From positions 1-64,000 of the forward strand of contig JAGTXK010000091.1 of NCBI GenBank assembly GCA_019096195.1: a stretch of 64,000 nucleotides of DNA, given 5' to 3'. Shown here piece after piece: positions 1 to 64,000 of this stretch (position 1 is the first letter of the stretch; every line of letters begins with the position of its first letter). The notes below the pieces were generated by a model. That model saw only the letters and a program-made list of their open reading frames with translations. It ran no database searches and was not told the origin of the DNA. The position numbers and the translations under genes are program-made. The stretch comes from Boletus sp. NGJ. Lineage: Eukaryota; Basidiomycota; Agaricomycetes; Boletales; Boletaceae.

Positions 1-540
1 ATAGAACGCCAAGGGTCAGTGCTTTATTTCATACACCTATATGTTAGGGTAAGGGTTAGGGGTTATTGGGGAATAACATGTTTAGTGAGAAATGACCAAA
101 CATGCGGACAGTTTTTTGAGCCACTGTAGCATAGGACCAGGCATCAAGCAGCAAACTTGGTTATGTGATACCGGCAATCCCTCTAGGCAGACATATTCCT
201 TGATCCATGTAATTAGCTGAAATAATTATGATTATAATATATCCATACATGGGGCATAGCTGAGGTGACTGAATCACAGAAGTGCTGTGGGAGAAATCAA
301 AGTTCTGGTATCCATGGACTTGGTTCTGACTAGCTGAGATGAGACACTACAGTGTCCGACAAACCACATGGGTGTACATATGCATTACTGATTTGTGTTT
401 TGGCTCATAGTGTAAAGTGAGTTGTATCTGTGTTTTTCATGCAGCTGTACTGTCTTCCATCATCCTAAGAATGCCTAAGAATGCCTACAAATGAAAGATT
501 AACCCTGGAAGAGTTACACATGCCACTTGGATAATGAAAA
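1..540. other. Gene-free left edge
   Basis: No convincing coding stretch, RNA gene or transposon end is visible here. The only structure is a short telomere-like run near the left edge. The stretch probably includes upstream sequence of the KDZ transposase relic that starts to be recognisable soon after position 540. Confidence 0.5.
44..62 (+). repeat. Short telomere-like repeat
   Basis: Three hexamers in a row read TTAGGG, TAAGGG, TTAGGG, followed by one extra G. TTAGGG is the usual telomere repeat of filamentous fungi. The run is too short to be a chromosome end and lies inside the sequence, so it is an interstitial telomere-like site or chance. Confidence 0.4.
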
Positions 541-3500
541 ATACCACAAGGGGGCCTAAGATGACTCTTGTCAGATTGAATGCTATCAAGGATCCACCTT
601 CCACAACACCATCCCAATTTGTCCAGTCCACCCCAAGCAAGCCTGGACCATCTGACTCTCAGTTTACCTTCAGTGCCAGCATGTATGTTCTTTGTCACAT
701 TTAAACTTGCTATTCTGATGATATCCAGTGAAGGCCAGATGCTGCCGATGGAGAAGTAGATAACATTCAGCCAATCTGATTGCCCCCTAAAAATGTATCC
801 ATCCTTGATTTTGGTGAATGCACTAGTCCACACAAATGTCTAGACTTCAAATGATTATCTCTGGGAATGGGTCACTCACAAGGAAGAATTTCTGCAAGCT
901 GTGTTGGACATGGAAGCTCCCACCGATCCCAAGAATGTTGTATATGCTGGTGGGATGGTATCTATTGGTGTTCTGACTATTTCAGTCAGCCACTGTTATG
1001 CACTGGGTGCTGTAGGAACTGAGATAAGAGGCATCCTTTTCATTGCATTCAGCAGTGGACCAGGGCATTCTTTGACAATTCATCTCTGATCTTGGTGAGC
1101 TTTGTAAAGCATTCCTAAGCTTTGGATGATTTTGAAACACATTGCGACAGACCAGCTTTGAGCTCCATCTTGGTTATGATGGTGGGCCATATCTGAGCAG
1201 TGGTCAGAAACGTCCACATACACCTGATGACCCAGCATCCATGGATGATGATGCCTAGGAAGACATCGACCAAGATGACATTCCACCACATCTTTGTCTG
1301 CCAAGTGGGTCAAATTATCTGACGGTGGTTGATGTGACTGGGATTCATTTCATGACCATCAACTACTGCACATGCTCTGATTCTGACCTAGAATATCTTC
1401 AACTTTTGTAGTGCAAGCTTTATCCTGTGACACTACAAATTCCAAGGACTGCATTTACCTTCACCCTGCTAGATGACTTCATCCAAGATAATTTGGAGTG
1501 TGAAACATTTAGAATGAACTATTACAGCAAGCTCTGAAGGATCACTTCCAACATCTTCCCTCACATTGTGCTGGTATGTTGCTGACCCACTTTCTGCATG
1601 TCAACTGCTCACACAGGTCCAAAATTGTTACTGAGAGTTGCTCAGGGTCAGCCAGACAGTGGAGACTGCTAAAGCTTCTCAAGTGGAATGGCTTTGGTCA
1701 CCATTCCTAGCAGCCACTGAAGGGAGATCTTGCCTCTTTTTGCCCTGCATGTCCTCAACTGGGGATGAATGTGCATGTTTCCATCAATGAGCTTTCCAAG
1801 TTGGTGATGATATTCTTTGACTACTGCACTTTCTGATCAAAATCCCAACAGCTGGAAGTATGGCCAAACTCTTATCATGGATGGAAACTTCAAGGCTGAA
1901 CATATGTGGGAGAGATGGCCTGATGACCAAATCTGGCTGATGGATGGCCTTGGCTTCATGGTAACTCGGCCAAACTATCATGAGTATCTGAAGAAGATGC
2001 ACCACCCCCTGGAGGTAATCATGCAATGAAAGAACACCATTCCTACCATCACTGATGTCCATCAACAGAGGTTGAGTTGCAACAATTACTGAGCTATGAA
2101 CCAGGTGAATGCCAGCTGAGGCAAATTGGATTCCACCAGGATCGGTGGTTCAGCATGTGCTTGGCATGGCTGTTTCATACCACACTTGGTGGTCAGTTTT
2201 AGCAGGGGGAGAGGTAAGCAATATGTAGGAAGAATATGAATATGCCAATCACTTAGATCCATGCAGGCAGGTGAACATGGACTACTCTTTTATTAATGCC
2301 CTTACCCACAACATGGACAATATTTCACACATCATAAGTTTCTATGACATCAATTGTTCTTATATGAAGAAGCTCCGAGCTCAGCTAAGTGATAACAGGT
2401 TCATTTGGCTACCACCACATCTGGCCATTGTATCTGGCATCAGAATGTGGCACATGCATGGACATCAATCTTCATGTTTTGCTTGGTACTCCCCCCTGTT
2501 CATTTCTAGGGCAGGATAGGTTGATGGTGAGATTATTAAGACCTTATGGTCTACTTTGAACATTGTGTCCAGGTCTGCCTGAGGAATGACCTCCCCCCAT
2601 TGGCAAGAGCTTTTTGACTTCCAAATGAATGATTCCAATTTTATCAAAATGATCAGAATGTGTATTTTTCCCTGTGGTTGTTTACCCATTTATTCTGCCT
2701 ATACTCATTGATACCAGCTGGAACTCTGGCAAGGAAGCTCAAGGCTGTGTGGAAATCATTTGCATCAGCAAGGGCAACATTCCATGCCCTCAATGGGGGG
2801 GTTGCCCACATTCAAAGACAGCAGTGGCTGGTCAAGAAGCAGAGGGCTTTGGAGAGATGCATCAGCAATCCATCGGCAATGGATATATTTGAGGTGCAGC
2901 TACACAAAGGTGAGTTGGGACATGGTGCATATTGTCACAGAGCTCAGACCATTGCTTATGCATTGCTGAGTACAGCACCAACCATATAGGTCATTGAGAG
3001 GGAAATGCTTGAGAGTATAACTCATGCACTGGCAGCCCACTGTGGAGCTGCAACATGGCTTGCAAATGGTTTGAAATTTGAGGAGGCACAGATATCACTC
3101 TGCAGAGATATGAAACAGATGGCTTTCAAGTCCACCGAACTTCAACAGCTGGCTCTTGCCCACTGAGCTGATCAGCTGGCTGCTAAAATTTCATGCTTCC
3201 TTGCTGAAGCTTCCACATCCCTTCAGTTGGAGGATGATGATGATTTGGAATCAGACATATCTGATGGAGACAGTAATATCGGAGACGAAGATATGGTCAA
3301 TGATCTCAGAGCTAAACAATCTGATCAGGTAAAGCTGCCATTGCCATCTAACCTGGGTCATGACAAGTGCATGGCAATTGGTGCTCACCACCTGATTAAA
3401 CAGAAGCTCAAACTTTGTGCAAGCCAAGCAAATGATGCCTTATATGAAATCCGGCTCGCATTAGCAGATAAGGCAGTGTTGTTCCACACCAACATTTAGC

Positions 3501-4110
3501 ATGCTTCAAGCCACATGAAGACCACCAGAGCCTGGGGAAAGGTGAATGCCATGGACACCTTACTTGCTCGGCAAGTTGCCATATATCAGAAATGCCAATC
3601 TGCCATGATAAATCTTTTGGCCGAGGATGACATGTTGGCCAGATATCAGATGTTAAAGAATGAGGATCTTAAGGTTAGCACTGTGGTCACCAAGCCCAAC
3701 TCCCACAATCATCACACCAACAACCTGGCCTGGTTCTAGTTGATGGATATACTGGAGGACACTGAGATGAATGACTGGATGTCTGAATGTAAGTTCCACA
3801 TTCTCATGAGACCTTTCTGCTGACATTATATATATCTACAGTCTACCAGATACATTGGTTGTGTGCAAAAGCCACAATGGATCAGTGGGGAGAGGAGGCA
3901 GAGCTACTGATGGCCAAGTTCAAATGGACCGTTGGTTACTTTGACCACAAATCAAGGGAATGGAAAGAGCATGCAGCACACAGTTAGCAGAATGACAGCC
4001 AAGGAAAAACATGCTATGCTGTCTGCCAGCAGGCCATCTATACTCGACTTTGGGAGCAGTGTCGGATGGAATGGAAAAGCTACTGAGAGACACACTCTAT
4101 GGAGACGTTG
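540..4110 (+). pseudogene. KDZ transposase relic with CxC2-type cysteine cluster
   Basis: This is a decayed DNA-transposon transposase of the Kyakuja-Dileera-Zisupton (KDZ) superfamily. From N to C terminus I recognise a cysteine/histidine cluster at about 980-1070 ending in HPFHCIQQW, the block TAFTFTLLDDF at about 1450, then MDGNFKAEH near 1880 (first catalytic Asp region), ISFYDINCSY near 2340 (second Asp region), WHMHGHQSSCF near 2450, AMDIFEVQL near 2880, and a C-terminal stretch LPSNLGHDKC...NNLAWF up to about 3740, then a tail to about 4100. Introns with good ends are still visible at 1574-1616, 2214-2266 and 3789-3841; removing them restores the family reading locally. The gene has many in-frame stops and frame changes and cannot make a full protein. 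I could not find terminal inverted repeats. Confidence 0.82.
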
Positions 4111-4226
4111 GATGGTAGCCTCTTTTTATAAGTAGACGTCATATCATAACAAAAATACACAGCCTGTCCAAAACTATCATGCATTGTTGATAAATCCAGG
4201 ATATTCCGAGGTCTACATGGGCAGAA

Positions 4227-4233
4227 TATATAA
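4227..4233 (+). promoter_or_regulatory. TATA box of the 4.3 kb gene
   Basis: TATATAA lies about 60 bp before the ATG at 4292 and is followed by a pyrimidine-rich stretch, a layout common for fungal core promoters. It supports 4292 as the start of a gene separate from the KDZ transposase. Confidence 0.45.
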
Positions 4234-4291
4234 CCACAGTCTCTCCACATCCTTCATTTCATCATATTTCCCCATTCCTCATCATTCTGCT

Positions 4292-5050
4292 ATGGAAACA
4301 TTTTCTGACAACACACCTGTCACCACTCTCCACATGATGCTGTGGTATCAGAAGTGCTGGATTGAAGTGGCCATGGCACATCTTGCACAACTTCCTGCTG
4401 AGCAGTGGCTGGCAGCTTGGCATGATAACATGATCATGGAATCGGTATGTTTTCCCCATTTCACATCACAAATCGGCCCTTTGACATTATTGATTTGCAG
4501 AACATCTTGGACTTTTACTTAGGCCTATATGCGCCCATGCACACTGTACCTCTGCTGACTTCATCCTGTGCCCGATTCATCAAAGTTGGCACTAGTCCAG
4601 AGGATCTCCATCAGGACATCATCCGTGCCACCTCCAAAATTGACCTCAATGGCATAAAGTGAATCCCAGAGCTCTTGCCAGGTCGGTGGCCAAGCGCAGA
4701 TGCTCCCACCTTTGGATTTGAGCATCCATGGTGGATGGCTGACATTCCAGACTATCACCTCAAGGCATCTCAATTCTTCATTTCCAATTCCTTTGCAAGG
4801 GTGGAAACCTTCTTCCAGGTATGTGGATCACTTGGATCATGGTCGTTAGCTAATTCATCACAAGGACTATTGGCCAATGGATGAGTCTCCATTGGACAAT
4901 GCTCATAACACTTGGCTGGATGCCCTGGTGACTGGAATTTTGACTGACCTTCAGCAAAATATTGCTGAGCTTGTAAAGGCAGAGGCAACAATAATAGAGT
5001 CTCAGATAGATATGGTTCAGTTGTGGAAGCTGTTTCAGAAGCATCGATGA
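4292..5050 (+). pseudogene. Unidentified three-exon gene between KDZ transposase and TET/JBP relic
   Basis: I do not recognise the family. Three exons (4292-4444, 4501-4818, 4865-5050) joined across two short GT...AG introns (56 and 46 bp) keep one frame of about 218 residues. Exon 1 begins METFSDNTPV; exon 2 holds the Trp/Pro-rich stretch FGFEHPWWMADIPDY; exon 3 ends with a charged, probably helical segment (ILTDLQQNIAELVKAEATII) and the stop after LFQKHR. A single TGA lies in frame at 4660-4662, so the gene is either a young pseudogene or misses a small splice event. It is far better kept than its two neighbours. It may be a second gene of the KDZ element or a captured host gene. Confidence 0.5.
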
Positions 5051-5218
5051 TGCATGCTTTGCCTGTGATCCAGACTCCTTGTCTACAGTTAAGGTTGTAA
5101 TTTGTAATTCAAGCTTTACCTGGCAATATCTTGGCCAAGTTCAGCAAATACTGTATGACTAACCGAGTGCAGACCGAGGCAACAAATCTATGTCCAACTT
5201 TGACTGCCTACCTATTCT

Positions 5219-6478
5219 TTACCATCCTCCCCAGATCTCATATTTCATGTAATTACAGTGGAAAACATCCATGTATTCATCTATCATGTATTCATGGACA
5301 TTGTCCTACATGTAGTATGAGAGCATCTTCCACTCCCCTGCAACTTGACTGACTTCATGCTCGAGCATTTGCCCTGAGAATGTGATCACTGTCCCTGGGT
5401 TATATTGAAGCTGATGCTTGATGATGGGGATTAAAAAATTTAACCCGGCATAGTCACTAAATGAGACGAGAAGATCCAACCACTGGAGCCTGCCATTTAT
5501 GTCAGTTTGAAATGAGCTAGCTCAGTTGGCCATGACAGAAATAATATTATAAACTGATGACCACAAAGGAAGTACATCCTTCATGTCAAGGTCCTCCTGT
5601 GTGGCCACCCAGTTGCCAAGCTGAACCAATACCTCCTGACCCGAATCATACCTTTCAGGATGCAGGATGGCAACCAATGCTGCCAAAAAAGCTGAATGCT
5701 CTTTCATGGCCAACAGCCATTCACGTGCTCCGCTATCGGTTTTGGTTGCCTTGAGTAGTGCTGAGACCTCAGGTGGCCCATTTTCCCCCTGTTGACCAAT
5801 GTTAGGTTAATGAAAAGGAGGAAAAGCCAAATAAACACCGACATTTTGGCCCTATTGAAACCAAGTAGAAGATAGGTTGATTGTCCCTTGCAGCTTTGCC
5901 ATAGGGTGGAAGTTTGCCTCTGAGATGTGCCAGTGAGTATTCCGGGTCATGCTGCAGGAAAGAGGCCCAGACAGCAGCAGTAGCTATTCCCAGATGTATC
6001 GCTTGATTGATCTATTGGTGAGATGGTTGTAGAATCCAGGGACATACTTATTTGATTAGGGTGGCTGATCACACTGGGCAAGTACCAAAGTAAGATGTAG
6101 CCTGAACAATCACTGCAGGTTTGGTGAGCATGGTATATTCCTGATCATTGGTGTCTGATGGCACTGTTGAATGTCCCCTTCTTTTGATTCGTTCACCAAG
6201 CTGAATGATGTTGACATTGCTAATCATCACTGGGTGGAAATTAGCAGGGCATTATCGAATGTGAGAGCCATACCCTTATTTTGATATGCTTTTGAAATGA
6301 TGCTGACCATCCTGTTTGCCTCGCAAACTGTCTACATGGGAATGCACAGAGGTGGAATTTTTGGCTGACTGTTGTCATCAGTAGATGGCAGGGAATTCTG
6401 AAATCTAGAAATCATATAGGCAGCCAATTTATCAGTATAGGAGATAGCTCAATTGTCTGGAATTTCAGGGGGGCTCAT
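5219..6478 (-). pseudogene. TET/JBP-like 2-oxoglutarate/Fe(II) dioxygenase relic
   Basis: Read on the minus strand from an ATG at 6478 (MSPPEIPD), this matches my recollection of the large fungal TET/JBP family, whose members oxidise 5-methylcytosine or thymine in DNA. Blocks in order are IIQLGERIKRRGHSTVPSDT and YTMLTKPAVIV (about 6220-6120), WYLPSVISHPNQ (about 6085), NFHPMAKLQGTINLSSTWFQ (about 5890), REWLLAMKEHSAFLAALVAI (5720-5660), LPLWSSVYNIISVMAN (near 5540), WLDLLVSF (near 5470) and the core strand NPGTVITFSGQMLEHEVS (5410-5345), ending near NVHEYM. The distal metal-binding His (LEHEV) remains. The usual HxD reads QTD and the usual Arg after GD/GE is Trp, so it would be inactive. Several stops and frame changes are present. 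It converges on the KDZ transposase and the middle gene, the arrangement expected of a KDZ-TET/JBP unit. Confidence 0.75.
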
Positions 6479-6526
6479 GGTGAAAGGAAGATCTGAGAGG
6501 ATCAGGAAAAGCAGGAATCAGGAAAA

Positions 6527-6532
6527 TATATA
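6527..6532 (-). promoter_or_regulatory. TATA box of the TET/JBP-like relic
   Basis: TATATA on the minus strand sits about 50 bp upstream of the ATG at 6478 with a C/T-rich leader between them. It fits a core promoter for the dioxygenase gene and supports the chosen start. Confidence 0.4.
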
Positions 6533-6649
6533 GAGTGGTAGGTTCCCATGGAAACTCATATTTCAAGCATTAGTCTGGATTTGGAGACTCATTCACAGCC
6601 ACCAAGAAGAGTAGATTTTGGACAGAACAATGCATTAGCCATAGCATCT

Positions 6650-7526
6650 CTCCATATTCAAGGTGCATCACATGCACCTTGCTTAGTCTCTTCTGTATCC
6701 ATTGCACTAGGTCTCACTCGCCCTGCTCAATCCTATCATATGTATCAAGGTAAGTCACGCTTACACTGCTTGATCCTGTTACATAGATTGGCAAGTGGTC
6801 ACCCCCACCCTGCTCAGTCCTGCTATATCCATTGTGGCAAGCCACTCTCACACTGCTTGGTCTGATCAAATGCATTAAGGCAAGTCACACCCACGATTCT
6901 CAGTCATGCCATATGCATCAAGGTCAGTCACCCCCATATTGCTTGGTCCCATCATATACATCAGCACTTGGTCACCTCCACCCTGCTTGGTCCTACCATA
7001 CACATCGAGGTCTGTCATGCTCACACTGCATGGTGTGGTTGTAATCCATCAATGTCAGCCACCTCCACCCTGCTCGATGTGGTCATATCCATCGAGGCCA
7101 GTCACCCTCACACTGCTTAGTATAGTTGTATCCATCGGTACTTAGTCACCCCCACCCTGCTCAGTCCTGTCATACCCATCAAGGTTGGCCATGCTCATAC
7201 TGGTCAGTGTGGTTGTATACATCAGTACTTGGTCACCTCCACCCTGCTTGGTGTGGTCATATCCATTGAGGTCAGCCACCTCCACCCTGCTTAGTGTGGT
7301 TATATGTATTCATCAAGGTCAGTCACCATCGCCCTGCCTGATGTGGTTGTATACATTGAGGACAGTCACCCTCACCCTGCTCGGTGTGGTCATATACATT
7401 GGTACTTGGTAATCTCTGCCCTGCTCGGTCTCGTTATATCCATTGAGATCAGCAACACTCACACCATTCAGTGTGGTTATATATGTCAGCACTTGATTGC
7501 CTCTGCCCCGCTTGGTCCCACCATAT
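6650..7526. repeat. 43-bp minisatellite, left part
   Basis: About twenty tandem units of roughly 43 bp run through this stretch. Each has a form like CATC-(a/g)AGGTCAGTCAC-CCTCACACTGCT-(c/t)GGTGTGGTTGTAT, and units with AAGGTCAGTCAC often alternate with units carrying GCACTTGGTCACC. Copies differ by about 10-25 percent. The period is not a multiple of three, so the open frames across it are not protein-coding. The array continues beyond the solo LTR inserted at 7532. Confidence 0.85.
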
Positions 7527-7531
7527 CCATC

Positions 7532-8491
7532 TGTTATGGTTATGGAAGGGAGTACATCTTTTTCTCTTCCTTCACCCCCTCTGGGACTCTGGGACAACCT
7601 CTCTTCTTTGACACCTCTGACTACCCAGGATTCCCCCACAACACCCACACAAGCATCGCCCCATCTGGAATCCCCCTTCTAGGTGATGCACCACTATGGC
7701 TGTGACACAGCCCATTCTATTTCACTATACATGCATTTCACCTTTGATCTGATCATAGACATTGCCTCCTTGGCTGTGTTCTCTCGCACACAGCCCAAGT
7801 ATTCCACTTTCTTCATTTAACTGATGATATGATCTCTTATGGTAATATTCCAGTATTACCATATATGATACAAAGCCTGCCCTGAATAGGAAAGGCCTAT
7901 ATATATGGGCATATTCCCTTCATGTAAATCCAACCTAGATCTACACAACTTCCTGTATAATCTACCCCACTCCTGGTTCCACTTCACCTCAGAAGCCTGT
8001 GCCTACTCTGGAGGTGACCACCACAGTGCTTATAATCATCCTTCTCATCACTTCACACTTGTGTGACCTTGTTACTGTTTGGTCACATACCTAGCCAATG
8101 GCAACTCCAATGCAGACAGAGGTCTGCCTGTCTAAGCCCAGGGCTCTGCCACTGGCACTTGTCTAAGCCCAGGACTCCGCCACTGGTAGCACCATAAATC
8201 CAGGACTCTGCCACTGGTATCAGCATAGCCCTGGGACTCTGTCACCAGCCCCTGTACACAATTGGTCTGTGCCTCTATCAAGACTGCGCCACCCTCATCA
8301 AAGTCTGAGACTCCACCATCAGTCATAGAGTAGGCTCCAACCCCAAGGGAGGCTCTACATGAAAGCTAGCTGTTGATCCCCAGTCCAAGGAATATTGGGC
8401 CTCGGGAGGTATTTTCCCCTCAAGTCCAGCTAGTCCAGTAATCAAACAGGTTGATTACTTGGGAACATGTCACTTGTTACCCAGCATAACA
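7532..8491 (+). mobile_element. Solo LTR, family J, inside the minisatellite
   Basis: A 960-bp LTR starting TGTTATGG and ending CATAACA, flanked on both sides by CCATC (7527-7531 and 8492-8496), a perfect 5-bp target-site duplication. No internal region is left, so it is a solo LTR. A TATATATA motif lies at about 7900. A second copy of the same family sits at 14062-15042. The internal element and superfamily are not visible. Confidence 0.88.
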
Positions 8492-8496
8492 CCATC

Positions 8497-8860
8497 AAGG
8501 TTGGTCATGCTCACACTACTCAGTGTGGTCATTTACATTGGTACTTGGTAATCTCTGCCCTGCTCGGTATCATCGTATCTATTGAGGTCAGCGAACACTC
8601 ACACCACTTGGTGTGGTTGTATGCATTGGCACTTGGTCACCTCTGCCCTACTTAGTCCCACTGTATATGTCGAGGCCAGTCATCCATATACTGCTCAGTG
8701 TGGTCATATACATCAGCCCTTGGTCACTCCCAACCTGCCCGTCTTGTCATATACATTGAGGTCAGCCATGCTCACACTACTCAGTCCTGTCATATATACC
8801 AGCACTTGGTCACCTCCACCCTGGTCAGTCCCATTGTATGCATTGACCTCAATCTTACTC
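8497..8860. repeat. 43-bp minisatellite, right part
   Basis: Continuation of the same tandem array after the solo LTR, about eight units, with the same alternating unit types. The array fades out near 8850. Confidence 0.8.
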
Positions 8861-9070
8861 TCTCCACCAGGGGCTGTTTAATATCTATCAATCTTTCATC
8901 TAGTTACCCTTTCCAGGCCCTTCCGTATCCTATGTATATGCATGTTAGGCAGGCCCGGCTGTGTCTTACACATCTCATATATCTCAGACCCATTATAGTA
9001 TCATCCATACATGTCAGGTGTTTCGCAAGCAGGCTCACCATATGCTATGGGCATATTTGACTGCATCATG
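8861..9070. other. Unassigned spacer
   Basis: Sequence between the minisatellite and the copia-type LTR. I recognise no gene or repeat in it. Confidence 0.4.
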
Positions 9071-9368
9071 TGTAACAATATTCATCCATAATCAAGTCCT
9101 GAAACATTCCAGTTTCACCACTTCCAAGCCCGGAAGTGTCACTCTGGAACCATATCCTGGAACCACTGGTTCTGAAGGTACTTCCAAAAATTTCCCATGC
9201 CCATCTGCAGGTTCCGAGACTAGCATCTCAGAACTGCTCCAGAACTGTTTCCAGACTTTCCTGCCCTCATTCCAAACCTGGAATGAGCCTTTATCACACT
9301 TAGACTTTCTATCATTTCTTAGCCGATGCTTACAGCACATATTACACACTTCTTTCGGACCCGCTTGC
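9071..9368 (+). repeat. Partial LTR of copia element E
   Basis: Starts TGTAACAAT and runs about 298 bp before it is cut by the A-family LTR at 9369. The same sequence occurs in the opposite orientation at about 25440-25955, next to the 3' end of the copia coding region there. It is therefore read as the 5' LTR of copia element E, cut by a later insertion. Confidence 0.6.
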
Positions 9369-9955
9369 TGTTAAGAATGGACAACTCCGATGCAACTCCA
9401 AAGGACTGGAGTTACTTGAGGGTGTTGGGACTTGGCTTCACCTTATGTGGTGTGCCCTTGCTCAAGTCTGATGTCCTGGATTTCGAGGACGTAGTAAGAT
9501 CAGAGGTTTGAACTCAACATGGTCAAATGTTAAGTCAAGCAGAGGATCAGAGTGAGTCGTTAAGACTAGGACGGAAGACAGAATTGGTGTTTAGAGTTGA
9601 TATTCAAACTAACTTTACAAGAGTAGTAGTGAAGGTTTATATACGATCAGAAACAAGATTACTAACAGAGTTCATAAGGTGTAATGAGTAAATAGTAGCT
9701 AAGTAATTAGGAATGGAGATGGGACCTTGCTGGAGCAGTGCTCCTAAGCAAGACAGACACTGGATTGGAGACAGCTACAAAGTGGGACTAAGACAGATGA
9801 GTAGGACATAACTTTATGTATGAATGAGGGAGTAGGAATACTATATGGAGTGAGTTACAAGTCCAAGGGTATAAGAATGTACTCCAAGGGGGAACGCGCT
9901 GGAGTTATGAATGGAGGTCCGGAGTTGGACTTGTCGAGTTGTACAGGATATGACG
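9369..9955 (-). repeat. A-family LTR, minus orientation
   Basis: A 587-bp LTR in reverse orientation to element A. It is followed on its right by GTTTT (9956-9960), whose complement AAAAC occurs right after the far LTR of element A (18702-18706). Thus its right junction is the original left junction of element A, seen after an inversion. A central block of about 300 bp is nearly identical to the LTRs at 10392 and 18113, while both outer parts differ by many transitions. Confidence 0.85.
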
Positions 9956-10391
9956 GTTTTGCAGCCAGGGCAATCACTGTATAGACTAAATCAAGATTTG
10001 CTACTAGGGCAAAAACCTTCTGATAATCAACTCCTTCCTTTTGGGCAAAGCCCCTTGCAACTATCTGAACCTTGTATTATTCCACATTTCCACTTTGATC
10101 TCATTTAATGTAGAAGATAGGTTTGGAAGTGATGGGTTTGACTCTCTCTGGGACAAGAACAGTTTCATAGACATGATTGGAATTGAAGCTTTGAAGCTCT
10201 TCTTCCACTGCCAATTTCCAGAGTTCCATGTCTGCTCCAGAGTAAGCTTCCTTGAGTGTTCTAGGAAGGGATTCATTTGAGTTGAAATTGGCAGAACCAG
10301 CAAATATGAAATCCTCCATATTTTCTATGGATGCTGAAAATGCTTCTGGGATATCAGATTCATCTTCCACATATTTGGTGGTTCTAGATGT
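9956..10391 (-). pseudogene. Copia element E, start of reverse transcriptase (inverted piece)
   Basis: Minus-strand fragment of a Ty1/copia reverse transcriptase, recognisable from KEAYSGADMELWKLAVEEEL, the start of the RVT_2 domain. It lies between two A-family LTRs that face each other. The next part of the same pol region lies on the plus strand at 18702-18903 and the last part on the minus strand at 33006-34098. Element E is a broken fossil and its gag and integrase parts are absent from this site. Confidence 0.75.
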
Positions 10392-10978
10392 TGTCATATT
10401 CCATGCAACTCGACAAGTCCAACTCTGGACCTCCATTCATAACTCCAGTGTGTTCCCCCTCAGAGTACATTCTCATACCCTTGGACTTGTAACTCACCCC
10501 ATATAGTATTCCTACTCCCTCATTCATACATAAAGTTATGTCCTACTCATCTGTCTTAGTCCCACTTTGTAGCTGTCTCCAATCCAGTGTCTGTCTTGCT
10601 TAGGAGCACTGCTCCAGCAAGGTCCCATCTCCATTCCTAATTACTTAGCTACTATTTACTCATTACACCTTATGAACTCTGTTAGTAATCTTGTTTCTGA
10701 TTGTATATAAACCTTCACTACTACTCTTGTAAAGTTAGTTTGAATATCAACTCTGAACACCACTTCTGTCTTCCATCTGAGTCTTAATGGCTCACTCTGA
10801 TCCTCTGCTCGACTTGATGTTTGACCACATCAAGTTCAAACCTCTTATCTTACTATGTCCTTGAAATCCAGGACATCAGATTTGAGCAAGGGCACACTGC
10901 ATAAGGTAAAGCCAAGTCCTGACACCCTCAAGTAACTCCAGTCCTTCAGAGTTGCATCAGAGTTGTCCATTCTTAACA
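10392..10978 (+). repeat. 5' LTR of element A
   Basis: A 587-bp repeat starting TGTCATAT and ending CTTAACA, with a GTATATAAACC promoter-like TATA motif at about 10705. It faces the inverted copy at 9369-9955 across a 436-bp piece of copia DNA. Confidence 0.85.
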
Positions 10979-11439
10979 GTATATTCAAACTCCCACTTGC
11001 AATGAGTCTCTTACATGATGGCTACACATACCACTAGACCCCAGACTCACATCATTGGTGTAAACCCCTCCACATCCCCATGTTACAATCTATTGAGTGC
11101 ATTTGGTAGCAGTTGGCGAGGCCCAGAACTCGTTGACCAGTTCTAAAGCTTTTCTGCTCAACAAACCCCCACCTCCACCTCACAGTCATGACCTCTCCTG
11201 GAGTCCCCTACTCCAGGAGTGCGCATTGTCAAGCTACCTACCAACGATGACTGCACCACCTCCCCACTCTCAAGCTGGCACTTGAATCAAAAAGTGCAGG
11301 CCACCCTCTTTCCAAATGATGACATCCCAGACTTCCCTGGAGATGACCCATCGGATGATGATCCTGACTTCCCCAATGACGATGTTCCCTCTGACTCCAA
11401 CAGTGAGCATGTCCCATAAGACACTCTCGCACTACTTGC

Positions 11440-12400
11440 TGATGCCATCAAAGGCCTTGCTCACTCCATGCATTGTCCCTCTGACCACACTCCACACACT
11501 AAGGTCTGGGAACTGGACCAGTTTGACGGGACTGAGCCCTGCAAACTCTGGGTCTTCCTGGTTTAGTGCAAACTCAACTTTCAAGACTGCCTGAAGGCTT
11601 TCAGGATGGACTGCACCAAAGTCACCTTTGCACAGTCCTACCTAAAGGGTATGGCTCTGGAGTGGTTCAAACCGGACCTTCTCCAGATAGAAGATCCCAC
11701 TTTCCATCCACTCTGAATGGATAACTTCAAGGAGTTCATCCTAGAACTCCAGACCAACTTTGGTCCACATGACCCTGTCGGAGATGCAGAGCACCAGCTC
11801 AACCACTTGTCAATGAAGAATACTTAACACATCATCAACAAGTATGTGGTCGAGTTCAACCAGATTGCTTCACAAGTCCACGGTTACAGAGAAGGTGCCC
11901 TCTGACACCACTTCTACAATGGTCTGCCAGACCGCATCAAGGATGAGATATCACAAGTTGAGAAATCCCTGACACTCTCTGAACTCTGAAGCCTCACATA
12001 TGCTATCGACATATGCTATTAGGAGTACAAGTCAGAAGTCAGCAGGCAGACTAAAGCATTGACCCCATCCTCCACTCCAAAACCATCCACCCCTGCTGCA
12101 TCATCCTCTCCATGCCTCTCTGGTAGCACCAAGGACTTCAAGGAGTCTAAGAGCAAAGGAGCTACCACCTCCACTCATCTGAAGCTGGACTTGTCGTCCA
12201 AATTAGGGAAAGACAGCAAGCTCACCTCGGATGAGAGAAAGTGCAGGTTCAACAACAAACTCTGCATGTTCTATGGCCAAGCTGGTCACATGGCAAAGGA
12301 CTGTCCAAAGTTAACCTCCAGCGCATCCAAGGATCACGCCGCGACCACAACTCTGGAAATCAAATCGGAGGTCTCCACCTTGGAGGCAAAAAAATAATCC
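11440..12400 (+). pseudogene. Element A gag region
   Basis: Plus-strand capsid-like stretch of a Ty3 Gag, followed by a Ser/Thr/Lys-rich linker and a zinc-knuckle-like block (GQAGHMAKDC) near 12260-12305. It sits between the 5' LTR and the protease, as expected for this superfamily. Broken, part of a fossil element. Confidence 0.65.
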
Positions 12401-12479
12401 GTGACCTCCATGACTCCATACAGACTAAAGGTTGTGTTGAAGCCACATGTGCAACTAAGGAGATTTGCCTCAATATCTC

Positions 12480-12870
12480 CACTTTTTCCAACCCCAAATC
12501 TCTAATGCCCTCTGTCTCCTTAGTCTCCTACCTAATTCCACCCTTCTCCACACTTGTAGATTCAGGCTCCTCCAATTGTTTCATAGATACTTCTTTCGTA
12601 AATAAAAATGAACTTTCAGCCTACTCCGTCCCTCCGCTCCAACTCTGTCTCTTCGACATGGAACTACCAATAGCATGATCACCTGAGCCATCAACCTCTC
12701 AGTCCGCTTCGCAACCAGGTGACATCACCCTGACGACTTTCTATGTCACTCCGCTGGATTCCACCTGCTCCATTGTCCTAGGACACAACTGGCTCACCCG
12801 CCACAATCCGTTGATTGATTGGGTCACGAGCAGTATCACGTTCCATTCATCCGAGCAGCATGTTTGCCAG
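12480..12870 (+). pseudogene. Element A aspartic protease region
   Basis: Contains the retroviral-type protease signature LVDSGSSNCFID near 12555 and, about 75 codons on, a flap/C-terminal block with VLGHNWL-like sequence near 12780. It lies directly between gag and reverse transcriptase. Broken. Confidence 0.65.
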
Positions 12871-13089
12871 CAACCCCAAGCTCCCCTCCACAGCCTCCGG
12901 AATCCCTTCCTCTGGCTGACACCCCACCCAATCCATCACGTCTCTCTGACCGCAAAGCTCCGCCCATAGCGCTCGTTAGTGCACCAGCGTTCACACTAGC
13001 CCGTCACCTTGAGGGACTCCGTTCAATTTAGCTTGCAACTCCATGTCCCCAGGAGAGCGATCTCTGCTCCGCTTCCATCACTCCCCCAG

Positions 13090-13960
13090 AACCAGTCGAC
13101 CTTTCTGGTGTTCCTCCGAGAATACCATGATTTCCCCAATGTCTTTAGCAAGAGCAAAGCTTCCCGGCTTGCTCCGCACCGGGAACATGATCTGAAGATC
13201 GACCTGGAGGACGGAGCCTCTCCTCCCTTGGGAACTACCTACTCCCTGTCCACCTCCGAACTCGGCTCTCTCCAGTGCTTTCTCTTGATGAGCACCTAGC
13301 CATGGGCTTCATCAGACCCCTCTTTCTCCGCCCACACTGCCCCAGTCCCCTTCGTCCGCAAGAAGGACGGTTCACTCCACCTTTGCGTCGACTTCCAAGG
13401 ACTCAATAAGATCACAAAGAAAGACCGCTACCCACTCCCCCATATCTCTGACCTCCTAGATGCTCCGAGCCACACAAAAGATTTACACCAAGATTGATCT
13501 CCGGCATGCCTACCATTTGGTTCGCATTGCCGACGGAGACAAGTGGAAAACGTCATTCTGAATGCGCTACGGCTCTTACAAGTGGCTGGTAAGGCCTGAA
13601 AGGCCTTACCAATGCCTCCGCATGGCCTTCCAATGGTTCATCAACACCATGTTTCCGCAGATCTTCTAGATGTTAGCGTGATCGTCTACCTGGACGACAT
13701 CCTGATCTTCTCCGCAGATAAAACCGCTCACAGAGAACATGTCCGGGAAGTTCCTCTCAGAAGACACTGCAAACATGGCCTATATGCAAAACCCAAGAAA
13801 TGTGAATGGTCCACCGACACTGCGGAGTACCTCGGCTACATCATCACGCCCTCCGGCCTTATGATGTCTTTGGACAAAGTCAAAGCCATGCAGGACTGGC
13901 CTGAAACCTCATAAAGTCAAGGACATCTCAATCCTTCCTCAGATTCGCCAACTTCTACCA
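13090..13960 (+). pseudogene. Element A reverse transcriptase region
   Basis: Ty3-type reverse transcriptase: the thumb-proximal start FSKSKASRLAPHREHDLKI near 13150, the PFVRKKDGS block near 13350, and the catalytic block IVYLDDILIFSADK near 13690, followed by YAKPKKCEW near 13790. The region is broken in several places and is separated from its RNase H by the solo LTR at 14062. Confidence 0.8.
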
Positions 13961-14061
13961 GGGTTTCATCACCAATTACTCTGACATCATCATTCCACTA
14001 ACCTGATTGACCCACAAGGGTATTCCTTGGATCTTTGGAAATGACTGCTAATCCACCTTCC

Positions 14062-15042
14062 TGTTATGGTTACCAAAGGGGGTACATCTTTTCCACTTCC
14101 TTCACCTCCTGTAGGACTATGGGATGACCTATTCTTCGACTCAGACCAGGGATTCCCCCTGCAACACCAACTCAGGCATTGCCCCATCCGGAACCTCCTT
14201 TCTAGGAAGTTATCCGTAACTCCCTTTTCAGGAATCTACCCGTTTGGTATGGACACCACCTCCCCTATTTCATCTGATATATGTTTTCTTCCTTCTTGAC
14301 CCAATTATAGACATTGCCTCCTTGGCTGTGCTCTCTCGTGCATAGCCTAGTATTCCTACCTTCCCATTTTGACTCATGCCTTGATCCGTTTATAGTAATC
14401 TTTCGTCTGCGACTAACGATTACTATATTCGTTATGAAGCCTGCCCTAGATGGGTAAGGCCTATAAATAGGGACACGGGCCCTTCATGTAACTCTAACCT
14501 AGATCTACACTCCTTCCCGTGTAATCTACCTGCTTCTCCTGCTAAAGGTTCCACTTCACCTCAGAAGCCTTCTTCCACATTCTGGAGGTGATCGCCCTTG
14601 CGCTTGTGATCATCGTTCTTATCACTTCGCACTTGTGCGCCGTCGTTGCCGTTACAGACTCCTAAAGCTTCGGCAACTCCAACGACCAACAGAGGTTGGT
14701 CGTCGTCGGTCAGGACTCCACCACTGATCCAGCAAGCCCAGGACTCCACCACCGGCATTAGGCCATATAAGCCCAGGGAACTAGCTGATGGAAGGCAACT
14801 GTCCCTGGCCTTCGCATCCGGTCTGCCCATCCTCCACGAAGGATCGCGCCACCGTGGTAAATCCAAGACTCCGCCATTGGTCGTAGAGGTAACGAGAGGA
14901 CTCTACGTAAAGCTAGCAGTTGGTCCCCAGTCAGAGGAAACCTTGGGCCTCTGGAGGTAGATATTTCCCTCAAGTCCTGCTAGTCCTATAATCCGACAGG
15001 GGGATTATACGGGAACGTGTCACATTGTTACCTGGCGTAACA
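14062..15042 (+). mobile_element. Solo LTR, family J, inside element A
   Basis: A 981-bp LTR starting TGTTATGG and ending CGTAACA, bracketed by CTTCC at 14057-14061 and 15043-15047. It is the same family as the solo LTR at 7532-8491 but keeps more CpG sites. It inserted between the reverse transcriptase and RNase H parts of element A and is therefore younger than A. Confidence 0.88.
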
Positions 15043-15047
15043 CTTCC

Positions 15048-15470
15048 TTTCGCTAAAGGAAGCCTTCACCACCACTCCCATCCTCACCCATTAGGCTCCC
15101 GATGCTCCGATGATCATAGAAACCAATGCCTCTGACCATGCCATCACCAGAATTTTTTCCATCCATTGTCTGGATGAAGAACTCCAGCCCATCACCTTCT
15201 TTTCATGGATGCTCACCGCTCTGGAGCTCAACTACGACACTCATGATAAGGAGCTCCTTGCCATCCACAAGTCTTTCCAGGCTTGGCGGCACTATCTCGA
15301 AGGCTCCAGCACCCCAATTGACATTGTCACCGACCACAAGAACCTAGAATACTTTGCTACCTTGAAACTCCTGACCTGCCAGCAAGCCTGGTGGTCAGAG
15401 TTCCTCTCACAATTCCACATGATTGTCTACTTTCACCCTGGATGACTTGGCATGAAACCTGATGCCCTTA
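15048..15470 (+). pseudogene. Element A RNase H region
   Basis: RNase H domain of Ty3 type: ETNASDHAITRIFS near 15120, YDTHDKELLAIHKSFQAWRH near 15240 and DIVTDHKNLEYFAT near 15330. It follows the nested LTR and continues the pol order. Broken. Confidence 0.75.
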
Positions 15471-15639
15471 CTAGACACTGGGATGTCTATCCCAAAGAGG
15501 GGGATAAGGACTACACTCACGTCAATCCACATAATTTCTACCCCATTTTTACATGGGAACAGCTCACTTCTTCCCTCCACACTACTTATCTTGCAGCTCT
15601 GGTACTCCAGGCTAGCATCCTGTTTGATATAGAGCAACT

Positions 15640-16750
15640 CCACAGCAACATTCTATCTGCACTCCCTTTCGACCCACTCACCAAACTACATATGTCCTCT
15701 CTCAATCTGGACTCATGCTGGTCAGTTGACGAAGACAGCTTCCTCCATCTTGACAAGCGCATCTATGTCCCCAATGCCAATGATCTTCAACTCTGAGTCC
15801 TCTGGTACAAACATGACCATCCCCTCTCCTGACATTTTGGCCAAAATTGGACATTGGAACTTGTACACTGCAAATACACCTGGCCAAGGATAAGGATGTT
15901 CGTAAAAGAATACATCTCCTTCTACACCACTTGCGCCTGCACAAAGATTCCAAGACACCGACTGACCCTATGGATTGTTGAAACAACTCCCCATCCCGGA
16001 GAAGCCATGGGAATTCCATCTCTATGGATTTTATTGAGCAACTCCCCTCGTCCTCCAGATTTACTGCTATCCTCGTCATCATGGACTGATTATCCAAACA
16101 GTGCATTTTCATCCTGATGTATGACACAGTAACATCCTCAGACTTGGCAAAACTATTCCTACTCCACATCTTTTCTAAACATGGAGTTCCCCCTCACATC
16201 ATCTCCAATTGAGGTTCAGAATTCGTCTCTCATTTCTTCTGCTCACTTGGAAAAGCTCTTGACATCTGCCTCCACTTCACCTCCAGTTATCACCCCAAAG
16301 GAGATGGTTAGACAGAACGGGATGAACCAGATACTCAAACAGTACCTTCATGTATATTGCAACTACCAGCAAGACAACTGGTCTGAACTCCTTCCATTAG
16401 CAGAGTTCGCATATAACAATGCTCTGAGTGCTACTACTGGTGTCTCTCTGTTCTTTGCCAATAAAGGCTACCATCCCAATGTTACAGTACATCCCAAGCA
16501 TGACCTCACCTCCACTAAAGCCTGTGAATATTCTGTAGATCTTGATTCCCTTCATGAATACCTCCGTGAAGAAATGGCTGCCACCCAAAAGTGTTACCAA
16601 GGACCTGCAGATGCTAGGCAATCTCCAGCATGGGACTCCAAAGTTGGTGACCCAGTCTTCATGAAAGCCAAGTACTTCTGCTCCACTAGGCCCTCAAAGA
16701 AACTCTCTGAGAAGAACCTAGGGCCCTATTCAATCATCATGTAGGCAGGC
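15640..16750 (+). pseudogene. Element A integrase region
   Basis: Integrase of Ty3 type. A zinc-binding HHCC-like part lies near 15820-15960, the core domain follows near 16010-16250, and a well-kept C-terminal half near 16310-16730 includes LPLAEFAYNNALSATTGVSL, typical of fungal chromovirus integrases. Broken in the N-terminal half. Confidence 0.75.
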
Positions 16751-16769
16751 TCTCACTCCTTCACACTTC

Positions 16770-17090
16770 GACTCTCTGAGTCAATGAAGTCCATTCATCT
16801 GGTCTTTCATGTCTCACAATTAGAACCCTCCATACCCAACACCATACCTAACTGGGTACAATCTCTGCCACCTCTGGTTGAAGTAGACGGAGAACCAGAG
16901 TACAAAGTTTCAGAGATTCTCGACTTGAAGATAGATCGACATTGCCAGGGACTGCAAACTGCTGTACCTCGTCCGTTGGTCAGGATATGAAGGAACAGAT
17001 GAAGAAACCTCATGGCTTTTAGCCACTGAACTTGGTCATGCTTCTGAACTTGTCCCTGATTATCACACTTGCTACCTGGACAAACCCGGA
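16770..17090 (+). pseudogene. Element A chromodomain region
   Basis: After integrase, the conserved LVFHVSQLEPS linker (about 16800) leads into VEVDGEPEYKVSEILDLKID, the start of a chromodomain, followed by the rest of the domain in decayed form. In chromoviruses this domain helps target heterochromatin. Broken. Confidence 0.65.
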
Positions 17091-17139
17091 CCTCACTCTG
17101 CATGATTGGACACAAACTCCATTAGATGAAGAAAAAAGA

Positions 17140-17956
17140 CAAGTAAATCTAAAACTACTACTAAACTTCTTCCTCTACTCCCTCCTCTTCACTCTCCTCC
17201 CCATTTTCCTCAATTACCTTCGCAGCCAATCTGGCCAACTCTGCTTTTGCTTCCCAACTCCTTCCCATTCTCTATCTCCTCCAACTCCTCACTCTCATAC
17301 ACCTCCTCTGCCTTTAGATCTACCAGGTGCCCAAGCAGCACATTCTGCCACTCCAGACACCTGTTGTAGGTCTTGAGGGCCTCTTGGATCTCCTAAAGGA
17401 TCTCTGAAACCCCCTCCATCCCCCTGCATCCCAACTCCCCTCCGTTGGAGCTGCTGGGCCCCACCTTGTCACCTCCTACTTTTCTCCACTTCTTCCGATT
17501 CTCCAGCTGCTCCTCACCAGGCCACTCACACTTCACTTTTGTGTCACAACACTCAACACATGACTTTGACTTACTGGGGCTGAACATACACTCAAGGCCC
17601 TAGTTGTTACAGCAGATACATAACTGCTCTGCTGCCTCCCTCTTCTTCCCTCTGTTTGATGCTTTGATGCGCCCTAACCTCCTTTGCCTGTGAAGTCTGG
17701 TTAGTTTTGTTGAACTCTGGTCAATGTGACTCATCCTGTGTATGGCCTTCTCCTCGGCCTCACAGCATGTCTTCTCTTCCTTCTTGCACACCTTCTGCTC
17801 AGCCTCCTCATGTGCCCTCCTCTCTGCCTCCACTTTCTGGGCCTGCACTCGTCTCCACCATTCAGTGTACTTGGCCATGCTGACCTCCTCATTGTCATCC
17901 TCGTTCTCCACAATATGCTTATCGGACCACTCCTTGATGTTGTCAAGGTCAGACAT
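17140..17956 (-). pseudogene. Antisense coiled-coil and cysteine-rich ORF in element A
   Basis: On the strand opposite to gag-pol, between the chromodomain and the 3' LTR, an ATG at 17956 opens a highly charged helical protein (WWRRVQAQKVEAERRAHEEA), probably coiled coil, followed by a cysteine-rich part with CICC, then CVECCDTKVKCEWPG. Similar Cys-rich proteins with E/R/A-rich coiled coils are common hypothetical proteins in basidiomycetes, in my recollection. A GATATAAAGG promoter-like motif lies about 45 bp upstream. It is treated as an accessory part of the fossil element; function unknown. Confidence 0.5.
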
Positions 17957-17999
17957 GGAAGGAAATAAGGGTAATATGGAATTGGCCGGGGCATACCCT

Positions 18000-18009
18000 C
18001 ACCCTTTAT
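18000..18009 (-). promoter_or_regulatory. TATA-like motif for the antisense ORF
   Basis: ATATAAAGG on the minus strand, about 45 bp before the antisense ATG at 17956. It would give the antisense ORF its own promoter, independent of the LTR. Confidence 0.4.
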
Positions 18010-18097
18010 ATCTTTTTTTTGGACTCTGATTTTTTCCTCCACTCCAATTTTCCCCCACTCCGCATTGTCTCTTACCTAGGCCTTCAGGGGTTCAGAC

Positions 18098-18112
18098 CTA
18101 AGAGGGGGATAT
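18098..18112 (+). other. Polypurine tract of element A
   Basis: AAGAGGGGGATAT ends at the first base of the 3' LTR, the usual site and composition of the plus-strand primer in LTR retrotransposons. Confidence 0.7.
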
Positions 18113-18701
18113 TGTCATATGCCATGTAACTCGACAAGTCCCAACTCTGGATCTTCATCCATAACTCTGGTACATCCCCCCTCGGAGTACATTCTCATAC
18201 CCTTGGACTTGTAACTCACCCCATATAGTATTCCTACTCCCTCATTCATACATAAAGTTATGTCCTACTCATCTGTCTTAGTCCCACTTTGTAGCTGTCT
18301 CCAATCCAGTGTCTGTCTTGCTTAGGAGCACTGCTCCAGCAAGGTCCCATCTCCATTCCTAATTACTTAGCTACTATTTACTCATTACACCTTATGAACT
18401 CTGTTAGTAATCTTGTTTCTGATCGTATATAAACCTTCACTACTACTCTTGTAAAGTTAGTTTGAATATCAACTCTGAACACCACTTCTGTCTTCCATCT
18501 GAGTCTTAATGGCTCACTCTGATCCTCTGCTCGACTTGATGTTTGACCACATCAAGTTCAAACCTCTTATCTTACTATGTCCTCGAAATCCAGGACATCG
18601 GACTTGAGCAAGGATGCACTACATAAGGTGAAGCCAAGTCCTGACATCCCTCAAGTAACTCTGGTCCTTTGGAGTTGCATTGGAGTTGTCTGTTCTTAAC
18701 A
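18113..18701 (+). repeat. 3' LTR of element A
   Basis: A 589-bp LTR, TGTCATAT...CTTAACA, followed by AAAAC (18702-18706), the target-site duplication shared with the complement of 9956-9960. Its centre is nearly identical to the other two local A-family LTRs. Confidence 0.88.
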
Positions 18702-18903
18702 AAAACACAACCTAGAGTTGGATCAAATGGATGTCTCCACAGCATACCTGAATAAAGAGCTTGAGAAGGACTTATACATGCTACCTCCAGATGGTGTTCC
18801 TATCCAACACAGATATTGCTGGAAGCTCTGATGCTCCCTATATGGACTTAAACAGGCTGGATGAGCTTGGAATAAAATCCTAGATCGAAAGCTTGGAGAA
18901 CTT
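18702..18903 (+). pseudogene. Copia element E, middle of reverse transcriptase
   Basis: Plus-strand copia reverse transcriptase fragment with LDQMDVSTAYLNKELEKDLY and CSLYGLKQAG, blocks of the RVT_2 family. It is bounded on the left by element A (duplication AAAAC) and on the right by a D-family LTR (duplication AACTT at 18899-18903). Broken fossil. Confidence 0.78.
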
Positions 18904-19381
18904 TGTTATGAACCTTTCGGCACAAACCACAAGGCTAGGACTACTTGCAGGTTACACAGATCCTGGCTCAATGAATGAGGTGGGGAGTCACATCCATACT
19001 ATTCCCAACCCTATGGTGACCAGAGTGGTCAAAGCTAATGAGTTGTTGGAGGAAGAATACAAGTGGATTAGACTGGGGTTACCAGTCATCAAAGTGCTAC
19101 TTTATATACATGAGAGAGATGCACATGGACCAAGCAGTGTGTGTGATAATTTACTAAGTATAGTAAGACAGAGATTAAAAGGGCTGTGTGAGAAGAGCGG
19201 AAATTAAAGAGTCGTGGGTCACATGAGGAGTGACGTCATATGATGTCATAGGTTCTAGACCTATCATGTGATGTATTCCCATGGTCATGTGCACAGTCAC
19301 ATGACTTATGAAGAAAGGAGTTGATGAAAATGAAAAGTAAGTGTTCGCATGAAAAGTTTGAAATTTTCCTATATTATAACA
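18904..19381 (-). mobile_element. D-family LTR at left inversion breakpoint
   Basis: A 478-bp LTR in minus orientation. It appears base-for-base identical to the 5' LTR of element D at 34099-34576, which faces it. Its left flank AACTT (18899-18903) matches the complement of 34094-34098, and its right flank CACAT (19382-19386) is the complement of ATGTG at 40459-40463. So it was once a solo LTR in copia E, and its right junction was exchanged in an inversion. Confidence 0.85.
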
Positions 19382-19389
19382 CACATGGC

Positions 19390-21750
19390 ATTAGGTGAGG
19401 TAGTATTAGCCAATGTCACATTCTTGATGTGGAGTTGCTCAGCTAAGACATACATAATTTCCATGACATTTCTAAGATTTCCCCAGCAGTTGGACTGATT
19501 TGGGTGAAGAGATCTGTGCACTGAACATTTGTTCTGAAAGGTTCCTGTGGCCTGTCATTTGCTGGTCAAACTTCAAATCTTGATCTCAATTGAGCTATAT
19601 TAGTGCCTATGCCTATGCCACTAATGTCTCAGCTCTTCACTTCTTGCATAGTAATATCACCTATAACTATGTTCTAAGCCTCTCTGCTTGAGGCATTTGT
19701 TCTTGCTCTCAACAGAGTGTTGCTGGAGTTGGTGGTATGGTCTTGGTGAGTCTGGTCATTCCAATTAATGTGCTTTGACTCTACTGACCAATCACATGGA
19801 CTATCACCTTTGTCAGGTTTCTTATTGTGCCATGATTTTTTATCATCATACAGTATTTTCTTCTCATCAACACATGTCATTGATATATCTCTTGGTCAGT
19901 TAAAGATAGGTTTTGTGTTACCCAGTAAGTTTTCATTCCTTCACCATGGTTTTGCTGATATTTCTCACTGCTTAAATTCTCATTTCAACTTGATCTGCTC
20001 AACATCTTGGTCTTGTCCTTGGTTGGGTCTATTCAGATGATTAGTGAGTTTTTTCAGCACATATACTTCATTATGGTGACTAATCATTCAACTAGGTATA
20101 TAGACACCATCCATCACTTCCCTACATGCTGTTCACACAGGAGTATTTTTCTTTGAGGTGCATTTGGCCACATGCACTCAGTAGCTAATGTTTTCTTCAT
20201 TAATCTCACTATCATACCCATTGTTAGGTATATATTCCTCCTCCTCATCATCATCATCATCTCAGTCACTAACATTGGGCACAATGTAGTATACTGATCC
20301 TCTTTTCATCCACACCCAATCAGCAATAATTAGATGTGAATTTCCCCATTTCTCTCTATTGTCCAAGTGGTTTTCTAATTGATAGAATGCATCCAACAGG
20401 ATTTCACCTCCCTCTCATCTTGGGGGGTACTTATATCCAGGTAAGCCTAACTATCCTCTCTAGTTATATACTAACTTGTTCCTCCTTACTAGATCTTATA
20501 TAGGATTAGAGTCTCTTGAGGTGTGTTGGTGACTATCACATCCAAAGCAGTTGAAGGGTGATTGGATAGGTGACATAGGAGCTGTTCTAGAGGCATTGGT
20601 AGTAGGTCCAGGTAATATTTGCCTAGATTCCTGAGTACTGATATTATTGTATCTAATACTATTATTCCCAATAGTACTTGCTTTCCTTGATTTCTCAAAG
20701 ACTTGAGTGATTTTAGGATTGGTCAGTAGTGCTTTGAAGTAAGCCCTTGCATATTCAGAGTCATTAACACTAAGCTCACTCATTTCATCTATGAACTGGT
20801 CAATCCCATTACTAGTAGTTTTTGTAGGCTTTCTCTTCTCTTTCTCTGTTTTGTCATGGATTCTATAAGGACAACTTTCTGTTCCTTTGGCTTTAGAATA
20901 CTCTAAGGATTTTCTAGCCTTGCTAGACTTCTTGTGCTTTTTACTAGTAGTCTCATAGTCACCTTCATCTGTACTACCAGAATCACTTTCTAAGTTAGTG
21001 TCATCCTTGGAATGGTATTGGATGCTTGACCTTTTTCAGTCAAATCTGTAACAATGTAATAATTGCTCTTTGATAGTGCTAATTTCACTGCTCATGAAGG
21101 GTTTGGATATGTCTTTGTTAGTATTCCCAGCTAGTTGATGGATTTCTACAGTCTCACATATCTCTGGGGATTCCTAGCCAGAAATATATGCTATAGTCAT
21201 CATTTTGGATGACATATTCAGCCCTAAGCCATTGGCCTATGATTGTGAACTTCCCAACATATTGTTTCTAGGCCACTAGACTATCCAGGACCTTTTTAGA
21301 ATATTTCTTCACAAACTGTTCAATGTCACCTTTTTGGTAATAGACTTCCTCCTGCCCTGCATCATACAGTAGAGTAGTTTGGATTTTAGCTCATCCAATT
21401 GATTGGCTCTATATTTATCCAGTAGCTCTATGAGATGGCAAACTTCAGTACTGCAGTAGTTAGTAATTCTTTTACATTTCTCTTCCTCATCAATGATTTG
21501 GTAGTGGGTCAATACTCTATCATATTATCATAAGAAATCCTTGACTTTGTTGTAGTGTTCCTTGAACTTGTCAGGGGCATCTCTACTTTTTCAGCTAGAT
21601 AACAGATGGGGTCCTTGGATAAGGCTTTCTGCAATCATAGTGGCTGGTGTGATTTTTTGATGTAGGTGTTGTATTGGATAGTTTTTAGGACAGTTGAAAT
21701 TATATTCAATGTTCTCTTGCAGTGGGCTCCAATTTGACTTCTATATCAGA
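19390..21750 (-). pseudogene. Old Ty3-like element I, gag region
   Basis: Minus-strand Gag relic of a Ty3-type element. A capsid-like part lies at about 21510-21310 (KCKRITNYCSTEVCHLIELL), a second part at about 20780-20500 is followed by a zinc-knuckle-like block (CFGCDSHQHTSRD), and a long charged spacer runs down to 19400. This Gag layout, with a long linker before the protease, occurs in several basidiomycete Ty3 families. No LTR pair can be assigned with confidence. Heavily broken; one of the oldest layers. Confidence 0.6.
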
Positions 21751-23039
21751 TAAAAGCAATGGAAACTGCAAATAATAGGCTTTTCCAGACTTTTGTTTTG
21801 CCTCTCATGGTTAGAACACTATAAGCAAGGGGAAATATACCTCCTAGATGAAACAATATCTAGCTTAGCTAGATGTGAGTCAGTTGATAAACTTACTGTA
21901 ACTAAGTGCACAGATTGTTTGCCAATTCTCAACAAATATTGAAGAATTGGAATTGATTTATTTCAACTGTGGTATAAACAAGTCTAAACAAGTCTAAATG
22001 TATGCTAGTCAACAATACTAGGTTGTTAGGCTTTGTTAGAATAAGTTAGAAGATCAAATGAGTTAATTACTATAAAAGGCAATGACTTTGTGGCTGGTAA
22101 TCTGCAAATATGCTTGGTTGTTAAGATATTGAGATGTTCCAGATAAAGTTGGAATGGGTTCACACTTCACTTAGTTCACTCAGAGAGGTTACAGTAATAT
22201 AATCTTATTGTTGGCTAAAGAGAATGCATTTCAGGGCTGTATTTGACTATACTATCACTTATCCCTTTAGGTGGGCAGTTAGCAGAGTAGCAGGGTTGCT
22301 TAGATTCTAGTAGAATTAGAGTATTGGAGATCTATTCTCTTTTATTGCCCTATTTACATAGAGTTTTCTCCCAAAAGGTGTCCTATTTTACTTGTGCACT
22401 AATGGCTACAAGTCTTCACTCCTAACAGTCTAGCTAGCTGTCTAAACAATGGAGATGGTCCTCCTTAAGATCCTTTCTGGGATGCCTGTAAGGGGTACTT
22501 CAATGATAGTGAGAATTGTTCTTCTTGAGAGAACTTCTTTGGTTGAAATAAAATCACTGGAGTTAAATCTACTCTTTTGGTGTCTGAATGGCTTTGCTTT
22601 TATAGATAAATACATGAGCTTGGCTAATCAATCAAAAGGGTTGGCTGCTTATGAATGCCAAGAGATTGCTTATAAATGCCAAGACTTTTCTTACAAATGC
22701 CAAGCATTTGCTGATTGATGTATGGAATACTATGGAACATCATAGCATGTCATGGAATGCTGAGCCAAGTGATGCAAGTCTGTGTAGGATATGATCACAT
22801 AGCCATTTTCTCTCACTGGCACTTAACTATATATGTAGTATTAGTATTTACAATTCTATTAGCTATATACTTGTAGATAGTAATAAAGCTAATATATTAG
22901 AGAAAAATATTAATTTCTCCTGAGTTTTTTTATGGAATATTCTAAAAATTGCAGGGGTGCTAGACCATACTAAAGGGTTATTAGGTCCTAAGATTCCAAC
23001 TGCTGCAAGTGGCAGAATGGAATCCATTTGAGTGGTAGC
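21751..23039. other. AT-rich region, possible LTR of element I
   Basis: No protein family is recognisable. Because it lies just upstream of the element I gag on the minus strand it probably includes that element's leader or LTR. A stretch at 22024-22427 starts TGTTAGG and ends CCTAACA, as an LTR could, but lacks a matching target-site duplication. A short repeated word (AATGCCAAG) recurs three times near 22650-22710. Confidence 0.35.
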
Positions 23040-23066
23040 TTCTAACTATGAGCTGGTGGCTCGCTG

Positions 23067-23230
23067 TTGGGCCTTTGGCCCAATAGGGGGGGGACCAACA
23101 AATCCTCGCTTTCGTGCCTTCGGCACTTGCGCTTGGATTCGGTAATTGCTATTTTTTGGGGGGTAAATGCGAATCCTCGCTTCGTGCCTTCGGCACTGTG
23201 CTTGGATTCGGTATTTGTGTTTTTTGGAGG
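23067..23230. repeat. GC-rich hairpin cluster with a tandem double-hairpin unit
   Basis: Three perfect short hairpins stand out in AT-rich surroundings. They are TTGGGCC-TTT-GGCCCAA at 23067-23083, and GTGCC-TTC-GGCAC inside each of two tandem units of about 65 bp (about 23100-23163 and 23171-23230). Each unit also has outer arms AATCC and GGATT, giving a nested stem, and ends in a T/G-rich run. Similar double-hairpin elements are known from fungal mitochondrial genomes. This could be a mitochondrial fragment, a foldback repeat or a structured RNA. Confidence 0.6.
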
Positions 23231-24900
23231 ATGTGAATCTTGAATACAGCAGTTGTAATTTTTAGTTTCAAAGGAGTAAAGAATTCATTCTAGTACTTTC
23301 ATTTCAAAACAATATACTCTGTTACATGACATACAACTATAGTACAATTGAATCAAAGTTCCAAGTTTCTAAATACTTCATTCCAAATTACATTTGTGGT
23401 TTTAGTATTTTGTTGATCATCAGGAAAAAGTACTTGAATGTTTCTAGGATGAGTAAGCATTATGGATGTTCTGAGGCATATTTTGAGGAGGAGAACATGG
23501 ACAATGACAGGAGGAAGGAGAGCCAATTTGACATTGGTCATGTTCAGTCTGGCAAGCAGCACTCCATGCATGCTGAGGTGATGTTGGAGGTGAAGCCCTA
23601 ACATTGAATTGAAACATTAATAACACCATATACAGAATATAAACTACACATATCACTTATATTGATCACAACAGTCAGCAAACTTTTTTCTTGAGATATA
23701 CAGACAATGTAAAAGTGGATCTGGTATTATATGTCAGAATCAGACTTTGACCAGGCAAATCCAGCCTTATAATTGTGACAACTTACAGAAAAGGGTCCCT
23801 TGACACTTTTCCAGAAGGATATCCAGTCAATAGCCAACCTGGACTATCCTTATCCTAGTCAAAGAATGTATATATACATACTATGTAGACTCAGCCTGGG
23901 ACTGCACGACCACAATTGCTCCCAGTTGTCACTTTCAAACCAGGCACAACCCCAGCATGGACTAATTACCCTCAAGGGAGAGGACTATGAAATCACAACA
24001 ATTGAAATGTAATTCTACCCTTCCAAGGGGCTCCTTTGAAGGCAGCAAGGGAACAGGAAAATGAAATCTTAGGTAATAACCCAAGGCACCACTTAATGCT
24101 GTGGATCGCATGGGAAAGCAGCAAAGATATGAGAGGAGAGCAGGAATCTGCAGAGTTTGCAGAGAGAGAGAGAGAGGTGGAGGAGGAGAAAGATTGGTGA
24201 TCAGTCATTATCAGTCGAATCAGTTGAAATGACCACAGAGTCAAGCAGGGCAGTGGCTATGCTACTGTGCAGTCATAACAGATGACAGCTCTCGTGCTGG
24301 GCAGGCAGTAGGTGGGCCATATGGTTTTTGTGGACAAAAGAGGAATAACTATATTACTTAGCAAAATAGCCAAAATAGCCAAAATAATCGAAATAGTCGT
24401 TGGATAAGTGTCATCACTCAGAGGTTCACACGCATCATCCGCTAACTTTTAGATGTATAAAACAAGTTTGATGCAGGTCAACAGGGCATCTACCCTCCAA
24501 CCACTCTCCTTCTTCCACCCCTTGACCTTTCAACTCAGCTCACACTATTCCTTATTGATGCCAAAACCATGCTTCCCTTCAAGAGCCACCACTTTCTTCA
24601 TACCATTATGGAAATTATACAACTTACCAGCAATGAACCCCCTTGGAGTACATTCATGCAACCAAGCAACAAGAAGATGAGCTCATCCACGATGCTCTCC
24701 ACCTCTAAATACCTCCCCACACCATGTTTTAACACTCCTCTCTCATTTGCAACCTCATCTTCCAAGATGCTCCCTTTACTCATTGAACTCTCCCTTCCCC
24801 CCCTGTCCCTACCACCCATCCTTTACACCTTCTCCATCCCCACTTCACTCACACTGCTGTGCAAAGAATTGCCTATGCCTATGAATTCCTGCACTAAAAT
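23231..24900. other. Unassigned region
   Basis: No gene family is recognised. A GA-rich run (GAGAGAGAG) lies near 24165. A Ser/Pro/Leu-rich open stretch at 24453-24952 immediately precedes the tyrosine-recombinase relic and may be its N-terminal part, but it has no motif I can name. Confidence 0.4.
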
Positions 24901-24920
24901 CACCACAATCATCCCATCCA

Positions 24921-25437
24921 ATGAACTCCATTGTTTCCCCCACTATTTCTAAAGAATCTCTCAATTGCATTCTCACAGTTATAGAGGTGTTATGGCTGGA
25001 AAAAACAAAAGAACTCTATGAAGTGGATCTCCTTATCTTCTATGTATATTGTGAGCTCAACATCATTCCTGAAACTCTCAGATGCTCCATTGCCCAATCT
25101 CTTCTCTCTGCATTCTTAGCAAGTTGCATAGGCACATACTCTGGCTCCAATCTATCTAACTTCATTGCTGGCCTTCATGCTTGGCATATCTTGCACTGCC
25201 GACCTTGGATTCCAAATGAGACAGAACTCCACTCAATCCATGAGAGAGCATCCAGACTCACATCCATATCCTCCAAAAGACCCAAAGCATATCCCATTCA
25301 AAAGGGACACCCTCCTCCTCTTTCTTACCTACATGAATCTTCAATTCTCCCAAAATGCTGCCATCTATGCCTGCATCATCACCATCACCATCTATTTAGT
25401 ATCCTGCCTCAGCAAATTCACAGTGACTAGATATCAT
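24921..25437 (+). pseudogene. Tyrosine recombinase-like relic, N-terminal part
   Basis: This resembles the basidiomycete DNA breaking-rejoining (phage-integrase-like) proteins of tyrosine-recombinase mobile elements. The SAM-like core-binding domain is readable: LWLEKTKELYEVDLLIFYVY, LLSAFLASCIGTYSGSNLSN and LHAWHILHCRPWIPNETELH, then a frame change, then LQFSQNAAIYACIITITIYL. The catalytic half with the Arg...His-x-x-Arg...Tyr set is absent because the sequence runs into the copia LTR just after the block that normally holds the first Arg. Whether it came from a Crypton-type DNA transposon or another tyrosine-recombinase element cannot be told from this part. Confidence 0.6.
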
Positions 25438-25439
25438 GT

Positions 25440-25955
25440 GATGTGAGAATTTAATCAGAACATATGATTTTCACATTGACAAAATCTAGGAGAGGGCAGA
25501 AATTGCCCAGGACTAAGTACATTAGCTATAAGTAAACAATATGTGAAAAGAAGACTCACCTCAGCCACTGTCTAAGAGGGTGGAAATGACTGAGGTATGT
25601 GTCAGTAAGCAGAGACTATATATAATGTGGGTAAAGGTATACTCGTATTATGTTGTGTGTAAGTGGGTCCGAAAGAAGTGTATAATATGTGCTGTAAGTG
25701 TCAGCTAAGAAATGATAGAAAGTCAAAGTGTGATAAAGGCTCATTCCGGGTTCAGAATGAGCATGGGAAAAGTCCAGAAATAGTTCCAGAGCAGTTCCAA
25801 GATGCTAATCTCAGAACCTGCAGAAGGGTGTGGGAAAATTCCGGAAGCACCTTTGGAACCAGTGGTTTCAGGATATGATTCCAGAGTAGCACTTCCAGGC
25901 TTGGAAGTGGTGAAACTGGAATGATTCAGAACTTGATTATGAATGAATTGTTACA
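25440..25955 (-). repeat. LTR of copia element E, minus orientation
   Basis: About 515 bp, ending on the plus strand with TGTTACA, the reverse of TGTAACA. Its outer 300 bp match 9071-9368 in opposite orientation. It lies two bases from element B, and the copia 3' coding end lies just beyond element B, so it is read as the 3' LTR of copia E. The inner boundary near 25440 is approximate. Confidence 0.58.
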
Positions 25956-25957
25956 GT

Positions 25958-26458
25958 TGTCCATCCATGTCTACCCTTTTCTTTTCTCATCCCCTTCCCT
26001 CTATGCTTCCATGCTGCTATGCAGTAGGACTCTGCGCTGGCTCTCCACTATTTCTCATTGTTTTCTGTGTACTGATTAGTTAACATGGAACCCCTTCCTT
26101 TCTGCCTTCTATTCTATAGGGTTCCACGGTGTTCCATTGATTACTAATCTTCCTTCCATAACGTTCCATGACCCTCTCCTGTATCTCTATATAAACCATA
26201 GAACTACTTGTAACTCCGCAAGTAGTTCCTTCTGAATCTACTCCATTGTTCCCTCGAATCTCTACAAGTCCTCGTCCCACTCTAGAATGGACACTTTGTT
26301 CATCTTTGTCCCTCAAGGCTTAGTGTGTCCTTGATCCAATAGGAAGACCCTGTACCTGCATCTCTGGTAACTTTCTGTTACTCATCCCTTATTGATGTCG
26401 ACTAGTTGTCGCTGTCACCTTTCAGATTACACCTATCTTTACCCAAGAAGTCATAACA
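25958..26458 (+). repeat. 5' LTR of element B
   Basis: A 501-bp repeat beginning TGTCCATCC and ending CATAACA, with TCTATATAAACC as TATA motif at about 26190. The partner is at 32505-33005. Confidence 0.85.
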
Positions 26459-26769
26459 AAAGGAACTACTTGCCCCAATGAGGCTACTCCTACGTAGTCC
26501 TCCATTATAGCTTACTGACGAACTCTTGACCCTAGAAGGTGGCACACCACCTTGCCAACCCCACCCGACACTGAAAACTCTGACATTGGAGAGGAAGAAT
26601 CCCTCATTGACCTCGAACTACTGTCCCAACAACAACAGGATGTTGCCCTCAACCTGTCACATTGACTTGCAACCAGACTAAACCTCCCAAGGAACCCCAC
26701 TCCCCCATTGCTGACTCTGCTCACCACAACCCCTTCCTTCTCACTACCACCCCCGCCTACCACTGACAT

Positions 26770-27630
26770 GACGACTATCAAATCTACTGAACTACACATT
26801 GCCATTCCTGAAGCCTTCAATGGCTTCTTTGACACCTCCACCCAATGATTACATACCGTCACCCTTTATCTCTATGTTAACAAGAAAGTCTATAATAACG
26901 ATGATAAGCAAATTGTCTTTGCCTTGTCCTATATGATTAAAGGATCTACCCTTACCTGGGCTAACACATACCAACAAAATGCCATCACTGCCATTGGCAT
27001 CACCCTGGGGATTTGGCAGGACTTTGTTACCGCCTTCGACAAAGCCTTTAAACATCACGACACTACTGGAAATGCCATGATGTGGCTATCCACCAAAAGG
27101 ATGACCAAAAAGGCCAACAACTCCTACTCCCCTACCTTGACAGAGTATATCTCTGAATTCCAGAATAACATATTCCTAGCCAAGATCACTGACCTGAACA
27201 TCCTAATTGGGTACTACTCTGCTAGTATACCACCAGGCCTTATGAGAAGAATCATGTCCATGGATACCATGCCCACTACCATCAAAGAATGGTACTCCAA
27301 AGCCATCCACTTCCAAATGCAATGGGAACGTGCAGACAAGATTGCCAAACAAAATCACAAACCGGTCACACAGGCCTATCATTCCTTCTCTCCCACTGCA
27401 ACCAAACCACGTGACCCAGATACCATGGACATAGACGTCATCTTGATTCCCAAGATGACCCCCGCAGAGCGAGAACAATGCTTCAAACAAAAGTTATGGT
27501 TCTGCTGTTGTTAACCAGGTCACACTACCACCACCTGCCCTGTCTTCTCCGACTCTTGCCCTAAGGAAAAGAAGGTCAGGATAGTAAAAGAAGAGGTACC
27601 CAAGGAGTCTGACAACGAGTTCATTGGAAG
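26770..27630 (+). pseudogene. Element B gag region
   Basis: Ty3 Gag: capsid part from LHIAIPEAFNGFFD through MIKGSTLTWANTYQQNAITA and TLTEYISEFQNNIFLAKI, then MTPAEREQCFKQKLWF and a zinc-knuckle-like PGHTTTTCP near 27510. Broken but well recognisable. Confidence 0.75.
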
Positions 27631-27679
27631 TATCTCACAGGGTTTTTAACTCGGGAAACACCCCCAACACATGTTTCCC

Positions 27680-28110
27680 CTTTGACTAGTTGTGCAAATG
27701 TAACTGTACTCTCTATGTCTCAAGGAATTTCCATCCCTGTCTTAGTATACATCCCTGCCCGATCAGCCCAAGCTGTTGCCACCACCGCCTTACTCGATAG
27801 CAGAGCTGAAATCTCCTGTATTGACTACCAATTTGTTTTGACAACACCACCTGCCTACCACTCAACTAAAAAACCCCATCTGTTCCCAGAATGCTGACTC
27901 TTCATTGAATCAGAATGGCAATATTAAATTCACCTGCGACCTCTTCCTCAGTATTAAAGGAATCCTCATTCACACCACAGTCCATGTTCTTTCTTGCAAA
28001 GAGCGGAATATCATTTTGGGCCAACCGTGGCTATGCTCCACCAACCTGGTCATCAACTGGCAAAAGAGAACTCTCACCCTCGATACCACCCTCGACCAAT
28101 CCAACAACCT
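27680..28110 (+). pseudogene. Element B aspartic protease region
   Basis: Contains the protease active-site region ALLDSRAEISCIDYQF near 27795 and the C-terminal block RNIILGQPWLCSTNLVINW near 28005. Lies between gag and reverse transcriptase as usual for Ty3 elements. Broken. Confidence 0.7.
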
Positions 28111-28375
28111 CTATCTATCGCCCCAACCACCAACTGATATCCCAGTTGACGTCCCAGAAACATCCCCCATAGATCCCAACCATGTCGACATCAACCTTAC
28201 ATCTTGTTATCATCTCTGGGGATTCCTCCAGAAAAAAACCAACGAGAACCAATACCTTCTTGCCACCAACCACAACCATGTAATGCATTGCATCATTCGA
28301 GGGGAATATTGACATGTAGCTCAACCTGTCATCGCTAGGTTAACCACAGCCACTCAACTCACATTAGCCACAGCA

Positions 28376-29230
28376 GTGAACAAACCTAAACGAAATCTTT
28401 CCTTGGAATACTCTGTGTTCTCCTCTATCTTTTCAAAGGAGGTGATCAACCATGTACCTCCTTCCTGTCCCTATGACCATGCCATTAACCTCAAGGAATC
28501 TTTTGTCCCAAAAATCGGCAAGGTCTATCCGCTCTCACCCCCAGAGATCGCAGCCACCAACACATTTATCGATGAAAATTTAGCAAGTGGGAAAATATGT
28601 CCCTCCAATTCCTTCCATGCTTCCCTCTTTTTCTTTGTGAAAAAGAAGAATGGTGACCTTTGTCCCTGTTAGGACTATCATTATATTAATGAACATACTG
28701 TCTGTGATGCTTATCCCCTCCCCCTCATCTCCAACCTCATCAACCAACTTCATGGTGCAAAAATCTTCACCAAATTCAACATGCAGTGGGGATACAACAA
28801 CGTCTGCATCAAAGACAGTGATCAATGGAAAGCCGCCTTCATCACCCACAAAGACCTCTATGAACCCACTGTGATGTTCTTCAGCCTCTACAACTTCCTG
28901 GCAACCTTCCAACGTTTCATGAATGACTCCTTCCATGATATGATAGCGGAAGGTTGGCTCATCATTTACATGGATGACCTCCTTATTTTCTCCCTGGACA
29001 ACACTACCCACATGGAATGCACCAAGCATGTCCTCCAATGAATGGTCAAACTCGACCTACATCTCAAGTTGGAAAAGTGTGACTTCGCTGTCACCGAAAT
29101 GGAATACCTTGGTATGATTGTATGCCCCGATCAACTCTCTATGGATCCTGTTAAGCTAGATGGGATTGCTAAGTAGCCAGCCCCATCCTGTGTTACTGGC
29201 ATACGCTCATTCCTCGGCTTTGCCAACTTC
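28376..29230 (+). pseudogene. Element B reverse transcriptase region
   Basis: Ty3 reverse transcriptase: VPPSCPYDHAINLKESFVPK near 28450, FFVKKKNGDL near 28630, FTKFNMQWGYNNVCIKDSD near 28770, and the catalytic block LIIYMDDLLIFSLDN near 28965, then IRSFLGFANFYQ near 29200. Broken in a few places. Confidence 0.82.
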
Positions 29231-29269
29231 TACCAATGATTCATCCCCAACTACTCTACCATTGCCCAT

Positions 29270-29760
29270 CCTCTCATTGACCTCACATGCCAAAACCACC
29301 CCTGGGACTGGGCCCCCACATGCCAAGGTGCATTCTATGAGCTCAAGTGCCTCTTCCTCACCAAACCTGTCCTCCAACTACCTGACTTCTCCACCCCCTT
29401 TGCCATTGCCACCGATGCCTCTAAATTTGCCTCCAGAGGCATCCTGCTCCAAACTGATGCTAATGGCGACTGGCATCCTTGTTCACACCTCTCCGACTCC
29501 TTCTCTCCCACAGAACGAAACTACGACATCTACAACTGCGAACTCCTCACCGTCATTCACACCCTTAAAGCTTGGTGCCATTATTTTCATGGCTCCCCTT
29601 TCCCTATCCAGATCTTCACCAACCACAAAAATCTCATGTACTTCCGTGCCCCCCAAAATCTCAATCACTGCCAAGCCTACTGGATGCTGGATCTCGCCAA
29701 CTTTGATCTCCACATCACCCATGTGCCAGGATGCCTTCTTGCAGGTCCTGATGTACTCTC
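29270..29760 (+). pseudogene. Element B RNase H region
   Basis: RNase H with TDASKFASRGILLQTDANGD near 29415, RNYDIYNCELLTVIHTLKAW near 29515, FTNHKNLMYFRAPQNLNHCQ near 29610 and the exit block VPGCLLAGPDVLSCCPD near 29730. Directly follows the reverse transcriptase. Confidence 0.75.
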
Positions 29761-29959
29761 TTGCTGCCCTGACCTCACTCCAGACCAAACCTCAGACAAC
29801 GATGGCATTACCCTCCTTCTCCTGTCCCTTTTTGTTAACCTCATTGACCTCATCCTTTCATCCCTCATTCAATTCTCTTCTGCCTCTGACCCCCTCGTCC
29901 TCCAACACCTCCAAGCCCTGGACACCTCCACCCCTACCTTCCTCTGTGCCTGCCTTTCT

Positions 29960-30880
29960 GACTGGCATTACTCTGACGGCCTCCTTACCTACCATAATCG
30001 TGTCTATGTTCCACCAGATGGCGACCTCTGCCAATCTGTCCTCCACCGCTGTCATGACCACCACTCTGCTGGTCATCCCGGCTTCCTCAAAACCCACCAA
30101 CTTGTTTCTGCCGAATTCTGGTGGCTGGGTCTTGCCTCCTTTGTCTGCTCCTATGTTACTGGCTGCCCCTTCTGCCAGCAATGTAAAATGAATACCCACC
30201 CTTCTACCCCCCCCCCCTCACTCCCATTTGCTCCTCAGCCCATCTGCCTTTCTGTCACATCTCCTGTGACTTAATCACCAACCTCCCCCTTGCCATGGCT
30301 TCGATTTCTTATTGGTTGTGGTTGACCACAGGCTTATGAAGGGGGTGATTCTGTGCCCCACTACCAAAACTGTCACTGCTGAAGGCATTGCAACCCTCTT
30401 TTTCCATAAAGTATTTTGCCACTATGGCCTCTACGACCAGATCATTTCCAACCGGGATCCCCAATTCAACTCTGCCTTCATGAAAGAACTAGGAAAACTC
30501 CTGAAATACGACCTCTCCCTCTCCACTGCCTACCATCCCCAAACTGATGGTGAAACCAAATGTGTAAACCAAGAGATCGAAACTTACCTCCACATCTTTT
30601 ATAGAAACAACCCCACATCCTGGTCTGAAAATATCACCCACACAGAATCCACACACAATCACCGCCCCCACTCTGTGACCGGACAGTCCCCCTTCTCTCT
30701 TATCCTCGGATACGAACCTTGCCCCCTTCCCACCATCATCCCTGACAGCACAATCCTAGTGGTGGAAGAGCATATCAAACGCCTCTCCACTGCTCGTGAA
30801 GAAGCCCTTGTGGCCCATGAGCTTGCCCACCAAACTATGATCTCTCACTCTCGATGAACCTTCTCCCCTGTCGCCAAAGG
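29960..30880 (+). pseudogene. Element B integrase region
   Basis: The zinc-binding region is visible near 30040-30190 (CHDHHSAGHPGFLKTHQLVS, later CPFCQQCK). The core domain runs from about 30300 with VVVDHRLMKGVILCPTTKTV, FFHKVFCHYGLYDQIISNRD and STAYHPQTDGETKCVNQEIE, ending with the NHRPHSVTGQSPF block. Broken near the start of the core. Confidence 0.82.
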
Positions 30881-31039
30881 AGATAAAGTGTGGCTAGAAG
30901 CCAGGAACCTCAAATGCTCCATTACCGACCCAAAATTTGCACCAAAACAGGAAGGCCCTTTTACCATTATCGAGGTTTTATCGCCTATTGTCTACAAACT
31001 CTGCTTACCCAAGACATGGAAGATCCATCCGGTATCCCA

Positions 31040-31305
31040 TGCCTTCCCTCTTATTGCCCCACATTGAAAACGAAGTGTATGGCAAGCACTTCCCGGCCCC
31101 TCCACCTGACCTTATTGCTGGAGTCGAAGAGTATAAAATCAAAAAGATCCTATGCCACTGTGGGACTCCATCTCACCACTCCTTTCTAATCCAATGGAAA
31201 GGATATTCCACCAAAGAAGACTCTTGGGTCCCTGAATGGAATCTGAAGAATGCAAAGTCTGCTCTCTCTCTCTATAAAAAGAGATACCTAAAAACCTTCC
31301 ACTGC
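31040..31305 (+). pseudogene. Element B chromodomain
   Basis: After the linker region comes EEYKIKKILCHCGTPSHHSF, then LIQWKGYSTKEDSWVPEWNL, a typical chromodomain with its conserved Trp pair, ending in NAKSALSLYKKRYLK. It marks element B as a chromovirus. Confidence 0.8.
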
Positions 31306-31326
31306 TAATTCTCCTCCTCTCATACC

Positions 31327-32571
31327 ATGACCACCCCCACTGCCTCCTTCTCTTTCTCTGACAATGGCTATATCTCCTCTGTTGATGCCCCCTTCTCCTC
31401 AGATTCAATTTCAATGATATCTTCTTTGTGTACTTCATCTCCTTCTCTCCCCCCTCCTTCACCATTGCCGCCCCTTGCAGTCATTGTTGATGACTACTCT
31501 CACCCTCCTACTCCTGTCATACCTTCTCCCAGCAGCACACCTAGTACATCTCACCCAGCAATGCTGATCTCCTTAGCTTCCACCCCTGGACCTGTCACTG
31601 CCGTAAACCTCCCCCTATATGCACATAGAATGCACAATGATTCCCTGGATCTCAATGATATCACACATCTTACACATCACCTCAAAGACCCCCAGATGGC
31701 ACTGGCACTTGGTGCCCACCTTGACTTCTCCTCACCCTTATATGCACTCTATAAGGCATATCTCCAATGCGCCCAACTCAAGGTTCTGGCCTATCGTACC
31801 ACTGCCAATGCTGCCCTCTCCATTATCCAACTATGCCTCTGGACCATTCACAATGATTTACAGGCTGCCCTCATAACAGTCCTACATCAACTTGATGCTG
31901 TTGAATTCACCAACAACCTTGATTGCTATATGCAAGAACTTTCTGCCCATACTGCTGCTTCCATCATCCCACCACTCTCGTCCACTTCCACTCCCTCCAC
32001 ATCATCCACCCCGCTCGACCCTGCTGAAGTCCATCTCATCAAGAGAGTAGAAGCCCATTGGAGTGGAAACGATGATCGCTCCTCATTAGGAACCCAACAT
32101 CCTCATTATGCAAAGTCGTGCTACGAATGTCATTGCCTAGGTCACATAAGGGTTAACTGCCCGGTCTACTGTTGCTCCAATTGTCTGAGGTGGCAACCCA
32201 GGCACCCCTCCTCTTGTTGCCCCCTACATCGTCATCCTAATCCTTCCCTCTCCCCCATCCTCTTCATTGTCCAACCACTCCACATCCTCCTCGCATTCTA
32301 TTTGTTGTGTGCTGACCCATCACACCTTCCGACACATCCCTCTGTCATGTCACCCCTCCAGCAGCCGACTCTTTCAACTATGGTGATGATATTTATAGTG
32401 ATGAAGCTATCAGTAATATCACTGGGTCTCCCCAAGGAGACTATCGCTGTCTCAAATGAAGTTATGACAGTATCTCACTCTTACGATGGGGGTAATATTA
32501 TGGTTGTCCATCCATGTCTACCCTTTTCTCTTCTCATCCCCTTCCCTCTCTGCTTCCATGCCGCTACATAG
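31327..32571 (+). CDS. Extra zinc-knuckle ORF after the pol region of element B
   Basis: A 414-codon open frame starts 22 bp after the chromodomain part and ends inside the 3' LTR. Residues 1-80 are Ser/Pro-rich. Residues 90-240 form a mostly helical region (LNDITHLTHHLKDPQMALAL, LQAALITVLHQLDAVEFTNN). A canonical CCHC zinc knuckle, CYECHCLGHIRVNC, lies at residues 265-278, followed by a second Cys-rich pattern (CCSNC...CC) to residue 298. The layout resembles a Gag-like nucleic-acid-binding protein, placed downstream of pol. In a decayed element it is notable that this frame is fully open. Its function is unknown. The C-terminal part that overlaps the LTR may not be meaningful. Confidence 0.65.
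   Translation: MTTPTASFSFSDNGYISSVDAPFSSDSISMISSLCTSSPSLPPPSPLPPLAVIVDDYSHPPTPVIPSPSSTPSTSHPAMLISLASTPGPVTAVNLPLYAHRMHNDSLDLNDITHLTHHLKDPQMALALGAHLDFSSPLYALYKAYLQCAQLKVLAYRTTANAALSIIQLCLWTIHNDLQAALITVLHQLDAVEFTNNLDCYMQELSAHTAASIIPPLSSTSTPSTSSTPLDPAEVHLIKRVEAHWSGNDDRSSLGTQHPHYAKSCYECHCLGHIRVNCPVYCCSNCLRWQPRHPSSCCPLHRHPNPSLSPILFIVQPLHILLAFYLLCADPSHLPTHPSVMSPLQQPTLSTMVMIFIVMKLSVISLGLPKETIAVSNEVMTVSHSYDGGNIMVVHPCLPFSLLIPFPLCFHAAT
32485..32504 (+). other. Polypurine-rich region of element B
   Basis: GATGGGGGTAATATTATGG lies directly before the 3' LTR and is the candidate plus-strand priming site. It is less pure than those of elements A and D. Confidence 0.5.
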
Positions 32572-33005
32572 TAGGACTCTGCACCAGCTCTCCACTATTT
32601 CTCATTGTTTTCTGTGTACCAATTAGTTAATATGGAACCCCTTCCTTTCCACCTTCTATTCCATAGGGTTCCACGGTGTTCTATTGATTACCAATCTTCC
32701 TTCCATAATATTCCATGACCCTCTCCCATATCTCTATATAAACCATAGAACTACTTGTAACTCCGCAAGTAGTTCCTTCTGAATCTACTCCATTGTTTCC
32801 TCGGATCTCTACAAGTCCTCGTCCCACTCTAGAACAGATGCTTTGTTCATCTTCATCCCTCAAGACTTAGTGTGTTCTTGATCCAACAGAAAGACCCTGT
32901 ACCTGCATCTCTGGTAACTTCCCATTACTCGTCCCTTGATGATGTCGACTAGTTGTCGCCATCACCTTTCAGATTACACCTACCTTTACCCAAGAAGTCG
33001 TAACA
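32505..33005 (+). repeat. 3' LTR of element B
   Basis: A 501-bp LTR beginning TGTCCATCC and ending CGTAACA. The partner is at 25958-26458; differences are mostly C/T and G/A. Confidence 0.85.
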
Positions 33006-34098
33006 CGAATATTATCACTTCCACTCAAGTATAATTGTAGTCCCATGGCTTTAACGAACTTCCAGTGTTGATCCCTTACAAGTGGTTTTATAAGTATGTC
33101 TGCTACCATGTCTCTGGTCGAAACATAGCAAACAACTACTTCTCCCTTTCCAACAAGGTCATCTCTGACAAAATGGTATTTCTGTTGAATGTGCTTGATT
33201 GATGCTCAGAACTGTGGATCACAGGATAGGATTATGGCAGCTTGATTATTGCAAAATAGTTCAGTTGGGCCCTTCTGTGTATGCCCAATTTCATCAAAGA
33301 AGGTCCAGAGCCATACAAGGTGCTGTCCGGCATTGCTAAGTCCAATGTATTCTAATTCAGTAGTTGAGAGTGCAACCATGCTTTGTTGTTTGCTGGGCCA
33401 TGAGATGGCTCCACGATTGCTCATGAAAAGGAAACTGGAAGTGGATTGGGAGTTGTCAGAATCTTGAGACCATCCAGCATCAGTGTATCCATGGAAGTCT
33501 AGGTCCATTGAGATCTCAGTTCCATTGAAGCTGAGTTCCATGTCCTTTGTGGCTTGGATGTACCTGAGTGCTTGCTTTGCTGCTTCTCATTGAACTAGTT
33601 TGAGTTTTGCACTGAAGCGACTAAGTGTCCCAACTGTGTATGCAATATCTGGATGTGTTTTGAGCATGAGATATATCAAGGACCCAATGATGGTGAGATA
33701 AGAAATGTGACATCCTTCAATCACCATTTCTGGGATGCTACAGTCATCCTCTGGGTTGGTTGCAGAGAGATGGGAATTGTGTGCCATTGGAGTCCATACA
33801 GGTTTACAATTTGACATACTGGTACAATCCAGGACTGTCTAGGAATACTGTGATTTGGACAGAGAGATAGTTGGAAGTTTACAATTGCACTTGATTTCAA
33901 TTCCCAAGATGTACTTGGCTTCTCCAAGATTCTGCATTTTGAAGCTAGAGGAAAGTTCCTTTTTGACGGAATCCATGAACTTCTGAGAACTGGCAGCTAA
34001 GAGTAGGTCATTGATGTAGATGACCAGGAAGCAAACCTGTCCATCCTTCCAGTAGACATAGAGGCATGTCTCTGTATTCAAACAAGTGAAGCCAAGTT
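33006..34098 (-). pseudogene. Copia element E, end of reverse transcriptase and RNase H
   Basis: Minus-strand end of a Ty1/copia pol: reverse transcriptase catalytic region FLVIYINDLLLAASSQKFMD near 34000, NLGEAKYILGIEIKCNCKLP near 33910, YLTIIGSLIYLMLKTHPDIA near 33690, RNase H blocks DLDFHGYTDAGWSQDSDNSQ near 33480 and MVALSTTELEYIGLSNAG near 33370, and the tail KPLVRDQHWKFVKAMGLQL near 33060. It is in the inverted block; its earlier parts lie at 18702-18903 and 9956-10391. Broken. Confidence 0.85.
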
Positions 34099-34576
34099 TG
34101 TTATAATATAGGAAAATTTCAAACTTTTCATGCGAACACTTACTTTTCATTTTCATCAACTCCTTTCTTCATAAGTCATGTGACTGTGCACATGACCATG
34201 GGAATACATCACATGATAGGTCTAGAACCTATGACATCATATGACGTCACTCCTCATGTGACCCACGACTCTTTAATTTCCGCTCTTCTCACACAGCCCT
34301 TTTAATCTCTGTCTTACTATACTTAGTAAATTATCACACACACTGCTTGGTCCATGTGCATCTCTCTCATGTATATAAAGTAGCACTTTGATGACTGGTA
34401 ACCCCAGTCTAATCCACTTGTATTCTTCCTCCAACAACTCATTAGCTTTGACCACTCTGGTCACCATAGGGTTGGGAATAGTATGGATGTGACTCCCCAC
34501 CTCATTCATTGAGCCAGGATCTGTGTAACCTGCAAGTAGTCCTAGCCTTGTGGTTTGTGCCGAAAGGTTCATAACA
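34099..34576 (+). repeat. 5' LTR of element D
   Basis: A 478-bp LTR beginning TGTTATAATAT and ending CATAACA. It contains GTATATAAAG (TATA, about 34370) and a CRE-like TGACGTCA at 34242-34249. It looks identical to the inverted copy at 18904-19381, yet differs at many sites from its own partner at 39981. Confidence 0.88.
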
Positions 34577-35187
34577 CTTGGATTAGACTATATACACAAT
34601 GCTCAGACTCCAGAGCCAAGGAGATTATACGCATGCCCAGCGTTTAAGGGACATCTGAAGTATTCACCACTTGACGGTGACAAGAAAAGCACTTGCTGAA
34701 ACGCTTGCATATACGCTCGTCTGATATCATAAATACGGATAAAGTTGCTGCCAGGCATAGTGCACTAGCCCCACTTCTTAGGTGGTTGCCAATCTAAGCA
34801 TACGCTGGTTCTACGATAGTGAACCCAGGTTCTTGTGATTACCTGTGACGTCACGAAGTTACGATACGGAGATTTATCTCGACTTTCTCCCATGTAACAC
34901 CTGCTAGTAGTAAAGCAGTTATACTCTGGTCCCCCTATCACTGTTGCCCACCATTTTCAACGACCTCTACTTCGACTCCTATGAAGGTGTAGGGACCCCA
35001 GAACCCGATTGCAAGATATTGGGTAGTAAGGTCCTGAAAGAAGACCAACCTAGGAAAAGGAAAACTTACATAAGAAACCCCGACAAAGTCAGACCTCTCC
35101 ACCCCTCCTCCGCATTCGCCCTATATCGCATTGCCTACTTTCGCTCTTACCTCCGCCCAACCTCCCTACTAAAACCCATCAACAAGT
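34577..35187 (+). other. Leader of element D
   Basis: Untranslated leader between LTR and gag. It begins CTTGGATTAGAC, the probable primer-binding region, and holds a conserved block at about 34700-34940 (GATAAAGTTGCTGCCAGGCA, then a GTGCACTAGCCCC core) that recurs in F, D2, H and G. Confidence 0.6.
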
Positions 35188-36310
35188 ATGTCTTGTCTAG
35201 ACATTGACGAGCTCGTTCAAAAACTCACCGACCTCATGCAGGAATGTGACAAGGATAACATCACAAAAAAGATTGCCGACCCTGGAAAATGGAACGGCAC
35301 AAGGTCCACCTTCTGCCCATGGTGGATAAAACTTCGTCTCTGGGTTGACGTGCAGACCTGGAAAAACAATAAAATCATGGACATCGCAGTCCTCTCGCGC
35401 CTCGAGGAAAAGGCAGAAAGCTTTGCTCAGCTTATAATAGAGCACTATCTCGATGAGGAAGCAACCATCGAGACAGACGCAAATGGGGTCATGCAACTGG
35501 CAAAAGGAGCCAACGCGTGGCCCACATGGAACAGGCTACAGGACCAAATAAAGATGCACTTTTGTATCGACACATTAGTGCATGAGTCTCTAAGGAAACT
35601 CGAGACCTTAAAACAAAACAGTCACCCTATAGACCTATTCCTACAAAAGTTTGAAATCCTAAGAAAAGAGTCATACATAGACAATCATCATGCAGAGGTT
35701 CTTCTCAAAAAAGCTGTAGACTTCAAAATCTATGAGAGCTCTCATCTAAACAGTTCAGCTCAGAACTTTGACTATGAGAATCTAGTCATAAACTACAGAG
35801 TAATTGGAAGGGCGTTCAAATAAATGGCAAACAAATGTGGACCACCCATCCGAACTCAACCTCCTCGATCATCGTATACCGCCCCCAATATACAGCAGTG
35901 GGCACTCAATCGGGTCATGGCGCACCCATGGAAATAGGAGTCCAGCAGGCTGGACTGTCGAAAGACATAAGGACTTGTTTCCACTGTGGTAAACCTGGCC
36001 ACATAAAGCCAAACTGCCCCACAAACCCATTTAAATGAACTGGTCAACCACCAATGCAAAGGCAAATCTGGGATTGGAACCAAGGCTCGTATGTCGAGCA
36101 AACACAGGGAGAAAATGAGTATCACTCATTTTTTAATGAACCCCAATCCAGACAATACACATTCCAACCTCTTCCACAACCTCCCATAGCTACAGCAGCA
36201 CCAAGTATAGCAGCAAGGACATATGTTTTTGATGAGGCAGAAGTGTACTATAGAGACAAATTTGAGGTGGAGGCTAAAGCCAGAGCTGTGCAGGCTTTAA
36301 ATGGATAGCG
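35188..36310 (+). pseudogene. Element D gag region
   Basis: Gag with N-terminal helix (DIDELVQKLTDLMQECDKDN), capsid-like region through LDLFLQKFEILRKESYI-type sequence near 35640, and a canonical zinc knuckle CFHCGKPGHIKPNC at about 35978-36020, then a Pro/Gln-rich tail. Broken once or twice but close to complete. Confidence 0.85.
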
Positions 36311-36569
36311 CCAATGAGTAAAGAGGGAACTCAGCGGCACGAACATTCTTCTTTTTCTCTTATGACATGTACTAGTAGCGATTTCCCGATTTCAGATCTA
36401 TCTTCTGTCTTATGTAAATTAACAATACAATCCGCAAGGGCGTCTCAATTGAGCGTGGCACCGGATACAAGTGTGCTTAATTCCCTTGTCAAACAACAAA
36501 AAATATCTCATATCTATAAACCCATGAAAGTTACATTGAACCAAGCATCTACGTTATCCTATGGTGGAG

Positions 36570-36950
36570 AATTCTCCCTTGAAACCATAGTATCGTGCAA
36601 TGTCAATGGACAGTGGTCGCGCTACTGTTTCCAATCCCTCTTGGATTCCGGAGCGTCGCATACCTTCATAGATCAGGACTATGTCAAATGTCATGGAATT
36701 CCTTTCTACACTATTGACAACCCCATAAAGATACATAACACTGACGGTTCAGAAGGAGCTATCGGACTGATCTGTTATGCGGTAACCCTGATGGTGGAAA
36801 TTAAAGGACATTACGAAGTCATAGATGCTTACATATCGAAACTAGGAACCCATCGAATGATCATTGGTTACGACTGGCTTTACCGCCACAACCCTGACAT
36901 TGATTGGGTAAAACAAACGATTACTTTCCCTCGTTGCACTTCATACTGTA
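36570..36950 (+). pseudogene. Element D aspartic protease region
   Basis: Active-site block FQSLLDSGASHTFIDQDYV near 36630 and C-terminal block HRMIIGYDWLYRHNPDIDW near 36855, typical for a Ty3 protease, followed by TYHEFLDVFSEKES, the conserved lead-in to reverse transcriptase. Confidence 0.85.
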
Positions 36951-37089
36951 GAATTATGGGACTAGGACCCACTTCTTCTTACGAACCAGTTCACCTTCGT
37001 ACTATAGAAGAAGGACTCAAAGAGAAAGTTCCACTAACTTATCACGAATTTCTAGATGTCTTTTCGGAGAAAGAATCCCAAAGAATGCC

Positions 37090-37880
37090 CTTATGAAAAC
37101 ACTGGGATCACGCAATCGATCTCAAAGAAGACTTCATTCCGAAGAAAGGACATGTCATTCCCCTTTTGGACATTGAAATGGAAGAAGTCAGAACGTTTAT
37201 CAAAAAGGAAGTCAAAAAAGGTTATGTTAAACCCTCTAAATCTCCACAGACATCCCCCGTCTTCTTCATTCTCAAGAAAGACGGTAAAAAGCAAATGGTA
37301 ATGGATTACTGCTATTTAAATGAAGGAACCATAAAAAATTCCTATCCACTCCCTTTGATTCTGCAACTAATTGATAGACTCAAGAATGTGGATCTATTTA
37401 CAGCAATGGACCTTCAATGGGGATACAACAACGTTCATATCAAAGAAGGTGATGAATGGAAAGCAGCCTTTGTCACCCCCATCAGAGCATATGAACCAAT
37501 GGTTATGTATTTTGGACTAACGAACTCTCCCCCTACATTCCAAACCATGATGAATGATATCTTTAACGACATGTATGCTGTAGTCGTTATTTACATCGAC
37601 GATGTCATGATATTTACATTGGGTAAAACAAAAGAACAGCACAAAGAAGTTGTAAAGGAAGTTCTACACCGCTTACGTGAGAATGACCTTTACGTAAAAC
37701 CAAAAAAGTGTACCTTCTCGGCTGATAAAGTGGACTTTTTGGGTATGGTAGTATCTAAAGAGGGTAGAGATGCAGTCGAAAAAAGTAGCTGGGGTCATGG
37801 ATTGGCCGGTACCTACAAGACTAAAACAACTCCAAGGCTTCCTCGGATTGTGTAATTATTACAGACGATTCATAGAAGGC
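37090..37880 (+). pseudogene. Element D reverse transcriptase region
   Basis: WDHAIDLKEDFIPKKG near 37110, FFILKKDGKKQMVMDYCYLN near 37265, FTAMDLQWGYNNVHIKEGDE near 37400, and the catalytic block VVIYIDDVMIFTLGKTKEQ near 37590, ending in LYVKPKKCTFSADKVDFLGM. Ty3 type. Broken near its end. Confidence 0.88.
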
Positions 37881-37899
37881 TTCACACAAATCGCTTGAC

Positions 37900-38400
37900 C
37901 CTTGAACAATCTTACCAAGAAAGACGTTCCATTCAAATGGGGTCCAGAACAACAAGAAGCTTTCTCAAACCTAAAAAGAAAATTTACGGAAGCACCACTT
38001 CTCACATACCCAAACTGCGATCAAGAAATGCGCATGGAAACCAATGCTTCAGACATTGCCACAGGAGCTGTACTCTCCACATTATGTAATGATGGTAACT
38101 GGCAACCAGTTGTCTTTATTTCCCACTCTTTTGATAGCGCAGAGTGCAACTACCCTATTTACGACAAAGAATTACTTGCAGTAATTTGCGCCCTGGAAGA
38201 ATGGCACCATTATCTTATAGGTTGCGAAAGATTCAAAATCTGGACCGATCACAAAAATCTTGAATATTGGAAGAAGCCTCAAACTCTTAGCGGTAGACAA
38301 GCACGATGGCATGTGCTTCTCCAAGAATTCAATTATCTATTTATATACAAACCAGGTTCCTCAAATGGAAGAGCGGACACTCTTTCCAGAAGACCAGATC
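37900..38400 (+). pseudogene. Element D RNase H region
   Basis: METNASDIATGAVLSTLCND near 38035, YPIYDKELLAVICALEEWHH near 38155, WTDHKNLEYWKKPQTLSGRQ near 38245 and the exit block YKPGSSNGRADTLSRRPD near 38350. Confidence 0.85.
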
Positions 38401-38559
38401 ACAGTGACGCAGTGCAAGACCACAATCAAAATGTTACCGTTCTCCCACCATCTATATTTATAAATCATGTTTCCTTATCTTCAGACCTTATAACAAAAAT
38501 CCAAAAAGAATCCAAAAAATATGATGTAGATGCCATAAACAATTTCCTCTTCTATTCAG

Positions 38560-39535
38560 AACTTAGTTTATTCAAAAATGAAAAAGATCAAATATTTGTC
38601 CCTGAACCTTTACGTACAGAAATCATTACTTTATGCCATGATTCACCAATAGCAGGACATGGTGGTCATTCCAAAACTATTCACACACTCTCCGTTATTT
38701 CTTGTAGCCAGGAGTCACAAAGGACGTAAAAAATCATGTAGATCACTGCCAAGTGTGCACCTTCACTAAGGGAAAGCAAAATGCACTGGCAGGAAAAGTT
38801 TCCCTTTACCTGCGGCAAAAAGACCCTGGGAAGATTTATCAGTAGACTTTATAACTGGTTTACCTCCATCACAATCATTTACCGCTATTTGCATTGTCAT
38901 AGATAAATTTTCAAAAGAAGTCATCTTTATACCTACCTATGATATCTGTTCCTTGAAGGACCTCGCAGTTCTATTTAGAGACCATGTTTGGTCAACACAC
39001 GGACTCCCCTCAACCCTCATATCAGACTGAGGACCCCAATTCATGTCTGTGTTTACCCAAGAGCTTTGTAAGCTCCTTGGAATTAAACAAAAGATTTCCA
39101 CCGCATATCATCCACAAACGGATGGACAAACAGAGCATGTTAATCGAGATTTCAAGCAGTATCTCCACGCATATGCTGGAAAGAAACAACACGATTGGGT
39201 AGAATGGTTGAAACTTGCCCAATTCTCTCACAATAACACTGTAACAATGGCAACTGGCAAGATACCCTTTAAAGTTACTAGAAACTACATACCGCATATG
39301 GGTTTCAAAGGGCATCTTACCAGTTTTGCACACGAGATTGGATGTAACCATAAGAATATAGAAGAAGCGCTGGAAGCTACACGAGAGAGGATGATCACCT
39401 CTTCCGATAAAAAACGATCAACAGCCCCAGAATATTCTATTGGTCAGCAAGTCTGGCTCTCCACAGATAAATTTAAACTTCCATATATGGCAAAAAAGCT
39501 TACTCAAAAATGGATTGGTCCCTACATTATCACAT
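38560..39535 (+). pseudogene. Element D integrase region
   Basis: Zinc-binding part around 38635-38760 (HDSPIAGHGGHSKTIH, then HCQVC), core domain from about 38840 (DFITGLPPSQSFTAICIVID, then STAYHPQTDGQTEHVNRDFK near 39090) and the C-terminal TGKIPFKVTRNYIPHMGF region. Broken in the middle. Confidence 0.85.
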
Positions 39536-39589
39536 GAATCATTCCTAATGCCATAACGCTTAAACTCCCAAACTCTGTTCACATTCATC

Positions 39590-39860
39590 CAACTGTGAAC
39601 ATCTCTCACGTCAAACCATACAAAGAAACATTGCTGGGACAACCTAAATCTCGACCTGACGCTATAGAGATTGATGAAGAGGAAGAAGAGCAATTCGAAG
39701 TTGATTTCATTGCCGCTTCCAGGATGAAGAAAGGCAAACTTGAATATCTGGTTCATTGGAAAGGTTACAACGATACCGACCGTACCTGGGAATCTGAAGA
39801 AATTCATATCACTACACCAAACGCAGTTAAAGATTTCCATCGTCTTAACCCATCCGCACT
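39590..39860 (+). pseudogene. Element D chromodomain
   Basis: The linker FHPTVNISHVKPY-type block leads into FIAASRMKKGKLEYLVHWKG near 39705 and RTWESEEIHITTPNAVKDFH, a well-kept chromodomain. Confidence 0.85.
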
Positions 39861-39967
39861 ACGCAAGCTTCGTGGTTTATCCATATCGGCATTCGCTTCT
39901 CTATTTACTCCTTATGAAAACTTCACCGAAAATGAAAAAACAACAACTCGCCTGGAATTTGAGTCCT

Positions 39968-39980
39968 AAAGAGGGGGTAG
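39968..39980 (+). other. Polypurine tract of element D
   Basis: AAAGAGGGGGTAG ends at the first base of the 3' LTR. The same tract, reversed, precedes the 3' LTR of D2. Confidence 0.75.
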
Positions 39981-40458
39981 TGTTATAATATAGGAAAATT
40001 TCAAACTTTTCATGTGAACACTTACTTTTCATTTTCATCAACTCCTTTCTTCATAAGTCACATGACTGTGCACGTGACCATGGGAATACATCACATGATA
40101 GGTCTAGAACCTATGACATCATATGACGTCACTCCTCATGTGACCCACGACTCTTTAATTTCTGCTCTTCTCACACAGCCCATTTAATCTCCGTCTTACT
40201 ATATGTAATAATTTATCACATGCACTGCTTGGTCCATGTGCATCTCCTATATGTATATAAAGTAGCATTTTGACGACTGGATTCCCCAGTCTAATCCACT
40301 TGTATTCTTCCTCCGACAACTCATTAGCTTTGGCCACTCTGGTCATCGTAGGGTTGGGAATAGTACAGACGTGACTCCCCACCTCATTCGTTGAGCCAGG
40401 ATCTGTATAACCTGTGAGTAGTCCTAGCCTTGTGGTTTGTGCTGAAAGGTTCATAACA
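39981..40458 (+). repeat. 3' LTR of element D
   Basis: A 478-bp LTR with CRE-like TGACGTCA at 40124-40131, followed by ATGTG (40459-40463), the duplication whose other copy is at 19382-19386 in reverse. Confidence 0.88.
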
Positions 40459-40463
40459 ATGTG

Positions 40464-40745
40464 TCAGAATCATTGATCACTACTGTGTGTACCTGTCTGA
40501 ATAGGACAGAGTACCTATAATACCATAGTAGATTCTGGAAGTGAAGTAAACCTAATCTGACACTGTGCTGGGAAATGACCTGAAAATCTCTATGGACATG
40601 AACACAATAATGTCTCTATACAACACGAACAGCAGCACTAGTACACTTAGCAGACTTATATCCAATCTGGAAATAAAGATCAGGGGACTTATAACTATTT
40701 GTAACTACTGGATAACTACTACTTGCCTGTTTGACATACCATTGA
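40464..40745 (+). pseudogene. Old Ty3-like element I, protease region
   Basis: Plus-strand relic with an aspartic-protease-like block (IVDSGSEVNLI) near 40525. It follows directly after the ATGTG duplication of element D. In orientation and order it continues the gag region that now lies on the minus strand at 19390-21750, on the far side of the inverted block. Heavily decayed. Confidence 0.5.
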
Positions 40746-41210
40746 TGTTATAATACAAACTTTTTACATTACATCTTATCTATTTCATTTCTTATCTCAA
40801 AGTCACATGACTGTGCACATGACCATGGAAATAATCACATGACTTGATCTAGACCTACTGTATGACATCATATGACATCATACCTCATGTTACTCATGAC
40901 TTTTTAATTTCCACTTTTCTCACACAGCCCCTTTAATCTCCATTCATATTATTTCACAAACACTTTCTACAATACTACCTTACTTAGTAATTCTTCTCAC
41001 ACACAGCTTGATTTGTGCACACTCTTGTAACATATATAAAGTAGACACTTTGCAACTGGAATTCCCAGTCCAATCCATTTGTTTACTGTCACAGTCATTG
41101 CCTTGGTTATTAATCATTATACATTGGTATTGTTCAGATACAACTCCCCACCACATTCTACTGTGCCAGGATTCGTGTAACCTGTGAAGTTGTCAAGCCT
41201 TGTGAATAGT
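40746..41210 (+). repeat. Old D-family LTR
   Basis: Starts TGTTATAATACA and follows the D-family LTR pattern (two GACATCA words, CATATATAAAGTAG, AATTCCCAGTCCAATCC) with many changes and a ragged right end. The CRE-like sites have decayed to TGACATCA. Oldest LTR of this family here. Confidence 0.7.
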
Positions 41211-41598
41211 CATCAGTGAATTCCTCATTGATTTCATTATAATTGGGGTGACCATGGCAATGCCAAAACCTAGTATCCATTGACAAACAAGTCAATGGAA
41301 CATATCTACAATTCAATAAAGTAAACAGAGACTGAGTGATGGAAATGTTGGTTATGCCACATGAAAATAGCTGAGACACACATATGACAAATGGTACATT
41401 CTGAGCTCATGTAATGTCACACCTGGGAATAACAGCTGCTAGTACTACTCAAAAGATTAATTGTGAAGAAACATTTAAACCATTAGCAAAACTCTGAGTT
41501 TGTTACAGGTTTTGTCATTGTTGACAGATTGAACAGCCAGGCACAGATTTCATCATAGATTGACAAATCATGATAACTTATATTAGTAGTACTATATA
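41211..41598. other. Unassigned stretch between two D-family LTRs
   Basis: Probably more of the old Ty3 element I downstream of its protease, judging only by position. No motif I can name. Confidence 0.3.
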
Positions 41599-42080
41599 TG
41601 TTATGAATCCCTTTCGGAAAACAAACCACAAGGCTCGGAACTACTTTGCAGGCTACACGAGTCCTGGCTGAACGAATCAGGTGGGAGAGTCTTAGTCCTG
41701 GATATTCCCAACCCTACGACGACCGATGGCCGAAGCTAATAGGTTGTTGGAGGAAGATACAAGTGGATTAGACTGGGGTACCAGTCGTCAAAGTACTAGT
41801 TTATATACAGGAGGAAAGTGTGCACAGACCATGCTGTGTGTGTGATAAATTACTACATATAGTAAGACGGAGATTAATAGGGCTGTGTGAGAAGAGCGGA
41901 AATTAAAAGGTCGTGGATCACATGAGGTATGATGTCATATGACGTCATAGGTTCTAGACCTGTCATGTGATGTGTTCCCACGGTCACGTGCACAGTCACG
42001 TGACTTATGAAGAAAAAGGTTGAAGACAATGAAAAGTAAGTAAGCGTTTGAAAAGTTTGAAAATTTCCCATATTATTACA
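41599..42080 (-). mobile_element. Solo D-family LTR
   Basis: A 482-bp LTR in minus orientation with ATATA on both sides (41594-41598 and 42081-42085), a perfect 5-bp duplication. It keeps TGACGTCA (41940-41947) and CACGTG, so it is nearer to the young D2 LTRs than to element D. Confidence 0.88.
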
Positions 42081-42095
42081 ATATATAACTAATAT

Positions 42096-42720
42096 GGCAA
42101 TTTGCTTATTCATACTTATTTGATTAAAATAAGTCCAATAAGCATAAATTCCTAACAAGTAGAATAAGTTCACTTTTTGTTTTGCTTATTTTATTATTTA
42201 TCTTACACTTATTTGACTTATTTTTCAACTCAACTGTATTGACAATAAGTGTACTAAATGTGTACTAAAAGTATAGCAATGTGTAGCAAACAACATGTAG
42301 TAAAAAGTGAACAAAAGTGTAGCAAAGTGTAGTGAAAAAAGTGTACTAAAAAGTGTAGCAAAGTGTAGCAAAAGTGTAATCAAAGTGGAGTGAAATATGT
42401 AGCAAAAAGTGTAGCCAAAATGTTGCAAAGTGTTGCAAAAGTGTACAAAGTGTACTACTCCCTCCCAACACAGATGGCATACTTTTGGTATACATTGGCT
42501 ACACTGCTTACTTGTAGCAAATGTGTAATAACAAATGTGGGAAACCAAAGTGTAGCAAAAGTGTAGCATTTGTAGCACTTTTTTGATTAGCAAATGTGTA
42601 ATGACAAGTGTGGGAAAGCAGAGTGTAGCCAAGGTGTAGTACTTGTGGCACATTTTTTATTAGAAAATGTGTAATAACAAGTGTGGGAAATAAAAGTATA
42701 GCAAAGGTGTAACAATAATG
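42096..42720. repeat. Left terminal inverted repeat with GTGTAGCAAA-like words
   Basis: After the tip and an AAATAAG-rich part, from about 42245 to 42450 the sequence is made of spaced copies of AAAGTGTAGC/AAAGTGTACT. Its reverse complement is found at about 46940-47240. A second, inner block (42500-42720, with GTGTAATAACAA and GTGTGGGAAA words) recurs reversed at about 46195-46290. Confidence 0.75.
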
Positions 42721-43004
42721 GTATTCAAGTAGGCTATTATGTGTGTATTGTCATACTATTTTCAAACTATTATGAAGCTATGAACAGCCTATCATTTTGA
42801 CTTGAGTTTAGTCTCTGCCTGTGCAAAGACTGTGCTGATATTGACATGTTACCTGGTCATGTGAGAGTATACTTATAAAATGACCAAGGCCAAGGTTCGA
42901 GAACAAGATACAAATAGTTCAGGGAGCAGGGGGCCATAGATACAAATGGAAATGATACATATCATAATAAATCTACCCACTTTTCCCCTCCTACTATGCC
43001 TTAC

Positions 43005-44352
43005 ATGTCTGAAAAAAAAAACTACTGCAAGCAATTGACAAGTTAGAGTTGAAAGTTGCAGAACGACAACTAAAAAACTTACAGGAACAGAACAGAGAGG
43101 ACAAACCTGACTCCGATGACTCATTCATCTCCCAGGAGTATATCATCATCACCCCCCCTTCTTCCTCTGTCAACACAGATTCTGACTTGGATACTGAGTC
43201 AATTGACTCAGAGTCCAATTCAAAGGCAAGGACAACACACTATTGCTGCCTGCTTGGTGCAATATGGGCATTTCAGGATGAGGTATCCAGGGCACGTGTC
43301 TTCAACCGTGTGGCTGAGCTGGTGCTACATGCTTCACAACTACACCTCCTCAAGCATTTTGCAGATTTTTGGCCACATCTGTTTTACAAGAAAGTCCATG
43401 TCAAACCACAAATTTTTGACTGTATCCTGGACCAAATCAGTGGTAATCCAATCTTCCATTCAAGATCCAACAACCTATAGTTCCCTATTGCAATCCAACT
43501 TGTGATTTTCCTGAACCATGCTGGTTACTATGGAAATGTGGTGACACCCAAGGATGTAGCACAATGGGCTGGAGTGAGTGTGGAGTCAGTGGTGAACTGC
43601 ACAAACTGTGTGATGCTTGCAATACTCAGCGAGCATAATAAATTTGTATATGTTCCTGAGGCCAAGTCAGAGGAGCTGAAGTTAGCATAGATGTTCATGG
43701 AGGCAAAAACATGCATAGCTTGGAAATGGGGTTTTTTTGTGGTTGATGGGATGACCTTTAATTTATTTGAGAAGCCAGCACTTTATGGTGACACATTCAC
43801 TGACAGGAAGGGACGTTATTCAACCAATTGTCAGGTAGGTTTGACACATACCTTGTTATGTTACGATGCTGTTGTACTGATATGATCACAGGCGGTTGTC
43901 ATGGTGCACAATTTAATGATAGTTGATTATAGTTTGGACCACCCTGGAAGTGTTCATGACACATTATGCATTCCAAGGCACACAGATTGCACAGAAATCA
44001 GATGATCTAATTCCTGAAGGTCATTGGATCTGGGCAGATAGTGCTTACCCCATGAAGACTGGGTGTGTGGTGCCTTTTAAGGCCATCTGAAATATGCCAT
44101 TGTCAAGGCCACAGAAAATCTATAACTGTCATTTTTCAAAGGTACAAACATAGTTAGTAATTATAGTAAGATTCTGACCATAATCACTTAGGTTCACGTT
44201 CATGTTGAACATGCATTCACAGCCCTGAAAGGTCAGTTTCAGTCTTTGCAGGAGCTTCAAATCCATATCTGAACAGCACAAAACATGAAATATGTGGCAC
44301 ATTGGGTGCAGTGTTGCCTGATTTTGCATAATATGATCATTTGTTTTGAATG
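43005..44352 (+). pseudogene. PIF/Harbinger DDE transposase relic
   Basis: A DDE_Tnp_4-type transposase. The N-terminal charged part opens at the ATG at 43005 but a length change in the A-run at 43012-43021 shifts the frame. Then come the helical DNA-binding region (QLVIFLNHAGYYGNVVTPKD and VAQWAGVSVESVVNCTNCVM, 43490-43615) and the catalytic blocks FFVVDGMTFNLFEKP (first Asp, near 43740), MIVDYSLDHPGSVHDT (second Asp region, near 43915) and VEHAFTALKGQFQSLQELQI (Glu, near 44200), ending with WVQCCLILHNMIICFE at about 44350. Introns at 43835-43891 and 44142-44191 have good ends and keep the reading. Stops are seen at about 43478, 43688 and in the 43990-44080 part. Confidence 0.78.
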
Positions 44353-44829
44353 AATGCTTGGATGACCATCATCAATCCCTTGGGCACAACTAGAAGCTCG
44401 GGAGCTTGCTAGGGAGCATTAAAATGTGGTAGTGCAGGTATCTGTTGGATCTCCAGGTCAGCTCTTCCATGTAGATTTGATGAATAGCCTTTTCAACACA
44501 CTTGGGAAGCCATATATTGTAAATGGGGGGCAGGAATAAACATGTATCATGAATAACCAAGTGAAATTAAAACACACCAGTATACTATATATATTACAGG
44601 GCTGCCAGCAGTGAAAAGAGAATAATACTTGTGCTAAGAGAATAACATGTTGATACCTGAGATGGAGGAAGGTGATTGCAAAGAGAAAAAAAAAAAGTGT
44701 CCTGAGAATACAGGCAAACAGGTTTCAAGCCAATGATTGAGAGTAGGATGGTGGAAAAGATGAGAATGGTGGAAAGGAAAAGGAAGTTGATGATGCACCA
44801 GTGGCAGAATCTAAGTGAGAGACATTGGA
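44353..44829. other. Intergenic part of the Harbinger element
   Basis: AT-rich spacer between transposase and the minus-strand partner gene; includes an A-run near 44690. No gene recognised. Confidence 0.4.
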
Positions 44830-46030
44830 TTAATAGATGGATAAATGTGAAAGGGAGGGATCTTGGTATGAAGGGCCAGCAGCCAATGGTCCAGGATCCT
44901 CAAGGTGATGGGCGAGCAGAGAGTGACCTTGATGTGATGTATCTGCAATGAACTGGTTGCCAGATACACCCATTTGCTGCATCACACATGCATATTCCAT
45001 TTGCTTAGTCAATAACTCAATGTGACAGGCAACAGCACACTCCTCAGTTTCCTTCAACTTGAGGTCCAGCATTTTGAGCTTGTGCTCACAGTGAAATTCT
45101 ACTTCAGCATTCACCCACTTAGCACTGAGCTCCTGCTTTTGGATCTCAAGTTCTTGTTTCCATAGTAAATAGTTGAGCTGCAATATGTGTGAAGGTGTCA
45201 CCCCTCTAAGACCTCACTTGCCCTATCTAACTCCTCAAGTTTGGCAGCATATGGATTTTGGAACCAGAAGTGGTTTTCTGCTTGGTGGAGGATGAGATGC
45301 TGTCTGATAAACTAGTCTGCACGTTTGACATTGATCCAACAGAACTTGGTGGATGTGAATACAGGCTCTGAGTCTGTCTTAGGCTGGTAAATGCACTATG
45401 CCCCTCTCATAAGGGTGTCTTGCTTCTTGATGAAAACAAAGTGCTAGAAGAACTGGATGCTGCAGTCCGCTGCCATATTTTACAATGATATATTCATCAG
45501 TCTGAAAAAGAGCAATAAAAAAAAAGCCTACCTTGGGAGCACTGGCAGGGAGAGGAGGCTACTCAAACATTGGCTCAACATTTATGCCAGGATTGTTGTC
45601 ATCATAGAAAAGGGGGTCATTAATAGACTGCATGGCAAGAGCATGTTCCTTGTCATCCTTCACTGTGATCTCTCCTTCATCATACTGGGCATTGGCATCC
45701 TCTTTTTCAGGTATGGTAGCAAAAGCACTGGCTTTGGGTGTGACAATGCTAAGAAGACTCTTGGCATGATTGACATTTGGGTCAGAAGATGTGAGTTCAC
45801 TATCAAAAGAAGGGATTCCTTTCCAGATAGCATTGAGCTCCTTGTAGTAAGAGAATGTACAGAGGACATCCTTTAAATAATTTAGCATTAAGTATTAGTG
45901 ACGATGTTAACAAGATGAGGTAACTTACCAAGAAGGTTTTGCGGTGGGCTATCCATGTTGTCGTCATTTCAAGGCATAATGCTGCTACCAGTACTTTTGA
46001 ACCATGAGTGCTGCTCACAATATGTATGGC
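44830..46030 (-). pseudogene. Harbinger partner gene relic (Myb/SANT-like)
   Basis: Minus-strand gene converging on the transposase. One part (45888-45559) reads YYKELNAIWKGIPSFDSELT and VNHAKSLLSIVTP. I recognise this as the region that follows the Myb/SANT-like domain in the fungal Harbinger companion protein. A second part (45201-44830) is a charged helical stretch (KWVNAEVEFHCEHKLKMLDL). The companion protein is known in this superfamily to bind DNA and assist the transposase. An intron between the two parts is likely. No Myb Trp repeat is seen on this strand, so it is N-terminally incomplete. Confidence 0.5.
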
Positions 46031-46179
46031 CCACCTTTTGTTTGGTCAAGTTTGCCATGGTGTGCAAGAGACATGAGTTTATGTGTCGACTAAATTGCAT
46101 TTTTGGCATTTTTGGACTTTGTCAAAATTTCTAAGAATGACTGTAACAAAAGGTGAGCAACACTGCCACAAATAATATA

Positions 46180-47398
46180 CTGCAATTTTGGGTAATTGGA
46201 CTATACTTTTGCTACACTTTGCTTGCCACACTTGTTACTACACATTTGGTAATCAAAAAGTGCCACAATTAGTGGTGCTCAATCTGACTATTATCTGACT
46301 ATTATTCTGCTATGAATCCACTGTCATTGCAATCTAGCATGTGTCTCTCCAGCAGGAAGTAGCCATCTGAGTTGGAAAAATATGCCTGCTCTTCATTCCT
46401 CACTTTGACACTCTGCAAGGCTTCAGACCCTAATGAATAACCCCATAGCCATGGTTGCCAGCAGCAGAGGAAATAAACAGGCTGTAGGCTTGAAGAGAGC
46501 CTCTATCCCAACCCCTTCTTAGGTGTCAACATTGTGACATGTGGTGGTCTACTACTTTAGACTACTGCCCAGAAAAGACATTGTGCAAGGGGTGGCCAGC
46601 CCCCAGCCATACAACTGTCTGCACAAGAGCCCACTGCATCAGCTTCATTGCCTGGATCACTTCTTACACTGCGGACTGTCATATTTTATTTCATGATCAC
46701 TCATCATCCACCTCTACTACCAGGCCATCACCAGAAGACAAGCCATCTGGCAAGAACAAGAAGGATGTTGCAGCTGTTATTGCAAAACATATCTTTGAAA
46801 ATGATTCTGATCATGCCACCTCATATGGGTATGACCCTATGAGATATGGGACCTCTGTCATCAACCATTTGGCAGTGTAAGTCATTTATGATTTTACTTG
46901 AAATCAAGGCTCATATTTGTATGATTCAGGCTCAAATCCAAATACAGTATGTAGGGGGAGGAGGTACTACACTTTGTGCACTTTGTGCTACACTTTTGCT
47001 ACACTTTGTAAATACACTTTTGCAACACTTTGCAACACTTTGGCTACACTTTTTTTCTATGTATTTCACTACACTTTGATTACACTTTTGCTACACTTTA
47101 CTACCCTTTTGAATGCTTTTAGTACATTGTTTTACTATACTTTGCTACACTTTTGTTCACTTTTTAGTACACTTTGTTTGCTACACTTTGCTACGCTTTT
47201 TGTACACTTTTAGTACACATTTAGTGTACACTTAATGTGAATACAGTTGAGTTGAAAACAAGTCAAATAAGTGTAAAATAAAGACAAAATGAGAAATTAA
47301 GTGGGTTTGGTTTCAGCTTATTTTACTTGTTGGAATGCATGCTTATCTTATCTTATTTTGACCAAATAAGTATAAATAAGGCTGAATAATCAAACTGG
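46180..47398. repeat. Right terminal inverted repeat region, interrupted
   Basis: The outer part (about 46940-47398) is the reverse complement of the left repeat, rich in GCTACACTTTG words. The inner part (46195-46290) matches the inner left block. Between them, 46300-46930, lies a fragment of a Myb/SANT-like gene that has no counterpart in the left arm. Confidence 0.65.
46539..46880 (+). pseudogene. Second Myb/SANT-like fragment, plus strand
   Basis: The end of this open stretch, KNKKDVAAVIAKHIFENDSD and YDPMRYGTSVINHLA, resembles the N-terminal conserved part of the same fungal Harbinger companion family. It ends at a good splice donor (GTAAGT at about 46877) but the next exon is absent, because the terminal repeat begins. 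It faces the opposite way to the fragment at 44830-46030. Confidence 0.45.
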
Positions 47399-47650
47399 TA
47401 TCTTCCTGATGTGTATAGATCTGGCCAGATTTCTGAAACTCATATAGATCTACACAGGTTTTAGTGACCTATATAGACCTGGCCACTTTTTTTTCCCAGT
47501 TCTCTATTCTAGCCCTAAATGGAGCAGGAGGAAAATTGATTAAGAATGTAGCTTATGCTCTAATGCCCCCATCTTCTATCCTTTCCTTAGAAATAAAATG
47601 TTTTCTCATGTCTACTGATATTTATATTACTTAGCTAAGGGACATTCCCA
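47399..47650. other. Short unassigned spacer
   Basis: Contains three loose copies of a TATAGATCTGGCCA / ATAGACCTGGCCA word near 47415-47490. No gene. Confidence 0.4.
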
Positions 47651-48289
47651 TGAAACACTTACTCACTAGCTAACCTTTGAGTCTTGGCCTTATGCCCAGG
47701 CCTGTGACATCATCCCACATTATTGCTATGTCATAGTCTAGTACATTCTGTGCCAGCCCTACAGCATAGTCTGTGTGCACATACCTATATATGTAAGATA
47801 GCATCCCCCAATGTATTTCCCTAAGTTTGAGATTGCTTTTACCTTCTGGATATCATCTTCGGGTGACCCTTAAGGCCTTCAGCTTGTCAAATCTCAAACT
47901 TATCCCTCACTCCCTGGGCTCTTTGCCTACTGAGCATCTCCCTCCTCTTTCACCTTCCTTGCCTTAGTGTTTAAACTTATCAATGCTTTGTTCTTCCCTT
48001 TACTTCACTTCTACCCCTTGCAACAGCCGTTATACCAGCCGAGAGCAGATTCCCTACCTCAAGGCCTTAGAACAGTTGCAGTAGCCTTAAAAACCAGCTT
48101 TTTATAGTTGTTGGTGTGATAGTTTCAGCAACACAACAAGAGTGTTGTGGTCCCATTTTTTGCACTTTGCTTGTTATCTGCTTCTCCACTATCCTGTGAT
48201 GATTGCACTTTGTGTCTCGCCCAATTTTTGGAACCCCTGTGGGACTTCCTTTCATGATTCTCCCTACCCCATCTTGCATCTGAGTACAG

Positions 48290-48580
48290 TGCTGCTTGTA
48301 TACGTGAAGTACATAGACATATCACCTACTTATCCAATTGCTTATATACTCATCCAGCATCATAAACAAGGATAAAGTTGCCACCAGGCATAGAGCACTA
48401 GCCTCCTTCATCTGCTGAGTGTCAAGCAGTTCATATAACTTCTTATACTAGTAGGAGCGGGTTCATGTGATCACCTATAATGTCACATAGTTGCAATACC
48501 AGGGATTTATCTCACCTTTCCCTGGGTGCACACCTGCCTGTAGTAAGGCAGTTATTCTCTGGTTCCCCCCTCCCAACAAT
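48290..48580 (+). other. Leader block shared with elements D, F, D2 and G
   Basis: Sequence such as AAGGATAAAGTTGCCACCAGG and AGAGCACTAGCC, then ATCACCTATAATGTCACA and TGTAGTAAGGCAGTTATTCTC, matches the leaders of D (34700-34940) and G (63160-63370) in the same order and spacing, although the LTRs before them differ. Confidence 0.65.
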
Positions 48581-48912
48581 TGTTTATTCTTGTCAAAGGT
48601 TCTTTTACAGAACTCCCTTTTTTCATCTTCCATGTAAGTTTAGGCATTTAGCTAAGTGCTGCTAGGCAGCATTCCTCCTGTTAACATCATTAAAAATGTT
48701 TGACAACACTTGCTGTTGGACCTGCTGCATTTGTTGTGTGGTCCTAGTCCTTGTTACAGCCTCTGGATGACAAATTACCATCCTTCTAGCCCTCATGATC
48801 TTTACCTCTGATGTGTGAAGGTGGCAGATCCAACTTTAACCTCTACCTCCACAAATCTCTTGCTAGTAGTCAACATCAAGCTGCATCCTATGAAATCAAC
48901 ATGGTCAGATAG
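48581..48912. other. Unassigned part of element H
   Basis: Lies between the shared leader block and the solo LTR. No open frame or motif can be supported. Confidence 0.4.
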
Positions 48913-49482
48913 TGTCATATTTCGTGTAATTTGACAAGTCCAACTCTGGCACTCTGTCCATAACTCCAGTGCGTTCTCCCTTGGAGTACGTCCTCATACC
49001 CTTGGACTTGTAACACCCTCACTATAGTATTCATACTTCTCCTTTTGTACATAACCTATGCTTCTTCATCTGTCCTAGTCCCACCTTATAGTTGTCTCTG
49101 ACCCAGTGTCTGTCTCGCTTAGGAGCACTGCTCCAGCGAGGTCCCATCTTCATCCCGTTACTTATTACACCTTACGAACTCTGTTACTAATACCTTCATT
49201 CTAATCGTATATAAACCCTCTATACTACTCCTGTAAAGTCAGTTCGAATATCAACTCTGAACACCCCTCCTATCTTCCATTCAAGTCTCAATGACTCACT
49301 CCGACCCTCTGCTCGACTTGACGTTTGACTACATCAAGTCCAAACCTCTGATCCTCCTATGTCTTTGAAATCTGGGACATTGGACTTGAGCAAGAGCGCA
49401 CCACATAAGGTGAAGCCAAGTCCCGACACCCTCAAGTAACTCTAGTCCTTCGGAGTTTCATCGGAGTTGTCCATTTTTAACA
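48913..49482 (+). mobile_element. Solo A-family LTR
   Basis: A 570-bp LTR, TGTCATAT...TTTAACA, bracketed by GATAG at 48908-48912 and 49483-49487, a perfect 5-bp duplication. It differs from the LTRs of element A at many sites and keeps some CpGs they have lost, so it comes from a separate insertion. Confidence 0.9.
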
Positions 49483-49629
49483 GATAGAGAACTTATTCTC
49501 TTCAGATCATTATTCACCTCCATTTTACCTATCAAAGCAAACACTATCTTCTCTGCCCCCTCTCCTGCAAGTTTCAACAGATAGATTGTCCTATCCATTG
49601 CACCCATACCCTCATTTGCCTACCCTCTA

Positions 49630-50980
49630 TGGCTTCTATAGAATCCATGGCCCCCCTCACTGACCTTGAGGATCACCTTGTGGCAATGCTGAGAGGAGAC
49701 AATGAAGAGATGAGAGAGTGAACACATATGCCACAGGCACCAGCACCCATATACCCCACAATGGCTTCCTCAGAGCTACCCCTGAGCCTGCCTAGAGACC
49801 CAGCCACATTATGGCTCCAGCAGTTCAAGGCCTGGCAGTGTGTCTATCAAGCAGACTCTGTAAACACTAGCTCCCACCTCACCCTCCACTTCATCTTATG
49901 ACCATGTGCCTGCTACCTCAAAGAAGCCCTCCCCTGCCATGTCCACTACCCTCACCTTCCTTGTGAGTTTTGTTTCCCCCTGGAGAACCAAGGGATGCAG
50001 CAAGAGGATTCCTGCAACCATCCTCAAAGCTGGGAAAGTTACTTGCATCAAAGCCAGATCATTATAACAGCAACAAAGAGAAATTTGTATAGTGGTGGAG
50101 GACAATGACACTATATCTTCAGGGCTTTGAATCAGTGCTGACAGACTAGCAAAAAATTCCAATCATCTTGTCATACCTAAGAGGTGCAAACTCCACAGAA
50201 CAGTTTGCAGACCTGATGGCACAGCAAAATGCCATGAATATTAGCACATTTCAACACTTTAAGGCAAAGATGAAGGAACAATTTCAACCTGCCAGTTTGG
50301 TAAGAAAAGTGGAAGAAAAGCTCTTCACACTTAAACAGGGCAAGGACATGGTGGAAGACTACTTCATCAAGATGTACCAACTCACCATTGAAGTGAAATT
50401 TGATGTTCAAGTCAATGATTGAATCATCGTAAATCAAATCTGATGTGCAGCACACTTGGAGGTGGTCGAGTACATCAAAAGGTATTACTCTGAGTTGATT
50501 GACTCTACTAATGTCTTATGAGTGGGAAAAGGCATTAATCCAAGGAGAGGAAATCCTCAGTGCTATTGCTAAGCAAAAGTGATTGGTGTATGCTACCGGC
50601 CCCACATACAACCCCAGCTTCATCCCTTGCCCCTGTCAGAGTTACCAACCACCCTGAGGTCCACCTCCTGCTGTGGCCACTCCCACAACAACCAATAGGC
50701 CTCACCCCAATGCCATGGGGACATTTGGTGGTCAAGGCACTCCTATGGAGCTCAATAAGGTGTGTGCAGCTGATCTCTGCCATGTTTGCAAGAAACCTTG
50801 GCCCTGTGCCAATCATCCACCCTGCCCTTGTCCACATGCCAGGGGAATCATGATCAATGGGCAAGAAGTAGCCCCCAAGATGTTTGAAAGGATCCATGCC
50901 ATAATGACAGACATAGAGAAATCAGAGGAGAATAATGTACAGTACACAGCAGACATTACTCAGGACTCATCTTTTTAGCT
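49630..50980 (+). pseudogene. Element H gag region
   Basis: A decayed Ty3 Gag: SLPRDPATLWLQQFKAWQ near 49785, ILSYLRGANSTEQFADLMAQ near 50165, FQHFKAKMKEQFQPASLV near 50250, and a late Cys-rich block CHVCKKPWPCANHPPCPCPH near 50780. Heavily broken. Confidence 0.6.
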
Positions 50981-51479
50981 TGTACAGTAGATACTAGTTG
51001 ATCTATTGTACCAGCCCCTAAGTCAATTGTGATCAAACTGTTTCTTCGTGTTAAGCAATGACAAGACCAAACTGAGAGTTGAGTGAATCTACCAATACCA
51101 ACACTGAAAGCTGTGACAATACCCCTTTGAAAAAAGGTTATGTTCAAACCAACAGTAAAAAGAGACAATGGACCAAATGATGCAGATATGATACCATGAA
51201 AGCACCTGAAAGATCCAAAACCAAAGAAAGAGACATCCTCTTATTCCTGGTTGAACATGTTAGACTCTTGGTCTATACATTAGATGAAGGCTCAGATGAA
51301 GAGTACTAATGTCGAACACAGCATCAAACATCTGAAGCTATATGTCCATGATACCAGAATGATTGAAGTGTTTTGGGGCCTGGTTCCAGATCTCTGAAAA
51401 CTCTCATCAGAGGACACATATTGGGTGTTGTGTAATCTTCAACACTTACCCAAATTCTGAAAAGCATCCTCTCAACTCA

Positions 51480-51850
51480 CAAAGAGGAACTTGTTTGAAA
51501 TACTGGTAAAACTACAACTATCAAATGGAACAAGCGAGGAAGTCAAAGCCCTTATCAATTTGGAATGCACTGGATCATCTATTCATGAGGACTTTGTAGC
51601 CAAGAAGGGGATACAAATCCATAGCCTCCTATGCACACTTACCATGTACAATGTTTATGGCATCATCAATGCCAAAGGAAAAATCAACAAATTTGTGATA
51701 GTCAGATTATAAGTGCATGATCACAAGGAACAGATAGCCCTCACCATCATCAACCTAGGACTGAATATAACATTGCTAGGCCATAATTGACTAAAGATGC
51801 ACAACCCAGCCATCAACTGGCAGATGAGCTACATCTTGTTCCAATGTAAG
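51480..51850 (+). pseudogene. Element H aspartic protease region
   Basis: Protease-like stretch with KALINLECTGSSIHEDFVAK near 51545 and LTIINLGLNITLLGHN near 51740, followed by MHNPAINWQMSYI. It matches the usual order of an active-site block and a C-terminal GHxW-type block. Broken; followed by a short acidic stretch up to the F insertion. Confidence 0.6.
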
Positions 51851-52034
51851 GAGGACTATACATATAAGAACCCTTATGGATGAAGAGGAGGATGAGATGG
51901 ACATAGACTATGCTCCTTTGAAAGGTGACCAACTCTACAAGTTAGATGTAGACAAGTATCTATGCAATGTTGCAACAGAAGTAGTAGTAAAAGACTACAT
52001 CCAGAAAGCAAAAGACCTTCAAGGAAGCAGCACC

Positions 52035-52501
52035 TGTTATGATATTAAATATTTTCAAAATTTTTTACAATAACACTTACTTTTCACTTCTTTAAACTCT
52101 TTTCTCATCAAGTCATGTGACTGTGCACATAACTGTGGAAACAATCACATGATATGGTCTAGAACCTATGACATCATACCTCATGTGATCCACAACTCTT
52201 TAATCTCTGTCTTTCCCACACAGCCCTATTAATTTCTATCTTACTATACTTAGTAGTTTATCACATGCACAGCATGGTCCATGCATCATCCCTGTACATA
52301 TATAAAGTAGTACTTTGATGACTGGAATCCCCAGTCTAATCCATTTGTATTCTCCCTCCAACAATTCATTGCCTGGACTTTCTTGTTCTTGTAGTGTTGA
52401 GGATATTATGGACTAAGACTCCTGACCTTATCTGTTGAGCCAGGACCTGTGTAGTCTGTGAGTAGTTGAGCCTTGTGGTGTGCACCTTACAGTTTATAAC
52501 A
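52035..52501 (+). repeat. 5' LTR of element F
   Basis: A 467-bp D-family LTR, TGTTATGATATT...TTATAACA, with ACATATATAAAGTAG as TATA motif. The CRE-like site is lost. It is followed by CTTGGATTAGAC as in element D. Confidence 0.82.
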
Positions 52502-53030
52502 CTTGGATTAGACTATATACACAAGCCCAGCATTTAAGGGACATCTGAAGTCTTCACCACTTGATGGTGACAAGTGTAGTACTTGACAAAATACTAGTTA
52601 CATATGCTTGTCTGGCATCATAAATATGGATAAAGTTGCTGCTAGGCATAGTGCACTAGCCCCCTTTCTTGAGTGGATGCCAACTCAAGTATATGCTGGT
52701 TACTGCAATAGTGAATCCAGGTTCTCATGATTACCTGTAACATCACCACTAATGAGGGTAGTATTCTCTTATGCTAAAGCCAGGCAGATCCAGTTCTCCC
52801 TTCAATTTGCCCATCATTTTTAATCATCATAGGCACTCCAGAACCTAGTTGTAAGATACTGAGTAGTAAGGTGCTGAAAAAAGCCTGACCAAGGAAAGTT
52901 TACCAAGCAAACCCCAACAAGCAGAGATCCCTTCATCCCTTCTCTGCTTTTGCCCTTTACCATATCACCCTCCATTGATCTTACCTCTGACCAACCTCTC
53001 TCCTTAAACCCATCATAAAATATATCTTGC

Positions 53031-54000
53031 ATGGATGTCGATGAACTTGTCCAAAAGCTCGCAGACCTCACACTTGAGCATAACAAGGAAAACATCATCA
53101 AGAAGATTGTTGACCCTAAAAAATGGGATGGCAATCATGCCACCTTTAGGAGTTGGTGTGTCAAGTTGCGTCTATGGGTCGACACACAAAAATGGAAAAA
53201 TAATAAGATCCTCATTGTCGCTGTGCTCTCATGCTTAGAAGGAAAGGTGGAGGGATTTGGCCAATTAATGTTAGAATACTACCTCAAACAGGAGGATGTA
53301 CTAGAAACAGACGCAAATGACAATCTCCTTCCTGCCAAAGGTAAAGCAGCATGGCCCACATAGAAGAAGATGCAGGAGTAAATTTGTGCCCACTTCTGCA
53401 TTGACACCATAGTACATGAGTCTCTAAAGAAACTAGAGGCTCTCAAGCAGAACGGACATCCAGTGGACCAGTTCCTGCAAAGATTCAAGATTCTATGCAA
53501 GGAATCAATGATCAATGACAACCATGTGATGGTCCTCATAAAAAAGGCAATAGATTTTAGGATCTATGAAAGATCTCACCTAAATAACCCAGCGAGAACC
53601 TATGACTATGAGAACTTAGTAATTTCATACAGAGTCATCAGCAGAGCATTCAAGCAGATGCAAACAGAATGTGGTCCCCCCATTGCCCCATCATGATTTC
53701 CTTCTCGTTCTTCCTACCCTCCTCCTTGTGGGCAACCCCCACAGCAATACAATCATTCACAATTTACAATGGTAGGCATGCAACCAGGCCAAGGTGCTTC
53801 CATGGAAATAGGTGTCCAGCAGGCTGGACTGTTGAAAGACATAAGGACCTGTTTCCACTATGGGAAACCTAGGCACATAAAGCCCAACTGCCCTACCAAC
53901 CCATACCAGTGTACTACTTGTCCACCTCAGCAAAGGCAGATGATCTGGAATTGAAACCAAGGCTCTTACATAGAGCAACAAACAGGAGAAAATGAGTATC
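53031..54000 (+). pseudogene. Element F gag region
   Basis: Gag with DVDELVQKLADLTLEHNKEN at the start, a capsid-like region (VDQFLQRFKILCKESMINDN near 53465) and a zinc-knuckle-like block (GKPRHIKPNCP) near 53860. It matches D gag along its length with many replacements. Broken. Confidence 0.78.
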
Positions 54001-54106
54001 CTGCATTTTTTAACCAACTCCAGGTCCGACAACAACATTATTCTGGACAACCACTTTCTACTCCTCCTGCAGCTGTAGCAGTACCAAGTGCAGCACAAAG
54101 GGTGTA

Positions 54107-54571
54107 TGTTATGAATCCTTTCGGAAAACACACCACAAGGCTCGGAAGAGTCCTGGCTGAACGAATCAGGAGGGGAGTCTTAGTCCTGGATATTCCCAAC
54201 CCTACGACGGCCTGAAGACCGAAGCTAATGGATTGTTGGAGGAAGATACAAGTGGATTAGACTGGGGTACCAGTCGTCAAAGTGCTAGTTTATATACATG
54301 AGGAGAAGTGTGCACGGACCATGCTGTGCGTGTGATAAATTACTACGTATGGTAAGACGGAGATTAAGAGGGCTGTGTGAGAAGAGCGGAAATTAAAAGG
54401 TCGTGGATCACATGAGGTATGATGTCATATGACGTCATAGGTTCTAGACCTATCATGTGATGTGTTCCCACGGTCACGTGCACAGTCACGTGACTTATGA
54501 AGAAGAAGTTTGAAGAAAATGAAGAAGTAAGTGATCGTTTGAAAAGTTTGAAAATTTCCCATATTATTACA
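54107..54571 (-). repeat. 3' LTR of element D2
   Basis: A 465-bp LTR. It carries the CRE-like palindrome TGACGTCA at 54430-54437 and two CACGTG boxes at 54475-54480 and 54487-54492, plus a TATATA motif near 54290. The reversed polypurine tract lies just to its right. Confidence 0.88.
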
Positions 54572-54649
54572 CTACCCCCTCTTTAAGACTCGAATTCCAG
54601 GCGAGTCGTTGTTTTTTCGTTTTCGGTGAAATTTTCATAAGGCGAGAAT

Positions 54650-54965
54650 AAAGAAGCGAATGCTGATAACGATAAGACCACGAAGCTTGCGTGGTGCGGA
54701 AGGGTTAAGACGATGGAAATCTTGTACTGCATCCGGTGCAGTTACGTGAATGTCTTCAGATTCCCAAGTTCGATCGGTTTCGTCGTAACCTTTCCAATGA
54801 ACCAAATATTCTATTTTGCCTTTCTTCAACCTGGAAGCGGCGATATAATCAACTTCGAATTGCTCTTCTCCTTCTTCGTCAATTTCTATAGCGTCTGGTC
54901 GAGATTTAGGCTGTCCAGGCAGCGTATCTCTATATGGTTTGACGCGAGAAATGTTCACAGTTGGA
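54650..54965 (-). pseudogene. Element D2 chromodomain region
   Basis: Minus-strand block NISRVKPYRDTLPGQPKSRP, then DYIAASRLKKGKIEYLVHWK and GYDETDRTWESEDIHVTAPD, a complete-looking chromodomain, ending with LNPSAPRKLRG. Confidence 0.88.
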
Positions 54966-55079
54966 TGGATGTGAACCGAATTAGGTAGTTTGAGCGTTAC
55001 GGCGTTAGGAAGTACCCGAGTGATGACGTAGGGGCCAATCCATTTTTGTGTGAGTTTTTTCGCCGTATAAGGAAGTTTT

Positions 55080-56000
55080 AATTTATCGGTTGAAAGCCAG
55101 ACTTGCTGACCAATAGAATATTCGTGGTGCTGTAGATCGTTTTTTATCGGAAGAGGTGATCATCCTCTCTCGTGTAGCTTCCAGCGCTTCTTCAATCTCC
55201 TTATGATTTCGCCCAATTTCGTCTGCAAAACCCGTGAGATTCCCTTCGAAACCCATTCGCGGTATGTAGTTTCGTGTGACTTTAAAGGGAATTTCTCCAG
55301 TGGCTGTAGTGACGGTGTTGTTGTGAGAGAATTGGGCTAATTTCAACCATTCGACCCATTCGTTTTGTTTCTTTCCGGCATACGCGCGGAGATACTGCTC
55401 GAGATCTCGGTTAACGCGTTCGGTTTGTCCGTCTGTTTGCGGATGGTATGCCGTAGAGATTTTTTGTTTTATACCAAGAAGCTTGCAAAGCTCTTGGGTG
55501 AAAGCAGAAACGAATTGTGGTCCTCGATCTGATACGAGGGTAGAGGGAAGTCCGTGTGTTGACCAGACGTGGTCTCGAAATAGGATAGCTAGATCTTTCG
55601 AAGAACAAGTATCGTATGTTGGTATAAAAATAACTTCTTTTGAAAATCTGTCCACTACAACGCATATAGCCGTAAAAGATTGTGATGGCGGTAAGCCTGT
55701 GATGAAATCTACTGATAGATCTTCCCATGGTCTTTTTGCCGCGGGAAGAGGAATGACTTTTCCTGCCGGTGCATTTTGCTTACCCTTCGTGAGGGCGCAC
55801 ACTTGGCAGTGATCTACGTAAGTTTTTACGTCCTTTGTGACTCCTGGCCACGAGAAATATCGAGAGAGAGTATGTATAGTTTTTGAATGACCGCCGTGTC
55901 CTGCAATGGGCGAGTCATGGCATAATGTAATGATTTCTGTACGTAAAGATTCAGGTACGTAGATTTGATCTTTTTCGTTTTTGAATAGATTAAGTTCTGA
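55080..56000 (-). pseudogene. Element D2 integrase region
   Basis: The zinc-binding part HDSPIAGHGGHSKTIHTLSR and HCQVCALTKGKQ lies near 55925-55800. The core contains DLSVDFITGLPPSQSFTAIC, LVSDRGPQFVSAFTQELCKL and STAYHPQTDGQTERVNRDLE; its Asp, Asp and Glu are in place. It belongs to one long open frame that also includes RNase H. Part of a fossil element. Confidence 0.9.
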
Positions 56001-56119
56001 GTAGAAAAGGAAATTGTTTATAGCGTCGACGTTATGTTTTTTGGATTCTTTTTGTATTTTTGTCATAAGATCAGAAGAAAGAGAAACGTGGTTTATAAAT
56101 ATGGAAGGAGGGAGAACGG

Positions 56120-56640
56120 TGACGTTTTGATTGTGATCTACAACTGCGTCACCGTGATCTGGTCGTCGAGATAAAGCATCGGCTCTTCCATTGGACGATC
56201 CAGGTTTGTATACGAAAGAATAGTTAAATTCTTGAAGAAGTGCGTGCCAACGTGCTTGACGTCCGCTAAGCGTTTGAGGCTTCTTCCAGTATTCGAGGTT
56301 CTTGTGGTCGGTCCAGATTTCAAATCCTTCGCGACCTATTAAATAGTGACGCCATTCTTCTAATGCGCGTATAACTGCAAGCAGTTCTTTATCGTAGATA
56401 GGGTAGTTGCGCTCTGCGCTGTCAAAAGAGTGAGAGATAAAGGCGACTGGTCGCCAATTACCATCGTTGCATAATGTGGAGAGCACTGCTCCCGTGGCGA
56501 TGTCTGAAGCATCGGTTTCCACACGCATTTCTTGATCGCGGTTAGGATACGCGAGAAGTGGTGCTTCCGTGAATTTTCTTTTTAGGTTGGTGAATGCTTC
56601 TTGTTGATCTGGACCCCATTTGAATGGAACGTCTTTCTTG
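56120..56640 (-). pseudogene. Element D2 RNase H region
   Basis: VETDASDIATGAVLSTLCND, YPIYDKELLAVIRALEEWRH, WTDHKNLEYWKKPQTLSGRQ and GSSNGRADALSRRPD in order on the minus strand. The catalytic acidic residues expected of RNase H are visible. Confidence 0.9.
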
Positions 56641-56649
56641 GTAAGATCG

Positions 56650-57470
56650 TTCAAGGGTCGTGCGATTTGCGCGAAGCCTTCGATGAATCGTCTATAATAA
56701 TTACAGAGTCCGAGAAAGCCTTGAAGTTGCTTCAAGCGAGTAGGAATTGGCCAGTCCATGACCCCAGCTACTTTCTTCGACTGCATTTCTACCCCCTCTT
56801 TAGATACCACCATCCCTAGGAAATCTACTTTTGTCTGCCGAGAAGGTACACTTTTCTGGTTTTACGTAAAGGTCGTTTTCGCGGAGACGGCGTAAAACTT
56901 CCTTTACAACTTCTTCGTGCTGTTCTTTTGTCTTTTTTGAGGTAAATATCATGACGTCGTCGATGTAGATGACGACTACGGCATACATGTCGTTAAATAT
57001 ATCGTTCATCATAGTTTGGAATGTAGGAGGGGAGTTCGTGAGTCCGAAATACATAACGGTGGGTTCGTATGCTCCAATAGGGGTAACGAATGCTGCTTTC
57101 CATTCGTCGCCTTCTTTGATGCGGACATTGTTATAGCCCCATCGGAGATCCATAGCCGTAAATAGATCCGCATTTTTGAGTCGATCAATTAATTGCGGAA
57201 TAAGAGGGAGTGGATACGAATTCTTGATTGTTCCTTCGTTTAGATAGCGGTAGTCCATAACCATTCGTTTTTTGCCGTCTTTTTTAGGAATGAAGAAGAC
57301 GGGAGATGTCTGTGGAGATTTGGAGGGTTTGACGTAACCCTTTTTGACTTCCTTTTCGATAAACGTTCTGACTTCTTCCATCTCGATGTCCGAAAGGGGA
57401 ATAACACGTCCTTTCTTGGGGATGAAGTCTTCTTTGAGATCGATTGCGTGATCCCAATGTTTTCGTAAGG
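56650..57470 (-). pseudogene. Element D2 reverse transcriptase region
   Basis: WDHAIDLKEDFIPKKGRVIP near 57450, FFIPKKDGKKRMVMDYRYLN, FTAMDLRWGYNNVRIKEGDE, the catalytic block VVIYIDDVMIFTSKKTKEQH near 56960, and downstream FLGLCNYYRRFIEGFAQIAR near 56690. Ty3 type. Confidence 0.9.
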
Positions 57471-57599
57471 GCATCCTTTGTGATTCTTTCTCCGAGAAAA
57501 CATCTAGAAACTCGTGATAGGTTTTAGGGAACTTTTTCTTTTAGTCCTTCTTCTATTGTACGTAGTTGAGCCGGCTCGTAAGAAGAAGTGGGTCCTAGG

Positions 57600-58010
57600 C
57601 CCATAATTTTACAGTATGAGGTACATCGAGGAAACGTAATTGTCTGTTTTACCCAATCGATGTCAGGGTTATGACGATATAGCCAGTCATACCCGATGAT
57701 CATTCGATGAGTGCCTAATTTAGATATATAAGCGTCTATGACTTCGTAGTGTCCTTCGATTTCCACCATCAGGGTTACCGCATGACGGATCGGTCCGATT
57801 GCTCCTTCCGAACCGTCAGCGTTATGTATCTTAATGGGGTTGTCGATGGTATAGAAAGGTATTCCGTGTCTTTTTACATAGTCCTGATCGATAAACGTAT
57901 GCGACGCTCCCGAATCCAGGAGGGACTGGAAACGGTAACGCGACCACTGGCCGTTAACGTTGCACGATACTGTGGTTTCGAGAGAGAACTCTCCACCATA
58001 GGAAAGCGTA
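57600..58010 (-). pseudogene. Element D2 aspartic protease region
   Basis: Active-site block FQSLLDSGASHTFIDQDYVK near 57920 and C-terminal block HRMIIGYDWLYRHNPDIDW near 57690, with DGSEGAIGPIRHAVTLMVEI between them. Confidence 0.88.
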
Positions 58011-58249
58011 GATGCTTGGTTTAACGTGACCTTTGTGGGTTTATATATATTCGATATTTTTTGTTGTTTTACGAGGGAATTAAGTACACTTAATTCTGGT
58101 GCCACGCTCAATTGAGACGCCCTCGCAGATTTCATAGATAATTTACGTAGTACAGCGGAGAGATCAGAGATAGGGAAATCGGTATGTGTACATGTCGTAA
58201 GAGATGATGAAAGAGAGAATAAGTTCTTGCCGCTGAGTTCCCTCTGCAC

Positions 58250-59419
58250 TCATTGGCGCTGTCCATTTAAAGCCTGAGCAGCTCGGGCTTTTGCTTCTAC
58301 CTCGAATTTGTCTCTGATAGTACGCTTCCGCCTCATCGGTAACGTAAGTCCTTGCTGCTACGCTTGGTGCCGCCGTAGCTACGGGAGGTTGCGGGAGAGG
58401 TCGTTGCGCATATGCGCGAGATTGGGATTCGTTAAAAAACGTGGGGATACTCATTTTCTCCCTGGTTTTGCTCGACGTACGAGCCTTGGTTCCAGTCCCA
58501 GATCTGGCGTTGCATGGGCGGACGACCTGTCCTTTTGAAAGGGTTCGTCGGGCAGTTGGGTTTGATGTGGCCGGGCTTGCCACAATGGAAACAGGTGCGA
58601 GTTTCCTTGGAGGGTCCAGCCTGCTGGACACCTATCTCCATGGGCGCGCCGCGACCCGGTTGCGTTCCTACTGCCGTGTAGGTAGGACGATATGAATTTT
58701 GTGGGGGTTGCCCACGGGGAGGAGGGAAGGATGATGCGCGGTTGAGATCTGTGAGGAGGACCACGCTCGTTTACGATCTGCTCGAATGCCCGCCCTATGT
58801 ACTCTGTAGTTGATGACTAGATCTTCGTAGTCAAAATTGCGAGCGGGGCTGTTCAAGACGAGATCGTTCGTAGATTTTGTAGTCTACCGCCTTTTTCAGT
58901 AGAACTGCGGCGTGGTGGTCGTCGATGTACGACTCTTTCCTTAAGATCTCGAATCGTTGGAGGAACAGGTCGATAGGATGACCATTCTGTTTTAAGGTCT
59001 CGAGTTTCCTTAAAGACTCGTGGGCCAGAGTGTCGATGCAGAAATGGGTTTTTATCTGCTCCTGCAACCTGTTCCAAGTGGGCCACGCAGTCGGCTCCTT
59101 TTGCCGGCTAGCACGACCCCGTTTGCGTCCGTCTCGATGGTAGCTTCCTCATCGAGGTAGTGCTCCATGATGAGTTGCGCGAAGGCTTCCGCTTTTCCTT
59201 CGAGACGGGAGAGGACCGCGATGTCCATAATCTTGTTGTTTTTCCATGTTCTGGGCGTCAACCCAGAGACGGAGCTTTATCCACCAGGGGCGGAATGATG
59301 ACCTTGTGCCGTCCCATTTCCCAGGATCGGCGATCTTCTTTCGTGATGTTTTCCTTGTCGCGCTCCTGCGTGAGGTCGGCGAGTTTCTTGACCAACTCGT
59401 CGATGTCGACTCTAGACAT
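58250..59419 (-). pseudogene. Element D2 gag region
   Basis: Starts at the ATG at 59419 (MSRVDIDELVKKLADLTQER), passes through the capsid-like part (HPIDLFLQRFEILRKESYID near 58970) and a canonical zinc knuckle CFHCGKPGHIKPNC near 58580, and ends in a Pro/Gln/Ala-rich tail. CpG-rich codons contrast with element F around it. Only slightly broken. Confidence 0.85.
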
Positions 59420-60035
59420 ATCGTTGGTTGGGCCTTAGGAGGGATGCGGGGCGGAGGTAAGAGCGGAAGTATTGGATGCGGTATAAGGGCGAATGCGGAG
59501 GATGGGCGGAGAGGTCTGACTTTGTCGGGGTTTCTTGTGTAGGTTTTCCTTTTCCTTCGTCGGTCTTCTTTCAGAACCTTACTGCCAGATATCTTGCAAT
59601 CCGGCTCTGGGGTTCCTACGCCTTCGTAGGAGTCGAAGTATAGATCGTTAAAAATGGTGGGCGACGGTGGTAGGGGGACCGGAGTATAACTGCTTTTACT
59701 ACAAGCAGGTGTAGCACAGGAGAAAGGCGAGATAAATCCCCCTAACGCTACTTCGTGACGTCACAGGTGATCACGAGAACCTGGGTTCACTATCGTAGAA
59801 CCAGCGTACGCTTAGGTCGGCAACCACCTAAGAAGTGGGGCTAGTGCACTATGCCCGGCAGCAACGTTATCCTTATTTATGACGCCGGACGAGCGTATAT
59901 TCAAGCGTTTCGGCGAGTGCTTTTCTCGTCACCGTCAAGTGGTGAATACTATGCAGATGTCCCTTAAAACGCTGGGCCCGCGTATATCTCCTTAGCTCTG
60001 GAGTCCGAGCGTTGTGTATCGCAGTCTAATCCAAG
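59420..60035 (-). other. Leader of element D2
   Basis: Untranslated leader between the 5' LTR and gag. It has the shared block (about 59700-59870) and the CACTTGGATTAGACTGCGAT region next to the LTR as probable primer-binding site. Confidence 0.65.
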
Positions 60036-60519
60036 TGTTATGAGTCCCTTTCGGAAAGCACACCACAAGGCTCGGAAATGCGTCGCAGGCTACACGTGTC
60101 CTGGCTGAACGAATCAGGTGGGGAGTCTTAGTCCTGGATGTTCCCAACCCTACGACGGCCTGAAGACCGAAGCTAATGGATTGTTGGAGGAAGAGTACAA
60201 GTGGATTAGACTGGGGATTCCAGTCGTCAAAGTGCTAGTTTATATACATGAAGAGAAGTGCGCACGGACCATGCTGTGCGTGTGATAAATTACTACGTAT
60301 GGTAAGACGGAGATTAATAGGGCTGTGTGAGAAGAGCGGAAATTAAAAGGTCGTGGATCACATGAGGTATGATGTCATATGACGTCATAGGTTCTAGACC
60401 TGTCATGTGATGTGTTCCCACGGTCACGTGCACAGTCACGTGACTTATGAAGAAAAGTTTGAAGAAAATGAAACGTAAGTGAGTGTTTGAAAAGTTTGAA
60501 AATTTCCCATATTATTACA
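60036..60519 (-). repeat. 5' LTR of element D2
   Basis: A 484-bp LTR with TGACGTCA at 60380-60387, two CACGTG boxes near 60425-60445, and GTTTATATACATG as TATA region near 60240. Followed by GTGTA (60520-60524). Confidence 0.9.
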
Positions 60520-60899
60520 GTGTACATTTCTGAAGAGGCAGAGGCATACTATAGAGACAAGTTTGAAGTGGAAGCTAAGGCAAGAGCAGCCAAAGCTTTA
60601 AATGGACAACGCCAATGAGTGTGGAGGGAACTCAGCAGCCAGAATAATCTTCAATTTCTTCTTCTTTAATAAACTGTACAGAATCTGATTTTCCTATTAC
60701 TGACATGTCTTCCATTTTATGTAATCTATCTCTGCAATCTGAAAGGGTGTCTCTATCAAGCATGGCACCAGATATAAGTGTGCTTAATTCCCTTGTGAAA
60801 TAGCAGAAGATCTCTTCTATCTATAAACCTACAAAAGATATGTTGAACCAAGCATTGACCTTGTCATCCGGCAGAGAATTCTCACTTGAGACAGTTATA

Positions 60900-61270
60900 T
60901 CATGCAAAGTCAATGAATAGTGGTTGTGTTACCAATTCAAATCCCTCTTGAATTCAGGAGTGTCACATATATTTATTGATCAGGATTACATTACTTGTTA
61001 TGGTATTCCTTTTTATACCATCGCACAACCAATTAAGATACATAACATGGACAGTACAGAAGGAGCTATTGGACCTATCTGTCATGTGGTAACACTGATT
61101 GGGAAGTGCAAGGACATTACAAAGTCATTGACGCTTATATATCTAAACTTGGAACCCATTGCATGATCATCAGGTATGACTGGCTTTACCGCCATAATTC
61201 CAATATCAATTGGGTTAAACAGATGATCTCTTTTCCTCATTGTACCTTCTACTGTAAAATTATGGGACTC
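60900..61270 (+). pseudogene. Element F protease region
   Basis: Continues element F after the D2 insertion: FKSLLNSGVSHIFIDQDYIT near 60940 and LGTHCMIIRYDWLYRHNSNI near 61150. Clear match to the D and D2 proteases, with many replacements. Broken. Confidence 0.78.
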
Positions 61271-61389
61271 AGACCTATATCTTCATATATACCAGTTAAT
61301 CTACATACCATTGAAGAAGGACTAAAAGGAAAAGTTCCACTAACTTATCACGAGTTTCTAGATGTTTTTTTGAAACAAGAATACCCATA

Positions 61390-62160
61390 AGGAAATATTG
61401 GAATCATGCCATAGATCTCAAAGAAGACTTCTCTGCCAAGAAAGGACGTGTCATTCCCCTTTCTGATATTGAAATAGAAGAAGTCAGGGCATTTATAGAG
61501 AAAGAAGTGAAAAAGGGATATATCAAACCTTCAAAATCCCTGCAAACATCTCTGGTTTTCTTTATTCAAAAAAATAAAATAAAAAACAGAAAAAAACATA
61601 TGGTCATGGACTACAGATATTTAAACAAAGGAACCATCAAGAATTCCTATCCTCTTCCTCTTATTCCACAACTAATTGATAGGCTCAAGAACACGGATAT
61701 GTTTACAGCAATGGATCTCTAGTGGGGATACAACAATGTCCATATCAAAGAAGGAGACAAATGGAAAGTGGCCTTTGTAATGCCCATTGGTGCTTATGAA
61801 CCAACAGTAATGTATTTTAGCTTAACAAACTCTCCCTCCACATTCCAAACTATGATGAATGACATATTTAACAACATGTATGTGGTGGTGGTTATCTATA
61901 TTGACAACTGTATGATATTTACATCTGGGAAGTCTAAAGAAGAACACGAGGAGGTTATTAAGGAAGTTCTACATCACTTGCACAAGAATAACCTATATAT
62001 AAAACTAGAAAAGTGGACTTCTTAGGTATGGTTGTATCTAAAAAGGGGGTAGAGATGCAGTCGAAGAAAGTGGCAGGGTTCATGGATTGGCCAGTTCCCA
62101 CATGACTAAAGCAACTTCAGAGATTCCTCGGACTTTGTAACTATTATAGATGATTTATAG
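61390..62160 (+). pseudogene. Element F reverse transcriptase region
   Basis: KKGYIKPSKSLQTSLVFF near 61510, MVMDYRYLNKGTIKNSYPLP near 61600, WKVAFVMPIGAYEPTVMYF near 61760 and the catalytic region near 61895, then the FLGLCNYYR-type block near 62130. Heavily broken. Confidence 0.78.
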
Positions 62161-62633
62161 AAGGCTTTACTGAAATTGCACATTCTCTGAATGATCTTAC
62201 CAAGAAAGATATTCCATTCAGATGAAGACTCAACCAACAGAACACCTTTGAAACTTTAAAATGAAAATTCACAGAAGCACCACTTCTCGCCTATTCAAAT
62301 TGAGATCAAGAAGTGTGCGTGGAAACCAATGCCTTGGACATTGCAATGGGAGCAGTACTCTCAACCCTATGCAAAGATGGTAATTGAAACGAACTCGGAC
62401 ATTTTCTCTTTTCTTTACGAAGTTAGCTATCACTTAGACGATCCCACGAACGCATTACGTAGTTACCACTAGGCCTAGACCTTACGTCCAGACCATACGT
62501 CATTCATCAGTCAGCCTACGTCACACCCCTATACCCATAGAACAGGCTAGACCCCACTACGTCACCCTACATCATAGGGAATATTCCAGTAGGTTCCATG
62601 ACTGGCCCTAAGCTGGTCCGTGCTCATCAGTAG

Positions 62634-62647
62634 TTAGTATATAAGTA
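62634..62647 (+). promoter_or_regulatory. TATA motif in the element G LTR
   Basis: TAGTATATAAGTAG, in the same place relative to the following CTCTTTGCCT block as the TATATATGTAAG motif in the element H LTR-like region near 47790. Confidence 0.4.
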
Positions 62648-63159
62648 GCACTACAGGACTTGTATTAGCTAATCTTGGAATTCCTCTTCTCTCTCTCGAA
62701 TATCACGCTTGCGACTCTTGAGATATTGAGGTCTTCTTTCTTTCAAATTCCAAGATTATCCCTCGTCCCCGGGCTCTTTGCCTCTGGACATTTCCTCCCC
62801 TCTACCCCTACTGTTTTGCCTAGTCAGAGCAAACTTTTTGCCTGCTAGTACCGCTCTTGCCCTTCGATCCAACACTCCCCGTATCTGACCCTCAGAGGAA
62901 CCGAGGGACCCCCGTTAGCGATAGACATAATACCGGACCTATACGGCGGTTGTCAGTGCAGGGATCTCCTCGACTGCAGGGAACGAATAAGGAGTTCAGG
63001 TCTCGCTTCTCCCTCCCTCCATTCACTTCCGAACGCATGGGCTCGTCGCCGCCGTTCACCCATACACCGGACCTCAGGTTTAGAGGGACCCGCTCGTACA
63101 CGTGACATACGCGAGTAAAGCACTCGGCGAAACGCTTTGTCATACGCTCGTCCGGCGTT

Positions 63160-63370
63160 TACAAATAAGGATAAGGTTGCTACCGGGCATAGTGCACTAG
63201 CCCCGCTTCTTGGGTGGTTGTCGACCCAAGCGTATGTTGGTACTACGATAGTGTATCCAGGTTCGCGTGATCACCTGTGATGTCACGTAGGTGCGATAAC
63301 TCGATTTATCTCGACTTTCGAGCGTGCACCACCTTCCTGTAGTAAGGAAGTCATCCTCCGGTCCCCTATC
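63160..63370 (+). other. Leader block of element G shared with the D family
   Basis: AAATAAGGATAAGGTTGCTA, GCATAGTGCACTAGCCCCGC and GTGATCACCTGTGATGTCAC in the same order as in the D-family leaders, in spite of different LTRs. Confidence 0.7.
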
Positions 63371-63599
63371 ACCGCCCGACGTCTCCCCCCTCCTGACGGT
63401 GTGCGGTCTTTCCCGCCGTTATTCTTTACAGCCCTGTCTTCAGAAGGCCCCCGCATATACAACGTATTCAGACGCCGCTACATCTGGGTACACCCCGATT
63501 ACTCCTTCGTCATCCACATGGTCCTCACGACCTACTCCACGCACAACCACTGACACCGCACCATAACCCGCCTTGCTCAGCTCGCAGGACTACGCCGAG

Positions 63600-64000
63600 A
63601 TGAGCCAAGAACCCCAAATGCTGTACTCTCGCCCCATGTCCGCCGCCCCCACCCCGGGCAGCTTCAGGGACCTGGCCAACCGGGCAGCAGCCCAGGGCCT
63701 GCCTACCCTCCAGCTCGTCCAACCTACCCTGCAAACGATCCTGGCCCCTCTACCGCAGGCCCCTCCTACCCCCATGCGCCAGCAGGACATCGAACAGTAC
63801 CTGCTACACCAGTCCGTCCTCCGGTACAACCTATGGCGACAAGCGTTCGCGGCCGACGCCATAGCGGCTGGACCGCCCCCACCAATCGAGCTCCCTCAGG
63901 TGGACCCTCCCGCTCCCTCTCCCGGAGCCCACTCCCCGAGCTACGGTATCCGAGTCCACATCCCTTCACCAGGGAGGACTCCCCGTCTGGTCCCACCGCA
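63600..64000 (+). CDS. Gag start of element G, open at window end
   Basis: ATG at 63600 opens MSQEPQMLYSRPMSAAPTPG and continues without a stop for 133 codons to the window edge. The region is Pro/Ala/Gln-rich with a helical stretch (MRQQDIEQYLLHQSVLRYNL). Its place after the shared leader suggests gag, but no capsid or zinc-knuckle motif is reached inside the window, so the call rests on position. High GC and intact CpGs set it apart from its neighbours. Confidence 0.5.
   Translation, partial: MSQEPQMLYSRPMSAAPTPGSFRDLANRAAAQGLPTLQLVQPTLQTILAPLPQAPPTPMRQQDIEQYLLHQSVLRYNLWRQAFAADAIAAGPPPPIELPQVDPPAPSPGAHSPSYGIRVHIPSPGRTPRLVPP

Follow-up and report, generated by a model that had tools for sequence, protein, structure and literature searches.

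Three genes packed within about 1002-6478 of the window, the whole stretch of 64,000 nucleotides that was analysed, very probably represent a very old, inactivated TET-carrying KDZ DNA transposon in a mushroom-forming basidiomycete, most likely one of the Kyakuja lineage. The relic of a transposase gene on the plus strand is followed by a probable third gene and, tail to tail with the transposase, by the relic of a TET/JBP dioxygenase gene on the minus strand (Table 1). Both relics are inactivated, and the region shows a specific loss of CpG. An earlier reading of the letters, referred to here as the original prediction, had described this arrangement for 540-6478, of which the part from 1002 onward could be assigned to features; the observation was confirmed, its interpretation as an element with its own enzyme for altering methylated cytosine was partly supported. 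Fungal KDZ elements carrying a TET/JBP gene, to which the prediction had referred, are documented in the available text of Kojima 2025 (PMC12730594), where TET-carrying Kyakuja elements are reported from Agaricales, Auriculariales, Boletales, Polyporales and Russulales. Because of these reports from five mushroom orders, the locus is most likely an ancient representative of a known kind.

Table 1. Features of the KDZ/TET locus and the two Ty3/gypsy copies in the window
Feature	Position	Strand or orientation	Remarks
CxC2-KDZ transposase relic, whole	~1002-3790	+	gene scattered across several frames
Cys/His-bearing stretch ahead of CxC2	1002..1133	+	read-through frame; joined to transposase by eye only
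CxC2 cysteine-cluster domain, decayed	1307..1552	+	PF18803, E=2.4e-21, 76.4 bits, cut-off 27
KDZ core, N-terminal half, in-frame stops	1868..2194	+	PF18758, E=9.3e-07, profile 4-91 of 217
KDZ core, C-terminal half, in-frame stops	2265..2639	+	PF18758, E=3.5e-21, profile 98-217 of 217
Probable transposase C-terminal tail	2660..3790	+	single frame, 377 codons with 4 stops
Probable third gene, modelled by eye	4292..5050	+	exons 4292-4444, 4501-4818, 4865-5050; 218 codons
TET/JBP dioxygenase catalytic core, CcTet-like	5300..5782	-	two in-frame stops; Tet_JBP and CcTet matches
Possible N-terminal part of dioxygenase gene	5783..6478	-	broken frames; position and frames only
Ty3/gypsy copy	34099-40458	inverted relative to 54107-60519	internal CpG o/e 0.65; LTR differences 34/478
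Ty3/gypsy copy	54107-60519	inverted relative to 34099-40458	internal CpG o/e 1.24; LTR differences 13/463

Transposase relic

A fossil CxC2-type KDZ transposase had been predicted on the plus strand, and Pfam profile searches recovered it. Stops in the decayed KDZ frames were replaced by X for read-through queries. The query 1115-1573 matched the CxC2 profile, while 1811-2212 and 2103-2660 matched the N-terminal and the C-terminal half of the KDZ profile, respectively; the uninterrupted piece 2229-2519 alone gave a KDZ match with E=1.2e-11. The CxC cysteine cluster N-terminal to the KDZ core is thus present and of the type CxC2. In Pleurotus ostreatus, CxC2 precedes KDZ in all intact KDZ transposons, according to the available text of PMC7641404. 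Since the Cys/His-bearing stretch ahead of the cluster had no Pfam match when queried singly, it may be counted to the transposase only tentatively. The probable C-terminal tail lies in a frame other than that of the KDZ core directly upstream; it was the top of six frames by a leave-one-out codon score and had no match in Pfam. KDZ pieces had no confirmed relative among viral contigs in single-sequence queries, which reach close relatives only. One piece gave 13 pattern matches in genome contigs, of which none was confirmed, and no match in phages. In the Pfam searches as a whole, sub-threshold matches to the unrelated families TcdA_TcdB_pore (0.13), P23-45_gp39_N (0.068) and NeqB_N (0.2) were rejected as chance.

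Dioxygenase relic

The Tet_JBP profile search, on which the original prediction of a convergent TET/JBP-like relic had been staked, returned a match. The query 5200-5806(-) reached E=6.2e-09 and 35.7 bits, narrowly above the curated cut-off of 34.9, as a one-frame read-through across one stop; the two open pieces of the core queried singly stayed under the cut-off (E 0.009 and 0.14). The same query matched CcTet of Coprinopsis cinerea (PDB 8jkk, 7vpn) with E=4.9e-14 over chain residues 236-395, the first piece by itself reaching an E of only 1.3 against the PDB. In the CcTet alignment the HxD...H iron-binding triad is incomplete: the first His is replaced by Gln, the Asp and the distal His are retained. 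With this metal-binding His lost and two stops inside the core, the dioxygenase gene is dead and yields no active enzyme. The positions of CcTet Gly331 and Asp337 are occupied by Gly and Asp in the relic, as in the AG type. In the available text of Kojima 2025 (PMC12730594), whose CcTet residue numbering is used here, the AG-type enzymes of Kyakuja are related to CcTet and carry Gly or Ser at 331 and Asp at 337.

The dioxygenase gene may extend upstream of the core, and its start at 6478 is a guess. Region 5783..6478 (-) had no significant match in Pfam, nor had the piece containing ERIKRRGHSTVP and one further N-terminal piece in the PDB, where they gave 2 and 7 chance matches, respectively, CcTet not being among the former. 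The four peptide blocks quoted in the original prediction are all present in minus-strand ORFs (6069-6251, 5947-6144, 5522-5806 and 5306-5521), but ERIKRRGHSTVP and WYLPSVI lacked statistical support: neither block had a match in Pfam, the one database with which the WYLPSVI piece was compared. The assignment of these blocks to the N-terminal part of a TET gene comes from the original prediction and is tentative. No relative of a TET piece was confirmed among viral contigs with a single-sequence query, suited to close relatives only.

The probable gene between the relics

A spliced gene had also been predicted at the locus, and coding signal was found in the three exons modelled between the transposase and the dioxygenase. 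The model has an ATG start, a terminal stop and one internal stop; its introns of 56 and 46 bases are both GT..AG and of phase 0. It is probably a compact three-exon gene. By a codon score trained on the KDZ and TET blocks, the modelled frame ranked first of six in every exon, with a narrow margin for exon 2 (0.076 versus 0.068). In leave-one-out trials the true frame came out on top in all five training blocks, though the margin was 0.005 or less for three. The exons had been picked for their open frames, for which the following control makes no correction. Of random placements of the same geometry (20000), drawn from window positions above 8000, 69 had at most one stop, 11 reached the score and none combined both.

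The gene had no match in Pfam up to E 10, nor in NCBIfam and the PDB, and for the piece 4429-4662 no relative was confirmed among viral contigs (single-sequence query, close relatives only). Five plasmid records matching exon 2 were discarded as chance, all having E values of 4-6. A single-sequence fold of exon 2 had a mean pLDDT of 38 and was unusable. The lack of a relative in these five collections, the modelling by eye, the shared strand and the closeness to the transposase, whose last counted block (3790) lies just ~500 bases away, would also suit a frame that is open by chance, or exons that belong to the transposase gene further downstream; against this somewhat unlikely alternative stand the complete model from ATG to stop with its two phase-0 GT..AG introns, the best frame in all three exons and the empty class among the random placements. 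If the stretch is a separate gene, it could tentatively be seen as an unnamed, regular component of TET-carrying Kyakuja elements, a small partner of the dioxygenase or the transposase, although we would doubt this rather than assume it. Its protein could, for instance, aim demethylation at the element. The available text of Kojima 2025 (PMC12730594) makes no mention of a third Kyakuja gene, and this gene is the sole part of the locus that could extend published knowledge.

Decay of the locus

Stops were counted in nine blocks of the three genes, with the third gene represented by exon 2 and the N-terminal part of the TET relic set aside; these blocks contain 19 stops in 1150 codons: 11 TGA, 8 TAG and no TAA. 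Decay of methyl-CpG can make TGA but not TAG; other mutations have to account for the 8 TAG. The strong CpG decay that had been predicted was observed in all three genes, with CpG o/e values of 0.11 (KDZ), 0.22 (third gene) and 0.21 (TET), and it comes with a surplus of CpA and TpG; TpA/ApT was 0.46, 0.33 and 0.53, respectively. Methylation would account for this decay. RIP of the CpA type was ruled out as its cause because TpA/ApT is low while CpA and TpG are high. The TCG hypermutation of rusts was ruled out as well, since in all three gene regions TCG is retained better than any other NCG context; as cited in the available text of Kojima 2025 (PMC12730594), this process occurs in rusts, and hypermutation was not detected in Agaricomycotina. 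Neighbouring repeats are equally CpG-poor (minisatellite o/e 0.24, solo LTR 0.10), so the shared decay does not mark the three genes as one unit.

Two Ty3/gypsy copies with unequal CpG loss and LTR divergence serve as a small internal clock for the erasure of CpG from the element. They belong to one family, with 84 % identity over 6297 aligned sites, and the copy at 54107-60519 has frames for reverse transcriptase, RNase H, integrase and a chromodomain. Among its 401 CpG, 133 are kept in the other copy and 205 appear there as TG or CA; in the control, 185 of 283 GpC are kept and 64 appear as AC or GT. CpG loss tracks LTR divergence in this pair. By this clock the KDZ copy would be older than both gypsy copies, given similar rates. 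A gypsy LTR at 18904-19389 is 99.6 % identical, in inverted orientation, to the LTR at 34091-34576, despite the 34 differences in 478 positions within the LTR pair of the copy at 34099-40458; this may reflect exchange or duplication in recent times.

The following course of events is proposed. In the living element, the transposase with its CxC2 zinc cluster and KDZ core would have moved the DNA by cut and paste. Silencing by methylation would have been lifted by the AG-type dioxygenase through oxidation of 5-methylcytosine and perhaps of N6-methyladenine as well, and the gene between the two would have made a third small protein. The host would have methylated the copy, deamination of methyl-CpG would over time have removed nearly all CpG, and deamination together with ordinary mutations would have disrupted the genes by stops and frame breaks. 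A counter-silencing function of this particular element is plausible; for the class, a 5mC-oxidising enzyme aboard such elements is already the published reading (PMC12730594, available text).

Element ends, lineage and surroundings

Two Kyakuja families of Laccaria have 7-bp target site duplications and CA..TG ends without terminal inverted repeats (TIRs), according to the available text of PMC12730594. A scan for the ends of the present element yielded 2 candidates that combine a 7-bp duplication with CA..TG ends; the control mean was 1.0, and 139 of 500 control placements reached 2. Of 64 inverted pairs in 1-9000, the longest 25 included none resembling a TIR; this region may not contain both ends. 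A second copy of the KDZ/TET locus was not found within the window, the protein listing for this search omitting matches wholly below window position 8000. Because the ends are at chance level and the window holds no second copy, that the three genes moved together as one unit is something we infer.

Since the locus fits the descriptions given in the available texts of Kojima 2025 (PMC12730594) and of the work on Pleurotus ostreatus (PMC7641404), it was filed as a probable dead TET-carrying Kyakuja copy. A TET-carrying element of another lineage, e.g., a Zisupton with an AG-type TET gene, would be compatible with a TET-carrying KDZ element and is known from Auriculariales, yet it is unlikely, Kyakuja being present in all five orders and the sole TET-carrying lineage in three of them (PMC12730594, available text). 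It is quite improbable that a KDZ fossil merely came to lie beside a TET relic of separate origin, derived from some other element or from a host gene: the many repeats of the window, the equally CpG-poor flanks, the chance-level ends and the missing second copy would allow it, but the tail-to-tail packing around a probable coding gene and the documented TET-carrying KDZ elements of mushrooms (PMC12730594, available text) argue against it.

The window is dense in repeats, as seen from gypsy-type domains and self-matches. Directly right of the TET relic lies a minisatellite array of ~87-bp units (6650-7531 and 8492-about 8850), interrupted by a solo LTR at 7532-8491. This LTR and a second one at 14062-15042 belong to one family (TGTTATGG...TAACA) with ~67 % identity, and they are flanked by the 5-bp duplications CCATC and CTTCC, respectively. 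AGTGTAGCAAA-type repeats at 42105-42454 and 47000-47380 form an inverted pair of 79.5 % identity that encloses ~5.3 kb and perhaps represents the ends of another DNA transposon; the ORF 45448-45876 inside the pair had no Pfam match at E 0.01.

Comparison with known systems

The KDZ class of transposons was reportedly described by Iyer et al. in PNAS in 2014, with an abstract that is said to mention additional proteins, among them a divergent HMG domain. The elements KDZ1-3 of Cryptococcus share with the present locus the KDZ core and a predicted zinc-chelating CxC cluster; they differ in the cluster type, CxC1 instead of CxC2, and have TIRs of 139-241 bp, and the available text (PMC12810828) describes no TET gene for them, whereas a TET relic is present here. 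Compared with CcTet (PDB 8jkk, 7vpn, 7w5p), the relic aligns over the core 236-395 and keeps the residues at the positions of Asp328, Gly331 and Asp337, but has Gln at the position of His326 and two stops across the core. The closest likeness is to the TET-carrying Kyakuja elements of Agaricomycetes, in which a KDZ transposase gene likewise lies beside a CcTet-like AG-type TET/JBP gene (PMC12730594, available text); the present locus differs in being dead and in having a probable third gene between transposase and dioxygenase, of which that text makes no mention. It adds a further copy, and a very old one, to a transposon type with a presumed anti-silencing enzyme.
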